From positions 4,098,501 through 4,162,500 of the forward strand of contig CM065879.1 in NCBI GenBank assembly GCA_033439255.1: DNA of 64,000 bases, written 5' to 3'. Below, one piece after another: positions 1 to 64,000 of the stretch. The stretch's first letter is position 1. Each line of letters starts with the position of its first letter. The notes beneath the pieces are model-generated. The model saw only the letters and a program-made list of their open reading frames with translations, made no database searches and had not been told where the DNA came from. Source of the stretch: Hericium rajendrae. Lineage: Eukaryota; Basidiomycota; Agaricomycetes; Russulales; Hericiaceae. The position numbers and the translations under genes are program-made.

Positions 1-1268
1 CCGACGTATGAGTCATTGCTCAGAAGAGAGCTGTCGTCGCCGGACAGCATGTCAGTTGGACAGCGCGGCAGGAAATCGACGATGGCTGAAATAATTTCCA
101 AAATCTGTAGACACCGATGCATGTTGCTGTCATAGACGAATGTAAGTCCTGTGCATCTGGAAAGGTCCTCCGGAACAAAGGGATGTTCACTGTTCTGTAC
201 TCACATCTACGGGCAATTGAGCTGCAGTCGGGGAAACACGTCTTCCTATGGACTCGGATCACCGTGCGGAGCTCGTCAAAGAGGCTTTCGACCTATTTTC
301 AGTCAGTCCTTGGTAGTTCCGAAGCCAGCGTGCAAGGGATCTGGGTATAAGAGTCCGTTAGAACGTTGAAGACAGTATTCTGGAGTCTTTGATGTGTTTC
401 GGCTACACGCATACTCCGGCAATGAGCGAGAGCCTAGAGGGCTTGAGCGCCTCGTTGACTCCTGCCTTCCCGAACGGCCCATTGACCATGCCATACCACA
501 ATCTGCATCGACTTCAAGTGCACCATCATCACTGTCAGCAATGATGCATTGATGTGTGAAGTTGATCGCAGCTCCTTGATTTATCTGTCTTTTATTAGAA
601 TAACGTCTAGTTGAACCGTGACTTTCCGACGAATTATGCTGAGTCGATCGTCTCCTTCCAGCCTTCGTCAAGGTGATAGCGATCTACTATACACCAAAAG
701 AACCTCCGCCTCTTGCAAGTGAAGATACGATGCCGCCTCCTAATTCCTCGAAGAGTTCTTCGACAGCATGCTCCGTTGTGTCGTCTCGTCTACCAACGCG
801 ACGGGTCCTGAGCTTCTAACTCACAGGTGCGCGAAGCGCGCTAGCAGGTTTATACCTGACATTTACAGAACTTGAATCCGAACCAAGAATATTCGTCCCG
901 CATGCAGAGACACAGCAAAAGATAAGATTCCAAGTCTCAAACTACAGGGCTGCATAAGCGCGTGCACATGCGAAGGCAAGAGATGATTAAACGGTTCACG
1001 TACAAGTGACTAAGTGGCTCAATTGCTTGACTGCTCGTCGTCGAGGATGCGCTGATGTGTGCTTGCAGGTGGCTGTAGATTCATTACTATCACTCCTCTG
1101 TTGTGTCCGCATACCGTTGGCGTATGTTCAGCTCTGTTCGGCTTGAAATCATCATCCTCCTTCTTCCCATCCCGCATTGGCCCTTCGGTATTGACTAGCA
1201 CCACCCGGTGTTAGGCTACACCCTGAGCAAGTATTTGTCAGTGACCGTACGGCGTGCACACAGAAGGC
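1..1268. other. no recognisable gene
   Basis: No open frame here shows a recognisable motif, and the frames on both strands are short. I see no RNA gene or repeat. The stretch ends at the target duplication of the foldback element. Confidence 0.6.
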
Positions 1269-1718
1269 CATCGTTCTCAGACTCCTTCCCCGCCGCTCGT
1301 TCGAGCCAAGGCGCACAATTGCTAGGGGGGAAAAAATATGAGATATCCGAGTTTTCCCGTTCGTGTTCCGTGCTAGTCCGAAATTTTGGTGCTATGGCTC
1401 GAAGAGCGACTGGCACTTTTCACCCTCATGTAATATCTTCTCACGCCTCGTCGGGGCATTCTCAGCGGCGCGCACCACTTTGACGCGTCGGGCGACGAGA
1501 GGACCTCGAGTACTGCTTGCCATTTCACACGACTAAATAATGTAATGTTTAAAACATAAATTTTGATGATTACATTAGTGCCTGCAAAGCATCTGGGACA
1601 AGATGGTTACTGCATGCACAGAAGCGCAGAGTGATTGCACCGTTGGCCAACCCACTCCGGAGGGGGCGAGGCCGGGGGGGACAAGAAAGGAAATAAAAAT
1701 AAAAACCATACGGGGGAT

Positions 1719-1792
1719 GCCAGAATCGAACCGTTGACCGCGAGGAGAGCCTGACCAGCAGTGCACAGCTGAAGCCACTGAGCCACAGGAGC
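1719..1792 (-). repeat. tRNA-like promoter block in left arm
   Basis: Reading the minus strand from 1792, an A-box-like TGGCTCAGTGG (1775-1785) is followed 42 bases later by a B-box-like GGTTCGATTCT (1722-1732). These are the internal RNA polymerase III promoter elements of tRNA genes. The 5' bases GCTCCTG have no matching 3' acceptor strand, so this is a tRNA-derived head, as in SINEs, and not a working tRNA. Confidence 0.65.
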
Positions 1793-2172
1793 TTTTTATG
1801 GGTTATGGCAGCTTATACCCTATCACTATCGTACGCCCTATAGCCGTGGCCGCGTATGGGTAAGTCGAAATAGCCGCCACAGATACTCGTTCACCTGTCT
1901 GCTGGAGCGCTCGCTGCGCACTTGATCTTCGCGCTACATATGCCAAAAGAAATCTATTTTTGTCATAGTACAATCCGAGGGGGGGTAAACCTCTTGCATT
2001 GAGCTCACACTAGCAAACATAGTACACTTGACTAGACGGCAACGGCCGAATGTGGCGATGTGGCAGCGATGACTGGAAGCTATGACGTGGCGACGGTGGC
2101 GTCTTGCGACACATGTCACGGCTATAGGGCGTACGATAGTGATAGGGTATAAGCTGCCATAACTCATAAAAA

Positions 2173-2246
2173 GCTCCTGTGGCTCAGTGGCTTCAGCTGT
2201 GCACTGCTGGTCAGGCTCTCCTCGCGGTCAACGGTTCGATTCTGGC
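2173..2246 (+). repeat. tRNA-like promoter block in right arm
   Basis: Mirror copy of the left-arm block. The A-box-like sequence is at 2180-2190 and the B-box-like sequence at 2233-2243. Any polymerase III transcription from the two blocks would run outward in opposite directions, each through one arm of the element. Confidence 0.65.
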
Positions 2247-2696
2247 ATCCCCCGTATGGTTTTTATTTTTATTTCCTTTCTTGTCCCCCCCGGCCTCGCC
2301 CCCTCCGGAGTGGGTTGGCCAACGGTGCAATCACTCTGCGCTTCTGTGCATGCAGTAACCATCTTGTCCCAGATGCTTTGCAGGCACTAATGTAATCATC
2401 AAAATTTATGTTTTAAACATTACATTATTTAGTCGTGTGAAATGGCAAGCAGTACTCGAGGTCCTCTCGTCGCCCGACGCGTCAAAGTGGTGCGCGCCGC
2501 TGAGAATGCCCCGACGAGGCGTGAGAAGATATTACATGAGGGTGAAAAGTGCCAGTCGCTCTTCGAGCCATAGCACCAAAATTTCGGACTAGCACGGAAC
2601 ACGAACGGGAAAACTCGGATATCTCATATTTTTTCCCCCCTAGCAATTGTGCGCCTTGGCTCGAACGAGCGGCGGGGAAGGAGTCTGCATCGTTCT

Positions 2697-3451
2697 GTGT
2701 AATTAAATAATGGGAAGATATAATGATGTCCCCGAATCGTCCAAGTTCTGCTGCATCATTTTCTCTTTTCACACGGCTTCACCATCTGACCTTGCCCATT
2801 CGACATGCATTCCAGAAATAAAAGTGCCCATCTTGTAGTTGTAAGACGTCCACCAAAAGCGGCTCAGCAGTTTCCATTGAAATTCATCCCTAAACATTTC
2901 CAAGCTAACTATTGTGGCTTTCAAGCACTCCGTTATATATCCCTACGGCTAGTATTATGTCAAGGCTACTTCTGAGCTCGTGTTTACTTACACGGCGCGT
3001 CTTTACCTGCAGGACCTGCACTACATGTCAACGAGACGTAAAGTGTTCATCTAGGTTTCCGCACATTGATTGATCCGTCGCCGACTTGCCGCTTCGCAAC
3101 GAACGAAAGCGCGCACGATTCGGATACATAATGATCATGCATCGACACGCTAGCTTCTGTGGCCAATCAGAATGGGTCGGCTTCTGGCCGATCAGATACG
3201 TTGGTATTGAAGATGGAGGGAGGAGACGAAGGACTGCATCCGATTTCGGGGCTGCCAGCTGACGTCCTCGGACAGCTTCGATGCTCGCAGGCTGTTGGTT
3301 CCAGCGAGTAGAGCTGTGTGGGTTCACGTTGGGTTCGAATTTCCATTCATCATGCGAGCTGGCGCGGGGTTACAGTACCCGCGCCAGTGGTGTGCAGTAA
3401 ATTAAACGAGATCCGGAAGTAAAAAAAAATGTGGATGGTACAATAATTTGT
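2697..3451. other. Non-genic; upstream block shared with the third kinase copy
   Basis: No gene is seen. Bases about 3003-3345 match the reverse complement of about 23880-24250, beside the kinase remnant on the minus strand, with scattered differences. The duplicated unit therefore included at least 0.9 kb upstream of the kinase start. A short hairpin (GGCGCGGG...CCCGCGCC) lies near 3360-3385. Confidence 0.6.
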
Positions 3452-3904
3452 ATTCGATCGGTCCAGCATATGTCAAAAGGAGCGTAGCGTAAATTTGGCC
3501 ACGTATGTATGGACAACAAAAGCGGTGAAACCAGATTAGAGCGAGGAAGGAAAAAACAAGAGCAGGTGAGCGGCTAGATCCGCAGGGCACCGAGCGAGCA
3601 AACAAAGACAGCTTCAACAGCTTTCGTTGCCACCGCCGTTGCCGTTGTCACCGTCGTCGACGTCGACAGCGCGTCCTCCTCCCTTGACCCAGGCCGCCCC
3701 GACGCACCCGACGCCGCCCAAAACGGCATCACAGCGCACGGCATCAGGGCGTATTGTTCAGCTTGAAACCATCGACCCATCACGCCGTCATTTCCCATTT
3801 CGGCCCGCCTCACTCCCACATCCACCTCCCTTCCCCCAGTATAGCACTGCTGCCCAGCATACCGCCGCCCCGTCGCTAGGCTTCGTGCACTGACCGCGCC
3901 GGCC

Positions 3905-6283
3905 ATGTCCTACAGCAACCAGCTCTCCGCGACGGCGCTCACGCCCTCGCGACCCGCGCCCCAGGCGCCCATGCGAACGAACTCGACCAGTACCGCTTCA
4001 CCCGCCTTCCTCTCGCCCTCGGCCGGCTCGTCCTACGCCACGTCCTACTCTGGCATCGGGGCCACGCCCAACCGCGGGGCGGGCGAGGGCGCGGGCGCGG
4101 GCGGGACGGGGCGCCCGCTGCGCTCGGGCTATGTGGGCTTCAAGGAGGATGCGTTCGCGAGCTGGATATGGAGGGAGAAGTTCCTGACGCTCACCGAGCA
4201 GGCGCTGGAGATACATAAGAACGAGGTGGGTGCTCGTTTTCTGTGCTACGTTCGGTATGGGGGCGTCGGTACTGTGCGCCCGATGGTGCGCGGGCTTGCA
4301 GCTACGCCCTCATCGATCGACTCCTTGACCATGGCCGTTGAACATCCTTGCCAGGGCACACCCGTACAAAATATCATCCGGCTAGGCGACCTCTCCAACA
4401 TAGAACGCACAGACCTCAAACCATATTGTCTCCTTCTCGAGACGAAAGACAAGCGATATTACCTGGCCATGAAAGGCGACGAGGAGCTGTACGGCTGGCA
4501 AGACGATATTTACTCGCGTAGCCCGCTGAGCGGCGTGAGCAATCCCACGAACTTTGTGCACAAGGTGCACGTCGGCTTCGATCCCTTATCCGGAGCGTTT
4601 ACGGTTCGTCTCTTAGGTCTATCCTGTCCGTTGGAAACTCACGCTGTATCTGTAACACCCAGGGTATGCCAGACCAGTGGTCAAAACTGCTCACGAAATC
4701 AGCCATCACGCGCGAGGACTACCAGCGCGACCCGCAGGCCGTGCTCGATGTCCTCGAATTCTACACGGACCACCAGAAGCGCGAGATGGAGGAGATGGGG
4801 TTGTCGCACTCGACACGGATAGGTGACAAGGGAAGCGGCACTTCCACCCGTCAGTTCTCCCTTTCCCTCCTCTCGCCCTCTCTAACCAACACGTGTCACT
4901 TCCAGCCCGCTTCAACGCCGGCACGGGTCTCGCAGGTGCAGGCGGCATGTCCAAAATCTCGCCGCTCGGCCCCGCCGACGCACGTGCAGCAGTCCAGAAT
5001 GGCGAGCCCAATCTCGCCGCGTCTGCACGGAGCGCAGCGGACTACGTCAATGGTGCCTCCCGTTCCTACCCCTCTGTGACTCTGCGATCTAACGGGCATA
5101 TATTGCAGGTTCAGCCTCAAGCGCGTCGCTCCCGAGCCTGACGCCCTCGCGCGCCGCGCCACCACGCCCGTTACTCACCGGCACGCGGCCCGCGCCGGGC
5201 CAGCCCAAGCCGCCGTTGCCTGATCACACTCCGTCGTCCGCAGACCTCCGTGCGCGAGCGCGCGCAGCTGGTCCTGGCAGCGATGGCGCGGTGAAGCCGC
5301 CGCCAGAGAAGATGCCCCCGCGCGCGGACTCGCTCTCGCCGGCGCAGCGCGAGCGCGAGCAGCGGGAACGTGAGCGGGAAGAGCGGGATCGAAGGGATCG
5401 TGAGAAGGAGCGCGAGCGGGATCGTGAGAGGGAACAGCGGGACAGGGAGCGCGAGCGGGAGAGGGAGCAGCGGGAGAGGGAGCGGGAAGACCGGCCTCCA
5501 GCCAAGTCTGCGCCGACGAGCGCGAGCGCGCCGGGCGCGGCTGGTGCGACGGCGGGCCCGCCGCCCGTGAAGCCCCTGCAGCCGAAGAAGGCGCCTGCGC
5601 CCGCGGCGGACGACAGTGTCGCGGCGGCGGCGGCGGCGCTGCAGAAGCCGAAGCCGAAGGAGGTCGAGAAGCGGATCAGCACGATGACGGAGGTGCAGAT
5701 CATGGAGAAGCTGCGGAGCGTCGTCACGCCGGAAGACCCGAAGCTGATTTACAGCAAAATCAAGAAGATCGGGCAGGGGTGAGTGTGTTTGGTGTGTTGG
5801 GTGGTTTGTGGGCTGATTGGGTTGGGTTCTAGCGCGTCGGGCCATGTGTATGTTGCGAAGACGTTGGCGACGGGTAAGAAGGTCGCGATCAAGGAGATGG
5901 ACCTGGCGAATCAGCCGCGGAAGGAGTCGCAGATCCCGACCCTCCGCAACGCGGTCTTCCTCGGCGACGTCCTCACCAAGCGCGACTGCACGCGCCTGCA
6001 GTCGCTCGCCGCGAACATCAACATGTACGGCGCGATCGAGACGCAGCGTGCAGTCTCGTACTTCGCGATCCCCAGCATCGCGGAGGACCTCACTTTCGTC
6101 GCGACGCAGAAGGACATCCTGTGCCCGCTGGCGAGGGCGTGGTCGACGTCCAGCTGCTCCGCAACGACCGCAATATCTCCTGTGCCGTTGGCGAAGTCGG
6201 CGAGATCTACAAGCGCTCTGGCGGGCTCGCGGAGGAGTATTCCGATGCGACTGCGGAGATGCTTGTCGGAGCGTCTCAGGTAA
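3905..6283 (+). CDS. CLA4/PAK-type kinase 5' half fused in frame to LYS2 fragment
   Basis: Exons by splice-site and frame continuity: 3905-4225, 4355-4603, 4663-4822, 4906-5052, 5109-5778, 5833-6283, giving a predicted 665 residues. Exon 1 and exon 2 carry a PH domain ([39 protein letters not shown]). A CRIB motif follows ([14 protein letters not shown]), then a Pro/Ala linker and a long Arg-Glu-rich charged tract. The kinase domain begins normally ([20 protein letters not shown]) but stops after NQPRKE at 5926 and continues as LYS2-derived sequence. HRD, DFG and APE motifs are absent, so it cannot be an active kinase. Family knowledge: Cla4-type kinases bind Cdc42-GTP through CRIB and membrane lipids through PH to control polarity and septation. 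An expressed product could still bind Cdc42; that is inference. It could equally be a non-functional duplicate. Confidence 0.8.
5927..6282 (+). pseudogene. LYS2 (alpha-aminoadipate reductase) adenylation-domain fragment
   Basis: Residues encoded from 5927 resemble the adenylation domain of L-2-aminoadipate reductase: [31 protein letters not shown], then VATQKDIL. In the next frame from about 6121 come [24 protein letters not shown] and SGGLAEEY. Two extra bases near 6120 shift the frame, and the family's usual VVN before RNDR is missing. About 120 residues of a roughly 1,400-residue enzyme of fungal lysine synthesis are present. The junction with the kinase lies in AAGGAGTCGCA, a string also present 30 bases downstream in the complete kinase copy, so joining by microhomology is plausible. 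The fragment is not functional as a reductase. Confidence 0.8.
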
Positions 6284-7681
6284 TGCGAGTGAGAGCTCGT
6301 GGACATCCCGCCGCCGTAGATCTGCGAGAACGGCGAGGTCGACGATGTTCCCGTGCGTTGCGAATGATGCCCTGCACGATAATTATGTTAGAGTACATGG
6401 ACTGTGCAGTAGAGTCGTCAGAAATACAATTCTGTTGTCTGCTCATGCGAAGACTGCCTAAGTTGGAAGGCGGCAAAGCTTGACGCGCCGCCCAGTTTGA
6501 TCAAGTCGCCGCGGCTTGCCAGTGATCAAACGTTCTTGTTCACCGACTCTCACCTCGAGGTCTGGCGTCTGCGTACTGTTGCTTCCACTCGGAATATCAA
6601 CAATGCTGATACGTGATGGTGTATAGGCGTACTGACAAGGCTGCGATGTGTGTACCAGCATCTTTCGTCGCCCGGTGCCTCCCCCGTAACGTACGCGTGC
6701 GCCCGACGCAGTCCCGTAGCCTCACATCTGCCGACATCGACGGCCGAGTCGAGAGCTACTGACGCTCACACTTGCTTTATCCAGGATTTTAAAGCCACGG
6801 AAACGGCCCAATCACAAGGTTTCGCACACGCGACGGCATGCAGAAGACTTATACGAGGTAGATATGCCGTTCCCGACACCCCTGTTCCCGACACTTGGGT
6901 ATTCAGGACGGACGAGGGGGCTGCTCTTGCGCTGCTCAGCAGTCCTGCCGGCAATCGCCTGCCTGGGATCCGTCGCGATCGCGCCTTCACCGCAAGCCTC
7001 GGCGGTGAACTCATGTGCCCGCTTCCATTTACGCGCCGATGTCCCGCTCTTTACAGGGCGCTGGCGGCATTGCGCCATGGCGGCATGTGCCCTGCAGCAC
7101 CGAGCATGCCCCACATTGGTGCTTCCTTCGGCAACCTCAAACCCGCCTTCTTGCATTCCGGACGTCGTTGACCACGGTCTCGGATCAGTCCTTAGCACCC
7201 CGCAGGATTATCGCATTGCAGTGTTCAACACTCTCATGGTGCGACAGCCACCGGGGATCTCCATGCGAACCAGTCCTGTGGCCATAGTCAAGGCGGCCTT
7301 CACGCAGTCTTAGGCAGCGTTGCGCCTGCCGCTTGTCACCCTCAGCGCGCCGAAGTCATCGCGTGCGCGGCGTCGGGAAGACCGCCATGTCTTCGGCTGC
7401 CGCACGACCCCGCCTCTCGTGAATCGGCATTGGCAGCCGTCGTCATCTCAGATCGACTGCATGCCGGGGACTGCACCCCACCCTCTCCACGACGCAGTCC
7501 GCCGCTGGTCTGAGCAGTGCGCGCTCGAGTCAGCGAAAGCCCGCCCTCCGCAGGATCACGATCCAGCCGCGACGACATGAAGTCGTCACCAATGGATGCC
7601 CGGGTGCCCTGGATGTCCCGCCTCAGTGTCTGCATGGCATGTCCGGCCGCATCCACTCCCTCCCGCCTACCGAATGCGATG
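6284..7681. other. No recognisable gene
   Basis: The GC-rich open frames here lack conserved motifs and convincing splice structure. The sequence directly after the LYS2 fragment (6284-6480) shows no match to the kinase 3' half. Nothing else could be supported. Confidence 0.5.
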
Positions 7682-8163
7682 ACATGGTAAGTAATTATTG
7701 TACTGAAGTACTATCCTTCATTCCGTCTCCGCTCACATTTCAGCATGGCGGATGCAGGCATGTCAAGGACAGAACATCAGTGCGAAAATGACGAAGGTAA
7801 GCAACATCATTATTTACGAAGAAACGGTAGGACTCACTCACCATCCAGCCACGAACATCGCGATCAACATCATCCGCATCTTTAGCATGTGTCGCATCAC
7901 TGTGAATGATGCACCGGACGATGCGGTAAGTAATCACTGTGCTGTGTACCATCCTTCTTCCATCCCCGTTCATCCGAGATGCTTCAGGAATCAGCATGCC
8001 AGATGCAGCCCTGTCAAGAAAGGAGCATCAATACGAGAATGACAAAGGTAAGCGACATTATCATTTACAACAGAACGATGGGACTCACCAATCCGGCCGC
8101 AAACGTCGTGACCGACGTCATCTGCATGTTCAGCGGCGTCGCCTCGCTGATCGAGTGCCGGTA
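7682..8163 (+). repeat. Tandemly duplicated exon/intron-like pair
   Basis: Four intron-like blocks start GTAAGT or GTAAGC at about 7687, 7797, 7924 and 8046. Blocks 1 and 3 resemble each other, as do blocks 2 and 4 (GTAAGC.ACAT.ATTATTTAC then GACTCACC). The exon-like pieces between them are related too, each containing ATGC.GGCATGTCAAG-like text and ending ATGAC.AAG before a GTAAGC donor. A unit of about 240 bp (exon, intron, exon, intron) has thus been duplicated in tandem. The exon pieces do not keep one reading frame, so a protein is doubtful. A further plausible intron with donor GTGAGT lies at 8644-8699. Confidence 0.5.
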
Positions 8164-9798
8164 GGTACTGCAATGCAGGCACAAGCCTGGTTTGGCAGCG
8201 CGGCGCGGACATGCGACAGAAAGGTGAGCCAGTGATCTTTGAAACGACCTTGGTCAACTTACCCAACATAATATTTTCAGGATCTGTGTTCCGGTTGCCA
8301 TGCCCGGACGTCTTGTGTATATACGAGACTTTGCGATGTCGATGAGAGTGCCATGGCCATGCAACTGCAATGCTCTCACCTTCATCGCATCGCTCAGTCC
8401 CCACTGACGTCCAGTGCCGTATGTACCCAATATCTCGGTCAATGCCCACGCGCACCTACTGCGTGCATGCAACATTGTCGCTGCCCTTCACATGGTTGGG
8501 TATCAGTGAAAGTCTACCACTGAAATGTTCACGTACTTTGCACGTGAAATCTGTATGGAACCCACATCTGCACGTCTTCGCCCTCACGAACTCCATCCAC
8601 CCTGTTCCACGGACGAGGATCTTTGCTCGCGAAATACTGGAAGGTGAGTCATTTCTCAGTCTGGATCTCATATCAAGCGCACTGACCTTCGTAACTGTAG
8701 CTGCGCACCATGGAGTCTCACAAAGGAGGCTACAGACAAACACGGCCAATGGTGCTAGCAGAATGGGTGCATGGCAGGCATATCGCGAGCAGCGAGGAGA
8801 GGGAGTTTGGTGATACAACAAGATTCCTACTGCGATGAGGGGGATAGAGAAAGAGGACAGATGGTGCTCATACTGCGGGCAAGAGGACGACTCGGAAGTA
8901 ACGTGGTGAGATCCTTCCCGTTCTAAACTGTGCAAGCTAGCGAGTTTGAAATGCAGAAATTAGGTGATAATGTGTGTCGGCTGCACTACTTCGCCAAGCA
9001 AACTTCAGGCTCCAGGCAGGTGACAATGTGCAATCGAGAAAGAGGGATAGTGTTGGAGAATGGGCCAGTGTGTGCTCAATCCCTGATGATGATATGTGTC
9101 AGATTTACAACAGCAGGCTTATTTCCATGGGGTAGGATTTTGCATGATGCTATTGCTTCTAGTCATGTTGCAGCTGTCTTCGCCGGACACAGCACCTGCG
9201 GTCATTAATTCCGTGAGACTAGCTTTCAGCCGATCATGACATACAACGGAGACAAATGTGAGAATTGATCGTAATTGACTTGTTGGCGGTCGCACGGAGA
9301 TGACCATGTTCTCTGAGCTGAGACCCTTTGTGCTTCGCTTTCCACTTGAGCCGGCAGATTTGAGATGCTCTTCGTACTTGAATGTCATCTTGTTGCTGTT
9401 GACACTGGCAACAAGTTTCAGCTCCTCACAGAAGAACCTCTAGCATCTCTCCCTCTGTATCTACTATTTAAATAGTGGTCAGTGAGAATGAAAAATCAGT
9501 ATCCTCAGCCTGGACATGCTTCCGAGTCAAGAGCCCTCCAATCCCAAGTTTCTGGGAAAGCAATGTAGCAGCGGGCAGACCGAGCCGAGCAATAATCGTA
9601 AGTGACTGCTTCCTACGACGGTCATCAGCCAGTTGACTGACAGATTGACAGGCCACTTAGCGGCAACGGCAAAGCTGACAGACACCGAGCTGCGTTCTCG
9701 GCTTCGGTGGCTTATTCGCGTCTCCTTGGGTGTGCACATACTTTGATCGCTTCCGTGTTTCATACTGGAATTGATTGCTGACCAATATCTCTTGCTAG
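8164..9798. other. Low-information stretch
   Basis: I find no conserved protein motif. Possible upstream exons of the gene ending at 10169 may lie between 9480 and 9700, but splice sites and frame could not be settled. Confidence 0.4.
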
Positions 9799-10169
9799 TT
9801 CGTGAATCTGGAGATCTGCGTGCGAAGATGTCATGGGCAAATTATGAGCAGAAGGTTGTCCTGGAGTACGGGGTGGACATTGTCGGATGGCCCGTTCACG
9901 TTGCGCCGTTTCAAGATCTCAGCAAAACTTCGCTCGCACATGGCCCCCTAGTGAGGCTCGTCCGAAGTTGGGAGCTCGGTCACACGCGGTTCAGGAAACT
10001 GACCGAGGATGAAATCCTCGCACGACGGGAGGAGCACAAGAAGCTCACAAAGCCAGCGAGAGCAACGCGCGTAGACTCCGGAGAGCGACGGCCGCATTGT
10101 CAGTACAAGAAGCGCAAGCGCGCAACGAAGACGGATCGTTGGGTGGAAGCCGACAATGAATTTTATTAG
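9799..10169 (+). CDS. 3' exon of an uncharacterised Agaricomycete-type protein
   Basis: An open frame follows a good acceptor (branch GCTGAC, then CTTGCTAG ending at 9798) and runs to a stop at 10169. The product contains SWANYEQKVVLEYGVDIVGWP, then a Ser/Leu stretch and ELGHTRFRKLTEDE, ending in a Lys/Arg-rich tail. As I recall it, a W..Y...V...YG....GWP block occurs at the C-terminus of a large uncharacterised family in mushroom-forming fungi, often near transposons. The 5' exons are not resolved. No function can be given. Confidence 0.45.
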
Positions 10170-10522
10170 CTTAGAATTATCGTAGAGATATAGATTTGAA
10201 GTTTGACACTCTCACTGCATACGAAAATCTGCCGATGTCAAAGCCAAAGTCAGGTATCTCCGGAGAACAGTAGTTAGCGGGGAAAATATTGTACCGTAAC
10301 CGAAACGAGTGTTGCGTGGTAGACGTAAGGCGGGCCGCAAGAATATCCGCATCGAGATGCGGATGATTCGGGGATGGGGACACGGAGGAAGGGTTGTGCC
10401 CCATAACCTCCGTGCAGTACATAAACCCCCCAGGCATTTGCCCGCGCCCGTCTCTCATTGTATCCCTTTGTTCGTGAAGTCGATATTTTGATGCTCGCAG
10501 CGTGCGCCGATCTACATCTCCA

Positions 10523-13015
10523 GTATGTGTTCTTCCTACTCTGCTGCCCGTCTCGTTCTAATCTTGCACGCAGAGACCACTCCGATGGCGGCTCGAGCTG
10601 CAGCGCAATACTGAGACCCCATGTCCCTGCACCTCCCAGTGGATCTCGGCGATCCCCAGCTGCTCGCACTGTCGTCCCCGCTCTCATTGGAGTCGGGCTC
10701 GCAGTGAGCAGCGAGTGGATCGCCGACATCGCACGGGAAGGCGCTTAGACGGACTGGCGTGGATGGCATGACTGCGTGCATCGCGATGGATGACAGGCAT
10801 TTTCTGGTGCTCAACGCTGGCGGCCTCAGAACGATCAGTTTTCTTTTCGTGAGTTCTGCATCGACAGCCTCGATTCCCAAGTGCTCACCTTACATCCTAG
10901 TACGATCGACGGGCTGTCTCGACAGTACCGGCATCCTGGAGACATCCTTCGCCATTCGGAGGCATCTTTGACATAAGAACTACAGGGCTTCGGCCCCGCG
11001 GCGAGCAACGGGCCCGCCACTAGGACGGCAATCGCGTCCCGTCCTCGGCGCTGGGGCCTTTATTGACGGACGGACTACGGCGCCTGCAGGTCAACAATGT
11101 GCTGGGAGAGGTCGGGCTTCGCTCGTTCTCGCTGTCGTCGCCACAGAGACGTTCCTGGTTCTCCATCAGTGATTGGAGGTCGCAGGATACTTACCTTAAC
11201 GGTATGCAGGCCGTTGTTTTGGGGTGCCGGATTCCGGCGTTTCGCACCCACAACGAGCGAGAAGGTCATTAGACCAATCGCCCACTAGCGCTGACGGTAC
11301 GTCTACGAGCCGGGCGCAAACGACATACGTCGCTGGCGTGTGATGGGCATATCCGCGTGGCAATGAGACATTCTGCATAGGACGGGAAGGGCATCGGTAA
11401 GTACTTCATAACGAGATTGGTCAAGCGAAAACGGCACTCACACGACTCACACCCAGGAAACGACTTTTTCGTCGCCTTTTCCAAGATTCTATGGCCCGCG
11501 CCGAGCGACCTCCGCCTCCATAGGGCACGCTTTCGTAGTCAGCGTCGACGGGACTCCGTCGACGCTGACGGGGCACGCGCTGTAGCCGAGCGAAGTCCGA
11601 TCCTACACGCAGACTGGTTTCCTTCGTCGTGCGGATGTTCTGCGCGGTCTGCGGTGTGTTCCGGTAAATCTTTCTCAAGCCATACTAGCTGAGTCGAAAC
11701 AGTACTCACCTGGCCTTCGGAATCGTCCATTCGCGTCAGTTGGGACAAGAATCCAAGGCTTCGCGGCCAGCGGAGGGCGCGTCAAAAGGCTGATATCTCG
11801 TCAGCCTCGACGGGGCACCATCGACACTGATTTCGAGTGCGCGCCATGCCAGAGACCACGTGCCAGTAGATCTATGGGCACTTTTTTTGCGTCTGTGAAC
11901 TATTCTGCAAGGCAAGACATGCATTCTTGTAAGTATTTCGCAGCGAAATTAGTCAAGATAATCTGGTACTCACCAAACACTTAGGATAAGCGATTCTTGT
12001 CGACTTTTCTGCAAGATTCAATGGCCCGCGCCGAGCGGCGAGCGCGCCCTTAGCACAAGTCTTCGGAGGCAGCGTCGACGGGCCTCCGTCGATGGTGACG
12101 GCGTTGGCTGGAGCCGGGCGAAGCCCGGCGCATGCCTTTCTTTTGCAACCATTTTTGATGCATGCGGGGGATCTAGCGCGGTTTCCATTGTCTCGTGGTG
12201 AGCCTTTCTACGTGATATTAGCCGAGGTAATCTAGTACTCACCAGGCCCTTAGGATAAGTGATCCTTGTCGACTTTTCCACAAGGTTCAATGGCCCGCGC
12301 CGAGCGGCGAGCGCGCCCTTAGGACAAGTCTTCGGAGGCAGCATCGACGGAGGTCCGTCGATGCTGATGGCGTTGACTGGAGCTGGGCGAAGCCCGGCGC
12401 AAGCCTTTCACTGCGTACATCCTTCATGCGTCCAAAGAGCACTTTGCGCGCGTCGTGGTGAGTTCTTCAAAGTGATATTAGCCCAATCGAGACCGCACTC
12501 ACTAGGCTTTCAGACACATTAATTTTCGCCGCCTTTCGTTCGGGATTGAACAGCGCGCGCACCGAGCGGGGAGCAGGGCCGTAGGAGAACTCTCCGTAGC
12601 CTCCGTCGATGCTGACGACGCAGGCTGGAGCCGGGCGCAGCCCGGCGTAAGCCATTCGCCCGCGGATTGATTTCACGGATTGTAATGCGATCCAGGAGCT
12701 CTGCGGTGTGTCTCAGTAAGCTCTTGAATGCGAATTTAGCTTAATCGCAATGAGACTCACCTGATCTCGTAAAAACAGGATTTTCTCGCCCAAAATCCAG
12801 AGATTTTGGCCCCGCGGCGAGCGGCGAGCTCTGCCAGAAGGTAGATCAATCGTAGTCGATGTCAGCGGGCTCCGCTGACGTCGACAACGCGACGAGCGCT
12901 GCGCGCAGCATCCGCGTTGTGTTATTCTACGTGGCTATTCGACTTCTGTGAGTGTTTCATGCGACAAATACCTTTGTACATTCACTTATTCACTCGGCTA
13001 TCGTGTAAACGGCAG
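10523..13015 (+). repeat. Tandem modules with intron-like blocks and covarying stem-loops
   Basis: Intron-like blocks with GT..AG ends are predicted at 10523-10573, 10859-10910, 11397-11456, 11664-11739, 11929-11984, 12198-12253, 12458-12513, 12716-12778 and 12948-13015. The central ones are related in sequence (GTRAG, TTAG.C, TACTCACC, CTTAG). The exon-like pieces between them (169-213 nt) share GGCCCGCGCCGAGCGGCGAG and two stem-loops. Stem 1 is GTCAGCGTCGACGG with its complement at 11538-11569, again at 12339-12366 and, altered, at 12855-12885. Stem 2 is GCCGGGC-GAA-GCCCGGC at 12113-12129, with variants at 12382-12398 and 12630-12646. Frames are interrupted by stops in most modules, so structured RNA is more likely than protein. 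An inactive repeat array remains possible. Confidence 0.55.
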
Positions 13016-13301
13016 TTTTGTTCTGGATTGCGAAGGTTCGCCAGGGACCAGGGTGTCTCTATGGACCCCCAAGTCGCAAAAATCTGTCCCTCCACCGCTC
13101 CTTCGCCACCCGAGGTTCCATCGCTCGCGCGTTGTCCTCGTATCCCCCGCCACTTTCCGCCTTTTCGCCGCGTCTCGCATAGCGCTCGTTAGTGAGAATG
13201 CGGTGGGCTACGCGAGGACACGTTCTGGCGTCTGAGCGCCGCCTCGTGGTGGTGCTGCAGACTTTCTGCGGCTGCTTCGAGTCGCGCGGGACGCCGGAGG
13301 A

Positions 13302-15407
13302 CGTCATCGTCAAGTTTGACGCTTGCCGTTGGTGTTCTGTCGATAGGTGAGTACGCAGCGAATACCTAAAGCATGCGCGAACTGACCTCTTTGGACAGAT
13401 ATGCTCTCGGCGTCCACATCCCGGCTCCCCGCGCACTCGTCCTCGACCGTCACCTTCACGCTTCTCCGGCTTCCGGAGCGCGATGACGGAGGGCGTCATC
13501 GTCAAGTACGGCGCTCGTCGCCGCGTGTTCCGCCGCCGCTCCGACTCCTTCGCGCCGGACGCCTTCCTGTCGCGTCCTCCCGGTGCGCCGTGAATGGGAC
13601 AGCCGAAACCTGCGCCTGTCGCCAAGAAGCCTACGACCCCTCCACCTCCAGCACGCGCACGAAGGCGGCGGTTCGGCGGCCATCGCAGTCGGTACCTGTC
13701 ATTCGCCGCAACGACGATGAGAATATCAGTCGACCGAAGCGCGAAATTCATCCCCCTCCTCCTGAAGATCTTCCGTAGGCAGATGCGCCGAAGACGGGGG
13801 TCGGAAGAAGGATATCTTGAGCGAGCAGCTTCGTTTCTGCGGCAAGATCTTGGATCAGCTCGGGAGGAAACAACACCAGAACATCGTGCTGCCTGTTGAC
13901 CGGATGAAGCTTCAGATTCCTGACTATCCCAGGATCATCAAGCGAGCCATGGATCTGTCGACGATTCGCAGAAAGCTCGAGAACGGCGAATATCCGAACC
14001 CGGACCGCTTCCGCGACGACTTCAAGCTCATCATCTCCAACTGCTTCACATACAATGCGCTGCTGGTGAAGCAAGCCGTCATCTTTTCGGATGCGTCGTC
14101 GCCTCGCGTGGTCAACGTCCGGTCCGCTGCGCTGCATCGCGAGGACGAGGAGCGCCCGGAAATCGTCTTCGCGGCTCTCGACCGCAGTCCCGCCTTTCGC
14201 GCTGCACGCTATCCGGGATTGCGCGCAGCGTCACCGATGGCGCGTTCTCGACGCGCCCTCCCGAAGTTGCTAGCTGCGGCTCGTACTGGTCCGTATCGCC
14301 GACAGCGCGGCCTCGTCCTGGTCCCCGTCGCGTCGCGTCTCCGGTGCCCGTAGCGCCAGGACGAGGGCGTCATCGTCAAGTTCGACGACGTTCAGGCCGT
14401 CGTGCCTCTTCGGAAGGACGTCATCGTCAAGTTACGGGACGTGCGGGCCCTGTGCGCTCGGTGAGTCTCCTGTTCGTTCGGATTTGAGGCTATCTACTCA
14501 CCTCGCGCCTTTCGCGTCCAGTCGCAACTCCAACCTGACTGCCGTTGGCCTCTCGCCCATCGCCGTTGTCCCGCCTCGCCGACGGGCGTCATCGTCAAGT
14601 TACAGGGTATGCGGGCGGGCTGTGTGCTCCTGGTGAGTAATGTGCGCGTTCGGATTCGGAGATAGCGACTTACTGAACTGCAGGTACGCGTCGTTGACTC
14701 CGGCACTCGGTGGTGCGCGCCATGCCGCGTTCGGCTGATGTCTTCCGCTGCCGACATCCCGCGCCTGGCTTCCTTCCGCCTGGCGCATCGGCGGCGCGTC
14801 ATCGTCAAGTTACGGCGCTGCGAATTGCGCGTCCCTGGTGAGTACGGTGCGCTGTGCCAAGTCGGAGATAAGTACTCACTGATTTGCAATCTTCAGATGC
14901 GAGGCGGCGCGTCGATATTTGCTCCGTTCGGGATGACGTCGGGGGACGGAGTCAGTGGTGGTACGCGTGTCCGGCCGTCACAATCCCCTGCCGCCCGTCC
15001 CGCGACCGCCGATCGTGAAGTTGGGGAGCATGAACGCGTTGATCCGCGCGTGTTCGCGTCGACGGCAGGGGCGTCATCGTCAAGTTATGGCGGTGGGATC
15101 GGGGCGGACTGTATGCACTCGGTGAGTGTCCTGCTCGTTCGACTTCGGAGCTATCTACTCACGGATGTGCAGGACGCGGACGCGGCGTGAGTGGATTTCT
15201 GCGCGCGTGGATGGCCGTCGCAATCCCGCGCCCGACTGTCCCGCCTGCCTCGGAACCGCCGATCGTCAGGCTCGGGATTGTGGGTGCGTTGATTCCCGTG
15301 TGTTCGCATTGACGGCAGGGGCGTCATCATCAAGTTACGGCGCTGGGATTGCTCGGTGAGTCTGCTGCTCGTTCGAATTCAGAGCTATGGACTCACGGAC
15401 GTGCAGA
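13302..15407 (+). repeat. Array of modules carrying CGTCATCGTCAAGTT
   Basis: The motif or close variants start at 13302, 13494, 14369, 14419, 14587, 14797, 15072 and 15322. Most are followed within about 50 bases by an intron-like block: GTGAGT, then GTTCG-rich text, then GAG.TAT.TACTCAC, then CAG, 50-63 nt long (13348-13400, about 14461-14521, 14634-14684, 14838-14896, 15121-15171, 15356-15407). Exon-like parts share CAATCCC..CCCGACTGTCCCGCC. The motif could encode G-V-I-V-K, but the surrounding frames are not conserved. A BDF1 fragment lies between the second and third copies. The module is related in design, not in exon sequence, to the array at 10.5-13.0 kb. Confidence 0.6.
13590..14075 (+). 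pseudogene. BDF1/BET bromodomain fragment
   Basis: The linker and second bromodomain of a fungal BET protein can be read across frames. One frame gives VPVIRRNDDENISRPKREIH and PPPPEDLP; a later frame gives LSEQLRFCGKIL, RKQHQ, IPDYPRIIKRAMDLSTIRRK, NGEYP and DDFKLIISNCFTYN. BET proteins bind acetylated histones, and IPDYP..IK.PMDLSTI with NCF.YN marks the ZA loop and the acetyl-lysine-binding Asn. A stop (TAG near 13776, where the family has Tyr) and a frame change separate the parts, and the domain ends abruptly after CFTYN at about 14075. This is a captured or duplicated piece of a host gene. The complete BDF1 gene is not in this window. Confidence 0.75.
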
Positions 15408-16081
15408 AGGCAGATGCGGCGTGCTGCACAGTGGGGAAGGTGTCGGAACCCGTAGCGCGGCTTGCGTCAGTCGATTTCTGGGCGGCATGGAAGGGCGCCG
15501 GGGGAGCTCGTCGTGGGGCCTTGGTGCGTCCGGCCGCCGTTATTGTGCGCCCGACCCGTTCCGGAAGGAGTCGACGGTGCCCTCCCGCGCAGCCTTGACG
15601 CGCGCATCCAATCCCGCGCCCGACTGTCCTGCCCGCCTCGCGACCGCTGGTCGAAAAGTTCGGGATCGTGGCGATGGGACTGACATCGGCCGTTGCGTGC
15701 TCGGAAGTCGATTTCTGGGTCGTCCAGAAGGTCGTCGGGGGTGAGAGATTCTGAGCCCGTGTCGCGTCGCCGCACCTTGCGAATCGCAGATTTTCCGAGA
15801 ACTAGAGGCAACGGGGAAGGGCGGTGTGTCGGAGAGCTGAAAACGGCGCGAAAAAGAGCGGGGAAAGAAGTCAGCATGAGCGCAAGTCGCAGTCCGAACG
15901 ACCCAAGCGAAAAGCGAGCGCACTGAGTGAGAACTGAACGCACGGGACTGGGAGGGAGTGGCGTCCAAGGGCGGTGTTTGTAGAAAGTAGAATATACGAT
16001 AAGTCTCAACATTGCCCTCGGTGTGTTCGAACGACACCGCGAGCGAGACTTTGGCGGGAGAGCGGCGGAGCAAAAAAGTAG
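15408..16081. other. Non-genic stretch upstream of the second kinase copy
   Basis: Long GC-rich frames occur on the minus strand but show no motif and no splice structure. The sequence shared with the first kinase copy begins at ATTCGATCGGTCCA (16082, matching 3452), with about 65 bp fewer than the first copy before the start codon. Confidence 0.5.
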
Positions 16082-16469
16082 ATTCGATCGGTCCAATCAG
16101 GGCCATGCATGTACAGCAGTGCTAAGCGAGGAAGGAAAAAACCTGAGCAGGTGAGCGGCTAGATCCGCAGGGCACTGAGCGAGCAAACAAAGACAGCTTC
16201 ACCAGCTCTCGTTGCCACCGCCGTTGCCGTTGTCACCGTCGTCGACGTCGACAGCGCGTCCTTCCCTCGCACCCGACGCCGCCCAAAACGGCATCACAGC
16301 GCACGGCATCAGGGCGTATTGTTCAGCTTGAAACCATCGACCCATCACGCCGTCATTTCCCATTTCGGCCCGCCTCACTCCCACATCCACCTCCCTTCCC
16401 CCAGTATAGCACTGCTGCCCAGCATACCGCCGCCCCGTCGCTAGGCTTCGTGCACTGACCGCGCCGGCC

Positions 16470-19379
16470 ATGTCCTACAGCAACCAGCTCTCCGCGACGG
16501 CGCTCACGCCCTCGCGACCCGCGCCCCAGGCGCCCATGCGAACGAACTCGACCAGTACCGCTTCACCCGCCTTCCTCTCGCCCTCGGCCGGCTCGTCCTA
16601 CGCCACGTCCTACTCTGGAATCGGGGCCACGCCCAACCGCGGGGCGGGCGAGGGCGCGGGCGCGGGCGGGACGGGGCGCCCGCTGCGCTCGGGCTATGTG
16701 GGCTTCAAGGAGGATGCGTTCGCGAGCTGGATATGGAGGGAGAAGTTCCTGACGCTCACCGAGCAGGCGCTGGAGATACATAAGAACGAGGTGGGTGCTC
16801 GTTTGCTGCTGTTTACGCTTCGGGATGGGGGCGTCGGCGCTGTGAACCCGATGGTGCGCGGGTTTGAGCTACGCCCTCATCGATCGACTCCTTGACCATG
16901 GCCGTTGAACATCCTTGCCAGGGCACACCCGTACAAAATATCATCCGGCTAGGCGACCTCTCCAACATAGAACGTACAGACCTCAAACCATATTGTCTCC
17001 TTCTCGAGACGAAAGACAAGCGATATTACCTTGCGATGAAAGGCGACGAGGAGCTGTACGGCTGGCAAGACGATATCTACTCGCGTAGCCCGCTGAGCGG
17101 CGTGAGCAATCCCACAAACTTCGTGCACAAGGTGCACGTCGGCTTCGATCCCTTATCCGGAGCGTTTACGGTTCGTCTCTTAGGTCTATCCTGTCCGTTG
17201 GAAACTCACGTTGTATCTGTAACACCCAGGGTATGCCCGACCAGTGGTCAAAACTGCTCACGAAATCAGCCATCACGCGCGAGGACTACCAGCGCGACCC
17301 GCAGGCCGTGCTCGATGTCCTCGAATTCTACACGGACCACCAGAAGCGCGAGATGGAGGAGATGGGGCTGTCGCACTCGACACGGATAGGTGACAAGGGA
17401 AGCGGCACTTCCACCCGTCAGTTCTCCCTTTCCCTCCTCTCGCCCTCTCTAACCAACGTGTCACTTCCAGCGCGCTTCAACGCCGGCACGGGTCTCGCAG
17501 GTGCAGGCGGCATGTCCAAAATCTCGCCGCTCGGCCCCGCCGACGCACGTGCAGCAGGCCAGAATGGCGAGCCCAATCTCGCCGCGTCCGCGCGGAGCGC
17601 AGCGGACTACGTCAATGGTGCCTCCCCTTCCTACCCCTCTGTGACTCTGCGATCTAACGGGCATATATTGACAGGTTCAGCCTCAAGCGCGTCGCTCCCG
17701 AGCCTGACGCCCTCGCGCGCCGCGCCGCCACGCCCGCTACTTACCGGCACGCGGCCCGCGCCGGGCCAGCCCAAGCCGCCGTTGCCTGATCACACTCCGT
17801 CGTCCGCAGACCTCCGTGCGCGAGCGCGCGCAGCTGGTCCTGGCAGCGATGGCGCGGTGAAGCCGCCGCCGGAGAAGATGCCCCCGCGCGCGGACTCGCT
17901 CTCGCCGGCGCAGCGCGAGCGCGAGCAGCGGGAACGCGAGCGGGAAGAGCGGGATCGAAGGGATCGTGAGAGGGAGCGCGAACGGGATCGTGAGAGGGAG
18001 CAGCGCGATCGGGAGCGCGAGCGGGAGAGGGAGCAGCGGGGAGCGATCGGAGCGGGAAGAGCGGCCCCCGGCCAAGTCTGCGCCGACGAGCGCGAACGCG
18101 CCGGGCGCGGCTGGCGCGACGGCGGGCCCGCCGCCGGTGAAGCCGCTGCAGCCGAAGAAGGCGCCTGCGCCTGCGGCGGACGACAGTGTCGCGGCGGCGG
18201 CGGCGGCGCTGGAGAAGCCGAAGCCGAAGGAGGTCGAGAAGCGGATCAGCACGATGACGGAGGTGCAGATTATGGAGAAGCTGCGGAGCGTCGTCACGCC
18301 GGAAGACCCGAAGCTGATTTACAGCAAGATCAAGAAGATCGGGCAGGGGTGAGTGTGTTTGGTGTGTTCGGGTGGTATGTGGGCTGATTGGGTTGGGTTC
18401 TAGCGCGTCGGGCCATGTGTATGTCGCGAAGACGTTGGCGACGGGCAAGAAGGTCGCGATCAAGGAGATGGACCTGGCGAACCAGCCGCGGAAGGAGCTT
18501 ATTGTGAATGAGATCCTCGTTATGAAGGAGTCGCACCACCCGAATATCGTGAACTTCCTCAACTCGTATCTCGTCAAGAGCAATGAGCTCTGGGTCGTCA
18601 TGGAGTTCATGGAGGGCGGCGCCCTCACGGATATCATAGAGAACAACACATTAGAGGAGGATCAGATCGCTTGCATTTCGAATGAGGTGCGTCGGCTCGC
18701 GCTATGTTCGTCTCGCCGGTTGTGCTTATACCGTCGGCGCAGACGTGCAAAGGCCTGGGACATTTACATAGCCAGCACATCATCCACCGTGATATCAAAT
18801 CTGATAACGTTCTTCTCGACGCGCAAGGTCGCGTCAAGATCAGTGCGTCTAGTCCAACCTTACTTCCATTTTCGTGTCGCTGACCGCCTTACCACGTCCA
18901 GCCGATTTCGGTTTTTGCGCAAAGCTCTCTGACCAGAAGTCGAAGCGCGCGACCATGGTGGGCACGCCGTACTGGATGGCGCCGGAGGTCGTCAAGCAGA
19001 AGGAGTACGGCGCGAAGGTCGACATCTGGTCGCTGGGCATCATGGCGATCGAGATGATCGAGCAGGAGCCGCCGTATCTCGATGAAGAGCCGTTAAAGGC
19101 GTTGTACCTCATCGCGACGAATGGAACGCCGACGCTGAAGAAGCCCGAGGCGTTGTCGAAGGAATTGAAGGCGTTTTTGAGCGTGTGTCTCTGTGTGGAC
19201 GTGAAGAGCAGAGCGACGGCGGATGAGCTGCTTGAGGTATGTCATTGCCAGCGCCTTCTTGCTTGAAAAGATTGATGCTGACTCTGTTATGATGTCAGCA
19301 CGACTTCTTGAAGAAGACGTGCGCATTGTCTGGTCTGGCCCCGCTGCTTCGCTTCCGGACACAGAAGCAAGGCTCATGA
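16470..19379 (+). CDS. CLA4: CLA4-type PAK kinase (PH, CRIB, complete kinase domain)
   Basis: Nine exons are predicted: 16470-16790, 16922-17170, 17230-17389, 17471-17617, 17675-18348, 18404-18686, 18743-18842, 18902-19236, 19299-19379. All junctions keep frame except within exon 5, where a run of four Gs at 18038-18041 (three fit the frame) adds one base in the Arg-Glu tract. Discounting it, the protein is about 782 residues: PH domain, CRIB ([14 protein letters not shown]), charged linker, then kinase with [42 protein letters not shown], and ending HDFLKKTC...QKQGS. All catalytic motifs are present. Cla4 kinases are Cdc42 effectors in polarity, septins and cytokinesis. The extra G may be a real lesion or a sequence error. 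Length and domain order are normal for the family. Confidence 0.88.
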
Positions 19380-20150
19380 GCACATCGCCGATATCTAGCA
19401 TATCACCGCGGACCAACTGTAACAATATGAATGACCGAACGAATGATACGATCTACCCCGCCCATATCCCGCGCCGCTCTGCCGCACGCTCCTTGGATAG
19501 AGCCGCCCGCCGACCCTCTGTACTACATTTCCAACCCACCCTGCTTTCGTTCCGCACGATACGTAAAGTATTCCCCGCCTCGGCTATTCATTTCATATAT
19601 ATCTCGCTGTTCGATTCTGCGTTTCTCTGTTCCGTACGTGCCGTGCGCTTGTGTTCTTATTTCCGTTAGTTCTGTCTGTCATAACCATCATGCCTGGCCG
19701 GTTGCCGCCTGGATTTCCAATGTTCATTAGCACCAATTTATCTTATGTCCATGACGGATGCGAAATGAGTCTGGTTAGCATGCTATCTGCAAATGGAGGC
19801 CATCTCACTTTGTGGGCAGATATAACAGAAACAAATGAGCAGTAGCCTATGGAATTAAATGAAGCTTTGTTTGGATCTTATTATAATGTTACAAGGACTT
19901 CACAAATATTGTAAAGAAATATAAGCTACATTTATAGTAAAGAAACAGCCAAGATGGATACAAATTGGAATGAAGGTCAATGATTTCTGATGCATCAAGT
20001 ATTTAGTGAGATCACATGTTATATAGAGGCACTTACTTATCATTTGGCTTAGCTCAAAAGTCTTCCATGTGGAAATCTTATGATCTAGTAAGAAGTCTGA
20101 CATTAAAAAAAAGTAAGTTAGATATAATTCCAAAGTAAAGCTAGTAAACA
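19380..20150. other. 3' flank of kinase; AT-rich stretch
   Basis: After the kinase stop the sequence becomes AT-rich from about 19730. On the minus strand, 19900-20150 shows exon/intron-like spacing (donors GTGAGT near 20157 and GTAAGT near 20037), possibly belonging to the small gene starting at 20634. Frames could not be joined with confidence. Confidence 0.4.
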
Positions 20151-20280
20151 CTCACTATGGCCTCAGGTTGAGTTCTGTCTGCTCTGCCTCTGAGAGGCCA
20201 TCTGTCTCTGGAAATTCTGACAACTAAATCAAAAGTCAACATGATGGATATACCATCACAATGAGAATCAAACACAAGTC

Positions 20281-20634
20281 TTACCATGCCTGGATTTGCT
20301 GTGTTCTGGCCTGCATCTCTGCCAGCTGGTCCATCACCTCCTCATGTGTCTGCATGGACTGCATGTGGATCTGTTGCATCTTCTGCTTCATCTGCTCAAC
20401 TTGCTGCTGCATCTGCTGTATCATTGGTTGCATCGAGTCCTGTATGTTTAGCTGCAACTGCTGCAACTGCTGCTGCACCTGCTCAACGAGATGTGGTCGC
20501 AATTCCTGCATAAATTGCTCAGATAGTAATTGCTGCAGCCGCGGCTGCAGGTGAAAGGCAAGCTGGCTGGCAAGCTGGTTGACATTCTGGTCCGACAACC
20601 AATTTGGCAAGGCTGGTTGCTCTGCTCCAGCCAT
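20281..20634 (-). CDS. Gln-rich coiled-coil protein, uncharacterised
   Basis: The reading starts at ATG 20632-20634 with MAGAEQPALPNWLSDQNVNQ and continues LASQLAFHLQPRLQQLL into a long Gln/Met-rich helix with heptad-like spacing, ending ARTQQIQAW at a TAA that overlaps a possible donor (GGTAAGAC). Coiled-coil formation is very likely. Further exons toward 19900 are possible because GT..AG spacing recurs in the AT-rich DNA downstream. A similar layout (short W-L-containing start, then a coil) is common in uncharacterised mushroom proteins. Function unknown. Confidence 0.4.
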   Translation of the reverse strand: MAGAEQPALPNWLSDQNVNQLASQLAFHLQPRLQQLLSEQFMQELRPHLVEQVQQQLQQLQLNIQDSMQPMIQQMQQQVEQMKQKMQQIHMQSMQTHEEVMDQLAEMQARTQQIQAW

Positions 20635-22739
20635 GATACAGGTGGTGAGAGGAGGGGATGAGCAAAGGAGAAAGGAGCGACAGGAAGCCGAACTGTACTG
20701 TGTGTCGCAACTTTTCTCACGGCGGTTATGTAGGTTCCTCGCGATTGTCTCGTCCTCTTCCCCTTCCCAGCCTCGCACTGGCATCTCGACTGTTTCTCCA
20801 TGTGCACCATATATGCATCCCATACCACGTCGAGCGCAAACAGTCTTCTGCACGGCGTCTCGGGACGGCTTAAACCGCGAACGCTCCTCACAGGCAGCAT
20901 TCCTGCCAGTGCTCCTGCACCTCCTCTTGTTCTCTCTCGCGATGACGAATGAAATATCACACATGGCGGCTCGCGAACGATCTCCCCGACCGACCATCGG
21001 GCGCAGAACCTTCTACTTAGGTCCTCATCCCGGACGAGACTGACTAGAAACTTGTCGAACATCCTCCAGCTCTCCCCTCACCGGCCGCCAACGCCGACGT
21101 GCTCAGGGACAAGGCATCGCCTCCCGTGCGCCAATTCCCCCACAGAAGGATCCTTTCCGTCAGTGCATCATGCATCTGCCCCATTCCCCAGACGCTTGCC
21201 GTGCCGCCGCGCCACGGGCACATCTTCCGAATCCGTGTAGAAGGTGCTTACGGCCGCGCCGCCTCTGCGGCGGGCGTTCCCGCCGAATTGCACGAAGGGG
21301 CGCCCACGCGCGCGAGATATCAGCGTACATGCACGCGGGCTCGCGCTCGGGGTCGTGCTTGGCAGAGCGCGCGCGCAAGCAGTGCATGGACGTGGATATC
21401 TGGTTCGTGGAGAATTCGAAGGTGACGGTGCCGCGGAGCGAGGACGAGGTGGACTATGCAGCGAACGTGGATCGCGTTGTTTAGGTGCGTTTGTTCTATT
21501 GCTGGGGTTGTATGGAAGAAATGAGGTGTGATGCTATGCACAGGAAATGGAGCTGTCGTCGTTCAGAATGCTGGAGAAGTTCATGCGTGGGCGTGCCGCG
21601 TTGCGTGTGGTGCGAGCTATCGGGCACGCGAGATCACTGTCCGCGCAGCGAAGTCGAGCGCCATAGCAATTATGGTGAGGTCTTCGCTGCAGCTCATGTG
21701 GCCACGCAGTGTGTTTGTGTACTCATAGTGCACGCATTCGTCATGCTGCACCTCAGCAGATCCGTGCGCCATACGAATACCTCTAGACGCATAGCTCGTG
21801 CATTTCTAGTGTGCTCAGATACTGAGTGGGAAGTGGAATAGATGACCGCGAGCGATCATTGCACGTGGAGGACAGAGGAGCTCTGGAGTTATGGGCACTC
21901 GGTAACAGGTCCCACTTCTGTAGCGAAGTATTCATCTAGGTGTCTTGACTAGAGCCTATCACAATTTTTATCAATGGATCTTATGATTTCATTAACAGCA
22001 GTCGTGGGACTGTCATCATGATGCCATGGTGAGCTGCATGGGATCTGTATCATACTTCAGATGTCTTCATCTTCGAAGCTTCCGTCAGGTACACACTATT
22101 CGATGTGAAAGCATAATGTATATTCACCTAAGCCCGCGAGTCGGTACGTGGTTTGCGTCCATGCACCGCGTGCGCCTTGATCATCTCAGCCTGCGTCCAC
22201 TTCAATCAGCTTATAAGAGCACGTCGCTACTCGTACAGAGGCCTCAAAGCCTCACGTTCTGTTCACGACCCTCGCACATCTTCAGGTGAGCTGGCTCGTT
22301 TTCGCCTGGCATGCCTTCTGATCATGACCCTCGCATTCCTTCAGCGTGATTGTTTTCAAGCACCCGCCCTCCCTCCCTATGTATTATTATTATTACTGCC
22401 TCTATAAATATACATTAGCCTTGTGTATATCTCATGGACGGGATCCTTTCACTGCGGCGTTGCTGCGGCACGACAATACATTCACCTTTCCCGGGCCGTC
22501 CGTTCTGCGTGTGTGCGGCGGTGTCGCGACATTCCTATTTGCTTTCCACGTCTGCCTCTCTCACGGAGCTCCATCCGCGTTGATGCGCAAGACGATTAAG
22601 CGCGTTTAAACCCATTCTCCTCAGGGTTAAACCCGTTTTTGGCGACATTGGCGATCTTGTACGCGAGTTTGCCCAGCGGGTTACCCAGCGGTTCAAACGT
22701 GGTTTGACTGGCACTGTGAACGGCCCTAATGGCATGCTG
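20635..22739. other. No supported gene
   Basis: Open frames at 21050-21500 and 22020-22600 lack recognisable motifs. I see no RNA gene or element ends. The sequence 22600-22740 adjoins the kinase remnant but does not match the intact copies. Confidence 0.4.
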
Positions 22740-23728
22740 GTTCAGAGACGAGAGGAGGAAAAGAGAGAACTGACAGGTGGAAGTGCCGCTTCCCTTGTCG
22801 CATATCCCTGTCGAGTGCGACAGCCTCATCTCCTCCATCTTGCGCTTCTGTTGATCCATGTAGAATTCAAGGACGTCGTGGAATTCGAAGACATCGGGCA
22901 CGGCCTGCGGATCGCGCTGGTAGTCCTTGATGGCTGATTCCGTGATCAGCTTTGACCACTGGTCGGGCATACCCTGGGCATAACAGATGCAACGTGAGTT
23001 TCCAACAGACAAGATAGATCTCAGAGACGAACCGTAAACGCTCCGGACACGGGATCGAAGCCGACGTGCACGTTATGTACAAAGTTCGTGGGGTTGCTCA
23101 CGCCGCTCAACGGGCTACGCGAGTAGATATCGTCTTGCCAGCCGTACAGCTCCTCGTCGCCTTTCATCGCAAGGTGATATCGCTTGTCTTTCGTCTCGAG
23201 AAGAAGGCAGTATAGTTTGAGGTCTGTACGTTCTATGTTGGAGAGGTCGCCTAGCCGTATTATATTTTGTACGGGTGTGCCCTGGCAAGGATGTTCAACG
23301 GCCATGGTCAAGGAGTCGATCGATGAGGGCGTAGCACCATCGCGCTCACAATGCTGATACCCCCATCCCCAACGCAGGATCAGACAGCACAGTAAACGAG
23401 CACCCACCTCGTTCTTATGTATCTCCAGCGCCTGCTCGGTGAGTGTCAGGAACTTCTCCCTCCATATCCAGCTCGCGAGCGCATCCTCCTTGAAGCCCAC
23501 ATAGCCCGAGCGCAGCGGGCGCCCCGTCTCGCCCGCGCCCGCGCCCTCGCCCACCCCACGGTTGGGCGTGGCCTCAATGCCAGAATAGGACGTGGCGTAG
23601 GACGAGCCGGCCGAGGGCGAGAGGAAGGCGGATGAAGTGGTACCGATCGAGTTCGTTCGCATGGGCGCCTGGGGCGCGGGTCGCGAGGGCGTGAGCGCCG
23701 TCGCGGAGAGCTGGTTGCTGTAGGACAT
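22740..23728 (-). pseudogene. 5' remnant of CLA4-type kinase (third copy)
   Basis: On the minus strand, exon 1 (23728-23408), exon 2 (23281-23033) and part of exon 3 (from 22973) match the other two copies, with identical exon 1 and 2 lengths (321 and 249 nt). PH and CRIB sequences remain readable, with substitutions such as HNVHVGFD for HKVHVGFD. In exon 3 an 18-bp stretch is duplicated (22863-22880 and 22881-22898) and a codon is lost near AIKDYQ. Similarity ends near 22740, and no linker or kinase domain follows. It shares an upstream block with the first copy but not with the second. Not functional. Confidence 0.85.
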
Positions 23729-25748
23729 GGCCGACGCGGTCAGTGCACGAAGCCTAGCGACGGGGCGGCGGTGTACTGGGGGAAGGAGGTGGATGTGGGA
23801 GGGAAGCGCGCCGAAATGGGAAATGACGGCGTGATGGGTCGATGGTTTCAGGCTAACCCCGTGCGAGCTCGCATCGATGAATGGAAACTCGACCCCAACA
23901 TGAACCTACACAGCTCTACTCGCTGCAACCAACAGCCTGGGAGCATCGAAGCTGTCCGAGGACGCCAGCTGGCAGCCCCGGAATTGGATTCAGTCCTCCG
24001 TCTCCTCCATCCATCTTCTGTCAACTTCGCAATACCAATGTGTCTGATCGGCCAGAAACCGACCAACTCTGATCGGCCACAGAAGCTAGCAGATGATCTC
24101 AGATGATGAGTCGATGCATGATCATCGTCGTGCGCACTTTCATGCGTCGCGAAGCGGCAAGTCTGCGACGGATCAATTAACGTGTGGATACCTAAATGAA
24201 CATTTTACGTCTCGTCGACATGCAGTGCAGGTCCTGCAGATAAAGACGCGCGTGTGTAAGTGAACATAAGCTCAGAAGTGGCCTTGACATAAGTACTGGC
24301 CGTAGGGATAGATAATGAAGCGCTTAAAAGCCACAACCGGTAGATTCGGCTTGAATGAGTGAAGCAGAGCTTGATGCGTCGATGTCGACTCCAGGAAGCG
24401 ATGTCAATCACCATACTGTAATAGTGAAAGCTTGTAATGGTCGGCTTGAAGAGGTCGAGGGATGAATTTTCATGAAACTGTTGAGCCACTTTGATGGACG
24501 TTGGATGGACGTCATATAACTACAAGACGTACATACTTACGGAATGGACGTCGTTTGAACAAGATCAGACGGCGAAGCCGTGTGAAGCGAGAAATGAGAT
24601 GATGCGATGGAACATGCCGTCGACGGTATTCCTCGGGCAATTTGGAGGCGTCGTATCGTCCTATTCAGAATGTAGAGATGCTCCTCGTTGTGGCCCAGAT
24701 TCGTCAAGGCCCGGCTGGGTCATAGATATGGAATGGATAAATGGGCAAGGTCACTGCAAGCTCAGACGATGAGGCCGCATGGAGCGAGAGGCACCGGTCG
24801 GATAATTCGGAGCCTTCGTTTTATCTTCCTGTTACAGAGCCGTCGACGGCCTCCTGTGTGGTCACCTACATGGGTTCAGGATGTAGGCACTGGGTGGTGC
24901 TAGTCCATGCCGGAGGGTCAACGAGGGATGGAAAAGGAAGATAATTTCAGGCCGAAAATATGCCAATGGTATGCATAAGCGACAGAAATATGATAAAAAA
25001 CAATTTGCAGAAGCAACACATCAGCACATCCACAAAGAATAAGCGAGCAATTGACCCATTTACTCACTTGTACATGGACCACTTCTTTAGGGACGGTGAT
25101 GACCTCCGATAGGTATGCAAGCGGAAAGGTATCCCGAGCACGTAGTCCTTCCTGCAGCGAGCAAGATTTCGGAGCAGATGTAGTAGAAATAGTTGCATCA
25201 AGGGCGCTGAGAAATTCACCCATGAGTTATGACTGCTCGAGCCATGTGGCCAGAACGGTCCAAGTTGCAGGAAGCCAAGGACGGGTAGAGTTGGGGTATA
25301 GTTGAACTTGTATGTAAAGGCGATGTCAGGCTGCCTAAACTCGAACCGTAGGTTCGAACCAGTATGGGAGGAGGAAGGACGCGACACTTCACTGTCGCGC
25401 TTCCCTCAAGTGCGAGATCCCAAGGATAGCGGATACCTACTATCCTGGAATCAAAGCACCGGGTGGGGGGTGGGTGCTGAAAAGGACGGGAGTGCTGACG
25501 GTACGAGACGAAGAGATGAGGACGTCCGAGTTTCATCAGTAGAACAGGCGAGTCCTTGAAGCGTCTTGCAAGAGGCTCAAGAGCCCAAGCACGTTCAAGG
25601 ACTCTTATGTTCTGGATAATTGCGATCAAGCTTGAACGCACTTTTCGAGCGCTTGCAAGAGCTGTCAAGACATGTCTTTCCAAATCCGGAAGAGCACTAA
25701 CACGGCAGTTGCAGGCCCTTGAGGGCTCTTGAGGGCTCTTGAAGGCAC
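23729..25748. other. Flank of third kinase copy and unannotated stretch
   Basis: Bases 23729-24250 continue the duplicated upstream region, inverted relative to about 3003-3345 and the 5' region of the first copy. From 24250 to 25748 I find no gene. At 25700-25750 the sequence repeats CTTGAGGGCT several times just before the insertion of element D0. Confidence 0.5.
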
Positions 25749-26500
25749 TTCATCTGAAAAATCTGAAATCTACATAGCTGCCAGCCAATGCTATTCCTGA
25801 TTCCATAGTGCTATGGCTGCTATGTAGTTGGGCCACACAGCTATACAGGACTATGGTAGCTATCATAGCTATCATAGTCATGGGTGATGGGTATATAGTA
25901 TTACATAGTAATAGAACACTACTATGCCTGCTATGTAACTTATGTATCCTTGGTCTCTCTATGTATCCTATAGATACTATATTCCATACAGAGCTTCTTA
26001 AGGCTACTATGGACTCTCAGGTTGCTATAACATCTGCAGTTGGTGTAGAGTCTATGATTTTGAGTGCTCGAAATCAGGTCAAATTTATTTATATTAAATT
26101 ACTAATACATGCAAGTATACTACATTGTACACAACATCACATAGGTGGGGCTGGCACACGTGCTGGCAGGCGTGCGTGCACATAAGGGCACGGCTGGTGT
26201 GCACGATGCTGCGTGCAAGACGCGATGGTACGTCCGAAGCCTGGGGCCCATGAGCGCGGACTGCACATGGGAAACGCGGAGGAACAGGCCCGTGCGCGAG
26301 GTTTTGAGCTGGCGCGGACTCACGCGGGGCCATAGGGTGTGTGCGAGGTGCAAAGGCCCATGCGCAGGGCGGCGCGCTGCCATGGGCGCATATGCGAGGT
26401 GCGGGGAGTGTGCATATGAGGCGATGGGCGGCGGGCCTGTGCGTGAGGCGCAAGACGTAGCGGGTGTGTGCGAGACGTGGCGAGCGCGCGCGAGGCCCGG

Positions 26501-29500
26501 TGATGTGTGGACCCTGGGAATGGAGGCGGCAGCCAAAACCAAAACCAACAGAGTACCGGGGGGTGCGAGGGGACCAAGTATCTCAAGTGAGGAGTGAGGT
26601 GGGGGCAGCTGAGGGTCACTGCAGCAGGGACAATGGAGCGACCGGTTCGCTAAGGGCGAGTCTGAGGCGATCTGGTGATAAGCGGCTGGGAAGGATGAGG
26701 AACGGCTGTAGAATGACAAGGAGAACGACGAGACACACGGGTCTCTGATACGACGGACTAATCCTAGAGAAAAGGACTGAAAAGCGGCTGATATGACTGA
26801 ATCTGACAAATGACGCTGCGGGCGGACTGGCCTAAAAAGGGCGGACTTGTCTAAAGTCCGGAGAACGATGAGAACAACAGTGAGAGAGACTTCTGAGGTC
26901 TGAGCTCTGAGGGGGAAAGGTGCACTGAGGGGTTCTATTCGAAGCTGGGACTCTGTCTACCATACAAGTAAGAAACTCGCCCTTGGCGGTCTCGGGCGAT
27001 CTCAGACTCGGCTGCTCTATGGTACATCTATGGTCCGAAACCATCAAAAGGCGGCATCCAGGCATTCTGTACAACACAGACCCGGTACCATAATGCCAGC
27101 AACCTGATTGGCTCACCAAAACCACTGAGGACGACCTGGAGCAAACTTGAGGAAACCTCGGTGAGGCCTGCAGTAGCTGACAACTCCTGAGATGAGGGAC
27201 ATCACTGCTCTGAGCGGGGTTGGTGGGTGAGGAGCTGGAAGCTGGATGGGAGTGAAGGGGAACTGCATGGGAGATGGTGAGATGAGGTCTGACGTTGCTG
27301 AACACAGCTTGAGGCGTATCATTCTCCCCCCAACTATAGACTGCCCTCAGTCTAACCAATGAGCCCCATGAGGGATTCGGACACTAGACACCAAATACGC
27401 TTCGAGCAGTGTTCTCACTATAGCTGAGAAGGAGAGTGGAGGTGGTGACAACGATCAAGCGAGAATGCATCGCGATAGAGGAGGACGATCTGGGATCACT
27501 GCTGGTGGGTTCTGATGGAAAGCGAGATGGTCAAGGAAAATGATATCACTGTCGTCGACTAAAGGTGCCCTGAGCGAACTTGACGTGGATCTGAAAAGCG
27601 ACTGGAGAAATGACACTGAAAGCGGTGGAGTGATGGAAAACGGAGGTCGACAGTCGGCAGGTATAGGCTTGGACATTACAGGCGAGCTTGGAGTGGGTTC
27701 AGAGCCACCAACAAGGACTCCTGGGTGGAGATCAGGTTCTGAGACACCCTGGTGATCCCCCTGCAGGTCTGCGCATTGAGAAAGAAACTCTGCATCGGTA
27801 GAGACGGTAGAAGGAAGGGTAGATGAGCTGCTCGAGACTTGGTGCTTCTCTAAGTCCAATAGAAACAAGTTCGCTGGTGGTTCGCTTTGGGCAACGTTGA
27901 GCGCAGAGCGAACTTGAGTCTCTAACCGCTCGCATTGGTCTCTGGATGACAGGAGAGGCCTCCTAGATGATGACACATGACGATTGACGAAGGATGGCCT
28001 CAACATATGGGCTGGCATCACTGCTGGCTCATGGAGCTGAGCAAGTTCGCCTCGAGCGTGGTAGGTGGTGAAGTCGAGTTGCATCTGATAGAGCTGAGCA
28101 AGCTGATGTCTGCAAGACTGGATTGTCGTCGAGATGGAGAGGCCATGCCTTAGGAGATAGACTCGATCATCAAATGACACTTGATCTGCGGTCGAAGGAA
28201 GGTCGCTGTGGGCGGGCTTGTGCGGAGCAAGCATTTGGTGGACAAAGGGAGCAGTTTGAGTGATGGTGCTGGGCGAAGACTGGTCTGGGGCATGCCAGGA
28301 TGGGGTGCGCTGATAGAACTGGTCAAGACGAACTGCAATGGGATCACCTGGGACACCTCGAAGTAGCCAGGCCCCAGAAGGTAAAGTGATCTCGCCTCTG
28401 GTGTTGAACTTGCACTTTCCAGCCTTCAGGTACATCTGAACTGCTGCGCACTGATGAAGGAAGTGACCATGGGCCCCACAGAAGCTGCAATGCCCAGGGG
28501 CAGTCCGAATACGCCGAGGCTGTCTGAAGGTCGTCGAAGGCGTACAGGAGGTCGCTGGCTGGACAGGAGGTGAAAACGTCGGTGGCTGGACCGTTCTAAG
28601 CAGGAGATTCGCTAATGAGGGTACATGCTTGCTCTCGATGGTGATTGTGGTGGCAGAACCCAAGACCGCTGGTGGCGAACTCACCAAAACATCGGCAACC
28701 GGGTCATTACAGCTTGTATGAGGGCCAAATGTGATGCTGGTACCATGCAGAATGTGCTTAGCAGCGTGATAGATGTCGATAATGGGGTAGGGCTCGTCTG
28801 GATGGTGGTCTGGGTGCCTCTGGGTGAGATAGGCCTCAATCTGGTGGCAGAGTCGATCAGGAAGCACTGAGAGGAAGAAATGCTGCTCCTCGAAAGCAGA
28901 GAGACGTCCCTGGTGCTTCAGGCAACGTGAGATGACCAAAAATCGGCGAAGAAATGCACCAAGTTCGCCTAAGGAGGACAAGTTCGCCTGAAGCATCCTT
29001 CGAGCGAGAGCCACCAAATCCTGCCTGGACCAAAGGCCTCCTGCTTCGGAACCTGGATACAACTTCTGGATTGCAGCCTTGAACTCGTTCCAAGTGCCTG
29101 TGCCAAAACTCGGTTCAGACTGCCAGAGATCCTGGGCATCTAACTCAGACAAAAGCCGGACCGCATGAGCCTTCTTCTCCAAATCATCCTGGACCTGAAA
29201 GCGCTGAAAACAAAATTCCAGATCTGCAAAATATGGTCCGAGTTCACGGGGATCATCTCCGGCAAAGCTGGGAGCACCGCTCTCTCCACGCATTGGCATG
29301 AACGCTGATGGCATCATTGTAACAGAAGCGGCGGGACAGGGGTAATGTCGAGGATGAAAGTGAGCAGTAGTGATCGGAGGCACGCTAGAGCAATCAGGAA
29401 CGATGGAGGTGACTCTGATGCGAAGAAAGTGAGCCTGAGATGGACTAGGGGCGATCAGGAAAGATGAGGAGTGACTTTGAGGCGATCTTGCTATGACTAG

Positions 29501-31700
29501 GGCAATGCGAGACAATTGGAAGGGATGAGTGAAGAGCCAAGGTGGTGGACGATGACCTGCGATGATAACCGATGATCTGGAATGCTTGAAAGCGATGAAA
29601 GGTGCTCAAAAGCGATGACAAATGCTCAAAAGCAATAGAAGGTGATTCTGGGGCAACCAGAATGATGAGCGATAGGGAGAGATGATCCAAAGGGGCCAAG
29701 GGTGCTCCTGGGGTGATACGACCTGGAAAAGCGATGAGAAACTGCTAAAAGCAACCAATGTTGCCAACGGCGAGTCAAGATCGCCAGCGGAAATCTGAAA
29801 CAAAAGAAAGCAAGAAGGGGCCAAGAAAATGACCTGAGAGTGACTCGAGAGGCTCCTGAACGTCAATGGTGACTTTGGGATGGACTGTAAGCGGTCTGGA
29901 CACAACTGGCTCAACCTGAAAGAAACAAGACTCCTCTGCAACCAATGGAGAGTGCTAGGGATGCTGGGGCGACCTTGCCTAAGACAAAATGCAATAAGTC
30001 GATGGGAGACGGCTCCTGAACGAAAGACAGTGATAGGAGTGATCGATAGGAACCCTGGGGCAATGAAAAGTGACTCAAAGCACTGGAAGGTGATAGGAGG
30101 AGGAGCTGATGCAAGCTATGGGGTACAGAGGCACCTTCAAGGCGAGTCTGAGCAACAGAAGGGAGCTGAGATGACTCAATGGTGCGAAGAGGTCGCCGAA
30201 GGGGATATAAGGGCAATCCTGGATGACCTAAGATGCTGAAAGCTGGCTGCGACCTAGTATGCTACCGGCGACTCTGTGGCAACAGTGCTAGGAGATGCTC
30301 CTGGGTGCTAAAAAGGCAAAAGAGAGCGATTGAAGACCAACCAATGCCGTCAAAATGCGATCTGGAGCGACCAAACGGAGTGAGAAGCGATGCTAGGCAG
30401 TAGAAGATGCTGGGGACCGAGTCCGCCTAAGGCAACCTTGAGGCGAGCTGAGACGATCTGAGGTGATCAAGGGACGATCAAAGACGATTGGAGTGACCTA
30501 AAGACAACGAAGAAAGGCAGGAGGTGACAGGAGGTGATAGGAGATGACCCAGAACGATCTGAGCCAGTACAGGGCACTGGAGAGAGATGGAGGATGGTCC
30601 TGGGCGACAAAAAGCGACTCTGGAAGGGGCAGGATGGTGGAAAGCGACAGGAGGCAATCAGGTGCGACGAATGGTGATGAGAACCGATTGGAAAGCTCGA
30701 CAACCAATGGCGATCTTGAAGAATGCACCAAGGCCGCCTAAGGCGATAGCGAGCGAGAATGTGATGGAGAGCAAAAATGTGATGTCCTGACCTCAATGGC
30801 AGTCTTGACCCGATAGAGGCTACGCCTGGGTACACCCCTCACTGTTTTGAGTATGGAACCCTCGCGGTGAGCTCCAAAATGATGTGTGGACCCTGGGAAT
30901 GGAGGCGGCAGCCAAAACCAAAACCAACAGAGTACCGGGGGGTGCGAGGGGACCAAGTATCTCAAGTGAGGAGTGAGGTGGGGGCAGCTGAGGGTCACTG
31001 CAGCAGGGACAATGGAGCGACCGGTTCGCTAAGGGCGAGTCTGAGGCGATCTGGTGATAAGCGGCTGGGAAGGATGAGGAACGGCTGTAGAATGACAAGG
31101 AGAACGACGAGACACACGGGTCTCTGATACGACGGACTAATCCTAGAGAAAAGGACTGAAAAGCGGCTGATATGACTGAATCTGACGAACGACGCTGCGG
31201 GCGGACTGGCCTAAAAAGGGCAGACTTGTCTAAAGTCCGGAGAACGATGAGAACAACAGTGAGAGAGACTTCTGAGGTCTGAGCTCTGAGGGGGAAAGGT
31301 GCACTGAGGGGTTCTATTCGAAGCTGGGACTCTGTCTACCATACAAGTAAGAAACTCGCCCTTGGCGGTCTCGGGCGATCTCGGACTCGGCTGCTCTATG
31401 GTACATCTATGGTCCAAAACCATCAAAAGGCGGCATCCAGGCATCCTGTACAACACAGACCCGGTACCATAATGCCAGCAACCTGATTGGCTCACCAAAA
31501 CCGCTGAGGACGACCTGGAGCGAACTTGAGGAAACCTCGGTGAGGCCTGCAGTAGCTGACAACTCCTGAGATGAGGGACATCACTGCTCTGAGTGGGGTT
31601 GGTGGGTGAGGAGCTGGAAGCTGGATGGGAGTGAAGGGGAACTGCATGGGAGATGGTGAGATGAGGTCTGACGTTGCTGAACACAGCTTGAGGCGTATCA
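26501..31700 (-). mobile_element. LTR retroelement inside D0, gag-like frame only
   Basis: Fossil virus-like element. The two LTRs are 26501-27321 and 30880-31700 (821 bp each, TG...CA ends), flanked by CCGG at 26497-26500 and 31701-31704. The element reads on the minus strand. A primer-binding site (TGGAGCTCACCGCGAGG) lies beside the upstream LTR at about 30855-30876, and a purine tract lies beside the other LTR near 27322-27335. About 1.5 kb of leader precedes a gag-like frame. No protease, reverse transcriptase or integrase is visible, so it is structurally complete but non-autonomous. The LTRs differ by roughly ten bases by eye (just over 1%), so it is young. The gag type suggests the Ty3/Gypsy side, with low certainty. 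Confidence 0.85.
27455..29317 (-). CDS. gag-like frame of the LTR element (fossil)
   Basis: Part of the LTR element. The frame looks open over about 620 residues. An N-terminal capsid-like helical region is followed by one zinc knuckle (CSFCGAHGHFLHQC, a C-x2-C-x4-H-x4-C pattern) and then a Ser/Pro-rich tail. No enzyme domain follows before the downstream LTR. Confidence 0.75.
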   Translation of the reverse strand: MMPSAFMPMRGESGAPSFAGDDPRELGPYFADLEFCFQRFQVQDDLEKKAHAVRLLSELDAQDLWQSEPSFGTGTWNEFKAAIQKLYPGSEAGGLWSRQDLVALARRMLQANLSSLGELGAFLRRFLVISRCLKHQGRLSAFEEQHFFLSVLPDRLCHQIEAYLTQRHPDHHPDEPYPIIDIYHAAKHILHGTSITFGPHTSCNDPVADVLVSSPPAVLGSATTITIESKHVPSLANLLLRTVQPPTFSPPVQPATSCTPSTTFRQPRRIRTAPGHCSFCGAHGHFLHQCAAVQMYLKAGKCKFNTRGEITLPSGAWLLRGVPGDPIAVRLDQFYQRTPSWHAPDQSSPSTITQTAPFVHQMLAPHKPAHSDLPSTADQVSFDDRVYLLRHGLSISTTIQSCRHQLAQLYQMQLDFTTYHARGELAQLHEPAVMPAHMLRPSFVNRHVSSSRRPLLSSRDQCERLETQVRSALNVAQSEPPANLFLLDLEKHQVSSSSSTLPSTVSTDAEFLSQCADLQGDHQGVSEPDLHPGVLVGGSEPTPSSPVMSKPIPADCRPPFSITPPLSVSFLQSLFRSTSSSLRAPLVDDSDIIFLDHLAFHQNPPAVIPDRPPLSRCILA

Positions 31701-32397
31701 CCGGGACCTGTGCCGGGCCCGTGCGTGGGATGCAGGAGGCTGAAATGCGGCGCAGAGGCCGTGACAATGCAGCAGCCCTGCACGCCGGAGACGCGAGGCT
31801 GGCTGGCGATGTTGGCAGATTGGCGATGTTGGCGGATTGGCGATGTTGGCGGATTGGCGACGTTGGCAGATTGGTGACGTCAGCTGGCTGGCGACGTCGG
31901 TGTGCTGGCGACGTCGGTGTGCTGGTGACGTTGGCGGGCTGGCGACACGGCACGCCAGCATGGTGCAGTAACCGTGCGCGCGAGGAGGCATCGGGCTGCA
32001 ACACGACTGCGCACGGCCATGGGCGACATGCGCGCATGCGCACCTGTCCCACTGGCTGCGCGCACGGACCACGACGGGGTCGCGTGCAACACGTCGGACC
32101 CTGTGCGGGATGGGGAGGCCGCGCACAGGGTGGCTGGCCCATGCGCTGGCCAGCAATGTTGGATACGGGACCAGGGGCCATGCGGGAAGGGCAGAGCCTG
32201 TGGACAAGGTGGCGGGCTCACGTGCACATCGTCCGCATGATGTGCGTGCGCCAGGGCATGGTCATGGTCATTGGAGACGGCGCGCTGGGCGCTCGTGACA
32301 TGACGGCAAGGCGGCGAGGTCGAAGGAGGGTGGGATGATGCAGGAGGGATGGCAGAAGGATGCGAGGGGGAGTGAAGGCACGGGAGGACGAAAGAAG

Positions 32398-32431
32398 TCG
32401 AGAGTATCGCTCAAACGAGCGATACTCTCGA
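32398..32431. other. Conserved hairpin of the D family (D0 copy)
   Basis: GAGAGTATCGCTC pairs with GAGCGATACTCTC across a 4-base loop; the stem reaches about 15 bp. D1 (42765-42792) and D2 (46794-46825) have GTGTCGC paired with GCGACAC at the same place, a paired change from G-C to A-T. Confidence 0.7.
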
Positions 32432-32840
32432 CGTTAGCACGAATAAACGAAAAAAAAAGTATTTTTTACTCACCTTCGAGACCCTCTGCATCTGCCTGAG
32501 TCCCTCCTGCATGCGGTTTGACAAGTTAGAGGGAGAGTAGGAGGGTGGAGGGAGGAGAGTGGAGAGTGGATGTGGTGGAGACAGCGAGAGAGACGAACTT
32601 CGACGCGCATTTCGGTGCTTCAGCCACCAAACGAGCGAATGTACGTTCCTCGAGCCACTACAAATCAGGAAAAATCACATAAATTCAGAGAAAAACAATA
32701 TAGCTACGAATTGTATATACAATTCAAACTAATGAGCAAGATAAGTATCTACTGTACATGAAGCTCACAGCGAGCCAAGTCCATATAGTGAAGTCTGGCA
32801 CCCAGTCTCGACGCGACGCTCGGCAAGCGCCCGGCAGCCA

Positions 32841-32874
32841 CGAATCCCGGCTCTGCCCGGGATTCGTATATAAG
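32841..32874 (+). promoter_or_regulatory. TATA box with upstream hairpin in D0
   Basis: The hairpin CGAATCCCGG/CCGGGATTCG (32841-32866) abuts TATATAAG (32867-32874), followed by a GC-rich stretch and then CT-rich sequence with a GTAAT donor-like site near 33015. The same arrangement lies on the minus strand in D1 and D2. It looks like a core promoter of an unidentified element transcript. Confidence 0.5.
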
Positions 32875-33119
32875 GCTCGCGCGACGTGCATTGCCTCTTG
32901 CTCTTTAACCCCCACTACCTCTTGCCACGTCGACGCCTTCGTCGACATCCTTTGCTCGCTCGTCATTGTTTTTTGCTCGCTCGTCGTTATTTCTTGCTCG
33001 TTGCTATCTTTAAGGTAATCTTTTAATTGTTGATCTCTTATTGCTTATACTAATACTAATGTCTTTAAGTTAGTTTTTTAGATTTCGCTTTTTGTTACTT
33101 TGGTAAGTTCTCATGTGTT

Positions 33120-33300
33120 ATCTTTATCTTCTAAGACTCATGTTGTCTTATCTTTTCTTACTTAGTTTCTTATATTGTCTTATCTTATATTGTCTTACTT
33201 ATCTTATCTTATCTCTTCTTGTATTATCTTATCTTACTTAATCTTATCTTATCTTCTTGTATTATCTTATTTTATCTTCTTGTATTATCTTATCTTATCT
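33120..33300. repeat. TCTTA-type microsatellite in D0
   Basis: Many copies of TCTTATCTTA interspersed with CTTGTATTA, AT-rich and low complexity, within the right part of D0. Confidence 0.7.
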
Positions 33301-33804
33301 TAAATTAGTAGTATTATTTGTGATATCAATATAATCTTGATGCATTGAAATATATCTGTGTGATCATATGTTATTCGTTTTAATATGATTGTAGAAAAGA
33401 TTTAAAGTTTTAATAGATTTTATTGCTTTAATATATATATCAGGTTTACATATTAAATATAAGATATATGAGACACATATTGAATGTAGGATATGTGAGA
33501 CATATATTATACATAGGTTATGTGAGACACATATTGAATATAGGATATGTAAGACATATAAGCCTTATAGCTTTAATAGATACTGATAGCTTTCATAGCT
33601 AGTCATACTATCATAGCGACATAGTCAACCCTCATAGCTATGATAGCACTCCATAGCACTCCATAGCATCACCTTTGAGCTTCATAGCACTACATAGCAT
33701 CACCCTTTGGCTATGTGGGCTATACAATAAAGGGCGATACTATGAAGCTAGGAGATCTATGTAGACTTTATAGAGCTATGTATCACTGGCAAATTTTTCA
33801 GATG

Positions 33805-34260
33805 TTGAGAGACAATATTTAGTTTGAAAACAGCATTATATTCTCAATGATACATAGACTACAATATATACACTACTAGAGAAGAAAGCGAAACTAAAAA
33901 GCAAAGACTACCCTATGTGCTCGGCCTCGCGCGCACCGCAGAGTGTGCCGAAAAATGTGAGCCTGCGAGTGCCGCAGGACGGGTGATGGGAGGCTGCGCA
34001 GCGACGGGAGGTGTGCTATGGGAGGTACAGTGGGCATGCACACCTCTCGCAGCCTCGTCGCGCTGCACCGTGCATTGCATCTCGCCCTTGCCCTTGCCCG
34101 GCGCGACGTCGCCCACGGACGTCGAGATGTATGCTGCACTGCATGTGTAGTCGTTGCGCCTGCGGCAGCCGTTCGTGCACATCCATATCAAGGAGAAAAA
34201 TGCGGCGGGCGAGGAGCACCAAAGAGTGTCAAATGCATCCCATGCTCGAGATCCGCGCGC
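33805..34260. other. Unassigned stretch between D0 and LTR fragment
   Basis: The first 100 bases are AT-rich, then GC-rich to 34260. A minus-strand frame (about 34190-33913) contains several cysteines, but I do not recognise it. A partial exon of a host gene cut by the insertions is possible. Confidence 0.35.
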
Positions 34261-36519
34261 TGATATGCCTCAAGCTGTGTTCAGCAACGTCAGACCTCAT
34301 CTCACCATCTCCCATGCAGTTCCCCTTCACTCCCATCCAGCTTCCAGCTCCTCACCCACCAACCCCACTCAGAGCAGTGATGTCCCTCATCTCAGGAGTT
34401 GTCAGCTACTGCAGGCCTCACCGAGGTTTCCTCAAGTTCGCTCCAGATCGTCCTCAGCGGTTTTGGTGAGCCAATCAGGTTGCTGGCATTATGGTACCGG
34501 GTCTGTGTTGTACAGGATGCCTGGATGCCGCCTTTTGATGGTTTTGGACCATAGATGTACCATAGAGCAGCCGAGTCCAAGATCGCCCGAGACCGCCAAG
34601 GGCGAGTTTCTTACTTGTATGGTAGACAGAGTCCCAGCTTCGAATAGAACCCCTCAGTGCACCTTTCCCCCTCAGAGCTCAGACCTCAGAAGTCTCTCTC
34701 ACTGTTGTTCTCATCGTTCTCCGGACTTTAGACAAGTCCGCCCTCTTTAGGCCAGTCCGCCCGCAGCGTCGTTCGTCAGATTCAGTCATATCAGCTGCTT
34801 TTCAGTCCTTTTCTCTAGGATTCGTCCGTCGTATCAGAGACCCGTGTGTCTCGTCGTTCTTCTTGTCATTCTACAGCCGTTCCTCATCCTTCCCAGCCAC
34901 TTATCACCAGATCGCCTCAGACTCGCCCTTATCAAACCAGTCGCTCCATTGTTCCTGCTGCAGTGACCCTCAGCTGCCCTCACCTCACTCCTCACTTGAG
35001 ATACTTGGTCCCCTCGCACCCCCCGGTACTCTGTTGGTTTTGGTTTTGGCTGCCGCCTCCATTCCCAGGGTCCACACATCATTTTGGAGCCCACCGCGAG
35101 GGTTCCATACTCAAAACAGTGAGGGGTGTACCCAGGCGTAGCCTCTATCAGGTCAAGACTGCCATCGAGGTCAGGACATCGCATTTTTGCTCTCTATTGC
35201 ATTCTCGCTCGCTATCGCCTTAGGCGGCCTTGGTGCATTCTTCAAGATCGCCATTGGTTGTCGAGCTTTCCAATCGGTTCTCGTCACCATTCATCGCACC
35301 TGATTGCCTCCTGTCACTTTCCACCATCCTGCCCCTCCCAGAGTCGCTTTTTGTCGCCCAGGACCATTCTCCATCTCTCTCCAGTGCCCTGTACTGGCTC
35401 AGATCATTCTGGGTCATCTCCTATCACCTCTCATCACCTTCTGCCTTTCTTCATCGTCTTTAGGTCATTCCAATCGTCTTTAATCATCCCTTGATCACCT
35501 CAGATCATCTCAGCTCGCCTCAAGGTTGCCTTAGGCGGACTCAGTCCCCAGCATCTCTTACTGCCTAGCATCACTTCTCACTTCGTTTGGTTGCCCCAGA
35601 TCGCATTTTGATGGCATTAGTTGGTCTTCAATCACTCTTGTTTGCCTTTTTAGCACCCAGGATCATCGCCTAGTGCTGTCGCCACAGAGTCGCCAATAGC
35701 GTACTAGGTTGCAGCCAGCTTTCAGCATCTTAGGTCATCCAGGATTGCCCTTATATCCCCTTCGGCGACCTCTTCACACCATTGAGTCATCCCAGCTCCC
35801 TTCTGTTGCTCAGACTCGCCTTGGAGGTGCCTCTGTACCCCATAGCTTGCATTAGCTCCTCCTCCTATCACCTTCCAGTGCTTTGAGTCACTTTTCATTG
35901 CCCCAGGGTTCCTATCGATCACTCCTATCACTGTCTTTCGTTCAGGAGCCGTCTCCCATCGACTTATTGCATTTTGTCTTAGGGAAGGTCGCCCCAGCAT
36001 CCCTAGCACTCTCCATTGGTTGCAGAGGAGTCTTGTTTCTTGCAGGTTGAGCCAGTTGTGTCCAGACCGCTTACAGTCCATCCCAAAGTCACCATTGACA
36101 TTCAGGAGCCTCTCGAGTCACTCTCAGGTCATTTTCTTGGCCCCTTCTTGCTTTCTTTTGTTTCAGATTTCCGCTGGCGATCTTGACTCGCCGTTGGCAA
36201 CATTGGTTGCTTTAGCAGTTTCTCATTGCTTTTTCAGGTCATATTGCCCCAGGAGCACCCCTGGCCCCTTTGGATCATCTCTCCCTATCGCTCATCATTC
36301 TGGTTGCCCCAGAATCGCCTTCTATTGCTTTTGAGCATTTGTCATCGCTTTTGAGCACCTTTCATCGCTTTTGAGCATTCCAGATCATCGGTTATCATCT
36401 CAGATCGTTGTCCACCACCTTGGCTCTTCACTCGTCCCTTCCAATTGTCTCGCATTGCCCTAGTCATAGCAAGATCGCCTCAAAGTTGCTCCTCATCGCT
36501 CCTGATCACCCCTAGTCCC
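34261..36519 (+). mobile_element. Truncated second copy of the LTR element
   Basis: Fossil virus-like element. An 821-bp LTR (34261-35081, TG...CA) nearly identical to those at 26501 and 30880, in the opposite orientation, is followed by the same primer-binding site and about 1.4 kb of leader. Similarity ends near 36519; gag and the second LTR are absent. It is broken: only the upstream third remains. Confidence 0.85.
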
Positions 36520-39500
36520 ACATGAAACAGTCACTTAGTGCATTGAGGTAATGCCAGGTGAACCTGACAAAGTGCCATTGTTGATTGGCCATCCTGCACT
36601 GGCCCGTCCGTCACAATGTAGCAGTCATCCAATGACAGGCCTGCCCTTCCTATGTACCAATGGGTCATTGTCCGGCCTCTAGTCAATTAATCTGTAGTGT
36701 CCATTCATCATTGACCGGCCTGTCCTCTGACGTCCATTGGATCATTGGCTGGCCCACTTGATCCCGCGGGATATCAGTTACTTGGCCCGTCCTCTACTGT
36801 CCATTGGGTCATTGGCTGGCCCATCCCCTTATAATGTCTACTGGTCATTCATCATTGACGGGCCTGTCCTCTGATGTCCAATGGGTCATTGGCTGGCCCT
36901 CTCGATCCCGCGGAATGTCAATTGCTCAGCCGGTTCTCTACCATCCATTGGGTCATCGACAAGCCTGTCCCCTTATAATGTCTACTGGTCATTCATCATT
37001 GACGGGCCCGTCCTCTGATGTCCAATGGGTCATTGGCTGGCCCTCTCGATCCCGTGGAATGTCAATTGCTCAGCCGGTTCTCTACCATCCATTGGGTCAT
37101 CGACGGGCCTGTCCCCTTATAATGTCTACTGGTCATTCATCATTGACGGGCCCATCCTCTGATGTCCCATGGGTCATTGGCTGGCCTGCTCGATCTCGCA
37201 GGTTGTCAATTGCTCGGCCAATCCTCTACCATTCATTGGATCATTGACAGGCCCATCCTCTTACAATTTCTACTGGTCATTGAGTCATTGGCTGGCCCAT
37301 CCTCTTACAATACCACTGCATATTCATCATTGACTGGCCTGTCCTCTGACGTCCAATGGGTCATTGGCTGGCCTGTCCTTTAACAATGTCTACTGTACAT
37401 TCATTATTGACGGGCCCGTTCTCCACTGTCTAATGGGTCATTGGCTGGTCCACTTGATCCTACAAGTTGTCAATTGCTCGGCCCATCCTCTACTGTCCAA
37501 TGGGATGTTATTGGATCTCATGGAATCCTGCCAGACTCTGTCTTAGACATTTTCAGATCCCATGTGATCCCACGGGATTCTGTTTTGGACATTTTCAGAT
37601 CCTATGAGATCCTGTGGGATTCTATCTTAGACATTTTTGAATCCCATGAAATTCCACAGGATTCTGTTTTAGACATTTTTGGATCTCATGGAATTCTGCA
37701 GGATTCTGTTTTAGACATTTTTGGGAATCCCGCGGGATTCTCTTTTGGACATTTTTGGATCCCATGGGATCCTATGGGATTTTGTTTTAGACATTTTTAG
37801 GGATCCTGTGGGATTCTGTCTTAGACATTTTCTGACTGCATGAAATCCCGCAGGATTCAGTTTTAGACATTTTTGGAGATCCCGCGGGATTCTGTCTTAG
37901 ACATTTTCTGACTGCATGAAATCCCACGGGATTCGATTTTAGACATTTTCTAACCACATGAAATCCCATGGGATTTTGTTTTAGACATTTTTAGGGATCC
38001 CACAGGATTCTGTCTTAGACATTTTCTGACTGCATGAAATCTCGCGGGATTCAGTTTTAGACATTTTTGGAGATCCCGTGGGATTCTGTCTTAGTAGACA
38101 TTTTCTAACCACATGAAATCTCACGGGATTCTGTTTTAGACATTTTTAGGGATCCCACAGGATTCTGTCTTAGACATTTTCTGACTGCATGAAATCTCGC
38201 GGGATTCGGTTTTAGACATTTTTGGAGATCCCGTGGGATTCTGTCTTAGTAGACATTTTCTAACCACATGAAATCCCACGGGATTCTGTTTTAGACATTT
38301 TCAGACTACATAAAATCCTGCAAGATTATGTTTTAGATGTTTTTAGATTCATAGGATCTTGTAGGACTCTATGTTAGATATTTTTTGTATTTTATAAAAT
38401 CTTGTCTTAGATGCTTTTGGATTTCATGAGATCAAGTCTTGTAGGATTTTGTCTTAGATACTTTTGAAATTTATAAGGTTTCACCTGAGTTACCATGATA
38501 TTTTGCAAAATGCTGATTTAGTGTCATCTTATGAGATCCAATGGTAATTTATCAATTTGGCAATTATCCAAGAATCTCAAGTTATGCTCAGATCTGACAT
38601 CCAAATTGTTCTATAAGCAATTATGCCAAGTTTAGTACTTAACTATACAATATATCTATATACATTTGCTTCATTTTGTGAGCTGAATTCAAATGTAACA
38701 CTTTTTTACTTATATTAACTGCCAAATATGAAAATGTGTGCTTAAACAACTATATGCACTCTTTGATAGATGATTCCTTAAAATCAATTTGAATATAACA
38801 TGCATTAAGTTATATAAGGACTGGTTGAGGTCATGATACAAATATTATACTTAAAAATTGTACAAATCAGTATATTGCAGTTTTTTATGGTTCAATTGGA
38901 GAATATGTTTAGCAATATATTGGATTAGATGCAGGTTTTTCAGGACCTTTCATATAGTAACATTTTTATATCAATTGGATCAGAATTAACTGAGATATTT
39001 ACAAATTTTTGTTTTACACAAAGCATTTTATCCAGTATTTTGCAGTTTGCAAGTGAGCCAGGACAGCTATGACAGTCAGACCACTTGTCTACCACTCAGA
39101 TGACATTGTACTACACTTCAAGACACATATCACTATTTTTACATATCACTTGTTACTTTGCTATTCTGGTATCTCAGATTGAATTTCTAGATAAATATAT
39201 CTGAGATAGGCAAAGATGACCATTTTTCTGACTCACTGACAATGGTCTGATCTGCATAAGTCAGACTACTTTCAGATGAGTCAGACCACTGTCAATGAGT
39301 CAGAAAAATGACCATGTTTGCTAATGTGAGAAGCAAAAGTCTATAGAACAGAATTCTACAGAATTCCATAAGATCCAAAAGTGTCTAAGATGAGATTTCA
39401 CAAGATTATCCAAAACAAAATCCTGTAATATCCCATGATAGGATCTGAAAGTGTCTAAAACAACATCTCATATAATTTGATCCTATGAAATTTAAAAGCA

Positions 39501-42311
39501 TCTAAGACAAGATTTTATGGGATCCAAAAATGTCTAAGACAGAGTCTGTGAGATTTCATGTAATCTGAAAATATCTAAGACAGAATCATGGGATCTAAAA
39601 ATGTCTAAAACAGAATCTCACAAGATCCTATGGGATCTGAAAACATCTAAAACAGAATTCCGCAGAATTTCATGTGGTCGAAAAATGTCTAAGATAGAAT
39701 CCTACAGGATACCTAAAAATGTCTAAGACAGAATTCCATGGGATTTCATGTGATTAGAAAATGTCTACTAAGACAGAATCCCACGGGATCTCTGAAAATG
39801 TCTAAAACCGAATCCTGCAGGATCTCATGCAGTCAGAAAATGTCTAAGATAGAATCCTGTGGGATCCCTAAAAATGTCTAAAACAAAATCCCGTGGGATT
39901 TCATGTGGTTAGAAAATGTCTAAAATCGAATCCTGCGGGATTTCATGCAGTCAGAAAATGTCTAAGACAGAATCCCGTGGGATCTCCAAAAATGTCTAAA
40001 ACTGAATCCCGCAGGATTTCATGCAGTCAGAAAATGTCTAAAACTGAATCCTGCAGGATTTCATGCAGTCAGAAAATGTCTAAGACAGAATCCTGTGGGA
40101 TCCCTAAAAATGTCTAAAATAAAATCCCATGGGATCCCATGGGATCCAAAAATGTCTAAAAGAGAATTCCGCGGAATCTCTAAAAATGTCTAAAACAAAA
40201 TCCTGCAGGATTTCATGTGGTTAGAAAATGTCTACTAAGACAGAATCCCGCAGGATCTCCAAAAATGTCTAAAACTGAATCCCGCGGGATTTCATGCAGT
40301 CAGAAAATGTCTAAAACTGAATCCCGTGAGATTTTATGCAGTCAGAAAATGTCTAAGACAGAATCCCACAGGATCCCTAAAAATGTCTAAAACAAAATCC
40401 CATAGGATCCCATGGGATCCAAAAATGTCCAAAAGAGAATCCCGCGGGATTCCCAAAAATGTCTAAAACAGAATCCTGCAGGATTCCATGAGATCCAAAA
40501 ATGTCTAAAACAGAATCCTGTGGAATTTCATGGGATTCAAAAATGTCTAAGATAGAATCCCACAGGATCTCATAGGATCTGAAAATGTCCAAAACAGAAT
40601 CCCGTGGGATCACATGGGATCTGAAAATGTCTAAGACAGAGTCTGGCAGGATTCCATGAGATCCAATAACATCCCATTGGACAGTAGAGGATGGGCCGAG
40701 CAATTGACAACTTGTAGGATCAAGTGGACCAGCCAATGACCCATTAGACAGTGGAGAACGGGCCCGTCAATAATGAATGTACAGTAGACATTGTTAAAGG
40801 ACAGGCCAGCCAATGACCCATTGGACGTCAGAGGACAGGCCAGTCAATGATGAATATGCAGTGGTATTGTAAGAGGATGGGCCAGCCAATGACTCAATGA
40901 CCAGTAGAAATTGTAAGAGGATGGGCCTGTCAATGATCCAATGAATGGTAGAGGATTGGCCGAGCAATTGACAACCTGCGAGATCGAGCAGGCCAGCCAA
41001 TGACCCATGGGACATCAGAGGATGGGCCCGTCAATGATGAATGACCAGTAGACATTATAAGGGGACAGGCCCGTCGATGACCCAATGGATGGTAGAGAAC
41101 CGGCCGAGCAATTGACATTCCGCAGGATCGAGAGGGCCAGCCAATGACCCATTGGACATCAGAGGACAGGCCCATCAATGATGAATGACCAGTTGACATT
41201 ATAAGGGGATGGGCCAACCAATGACCCAATGGACGGTAGAGGATCAGCCGAGCAATTGACAACCTGCGAGATCGAGCAGGCCAGCCAATGACCCATTGGA
41301 CATCAGAGGACAGGCCCGTCAATGATGAATGACCAGTAGACATTATAAGGGGATGGGCCAGCCACATCTGAGAAAATCCACATGGCTATAGAGCTCTATA
41401 TAGATTATATAAATGTCATAGGGCCATAGCTATGCCACCTATTCTATAGATGGCCATAGAAGGGGGTCATCTATAGAGTGCTATAGAGCTACTTAGGATA
41501 GCTATAGAGTGCTATGATAGCTATAAAGCTATAAGGAATAGCTATGACAGCTATAGAGCTACAAGACATAGCTATGAAGCTATAAGGGTAGCTATGTAGA
41601 TGATATTCACTACAAATACTATAGATACTCTAATGGTGACAATCAGCTAAATATTCTACATATTTTCAATAGATTATAATGTTAGGATATGTATTTATAG
41701 TCATACCAGACTTAGTAAAAGTATACAAATATCTATATACTGATATAGTAAACCATCTACAAAGATCACACAAAAGATAAAAGATAACAAATATTCATTG
41801 ACTAATTACAACATCACAATATACTACAACATTATACTATATAATATATTAAATAGTAAGAACAATCTAAGACAATATAAGCATTAATCAAGATACATAT
41901 AGAATATTGTAAGACTTACCATCACTATAAAAAGCGGAAAATTTCTAAAACAAATATATATTAGTATTGAAAGATCAAAGAAAACATAATAAAGGTTAAC
42001 AAACTAATAGAAAAGCGAAAATCTACTAGACAATTCATAACACATCAGTATAAGACATAACAACCTTACCTAGTAAGTATACAAAGGTACTGATACAAGT
42101 ATGAAAACATCAGCACAAGACATAAGAGATTAAAGAATAGAAACTTACCTTAATAGAGATAGCAACGATGAGCAACCAACGACGAGCGAGCAACCAGCAA
42201 CGACGAGCGAGCAACCAACGACGACGAGCGAGCAACCAACGACGACGAAGCGTCGACGTGGCAAGACATAGTGGGGATAAAGAGCAAGAGGCAAGGCGCG
42301 TCGCGCGAGCC

Positions 42312-42344
42312 TTATATACGAGTCTCGGGCGAAGCCGAGAATCG
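42312..42344 (-). promoter_or_regulatory. TATA box with upstream hairpin in D1
   Basis: Read on the minus strand, the stem CGATTCTCGG/CCGAGACTCG (one mismatch) precedes TATATAA. Compared with D0, a C-G pair is replaced by T-A. A GTAAGT donor-like site follows near 42148, so a spliced transcript running left is plausible. Confidence 0.5.
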
Positions 42345-42764
42345 TGGCTGCCGGGTGCTGCCGAGTGCCGCGTCAAAGGCTAAGTATTAGATCTGGCTAT
42401 CTTAACCGTGCTACCTAGTAGTATACCGTACGCGTGTTACAGAAGTAGCTCATGTATCTTAGTCGGATTCATAATCCATAGTTAACGTCTTTTTTTCGTA
42501 TTTCTAGCTATTTTATTCGATTTGTTGAGTCTCTTCGCGTATTCGGTGGCTGAAGCACCGAGTTAACGCGTCGAGACTTGTTGAAGTTGTTCCCTCTCAC
42601 TACTCTCCCTCACTAATACTCTCCTTTCTCCTCCGTCTTCCCTCCCTCCCTTCCTCTTTTTTGTCATCTATCGAGCGTCAATACGGCAGGAGTGGGTTCG
42701 GAGTCAGCAGAGGGTGCAGGTAAGTAAAACATGCTTTTCTAATCAGTTCTTCGTGCTAATACAG

Positions 42765-42792
42765 AGTGTCGCTCGAAAACGAGCGACACTCG
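42765..42792. other. Conserved hairpin of the D family (D1 copy)
   Basis: GAGTGTCGCTCG-AAAA-CGAGCGACACTC, a perfect 12-bp stem immediately after an acceptor-like CAG. Confidence 0.7.
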
Positions 42793-44564
42793 TTCTCTTG
42801 ACGCCCCCACGCCCTCCATCAACACCCGCACGCTGCCCGTCGCCCGTCCTACGTCCCCGTCGCCACCTTCGCCGTCTTCGCCGTCAACTCCCCCTTCCGC
42901 CTTTCCAACAACGCCGCCAACCCCCACCTACTGCCCCCCGCGCGCATCCCCAACGCCCCACGCCCAAACCACCCCGTCACCGGCACCCCGGCACCCACCT
43001 TCGCGCGCACGGCGACGGACTACGCACCCGCGGCGTTCCACGCTGTCTGCGCGGTGTTAACGACGCGCGTGGGCCACGTCACCGCCCGTACCGTCGACGT
43101 CCGCCCGCCGTAGAGTCCCGTTGCCACGGCAACGGGACGCGGGACGTCGTTTGTGCGCACGACCCACGGGCCTGCACGTTCGCGTCACGGTACGTGCTCG
43201 CCCCTCACACACCGCGCTCACCCCCCACACCGCGCTCGCGCCCGCAACACAGCCCACAAGACCCTGCGCCCGCAAGACCCTGCGCCCGCGTGCCCCACGC
43301 CTTGTATGTGCGCGCAACGCCTCGCGCCCGCACCTCACACCCACGGCCGCCTGCGTTACATCCCGGCTGTCTGCGCAACGCCCCGCCCGCACGGCCGTCC
43401 GCGCACGCGCATGCCCCCGCACGGCCCCGTCTCGCGGCAACGCGCACGCAATGTCCCGCAGCCCGCGCGCAATGCCCCGCGCCTTCCCCGCATGCGCATC
43501 CCATGGCCCTGCGTGCAACCCCCATGGCTCCGCCCGCGTGCCCAGCGCTTCGCTTATGCGCGCCACGCCCCACCGCCCCGTGCCTGTGCCCAATGCCCCG
43601 CACCCGTGTCGAACACCGCGCGCTCGCGCGCGCCATATGCGCACACGCGTCCTATCCCCGTGCTCGCACCCACGACCATGCCCCGCCCACGCGCGCCGTG
43701 CGTCTTCGCGCTTATGCCCATGCACGCCCATTCGCGCGCCCTCCGCGCCTGCGCTCAACAGGCGCCGGCGTGTTTAACAGGCGCTGGCGCTTGATGGCGC
43801 TTAACGGCATCAGCACCCGCGCCGGCGCTCGACACAGTTATAATTAGAATTCCTGAACTTTTGTACCTAATTTTGATTCAAATAATATAAGTGTGTTTGA
43901 CTACCTTTGGTGTGACCTATATTATATGTATACTCTGGATAATGTCTATAGTTGGTGTGTATCTCATAGATGACATAGCACATAGCTTACACTTACAATG
44001 TGATATAGTGGATATAGGCTACATAGGCTACATAGCAGGTAGAGACATATCTATAGCTCCTATAGCTGTGCTAACTAGCTATATAGACCTACATAGATGG
44101 CATAGATGGCTATATAAGCTATATAGCTACTATAGACCTATATATCTATAGAAGTCATGTATATAGCTTCTCATAGCTTAGATAATTGTGACTGGTAGCT
44201 ATATAAATTTGAGATTTTTCAGATGCAATGACCCAATGGACGGTAGAGGACGGGCCGAGCAACTGATATCCCGCAGGATCAAGTGGGCCAGCCAATGATC
44301 CAATGGACGTCAGAGGACAGGCCGGTCAATGATGAATGGACACTACAGATTAAATGACTAGAGGCCGGACAATGACCCATTGGTACATAGGAAGGGCAGG
44401 CCTGTCATTGGATGACTGCTACATTGTGACAGACGGGCCAGCGCAGGATGGCCAATCAACAATGGCACTTTGTCAAGCTCGTCTGGCATTCCCTCAATGC
44501 ACTAAGTGACTGAACATACTCCCGTAACTCTCGTCTTTCTCTTCTACATTAAATCCTCGAAAAA

Positions 44565-45409
44565 ATGACCCTTTTCCTTCCAAAACGAGACCGCTGCATC
44601 GTTCTGGACTGTGGTTGTGATGGCTTTGTTTTCCAATCTCCTGACAACTCCATCTGTTATGTGAGTTTTATATTGCATTTGTCTAACTTTCGATCCTTAC
44701 TTTAGATAGACCCCAGCTGATCCGGCTGAGGAGTGCGCCTGCGGCCACTCTTGGTTCTCTCATGCATCGCAATCTCTGCAGGCAGAACGTGCTATCTTCC
44801 TCTCCGATAATCCTCAGCAAGCTGCTCTAAAAGCAGAAATGCAGAAACGCAGCAGTCATGCTGCTTCGTCTTGTGCGGGGTTCTTTTCGGTGCGCATGTA
44901 TACTTCGACTTCAAGAGCCTGTTTAAATTCTGTTGTTAGAATGCTACGACTTGGCACTTGAAGATAGCCTGCGTGTGTGGCGCTCGATGGACTGTACACC
45001 AGCAGCGTCCTGGACCAGATCCAGCACCCGTTATCATGGCTGGGTCTACTATGGCTGGGTCTACGGCTGGATCTACCGAACGGTATGACTTTATTCTCAA
45101 ATATCTTATCTCCAATCTCACTTCTTCTTGCTCACCGTGTTCAGCACTCAGGTTCCAAACCCCCAATTTGCTGCGCCACCATTTTCTGCATATACCACTG
45201 CTCGTCTCATTACCGCTAGTCCTCCTGCAGCTAGTACGAATGATCGACGAACTGACCATTACCGTCGCGTTAATGAGGCCATGGCTCGTCCTACAGTTGG
45301 ACCCACTCGTTCCAACCAGCCTGTTCACCGTCTTGGAAGCCGAGGCAGAATGTCTCAGATCTCCGTCCCTCACACCGTGCCGGCTGTTACACCGCCAGTG
45401 CACTTCATG
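44565..45409 (+). pseudogene. 5' part of a HECT-like gene, split by D2
   Basis: ATG at 44565 lies 52 bp from the end of element E. Exons about 44565-44660, 44711-44890, 44941-45083 and 45146 onward encode a cysteine/histidine-rich start: CIVLDCGCDGF, ECACGHSWFSHA, then WHLKIACVCGARWTVHQ. The spacing suggests zinc binding. A Ser/Pro-rich linker follows. The frame is cut by D2 at 45410. The second part resumes at 48451. The gene may be a host gene or the cargo of an older element. I do not know its substrate. Confidence 0.5.
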
Positions 45410-46342
45410 CATCTGAGAAAATCCACATGGCTATAGAGCTCTATATAGATTATATAAATGTCATAGGGCCATAGCTATGCCACCTATTCTATAGATGGCC
45501 ATAGAAGGGGGTCATCTATAGAGTGCTATAGAGTTACTTAGGATAGCTATAGAGTGCTATGATAGCTATAGAGCTACAAGACATAGCTATAAAGCTATGA
45601 GAGTAGTTATGTAGAATATATTCACTATACACATTATGCAGAATATATTTGCTACAGATGTCATGAATGCTCTAGTGGTTACAATTAGCTGAGTCCTCTA
45701 CATATTTTTGATAGACTACAATGAATTTAAGTCATACTAGACTTAATATGACTTTATAAGTATCTACATATTGATAAAATAAACCATTCACAAATCTCAC
45801 ACAAAAGATAAAGAAGAGCAAGATATTTCATTGACTAATTACAACATGATGATACTCTACAACATTATATAACACAACAAACTAAATATTTGAAAACTCT
45901 AAAACAACATGAACATTAGTCAACATTAATATGAAACACTATAAGACTTACCATTACTACAAAAAAGCGAAATTCTCTAGGAAGACATTAATATTAGAAG
46001 ATAACAAAGATAATATATAAAAGCTTACCAAACTAACAAAAAGCGAAAACCCACAAGACAATCTCAAGACATTAGTAAAAGACATAGAATAGCTTACCTG
46101 GTAAGCATACAAAGGTACTGTAACAAGTATGAAGACATCAGCACAAGACATAAGAGACTAAGAATAGAAGCTTACCTTAATAAAGATAGCAACGATGAGC
46201 AACAAACAGTGACGAACGAGCGAGCAATGATGATGAGCAAGCGAGCGACGACGACGAGCACACAAGCGACGACGACGAAGCGTCGACGTGGCAGGACATG
46301 GTGGGGATAAAGAGCAAGAGGCAAGGCGCGTCGCGCGAGCCT

Positions 46343-46375
46343 TATATACGAATTCCGGGCGAAGCCGAGAATCGT
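46343..46375 (-). promoter_or_regulatory. TATA box with upstream hairpin in D2
   Basis: Minus-strand TATATAA preceded by the stem CGATTCTCGG/CCGGAATTCG (partly wobble-paired), in the same place as in D0 and D1. Confidence 0.45.
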
Positions 46376-46793
46376 GGCTGCCGGGCGTTGCCGAGTGTCG
46401 CGTCAGAGACTGGATCCCAGGCGTGATTATCGTACACACGACATGCACAAGCATACTGTACAGTAGATGTGTATTTTACTTATTCAGTATATTTATAAGA
46501 GTAATCTGTAGTCCGTTTCATTTTCTGTGAATTTTTACGGTTTTATTTGAATTGCTGTGCCTCAAACCGTTTGAACTCGCGCGTTGGGTGGCTGAAGCAC
46601 CGGACGCTCGTCGAGACTTCGGATTTACTCCCTCCTCCTCACTCTCCTTATCTCTCTTCTGCAATCTCCGACTCCTCCCTCACTTTCTTTTGCCCGATAT
46701 CGAGGATTCAAGAGGATGGATGGGTATAGGAGTAAACGGAGGGCTTCAGGTAAGTAAAAAAAACCTTCTTTATTGTGCTTTCGTACTAACGAA

Positions 46794-46825
46794 GAGAGTG
46801 TCGCTCATTTTCGAGCGACACTCTC
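46794..46825. other. Conserved hairpin of the D family (D2 copy)
   Basis: GAGAGTGTCGCTC pairs with GAGCGACACTCTC across a 6-base loop, just after a GTAAGT...AACGAAG intron-like block. Confidence 0.7.
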
Positions 46826-48450
46826 GTTCTTTCGAATCTCCACGCCCTCCGTCTCCCATCGCCCATCCTCGCCGCCCTCGCCGCCCTCTCCCTCGCCTCT
46901 ATGCCTTCCCACGTCGTCACAAACGTCTCCGGCTGCCGGCGCGCAGCTCCCAACACCTCGCGACCCTCGTTGCGCGACCTCAACGACGCACAGACCCTCC
47001 GGCTCCGCCTTTCACGCGCACGGGTACGGGCCGCGCGCGCGCTGTTGCACGCCGTCTGCGCGTTGTCAACGACGTGTCACACCGGCCACATCGTCGCCAG
47101 TGCCCTCCACGTCCCCGCAAGCGCGCGCCGTCGAGTCCCGTTGCCCTGGCAACGGGACTTCAACGTCGTCCGTATCCGTTGCCTACGGCCTCGCCGCTCG
47201 CCCAATACCGCAATGCCCCGCCTACGAGCACAAAGCCTCACGCTCGCGCCCAACAAGCAGCACGTGTGCCGCATGGCCTCGCATGCACGCCCCAAGCCCC
47301 ACGCGCGCGTGAAACGCCCCGCGCTCGCCCCCACGTCCCGGACACAGCATAGCAGCCCGCGCTCGTGCGCCACGACCAGTCTGCGCGGGCCACGCCTTGG
47401 ACACGCAGGCAACACCCCGGACACGCGTGCGACGCTCCAGCCGCCCGCGCAACGTCCCGCGCTGACGCCCCACGCCCCCTCCACACACGTTCAACACCCC
47501 GCCACGCCTGCGCAATGCCCCGTGCATGCGCCAACGCCCCGCACGCTCGCTCAGTGCTCCGCGCACGCATCAACGCCCGGCGCACACTCCGCATGCCCGC
47601 ACGACCCCGCACGCATACAGAACACCCCGCACGTGCACCACGTCGTGCCCGCGTGCAGCACAGCCCGTATGCGCGCGCAATACCACGCCCGCGCGCCCCA
47701 CCTCTCGGACACGCGTGCAATGCTCCAGAAGCAGGCCCCGCATCTGGACACGCGCGCGATATCCCGCGTTCACGCGCAACACCCCGCCGAGCGTGCGCCC
47801 CGCCCGCTCAACACTCCGCACGCCTGCAGAATGCCGCGCGCGTACGTGCACAACACCCGGCGCGTGCCACGTCTCTCCCTCCCATGCGCTCCATCTCACC
47901 CACGCGCGGTATCCCCGTCCTCGCTCGTCCCTCTCCCGCTCTACATGCGCGCCGCGTTTGCATCCATGCACGGCCATTGCATGCCACCTCCGTGCTGAAC
48001 TAGGCCCCGATGTTCGACATAGTTACTTATACTTAGATTTCTCTAAACCTTTGTACTTACTTATGACTGAATTAATATAAATTGATTTGACTTACTGTAT
48101 CTTTGGTGTGACTTATATCATTGTATATTCTAGATAATGTTTATAGTTGCTGTATATCTCACAGATGTCATAGCATATAGCATGTCCTTACAGGGTGATA
48201 TAGTGAACATAGACTACATAGGCTCTATAGCAAGTAGAGACATGTCTATAGCCTCCATAGCTGTGCTTGCTATCTATATAGGCATACATAGATGGCATAT
48301 AGGGCTATGTAGCCTATATAGGCCTACATAGATGACATATAGGGCTATGTAGCCTATATAGCTGCTATAGATCTATATATCTGTATAAGTTATGTATATA
48401 GCTTAGATAATTGTGACTGGTAGCTATATAAATTTGGGATTTTTCAGATG

Positions 48451-51400
48451 TGGTTGGGATACTTCCTTTCATGGTACGCTTACGCTTTCTCATCTTACTA
48501 CTAATATGGCTTCATAGTAACCCATTCATTTGCCAGGCACCAGGCTCTCGCTACGTCGATATGCATGCTCCAGCTTTCTCCTGTGTCTGGACGAGCCATG
48601 ATATGATCTTGATCCAAACTCTTCTTAAGAATCACAATCTCATCTTACGAGTTGGACTTAATGTCGATCAAGGAGCATCACCAGTCTGGCAGCAATTTGA
48701 CGAGCAGATTCATACCCATTGTGATCGCCATACATTTCATCTTTCTCCGAATCCATCTCCTGCTCATAGCTCTACCCCCATGCATGGGTCCCTTTCCTGG
48801 ACATTTTTAGTACCTAGCAAACGCTCCTTAACAAAAACCCCTCATGTTGGCTCCAAGAATTTTTGCATCATGGACTTGATGCCATCACAGTTCACGGTCG
48901 CCGATCTGTGCAAAGCTCCCTTTGGCAAACAGATCCAAAATAGTGTTCAAGACACTACTCCTGACGTCTTTCTACTTATTGGTTTGTCATTTGCTCTGCT
49001 CTTTTCTGAGCTTGATGTTGATCATTCACAGTTCCCCGATTTTCCAATATTCGTGCGCCTATCCATCAGCTGCACTGGACTGACTTGGTCAATCATACGC
49101 TTCTTCCAACTACAGTACCACACCGTTGCTTTGCCGCACGAATTATGGCAGCCGTTGCAGATCTCAATGGTTATCTTTGCTGCCAGCCGGACTGCATCAG
49201 TACAGACGTTCCGTCTGCAATGTCTGGTACAGACGTCCCTGCTGCAATACCGCTTTTGACAAAGGACAAGGGCAAAGGGAAGCTGTCAAGCGTTCTTCCT
49301 CCAGCTCGGTCCCCATCCATACCTCCAACATCCATTCCAGTCTATGATCATGCCGCATTCAAGAATTTAGCAATCTCTGACGAAGAAGATGTAAATCTTT
49401 CTTTACTCATTTTCTCCCTTATCACACTCATTCTCACTTGATAGGAACAACTTCAAGCAGACACCTTCACCGCTATCAGAAACTCACTCCATCCTCCTCA
49501 AATGGCATCCATGGCATCTGCAGGATCCTCCTCCAGACAAGTACGTTCAAACATTCATATATGTACTTTTTTTAACCGTCTGTATAGTCTGTCTTGACCG
49601 TCGGGAGTGTTCGTCCACGTCCACCATCTATAGAAGTACGTTCTTATTGACTCTTATCTTCGCGACTCTAATATTATTGACTCTTATCTTCGCGACTCTA
49701 ATATTCTGCGGATCTAATATTCTCATAGGCTGATACTACACCACCTCCAGCGTCACGTTTGCGACTTGATTCTGACAATCACCCAGATGATGCTTCTCAC
49801 TCTTCGGATGCTCCTTACTCTTTGCAACCTGGGATCTCAGATGCAGATGCGATGATGAATGATGGCAAAAATGCGACGATGGATGACAGCGAAAATACTG
49901 AGGTCCTGCATTACATGTGATTTTTGATACTTTGTACTGAACTGTGACGTTTAGGAACTTTTGCCTGATGTATCAAACCTGGTTTCCTTCCACACTGCCT
50001 CTAGTCAGGCTGATGCCCAGGTATGCTGATCTCATACCTTACTCTTTCTGTTCTCTGACCATCGAGTCAAGCCTATCATTTTCGACGCTCCAGCGAGTGA
50101 ACATGAGCTGCAGACATGGATTCGTCTGATATGTAACAAGGCATCCAGGCCTCTTGATGATCAAGGAAATCATGAAGTGTTGCACCTATCTGCTCCGAAC
50201 TCTCGTCTTGGGGCTATAATTCTCTTGATGCTCGTTATGGCAAATTTTCTCAATTATTCTGACCGCAAGTTTCAACAGACGTTACGGGATCGCTTTGCTC
50301 GAGGCGATCTAGGATGTTCATATGACAAGATTAGTTGTAGGCTTGTTTCTCTAGAATCTCTCTTTGGTCCAACGCGGTTCTATGCCATGCATGTCTTTTC
50401 TCTCTCTCTTGTATTGCTGAATGCTGATATACTCTATAGTGGAGATGGTGTGGGCCGCGGCGTTGAGACTGCAGTCTTGACACAATGTCTTCATCTCGTC
50501 TTCCATCAGAAGGACTATTGGAAACAGCATGGGACCTATCATATGATTTCTCTTCACATTTCACGCGACCCCGACCACAAACGAGCCACCTATCTTCGTG
50601 CATTTGGATTTTTGTGCCCCCTCTTCATCTTAACTCAGTCCACTGGCCCGGATCCATGCTCACCCCATCTTCTCCTCTTGGCCTGGTTTGGGCGCACCTG
50701 CATGACGCTCGATGTACCTTTTCTTCAGCTTCTTGATCCCGAAATTTACAAGGTACTTGATCCTTGGATAAGCTGGAATAAGGCCTCTCGGCCGTCTCCC
50801 TCGTTGGTTGCGCTGTGCACAAGTGCAGATATACATGTTCGTCAGTTTTGATCCTTTCGTAATTTTTGTTCACAGGCAGTTAGATCCCAGATCCACTCCC
50901 ATCTCCCCATGATCTTCGTGGAATTGAACGATCTCTACTCTTCCATGTTCTTCTGGCAGATGCCGATCCCACATCTCATCCTGATTTTCAGGCATTCTGT
51001 GAGGGCTTCAATTACGCTCTGCAACGTGATTATCGCATCTACCAGGTATTTTTTTTGTCTCCAACTTCTCGTGAAAGTAGTCGATAATGATTCCGCTTTC
51101 AGACGATATCTACTTCTGTGCAAGCCAAGAAGTACTTCGGTCTACTGTTCAATCGTCGAGTCACAGATCCTGATCAGATTGTCCAACGCATTGTGGTCAA
51201 GTCTAGCCATCGCTGCACATCAGATAATCCTCGGATACAGGAGGATCTTTATCAGACAAAGTTCTATAATAAGCTTGTTCGGTACCTACGAGGATCCGGT
51301 CATCCTCACCACCCAGCTCTTCAAGAAATTTACACCCCTGCTCAGCGTGCTGTACCTCCGACACATCCTACCATTCGTGCGCTTTTGATGCTCAAGTGCA

Positions 51401-51777
51401 TGTGTAGCACGTCATTGTTGCCCCCTGGAGATTGGCTTCTACAAGTGCGCTTCATCTTCTTAGCAATATGTCTCCGACTCATTTGTGTCTCATTTGTGTC
51501 GCAGTTCATCTTCACCCACAGTTACAGATCTGTCAATAAAGGCGTATGTTCGAGATATTCTGAACTTTACATGCTCTTCTGACCATTCTTTGTTCAGGCC
51601 GCTCCTCCACCAATTGCCTACGCAACGTGCTTTGGTGAAGCCAAAGTTTCTGTTGATGAGGTTGTCCGAACCATGCTAGATGCAGATGTAGGCACCCCAC
51701 TCGATGAACTATTCGAGGCTTGGGTTCATGGCCCCCTTGTCCTTGTCGATGCGCATGACTCTTTCAACAAAAGTTAG
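48451..51777 (+). pseudogene. 3' part of the HECT-like gene
   Basis: The sequence resumes after D2 and runs through many short introns to a stop at 51777. A middle region (APGSRYVDMHAPAFSCVW, then LNVDQGASPVWQQFDEQI) leads to a Ser/Pro-rich linker and a C-terminal domain. That domain contains GDGVGRGVETAVL, QCLHLVFHQKDYW, GPDPCSPHLLLLAWFG and, near the end, IAYATCFGEAKVS. A G-V-G-x-G start and a T-C-F motif before the end fit HECT-type ubiquitin ligases, whose catalytic Cys sits in HTCF. I recall divergent HECT-like proteins of this kind being numerous in mushroom-forming fungi. A 30-bp perfect tandem duplication (49646-49705) lies in an intron. The product cannot be made whole while D2 is present, unless D2 is spliced out. 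Confidence 0.5.
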
Positions 51778-52624
51778 ATTGGAATACTGTGCTTATCTTA
51801 TAATATCACTTTATATACTTTCTACAACCCATGTCCAACTCTCCATCATTCTTTTATTACCAACTACATCCGCTCTTTCTTTCATTACCAACTACAGCCA
51901 TTCTTTGTCCGTCTTCTAGTTAAACCAACTATTATCACTCCTTCACCTCAGCCTGACGCTGTTCACCTCTGCACGATCACACTACGAACCGCCACTTGCG
52001 AAGATGAAAGTACCGCCACTTGTCCTAGCCCTTCGCAGGACAGCCAAGGTGGTACCGCATTTATTGTGTATGAGGGTCTACAAATGATGAGGGTCTGCGA
52101 GAGAGAGATCCTACGCGTAGAGAGAGATCCCGTAGAGAGAGATCCTATGCGTAATCCCGTAGAGAGAGATCCTACGCGTAATATGCGTAATATACGTATA
52201 TCGTAATGGTCCTATACGGATATATCATGAAACCCGTTGCGTATATCACGCGTATATCATGAAACCGTGCATATGGCCATGAAAGTTTGACTGTGTAGAC
52301 TCGACTAAGTGAACCTTTCTCGCATTGTACATGCAAAGGAAAAACTCACAGCTACCCTAGCTCCACCAGTTACGACGGGCGGCCTCAGATCTGACGGCGG
52401 CCTCAGATCTATGGACCGTGGCCTCGCCTGTGGGTAATGTGCTGGAATGACCTACTGAGCGTGCAAACGTGCAATAGATTTCATAGACTGCCCCAACTGA
52501 GGTCTTGTCCATGCTCGGAGGACCAACAAACCTGCGACTAATGTTTGAGTATAGTATCATGTCAGATTTGTGCTACAAATAGCTTACAAGTAGCCTGCAG
52601 CTCGCGCCCAGTGACGAGTTTGTT
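51778..52624. other. Non-genic stretch with direct repeats
   Basis: No gene is seen. At about 52090-52265 short units (GAGAGAGATCC(TACG/CGTA), then CGTATATC-type) are repeated several times in tandem. Confidence 0.5.
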
Positions 52625-52749
52625 ACGTCACGCTGTGTGACTATTTCTGACTAGGTCATATCCTCTTCAAAATTGAAGTAAACTGACTTTTCAGTTCGGA
52701 ATATGAAAGGTATCAAGTGTCCATCTATGCTAGCTTATTTATGGCCCTT
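52625..52749. repeat. 125-bp direct repeat, copy 1
   Basis: It runs from GTCACGCT.TGTGACTATTT to ATTTATGGCCCTT, and matches 54668-54791 at roughly 80% by eye. Copy 1 continues into TAGTACGAGGCGACGG, a string close to one at 58937. The two copies may be remnants of the ends of a 2.1-kb element. Confidence 0.55.
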
Positions 52750-52759
52750 AGTACGAGGC

Positions 52760-54660
52760 GACGGTGTCGATAGAGAGGTATGTGACCCGTCACCTTCAGA
52801 TCATGTGATCTAGCCAGGCCAGTATCTCGCGCAAAACTGTCTGGCCCCGCGCGCCTCACAAACGGCAGCGGGGCAGCCAAGTGCAAGCGTCTGGATCAGG
52901 ACGTGCCGATGGTCCAGAGCAGCAGCCCCACATTGACAAACATAGACCGCATCGCGACGGCCCCGGGCACACATCCTGTCACATTCCAGCGCGCGAGTGA
53001 GCACATGCGAGGTCGAGGCGCGGAGAGCGAGGCGCGGAGAGTGAGTGTATCCACCCACAGCCCGAAGCCGAATTTCGGGAACCACGATGGAGCCACCGTG
53101 GGCGACCCACGTCCTGGAATAGCTCAGGGATTGCACCGGATGGACTTGAACCCCAGGCATTATTCCGACATGCGCGAGTGATGAGCGAGTGATGAGCGAA
53201 GAATTCGCGGGAAGCAACTGTTCGCGGGAAGCATGAATGGAAGCAACGTTCACGGGAAGCATGAAGGGAAAAGCACGCAACGGATTGCGATAGCCCGCCT
53301 GCAGGACTGAGTGCGACGTTCGGGAAGCATGAAGGATGTCGCGCCTCGCGCGGACTGCCCGGGGAAGGACCCGAGGAAGAAGCTGTGCACCTTGCACAGC
53401 CTTAGGTCCTCCATGTCTGGGAGCGCATCAATCGATAGGTGCGGGTGAAGATGGAAACAAAGGCGCGGGCGTCAGAGTTGAATGCAGCGTGGGAGAGAAG
53501 AGATGGCACTTGCGCACGACAAGGCAGTCGAGCTCCTCCTGCACAGTCGGCCTGCACACGGGGAGGTGGCCATGACTACTGTGCTTAGTTCTGCTTCCAC
53601 ACCTCAGTCACGATGACTGAGAAGCGTCTCTGAGCCCACGCCGAACATCGAGTCCGTGAGATATGCGATATGCGACCTCGTCATCCGACAGCCCAAGCTT
53701 GCGTTGCCATTGGAGGAGGTAGTTGCCAAATGAGGGTAACGCGCTGCTCATCTCATCGCCTGGATGTCAGGGCCAGACCAGGATGCCAGTTGAGAATGAA
53801 GGCGCGCACCATCTGCCGCCGCGTCTCCCTCTGAGCAGCCAGCTCGAACAGCCCGAGCTCCTGGCCCTGGTACCTCTGCATAGTCTGTCCGGGCCTGTAC
53901 AGCGGGAAGTGCCGCAGCCACGGGATGAAGTGCCGCAGCCACGGGAAATGCTCGACGAGATGCGCGTTGGCGCAGCGCCAAGGCGCTGCAGACATTGAGT
54001 CATTGAGTCACGAGGACGACGTCCGCGTCGTGGAAAGAGGGTGCCTGGAAAGACGGTGCGTGAAGAGAGAGATCGGGTGCGTGGAAAGAGAGCTCCCACC
54101 AGCGAGAGCTCGGACCAGCAGCCGGCCTTGAGTGACAGCCGGCCCTGACCAGCGAACAGCGAACAGCTTGAACAGCGAACAGCTTGAGGATCGTCACCAT
54201 GAAGACTCGTACGATGATTGACCATGAAGACTCGTACGATGATTGACACGATAACTCATTTCCCATGTCCTCCCCTAACCAACATTGCAGTCTTCATCGT
54301 GAATGGTCTTCATCGTGAACGCTTCATCGTGAACGTGCCTCATCCCGGGCCCCCTTCAATGTGCCGTTGCAAGCAGTCCCACTCACATCGCGCATTCATC
54401 TAACTCGACGATTGATGAAGCCCGATTTGCGGCGCGGCGGTCTTTGCTGGGGTGCGACGGCGGGGCTGGGATGGACCTGCGGGACTGGGATTGACAGATC
54501 CTGTGGCGTGATTTGGGGGTGCGACTGTCGGGCGTTGGAGGAGGCGTCAGACTTGCTTGGAGGGTGCGACTGTCGGGCCTTGGAGGAGGGGTCAGACTTG
54601 CGTGGCGCATACAGGCCATCATCTGAATGAACAGGCCATGAGAGCCTCAAGCATGACCAA
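52760..54660. other. Stretch rich in short tandem duplications
   Basis: No conserved protein motif is seen. Near-perfect head-to-tail duplications of 12-25 bp recur, for example about 53008-53040, 53178-53204, 53911-53943, 54196-54245 (two 25-bp units), 54290-54340 and 54530-54600. Confidence 0.5.
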
Positions 54661-54667
54661 CCAACGT

Positions 54668-54791
54668 CACGTCACGCTTTGTGACTATTTGTGACTTGTT
54701 CATATCTTCCTCAAATTTGAAGCAAACCGGCTTTTGAACTCGGAATATCAAAGCTATAGGTCATCTATGTATATTAGCTTATTTATAGCCC
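54668..54791. repeat. 125-bp direct repeat, copy 2, abutting kelch exon
   Basis: It matches 52625-52749. It ends exactly where the kelch-gene sequence begins (54791), so the repeat marks the rearrangement junction. Confidence 0.55.
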
Positions 54792-56137
54792 TTCGGCGGT
54801 GTCACGGACGAAGATACGAGCGAAGAGACAATGGAGAGCGTGTTCTGGAATGATCTGTACGTTTTTAGCCCTTTGTTCGTTTCGTGAATTAGGCTAAGAT
54901 CGTGTATCACGCAAGCTACGGATACCAGATTACAGGCAACGGGAGATGGGTGTCTATGCTTCTGAAGCGGCCGAAGTCAAAAGGCTCAAAGAAGAAGAAG
55001 ACTGCGCCGGCCGTCAACAACCGGTTAGATCGGGAAGGCTCAGACGACGAAGGAACAGTATACAGCGATCATGAAGGAACAGTATACAGTGATCATGAGG
55101 TACATGTCCTGTCGACGTCTCTGCTGTTCGATTATCTGTTGATGCGGCTACTCTAGACGATCGTGTCTCGTCGAACTGTCACTGATATCCCAGATCCTGA
55201 TGTTGATTCCGATGACCCAGCTTTGACGACCACGGTGCAATGCGATGCTGGCGGTGCTGCGGAATACTCTGTACATGTGCGTTCTCATTTCTGATAATTC
55301 GATATCAGCTGAATGGCCTCGGTTGTAGATACGGAGGCATCTTCGAGTGTGGATCGCGTGAGTATACGCTAGATGATTTCTACTCGCTGCAGTTGGACAT
55401 GATGGACAGGTACACATGTCTGACGGCCAGCGACGTCGTTATACCTGCAGAAGGGGAGGAGAGTAGCAGTGACGAAGATGATGATGAGGATGATGAGGAC
55501 GAAGATGACGAAGAGGGAGAAAGTCTCACTGTCATCGGAGACGATGCCACTATCGTGGGAGATGACGACGAGATCGAGAAGACAATCTATCTCAAAGAAG
55601 TGCTGGAGGACGACGAAGAGGAAGAGGCGCAGGTCAGTCATCTGAGAATGCGATGGTGCATTCTCGGTGCTGTCTGTCTAATGCAGCGCTTCCAGGACTC
55701 CTTGCGTATCCGAGCAACAGCTTTCATGGGCGTGGCTATAGGCTCGCAGGAGGATATCATCAGCACACCTCTTCCAGGCGAGACGCTGGCAATGTTTTAT
55801 GCCCGTTCCCGTACTTTCATCGCTAGCTGACTTGTTTGTAATACTAATCTTCGCTCAGGGGATCACTGGGCACAGAAGGCCCGCGAGACCAGTGACAATC
55901 GTGGTAAGGAGCTTCGCAGAAATGGGTTTTCCCTTGCGGAGGAGAGATATGGTCCGTGGTTCCTCTCGATGCAGCCATGTCGCGACTGACAAGGGTCGCG
56001 CAGCTGAATATAAGCCGATGCTCTCAGAGGTCGAACGTATCCTGACCGAGGCAGGTTTGAATGAGGAAGAGATCAGGAGAGGAGCTACTGCTGGTCCAGG
56101 TGCAGGTGGGACAGGACAAAGTCGTAATCGCAGATGA
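54791..56137 (+). pseudogene. 3' half of a Kel3/KLHDC4-type kelch-repeat protein gene
   Basis: Exons: about 54791-54856, 54916-55099, 55157 to about 55267, 55329-55632, 55696-55810, 55859-55951, 56004-56137. Readable blocks are GGVTDEDTSEET, GYQITGNGRWVSMLLKRPK, NAMLAVLRNTL, YGGIFECGSREYTLDDF, a long Asp/Glu run, TPLPGETLAMFYARSR, DHWAQKARETSDNRGKELRR and YKPMLSEVERILTEAG, ending QSRNRR. This is the end of the family's kelch propeller plus its acidic and C-terminal regions. The first kelch repeats and the start codon are missing. In exon 2 a 24-bp unit is duplicated in frame (55049-55096). In exon 3 a short deletion before NAMLAV appears to shift the frame. A 5' piece of the same gene lies at 57075-57411 on the minus strand. 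Confidence 0.8.
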
Positions 56138-56300
56138 TTTATGTATTCAAGGAAGATCTGTACAATGACAGTAGGTTCAATTCTTCGTTCCCTTCAGTAT
56201 AATGCTAATGTTATATTCCCGTGGTAGTGTGTATCATAGATTCATACCCTGATCCTAGGAATAGCTGGGATGCTCGACAGCATCCCCGAGCATACTGCTA

Positions 56301-56957
56301 TCAGTATACACCAGGTATAAGCCTGTACGGCACACGTTTCGCCCACTTGTCCCATTGTACGCCGAACTCCCTTTTCAGCACTTTATCCTCCACAGCCATC
56401 CGCCAGACCATCCCGATTAGAACGTGTCCAGCCCACCAGCACACCGCCACGCATTGTACCGGCACCGTCCCCGTCCATCCCGCCTCTGACAGCCACGACC
56501 CCGGGCCAAACGTGGCCAATACCATGCCCGTCATCGCGAAGAATGAGCCGACGTAGCTCGGGTGGCGGACGATCGAGTACGGGCCGTGCGTCACTAGCTT
56601 GTGCTGGTCCCGGATGGTGAGCTCGAAGGTGAAGAGTTGACCGAGGGTGCGGTAGCAGCTGAGGCGGATGAAGGCGCCGATGACCTGGAACGCGATGCCA
56701 ACGAGAAATGCGGGGTGCAGGTGTGTGACGGCTTTGGCGGCCATTGGCGGTGAGCCTAGGAGGACAGAGGTGATGTCCCTGGTGTATGGCGACGACGGGT
56801 GCGCATTGGCGTAGGCAGTGGCTGCCTCGAACAGTGTAATGCTGTAGAGGATGGTCTATCGAAAGGAAGGTAAGTCACTTAGATCGGAACGGGGCGGGGC
56901 GAGATCGCCCACCTTGATTATGGCGGTGGAGGCAGCGATGTAAGTTACGCAGGTGCT
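56301..56957 (-). CDS. Protein-S-isoprenylcysteine O-methyltransferase-like (ICMT family), 5' end unclear
   Basis: Exon 56855-56301 ends at TGA (56301-56303). An upstream exon from about 56957 to 56913 is joined through a 57-nt intron. The protein has hydrophobic stretches and the family signature: QLFTFELTIRDQHKLVTHGPY, RHPSYVG, then EDKVLKREFGVQWDKWAKR and YRLIPGVY. ICMT enzymes sit in the ER membrane and methylate the prenylated C-terminal cysteine of Ras/Rho proteins and mating factors, using S-adenosylmethionine. About 200 residues are readable. The first membrane segments and the start codon are not found, because the sequence upstream of 56957 turns into the rearranged kelch-gene region. 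It is probably 5'-truncated, unless an exon was missed. Confidence 0.75.
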
Positions 56958-57039
56958 ATGATACAGATATAATACGATAATAATACAGCCATGTTACAAG
57001 AGTCGAGAATGCGAGTAATTCAAGAGTCGAGAATGCGAG

Positions 57040-57411
57040 TAATTCACAAAACAAACAAAGGGCTAAAAACGTACAGATCATTCCAGAACACGCTCTCCAT
57101 TGTCTCTTCGCTCGTATCTTCGTCCGTGACGCCGCCGAAGAGAATGCCCATGTTCCTGGCGGACCACAGGGCCATTGTGCACCCCGACGTTGTTGGTCTC
57201 TTGCGCCGTTCCCATTTGAGATTGAGGGGATCAAAGTTCTTGTTCTTCGAGCTGGTTCCCTCGGCAGGCGTGACAATCGACATTCTACGATTGGGTCGTA
57301 AATAAAGCGTTGATTGTGTATTGAAAAACGTAGCCTACCTCAAGAACCATGTGTCGTCGAGCATGACGCCGACCGGTCTTTTTCCTTTGGCATATTCCTT
57401 ACAATACCCTC
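57040..57411 (-). pseudogene. 5' piece of the Kel3/KLHDC4-type kelch gene
   Basis: Exon 57411-57339 encodes GYCKEYAKGKRPVGVMLDD and TWFL. After a 53-nt intron, exon 57285-57075 encodes MSIVTPAEGTSSKNKNFDPL, then KWERRKRP, SGCTMALW, GILFGGVTDEDTSEET and WNDL, ending at a GTACGT donor. These blocks precede and overlap those at 54791. The last 101 bp (57040-57140) are an inverted near-copy of 54791-54891. Earlier kelch repeats are missing. A 24-bp tandem duplication (56997-57044) borders the break. Confidence 0.8.
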
Positions 57412-58074
57412 CTACAGCCACAGAATCGAGATCAGCATCTCCTCTGGTAAGAATGCGCATATAGTCTCACCATGAAGCAGAATCCCATCAGGTGTCGACA
57501 GGAATGAGAAACCACTTCGAGGACTGGCGAGCCGTGTGAGCATAGATCTACAGTGCTGCTCGCTACGTACGATGGTTTTCGATCGGAACAGAGATCGGAC
57601 GGTGCGAGATGGATGGAGAGCCATTGTGGACCCAGATAGGATGTATCGTCTCAGATCCATCTCTGTGAGGTGTCTGCAGGCGTGGAAGGACCGGCATTGG
57701 ACGAGTGGTGTAGGACGATGTAGGAGGGCGTTGAAGGGCAGGAACTGTGTCCCCATCTGCGTCCTCATTGAAGCGACGAGGTGGAGGTATAGGGCGCGCA
57801 GCATTGTTGTAATCGCGGGATGGCTGGGAACGCAGAATACGTCTTCATCTGGCGGCAGGACATATTCGAGGTGGAGGTGGGTAACGTGGTTCGGGCGTGC
57901 GATGTCTCTCAGGCTCAGGCTCAGGCGTGCGATGGTGGGTAGGACCTGCTGTACTTGGACCAGATGGAACTGGGCGTGTGAACGGCTCAGATCCAAGGCA
58001 TACTGATCAGGCAAAGGCGATAGTGTACGGACAGACGTGGCACTGCTGTGCATGGTTGGCCCGGTGCGAATCAC
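57412..58074 (-). CDS. Hypothetical protein, doubtful
   Basis: A continuous minus-strand frame of about 220 codons ends in FLPEEMLISILWL at a TAG that overlaps the acceptor-like sequence of the kelch exon. The last residues resemble the start of an F-box (LPEE.L..IL), but nothing follows. There is no clear start or intron structure. It may be a fragment joined by the rearrangement. Confidence 0.25.
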   Translation of the reverse strand: MIRTGPTMHSSATSVRTLSPLPDQYALDLSRSHAQFHLVQVQQVLPTIARLSLSLRDIARPNHVTHLHLEYVLPPDEDVFCVPSHPAITTMLRALYLHLVASMRTQMGTQFLPFNALLHRPTPLVQCRSFHACRHLTEMDLRRYILSGSTMALHPSRTVRSLFRSKTIVRSEQHCRSMLTRLASPRSGFSFLSTPDGILLHGETICAFLPEEMLISILWL

Positions 58075-58118
58075 GAACCATTGGCCGTCCTACATAAGAT
58101 AAGTGTCATGATGTAAGG

Positions 58119-58768
58119 TTAGAATGAAACTTGCGACAAGAATGAGCAGCATCCGCACGATGGCACATCAATCATTGATGAAGAGCCAGAGTCTGATGGT
58201 TCTTCGATGGGTTCGACTGGTGACTGTTCCTCCATATCGTCGTCCTCGTGGTTGAATTGGTTGAAGGTTGAACATTGGTTGAACATTGACAACACGTCCT
58301 GCAATCCCCGCCATGGCCGAGAACGTGACCTCGCACCTCGTGGACCCGCATTTGGCGATTCCTGCTCTACCAAAGCTTGTTGATAGCCAATCCTCCATCC
58401 CTCGCTATACCCTTCCTTTCGTCCTGCTCTTCTCCCTTGTTCTTGGGCAGTCTCTACGACGAGCGTGCAGATGCCAAGGATGCAGCCATTTGGCCTGCTG
58501 CACATTCGTTGCTGCGCTCGGCGCTCATCCCGCTGTCGGTGACCTGAGGACTGGGCCTTCTGCGACGCGATCCAGTGCCGGCCGAGAGACACCGGCGACG
58601 GGTGCGAACATGTACTGAGCCTGCTGCAGGGTGATGTGGCCGAAATCAATATTGTCAGTGCAGATCCAACGAGTAGGCTTTCTTTATTGATTTACTTACC
58701 TTATATGCTGATCTCCGTGTCTGCAATGTTTCAAGCCCGACGGATGAGCAAATTGATGTTGAAGACAT
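58119..58768 (-). CDS. Hypothetical protein with GR.EGY.EG motif, doubtful
   Basis: An ATG at 58766-58768 opens a 23-codon exon to 58700 with a good GTAAGT donor. A long frame below 58649 contains QEQGRRAGRKEGYSEGWRIG and an acidic C-terminus. The two do not join in phase with the obvious acceptor, so the model is uncertain. Gly-Arg/Glu motifs of this kind occur in uncharacterised fungal proteins. Confidence 0.3.
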
Positions 58769-59110
58769 GGTGCCGCACACCAGAGAACAACGCGCGCTAA
58801 CGCGCGCTGACGCAGCCTTCACCTCGACCACTATGCGGAGATTGTAAGATTGTGAGTGCAAATCACATGGTAACTGGGTTATTAGTTCGGAATCACTTAC
58901 CTTAGAGAGAGTCCGACCTGTATACCAGAAATCAGGCCTTAGTACGAGCCGACGGACTCAGAAACTTGCATTGAAGTGATCTCGCCTGGGGCTGCAGCGG
59001 GCACTTAGGGAAGCCGCAGCGGCGAGTCCAAACATCGCACGAAAGATCGCATTGTAAGTGTAAATCAGACGAGAAGTAGATTTTTTCTTCATACTTACTT
59101 ACCTTACTTA
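58640..59110 (-). repeat. Minus-strand intron-like modules
   Basis: Three blocks read on the minus strand begin GTAAGTRA at about 59103, 58904 and 58699 and end near CACTTACA/CACTCACA/CACTGACA, spaced about 200 bp. Parts share CTACT.CTCGT..GAT..RCACT. This is another short array of exon/intron-like repeats. Confidence 0.4.
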
Positions 59111-59361
59111 CGAGTCGTCGTTCTGTATGCAGAATTTCACGTATTCGACCATGCCGAGGAAGGAGGAAATCGACTGAAGTTGACGGGGGCCTCAGACGGT
59201 AAGTTCGCGCCGGGCGGGAAAGAGCGCACCGCCCTGTCCTAGGCTCCTCCTCAGTCGTCCTCCTGTCCTCCTGTCCACCTTCTCTGCCCTTTCACTTCTT
59301 TGATCACACATCCTTTTCCTTGAAACCTTCCTTTTTGTTCTCTCCTCGTATTCTTGTCAGC

Positions 59362-61892
59362 ATGCCGGAATCCCGAGAAGTCAAAGCAATGCAAAGGTAC
59401 ATTGACTACGTGCTGAAACAGAATGACGCAGATTGGACCATACGGGCACTTGCGTATGATGCCAGCTCCACAGAGGTCAATGACGGGTTGGCTACAGCTC
59501 GGCAAAGTGAGGGGTTTGTGGATTTTCTAACTGGAAATGAAACGTGGAAAGTGAGACGCGGCACCCGGAAGAAGGATGCGCTTGACCCTGACAAGGATTG
59601 GCTTAATCTGTGGCCACCGGTTAATCCCATCCGAAAGGGCTGTGAATCACCTTTTCAAAGCATGGTCTTGAAGGCAGTCGAGTCAACGCCGCGCGTGTTG
59701 CGTCTCGACTTTGGGTCAATGTGGCTGCAGGTACGATCTATTTATTGCTGTCATGAGTAATTAAGAATAATCGTGGTGTGCAGGTCCATGTCATGACCCA
59801 TACATCGGTCCAGGTATATTCCAAAGAGCAGTGGATAAAATGTATCCTTCCTGTACATCGTAAGGTCTGTGCTGCCAGTACAATTTTTTTCCTACTCGCT
59901 CTGACCTTCATCTATGCAGCTGCGAGGCTTTCAAGTCGGCCTAGGACTTGTCTTCGACAAGCATGTCATCGCATTTGTTGCTCAGCATTTGATCCTTCGG
60001 GTATTTTCAATCCATTTATCTTCTATTTATGAGATTGACCGTGCGACTCGAGGTTACCTGGGTGAAAACGAAGACAGAACTACCGTATGCAGGACTAAAC
60101 CCAGTCACAGACTGGTCGGACTGGCTAGGCATCGTGGCAGACTGGCTGGAGCGGCGTACGCTGGGGAAGCCCCGACCTAATAGCGACAAACGGTCTGCGC
60201 CACCTCATCATCAGAGTTTAATTGGGGATATTCTGCGTGATCCCGATTCTCCATTTTTCGGTACAGGTGGATACCAGTACAATGAATTGATGCATACGGC
60301 AGGCATGTTATATCAATTTTATTGGCTGACCTTGTACTCATTAAGCTTGAGCTTGTCACCAGGACTATCACCGTGGATGTCTGAGAAAGAGGTTTTTGAT
60401 TCTCCATCGAGGTGTGCTCGTCTTTGTGAGGCATATTTTTGCTATGCATCCATTTCGGAACATGACATATGGTGCATGTCTTTTCTATCGAGTTAATGCA
60501 TAGATACTGATTAGCAAATTTCTCAGGCCTAACGTTGTGAAGCCGGCGATTCGTGATGGGTTGCTAGCACCAACAATCCAGCAACGCTTGCAGTATATTG
60601 GCTGGCTCCATGTTTACGGTCGTCACTATATGCGTATCCCCCAACGTCTGAAGACTTTGATCCAGACACATTTGGTGAGTGTCGTGTATTTAGTGATGGT
60701 GATCTAGTTTCACAAAGCGTGATCAGGGTTTTTACCCAAAATACAAAGATTTTATCGATGATGATAAGTCCCATCAGGATACAATAGACAATGCTGAGAA
60801 GCACGCAAGGCAAGAAAAAGCAAAGGCGTCAAAACTTGCCGAGGACCTCTGCAAGAAAAAGCAAAGTCGAATCGACCAGATGTTCACTACTAAAGCCCAG
60901 CCACATGTTGACTCTAAGGCTTCAGCCACACAAAATACTATGGAGACCTTCACTGGCCCACCAGATCCCTTTGAGCCGACATACCTGGAGGTTGGCTTAT
61001 CGCAGCCAGGTCATCTAGGTCATCTCATTTTTGGACCTGACGCGTGGATTGGGATGGGAAAAATGGTCCCAGCAGATGCCGATCCTATAACGCAATGGTA
61101 TGCTAGACGATGTGAGTGTTCTACAGGCAGTGCCCTTGCTTTGTTTGACTTTTCATCTTGTTAGATACGCTATCACAGCCACGGACATATCTCTATGCTG
61201 ATATCTATGTTGACAAGCTATACTTGAACAAAAAGGAGTTGAAAGCCAGTCAAATAACAGTCAATCGGTACGCAACTCTGACAGGTGACACTACACCGGC
61301 AATGTGGATGGCCTTAACCATGCCACCGACTGCAACACAGTATGCTGTCAGTTATTAGATTGTCTTAATATCTAATATTTGCTTGGACTAGGAGGCGGCC
61401 CATTCGAACACGGTCTGACAACACTACGCACATCAAGAACATGTTCAAGAACAGAATTATGCATTCGAGAAATGTGGCAATTGGGCCGTTGGAATGGGCT
61501 GGCAATGCTGTACCAGTCAAAATGTTCAACACCATCCAGTGAGAGCGTAATCAATTTGTACCTAATTGATGTTGGTTTAATTGAACTGCTCCAGGATCAT
61601 TCCTAGTCTAGGAGCTGCTACAGTTCCCTTACACCTCATGGAGCGGGCCATAAGTACGCAGTTTGTCAAGAAACGCAAGATCAAAGGTCGACGTACCAAA
61701 CCCGAGGTGAAGTGTGGCCATCAGAAGCTGCTAGAAGCGGCATTGCCAATATTGCCAACACATGCTAGTGCCAGTGGAATGACTACAGCTGTCGTGAAGA
61801 AACGACGTCTGACAGCTGATCGGTTGATTGCGACCCAACTTGATGTTCCATCTGGTAGTGCACGTCGCAAGCCTATCACAGCATCCATTTAA
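59362..61892 (+). CDS. 700-residue protein of unknown function, intact nine-exon gene
   Basis: Exons: 59362-59730, 59784-59864, 59920-60000, 60053-60471, 60527-60674, 60727-61111, 61165-61339, 61392-61538, 61595-61892. All phases agree, giving 700 residues. Introns are 50-56 nt with GT..AG ends. A CT-rich stretch (59235-59350) precedes the ATG, as in many fungal promoters. Notable blocks are VLRLDFGSMWLQ, QVYSKEQW, GIVADWLERRTLGKP, GMLYQFYWLTLYSLSLSLSP, SPWMSEKEVFD, RCARLCEAYF, LAPTIQQRLQYIGWLH, a Lys-rich coil (about residues 340-360), GPLEWAGNAVPVKMF and a basic C-terminus. The LYQFYW segment is hydrophobic but not a clear membrane helix. I recall related proteins only as uncharacterised mushroom families. 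No catalytic motif is evident. Confidence 0.75.
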
Positions 61893-62237
61893 TTTCTCTG
61901 ACCCTACGAGGTCTTTGAAAACACTAGAGGGCTCAACTTCCCTTTTTACGTCTTTAGTAGTGAATTTCAGTCTGCTTCATGCACACATTTCTCCCTCCAG
62001 CTGTTGAGCTTTTTGTCTGCATTACACTCAATCGAAGACAAAGGTATATGCTCGTGGTAGTGCTAATGGAAAGGTGAATTCTGGAAAACAAGATAAGTTG
62101 GTGCGAAAGAGATCCATAAAAATGCAATGTCGCATCGCTCACAAGTTTCATCAAGAAGAATCGTCGGTGCCGCGCCCGCGCTCTTGCCGTTTGTCGAGTC
62201 CGGAGCGACGCGTTCGTCTTTCGGTTCAGCCCATCTA
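61893..62237. other. 3' flank, no gene seen
   Basis: AT-moderate sequence after the stop. No further frame or RNA gene could be supported. Confidence 0.5.
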
Positions 62238-63960
62238 ACTTGACGATGATGCTCTTGTGGCGTTCAGCGAGTCCGGACGAGAGGGCAGCTGGCCGCAGAA
62301 TTGGGTTGCTGAAAGTTGTGTTAAGGATGGCTAAGGTCAGCCACGGATCTCAGAGACACGACGCAGGGGTTTTAGCGACAAGACACTCGCGAAGCAGCAG
62401 CCTGCGAGAGAGAGAAAGCGACGAGAGCGGGAGGCTGCCCGCAAGACCGAAAGCCGGTAAGCGTTATCCCCGTTCGCGAAGCCATTAGAAACTCACCGGT
62501 TTAATCCAACAGAGTCAAACGCATCTTCAGCAACCAAGAGCGGTGGCGACGGACCTGCAGAAATCCGTGAGCAACTCGTTTCCAAACGAGGATGAGAAAG
62601 CGGATCTTACTCTGCAGAGTCCAGCGTCGTGGGAGCCCCCAACTTGCAGCGCGATGGACACCTGGAGAAGGCGAAGGGCCTGCCTGCTGTCTTGTCATCG
62701 AACTTGACAATGATGCCCACCGCGTATCTTGTGGGCGCCGTATACAAGATGTTCAGCACCGGCACGCCCGAAAGACATGGGAACGGCAGACCGGAGGGCA
62801 CGACAAGGTGCCATCGGCCTTCGCGCGCGCCACGTACTTGACGATGCTATATTTTGCGTGCATCCACGAAGAGTCGATTAGACGAGCGCAGTGCCTTCGA
62901 CCCTCGGTAACTTGACGATGACGCCCTTGGCATCCATTCGTAGGCCCGGCTGGTTCGGAGATTAAGAACCTGCCGGAGATAAACAGTGGGGGAGGCAAGG
63001 TCCTGAAGACGAACTGTGCGCGGGGTGTGGTTTTTGGGGCAGTGTGGGAATGCGAGGGAGGCAAATGATTACTTATGTCTGCACGGATTCGTTGAAAGGC
63101 AGTCAGTAGCTGTATATGCTCGAGAAGAAAATCACTGACCTCTTCAACTTAGCCAGGAGAGCTACCACGCGAAAGATGCACGCACCCGACAAGGTCACGG
63201 TATGCAACCCGCCCGAGGTAACTCGACGACGAGGTCTTTGCCGTTCATTCGCATGCGCGGCGGCTGTGGGAGACGAGCAGTGGGAGAAGTAAGGATCCCG
63301 AAAACGAACGCTCGGCCCAGGCGCCCAGGCGACGATCTGATACAAGTCGAAGGTAAGCAACGCCTCCAGAGATGTTTGAACGCGAAGACTCACCAATTAT
63401 GTCCATCCACGAATGAGCGTAGCCTAGGCGATCATTCACGAGGCGTTCATTCACGTGCCCACGACACGTTGGCATCCAATCGCAGGCACGGCGGCTTCGG
63501 GAGGTGGGCGGCGCGCTGACGGCGGGAGCGGGACTTGTCAGCGGAAATCCACGGATCTTCACGATCAGGAGTCCAGGAGTCCTTGCTCGATGTCCGGAGA
63601 ATGGGAAGGAGGCCCGCAGGACCGGCATCGCCGCCGCGAAGACAGTCGGTGACGCAAGGGTCCCGAATACGGACGCTCGGGCGATAATCTGATAGACAAA
63701 GGTAAGCAACACCTCCATGAAGGTTTGAATGCGAAGATTCACATTCATGCATTCAAAGCGACTTATCTTATGCTGCCATTATGCTGCTATTCACGCACCC
63801 ACGATGCGTACTTGACGATGACGCCCTTGGCGTTCAATCCAAGGTGCATGGATCGAAGCTATGGCAACACGTGGACGTCGAGAACGGGATTCCTCAAGCA
63901 GATATCCGCTGACCTCAACAGCTGAACTTCGAGCCCGCTCGCCGCAGGGCCACGATTCTT
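62238..63960. repeat. Array of modules carrying AACTTGACGATGACG
   Basis: The motif and variants start at 62238, 62701, 62835, 62909, 63219 and 63819, in reverse orientation to the copies at 13-15 kb. Plus-strand intron-like blocks lie at 62457-62512 and 62577-62617, with donors GTAAGC at 63353 and 63702 followed by GAAGACTCACC/GAAGATTCAC. The last two sit in units about 349 bp apart that share CTCGG..CG..GAT.TGATA before the donor. CGCCCTTGGC(AG)TYCAATC-type text follows several motifs. Frames are not conserved. The array continues off the window. Confidence 0.55.
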
Positions 63961-64000
63961 GGATTTTGGACAACAAAAACAGGTTAGTTTGGGTGTCAAG

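Follow-up and report, generated by a model that had tools for sequence, protein, structure and literature searches.

Recurrent tandem arrays of covarying hairpin modules with intron-like blocks in Hericium rajendrae: candidate spliced noncoding RNAs

Background

Repeated RNA units, such as those of NORAD and the Xist A-repeat, act as several binding sites for one protein. The arrays described here resemble them in being built of predicted repeated RNA units, which in the fungus stand in regular exon-intron tandem; we know of no NORAD or Xist A-repeat units that are split by introns in regular tandem, or that belong to a unit found at many loci with gene copies on either side. Among Helitron-type rolling-circle elements there are noncoding members and tandem arrays, and some have captured pieces of genes, whereas the conserved parts of the fungal element are structured modules and two motifs, here called V and D. 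Families of similar short introns are known in fungi as introner-like elements; in the noncoding arrays, by contrast, the repeated unit is an intron together with its exon.

The long noncoding RNA Firre carries a repeating RNA domain (RRD) in 7 of 13 human and 11 of 23 mouse exons, and this repeat, a functional domain of the RNA, is bound by hnRNPU; Firre is one mammalian locus, with local repeats rare elsewhere in the genome (PMC4820808). Both systems would have the same repeat in several exons of a spliced noncoding RNA, the fungal transcript being a predicted one. Firre is set apart from the fungal arrays, which occur at at least 21 loci and have strongly covarying hairpins, a second motif of 21 nt and flanking gene duplications, and at most the arrays may work by analogy with Firre. 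Nothing equivalent to them was recognised in the literature covered, in which subscription papers were thinly represented, and this is no proof that they are unpublished.

Results and discussion

A six-module array in the window

The window is a stretch of 64,000 nt (C2:4098501-4162500) from the H. rajendrae genome (46.8 Mb, 19 contigs). A sequence-only reading of this DNA had placed tandem modules within positions 10523-13015. By profile search, the array proper occupies 11397-12909 on the plus strand and comprises six modules of about 260 nt, in line with the reading's count of at least five at about 260 bp; the left part of its interval fell away, since 10523-11396 held no clear module and a single weak model match (10989-11065, E 0.12). 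Each module opens with an intron-like block of 55-66 nt, which starts as a GTRAGT-type sequence and closes in CTCAC...YAG, followed by about 200 nt with a conserved box (GGCCCGCGCCGAGCGGC) and two hairpins, stem 1 and stem 2.

Module 1 (11397-11663) has its intron-like block at 11397-11456, the box at 11493-11509 and stem 1 at 11540-11567 (model score 77 bits), and is followed by the degenerate module 2 (11664-11928; 77 bits with nhmmer, 21.3 bits with the model). Modules 3 (11929-12197; 113.7 bits) and 4 (12198-12457; 114.7 bits) are 86% identical over 212 nt, with intron-like blocks at 11929-11984 and 12198-12253, boxes at 12023-12039 and 12292-12308, stem 1 at about 12070-12097 and at 12339-12366, and stem 2 at 12113-12129 and 12382-12398, respectively. 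Module 5 (12458-12715; 68.4 bits) has an intron-like block at 12458-12513 and stem 2 at 12630-12646, its stem 1 being without the 5' arm, and the partial module 6 (12716-12909) has an intron-like block at 12716-12778 and a model match of 61.1 bits at 12805-12923. All six are on the plus strand.

The two copies of stem 1 compared in the sequence-only reading (11540-11567 and 12339-12366) are exactly as quoted there, and the change from G-C to A-T on both sides is real. Its observation that stem 2 varies in the loop and keeps its pairing also holds, with exact cores at 12116, 12385 and 12633 and loops GAA, GAA and GCA. As a structured RNA the array family looks new, in agreement with that reading's failure to recognise a known RNA class: Rfam 15 gave no match in the window, and in three further loci (L029, L030 and L013, E <= 1) matched two bacterial sRNA models at 22.2 and 20.9 bits, under their cut-offs of 45 and 40.

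A genome-wide family of arrays

A single array had been noticed at the outset; it is one of many, and lies inside a larger unit. Module arrays were read at 21 loci on ten contigs of the genome, namely in the window and at C2 4.163M; C1 0.871M, 4.93-4.99M and 5.043M; C4 0.516M and 3.15-3.2M; C7 0.352M and 0.417M; C8 0.842M, 2.08-2.10M and 2.278M; C9 0.743M and 1.529M; C10 1.301M; C11 0.90M, 0.956M, 1.483M and 1.774M; C13 0.252M; and C16 0.948M. With 11400-12900 as a DNA query, 77 genome matches were obtained, self included, and the exact 17-base box gave at least 100 (16 forward, 84 reverse) against 0 for a reversed control. An nhmmer profile built from the window modules reached 170 matches at E <= 1e-4 after three iterations, in a searched set made up of the window and about 209 kb of loci from the same genome that had been chosen for matching. 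Eleven stretches were read later; seven held modules and four, picked by motif V only (L036-L039), held none. Exact searches gave zero matches in viral contigs for the box and V patterns, and zero in prokaryote contigs for the box pattern.

The edge of a second element lies at the right end of the window (62238-63998, minus strand), with four V motifs between 62238 and 63825, two of them with 2 mismatches, and an array tail that runs on past the window (L048). Some units contain a divergent second array (C4 3.15-3.2M and C8 0.842M). In blastn comparisons of the window with one C1 unit and one C4 unit, module stretches were all that the three had in common, and the C1 and C4 units additionally shared a stretch of about 560 nt.

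A recurrent unit with motifs V and D

The recurrent unit has the order array, repeated 21-nt motif V, end motif D, host gene. In the window and at other loci, copies of motif V follow the arrays downstream in the same orientation. Eight copies of GGCGTCATCGTCAAGT with at most one mismatch were located between 13300 and 15335 of the window on the plus strand (at 13300, 13492, 14366, 14417, 14585, 14795, 15070 and 15320); with up to two mismatches there were 12, against 0.17 expected. Genome-wide, the pattern GGNGTCATCGTCAAGTWC occurred 88 times and its reversed control 0 times, and the loci read contained 156 copies of V, of which 93 were nonredundant. In the 21-nt consensus, CAAGGGCGTCATCGTCAAGTW, the core, four bases before it and one after it are clearly conserved, beyond which conservation declines towards background; the copies were chosen by a 16-base core, so that conservation of the core itself is by construction. 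V is found on the other strand too in the C1 and C4 units, and also occurs without modules nearby (C2:0.309M, C3:0.882M, C5:0.118M and C10:1.029M).

Repeated amid unrelated flanks, V looks like a putative small-RNA target or protein site. A small RNA from a V/anti-V hairpin was considered and rejected, as the genome contains no exact CATCGTCAAGT hairpin with a gap of 4-34 nt. The window copies hinted that V might form the 3' end of spliced exons, which was likewise rejected: donors within 100 nt downstream were not enriched overall (16 of 93 copies, against 11.9 in shuffled sequences, maximum 20).

Motif D is terminal, is about 190 nt long, and in the window lies at 15888-16063 on the plus strand, directly upstream of the duplicated gene segment; its best conserved part is CATTTGCCCTCG/GTATGTTCGAAC. 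The window copy found D at six other loci, one of them, on C1, weakly (E 0.007), and a profile of seven seeds, the window copy included, also matches the C4 units. From the end of D to the duplicated gene segment there are 62 nt in the window and about 50 nt at the C13 locus.

Between two V motifs of the window element lies a bromodomain gene fragment (13766-14350; Pfam E 2.3e-17), as if captured, and it was the sole Pfam match among four ORFs of the element (5927-16124).

Intron signals and coding potential

Removal of near-duplicates reduced 116 full modules to 69, of which 67 have GT at the module start, 66 of those as GTRAG[TC]. In 60 of the 69 a CTNAY branch point is followed by YAG, and the resulting introns measure 55-66 nt in 53 of these 60; in a separate count, branch point and YAG were found in 58 of 69 modules, against a shuffled mean of 13.0 and maximum of 20 (30 shuffles). 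The YAG begins 8 or 9 nt past the branch-point motif in 38 modules. By these signals (GT donor, CTNAY, YAG and their usual spacing), the predicted introns match the fungal spliceosomal type. The intron block also carries a fairly conserved ATTAGCCGAG, the reverse complement of which resembles a branch point and which has CCGAG in common with the exon box.

Exon lengths fall about equally into the three phases (22, 20 and 18 of 60 modulo 3) and the most open frame is open in 20 of 60 exons; the exons therefore look non-coding. It is very improbable that the modules are instead the repeated exons of a protein-coding tandem domain gene, possibly read from the opposite strand. Such a gene would fit the two plus frames that are open in 18 and 20 of 60 exons, against about 9 when shuffled, a surplus that probably stems from the GC-rich conserved boxes; it would also fit the intron-like signals of the minus strand (see below) and the length differences of stem 1, which are often 3 or 9 nt, but differences of 1 nt occur there as well. 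Coding on either strand was rejected on the exon phases and because every one of the six frames of the window array contains stops, as the interrupted frames of the sequence-only reading had it. No protein frame was conserved among the copies in the fungus's own genome, and the coding alternative is already largely refuted.

Covariation of the predicted structure

The window and 14 fetched loci supplied 55 nonredundant modules, of which 51, aligned by sequence, form alignment A1; L012:1621-1733, L020:7706-7895, L028:4695-4824 and L007:2040-2151 were omitted. RNAalifold on A1 returned stem 2 and the box helix only; manual placement supplied stem 1, lower stem 2 and the pairs of the pseudoknot. 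Under this structure 85.8% of cells pair in A1, with 140 double-change cells against 57.7 in shuffles, and none of 500 shuffles reached any of the five covariation measures.

As the structure was partly hand-placed and fitted to A1, it was tested on modules fetched later. Alignment A3 comprised 56 of 69 model matches from 12 such loci and one window row as reference, aligned by sequence alone; omitted were the 12 lowest matches (<=51.4 bits), of which three run against the array strand, and, inadvertently, L031:3437-3571 (56.1 bits). With the reference row, 85.8% of cells pair in A3, the rows of which lean somewhat towards the structure through having been found with model R1, and there were 151 double changes against 59.2 in shuffles (0 of 500). 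The covariation score was 0.259 against 0.141 when shuffled (0 of 500) and at most 0.103 with partners slid; sliding the partners by 1-3 columns lowered pairing to 30-47%. Two of the five measures were not above shuffles in A3 (pairs with double change, reached by 130 of 500; further pair types, by 167 of 500). Without the reference row, the 56 modules gave 85.7% paired cells and 146 double changes against 56.9 (0 of 500). Because certain A3 modules closely resemble A1 rows, with identities of up to 97%, a stricter count used 31 that are less than 80% identical to every A1 row and less than 85% to each other; 84.6% of their cells pair, with 90 double changes against 33.7 (maximum 51, 0 of 500). 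The hairpins thus covary beyond shuffles in independent copies, and the covariation first read from two copies is strong in the 51 modules, in those fetched later, and also with similar ones removed.

By helix, pairing in A3 is 94-98% in the box, 79-84% in stem 1, 95% in upper stem 2 and 60% in lower stem 2, a helix that is weak overall (60-63%). The box pair at columns 8-15 is GC in 33, CG in 17 and UG in 1 of the 51 A1 rows, with none unpaired, and GC in 41, CG in 11, AU in 1 and unpaired in 4 of the 57 A3 rows. In an unguided mutual-information ranking (67 modules, plain alignment), the box pair came 2nd and two stem 2 pairs 1st and 8th, with little of stem 1, the length of which varies. 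When the paired columns were left out in building a tree of 107 modules, the tree required a minimum of 18 changes at pair 8-15, of 19 and 12 at two stem 2 pairs (19 at pair 112-126) and of 5-9 at seven of the 13 stem 1 pairs, counts that could be inflated by gene conversion between modules. The box probably holds a small pseudoknot, in which GG/CC crosses CCGC/GCGG.

The arrays might also be decayed debris of a mobile element or gene, left from a once functional structured RNA repeat that has lost its transcription and its use, and similar through tandem duplication and gene conversion. Degenerate modules exist, such as window module 2 and low-scoring ones elsewhere, and the tandem units on C1 and C4 are about 83-99% identical and recently duplicated, as that view would have it. 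Neutral decay would, however, erode pairing, yet about 85% of cells pair in both alignments despite the divergence between the window, C1 and C4, and we regard decay as quite unlikely.

Strand, and RNA or DNA

Among stem mismatches in A1, G-T outnumbered A-C by 92 to 67 (p 0.057), where independent columns would give 131 and 106. Inside the hairpins the counts were 17 against 7 and 3 against 0, and in repeats 4 against 5 (A1) and 8 against 3 (A3). There is no clear excess of G-T over A-C, and the RNA nature and strand are therefore not proven by it. Donor at the conserved ACTCACC, branch point and YAG occur together on the minus strand too, in 46 of 69 modules (4.2 when shuffled), with the first YAG scattered; on the plus strand the corresponding set, its donor at the start of the module, occurs in 58 (5.6 when shuffled). 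Folding z-scores of 10 chosen modules were alike on both strands (-1.1 to -5.6 on plus, -1.1 to -5.3 on minus). The plus strand is preferred because intron length, the favoured acceptor position, V and D agree on it.

The lack of a clear wobble excess would suit hairpins that act as DNA, serving a gene-duplicating or mobile element as sites of recombination, replication or binding. They would form cruciforms or single-strand hairpins, with arms kept complementary by template switching, and the intron look would be incidental. In 98 of 107 modules the loop of stem 2 reads GNA, and GCGNAGC is known as an unusually stable single-stranded DNA hairpin; the position of the arrays between duplicated gene copies at most loci checked points the same way. 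Such a role would leave unexplained why 58 of 69 modules, against 13 when shuffled, have donor, branch point and acceptor, the last at a favoured distance. Pair 8-15, moreover, varies between GC, CG, UG and AU within a 2-bp helix, which we judge too short for arm correction and which therefore speaks against template switching. On this evidence a role as DNA appears rather unlikely.

On balance we favour the arrays as spliced noncoding RNA genes with tandem structured exons, inferring transcription, splicing and strand from the features above. Transcription would begin upstream of the array, in the array's own (plus) orientation, and removal of introns of about 56-60 nt would join exons of about 200 nt into a long RNA. 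Every exon would then present the box with its small pseudoknot and two hairpins, the second capped by the GNA triloop. Such an RNA would most likely act in a multivalent mode, several copies of one fold binding several copies of one protein or complex, in the manner of known repeat-exon lncRNAs.

Gene duplications around the arrays

In the window, the array is flanked on both sides by the 5' part of a kinase gene of the PAK/CLA4-like type, the two copies lying on the plus strand, 12.6 kb apart. Copy 1 (3540-5926) is truncated, contains the PBD domain, is 96.4% identical to copy 2 (16125-18497) and runs into unrelated sequence; copy 2, the same 5' segment, leads into the kinase gene, with the kinase domain in ORF 18318-18929. 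At 5927-6280 the truncated copy is in frame with an unrelated protein-like stretch without Pfam match, a possible chimeric gene. A third copy of the kinase 5' part, with upstream sequence, is found inverted at 22735-24605 (minus strand) and is more diverged (71-88%).

Two further loci consist of tandem gene segments with the elements as spacers: AA9 segments at C1:4925001-5005000 (the AA9 Pfam score being just at the cut-off) and HMA/E1-E2 ATPase segments at C4:3150001-3200000. Their units are 12-13 kb long and about 83-99% identical, and the duplication there is therefore recent. Six more neighbouring gene regions were searched against the genome, and for five of them another copy lies across the array: fungalysin (14.3 kb off, 94-96%), a DEAD helicase (13.7 kb, 96%), squalene epoxidase (12.8 and 25.4 kb, 87 and 91%), ribose-5-phosphate isomerase (26.4 kb, fragmented, with 92 and 96% in its two main pieces) and the C13 gene region (11.8 kb, 92%). 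The exception, at C8:2.275M (WD40-like by eye, on the opposite strand), has copies at least 70 kb away. The layout gene copy, element, gene copy was thus found at 8 of the 9 loci checked, out of 21. In the distant DEAD helicase and fungalysin copies, similarity extends past the recognised ends of the reading frames. Integration of a circle with a gene fragment, or duplication with an element at the junction, would both fit this layout.

Because the arrays recur in a fixed order with the 21-nt motif, the end motif and a duplicated gene, the predicted spliced RNA may act in cis, in or near its own unit and close to the duplicated gene. It is possible, and we put it forward tentatively, that the units are an undescribed class of element which sits between copies of host genes (kinase, LPMO, heavy-metal ATPase, squalene epoxidase, ribose-5-phosphate isomerase, DEAD helicase and fungalysin) and creates, maintains or regulates their duplication via its predicted RNA; what such elements conserve between loci would be only RNA- or signal-like, namely single or divergent arrays, V arrays and the end motif. 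If transcribed and spliced, the arrays would make up a large recurrent structured RNA family without Rfam match, beside duplicated genes of which several are metabolic. They would then offer a testable system both for the role of structured repeats in long noncoding RNAs and for how some fungi amplify or keep useful gene copies, with the covariation as a source of ready-made compensatory mutants.

A separate repeat-rich block lies further downstream in the window, with long inverted and direct repeats of 96-99% identity at 26501-31703 and 34258-36518, and tandem repeats of 42, 76 and 144 bp at 36702-41361.
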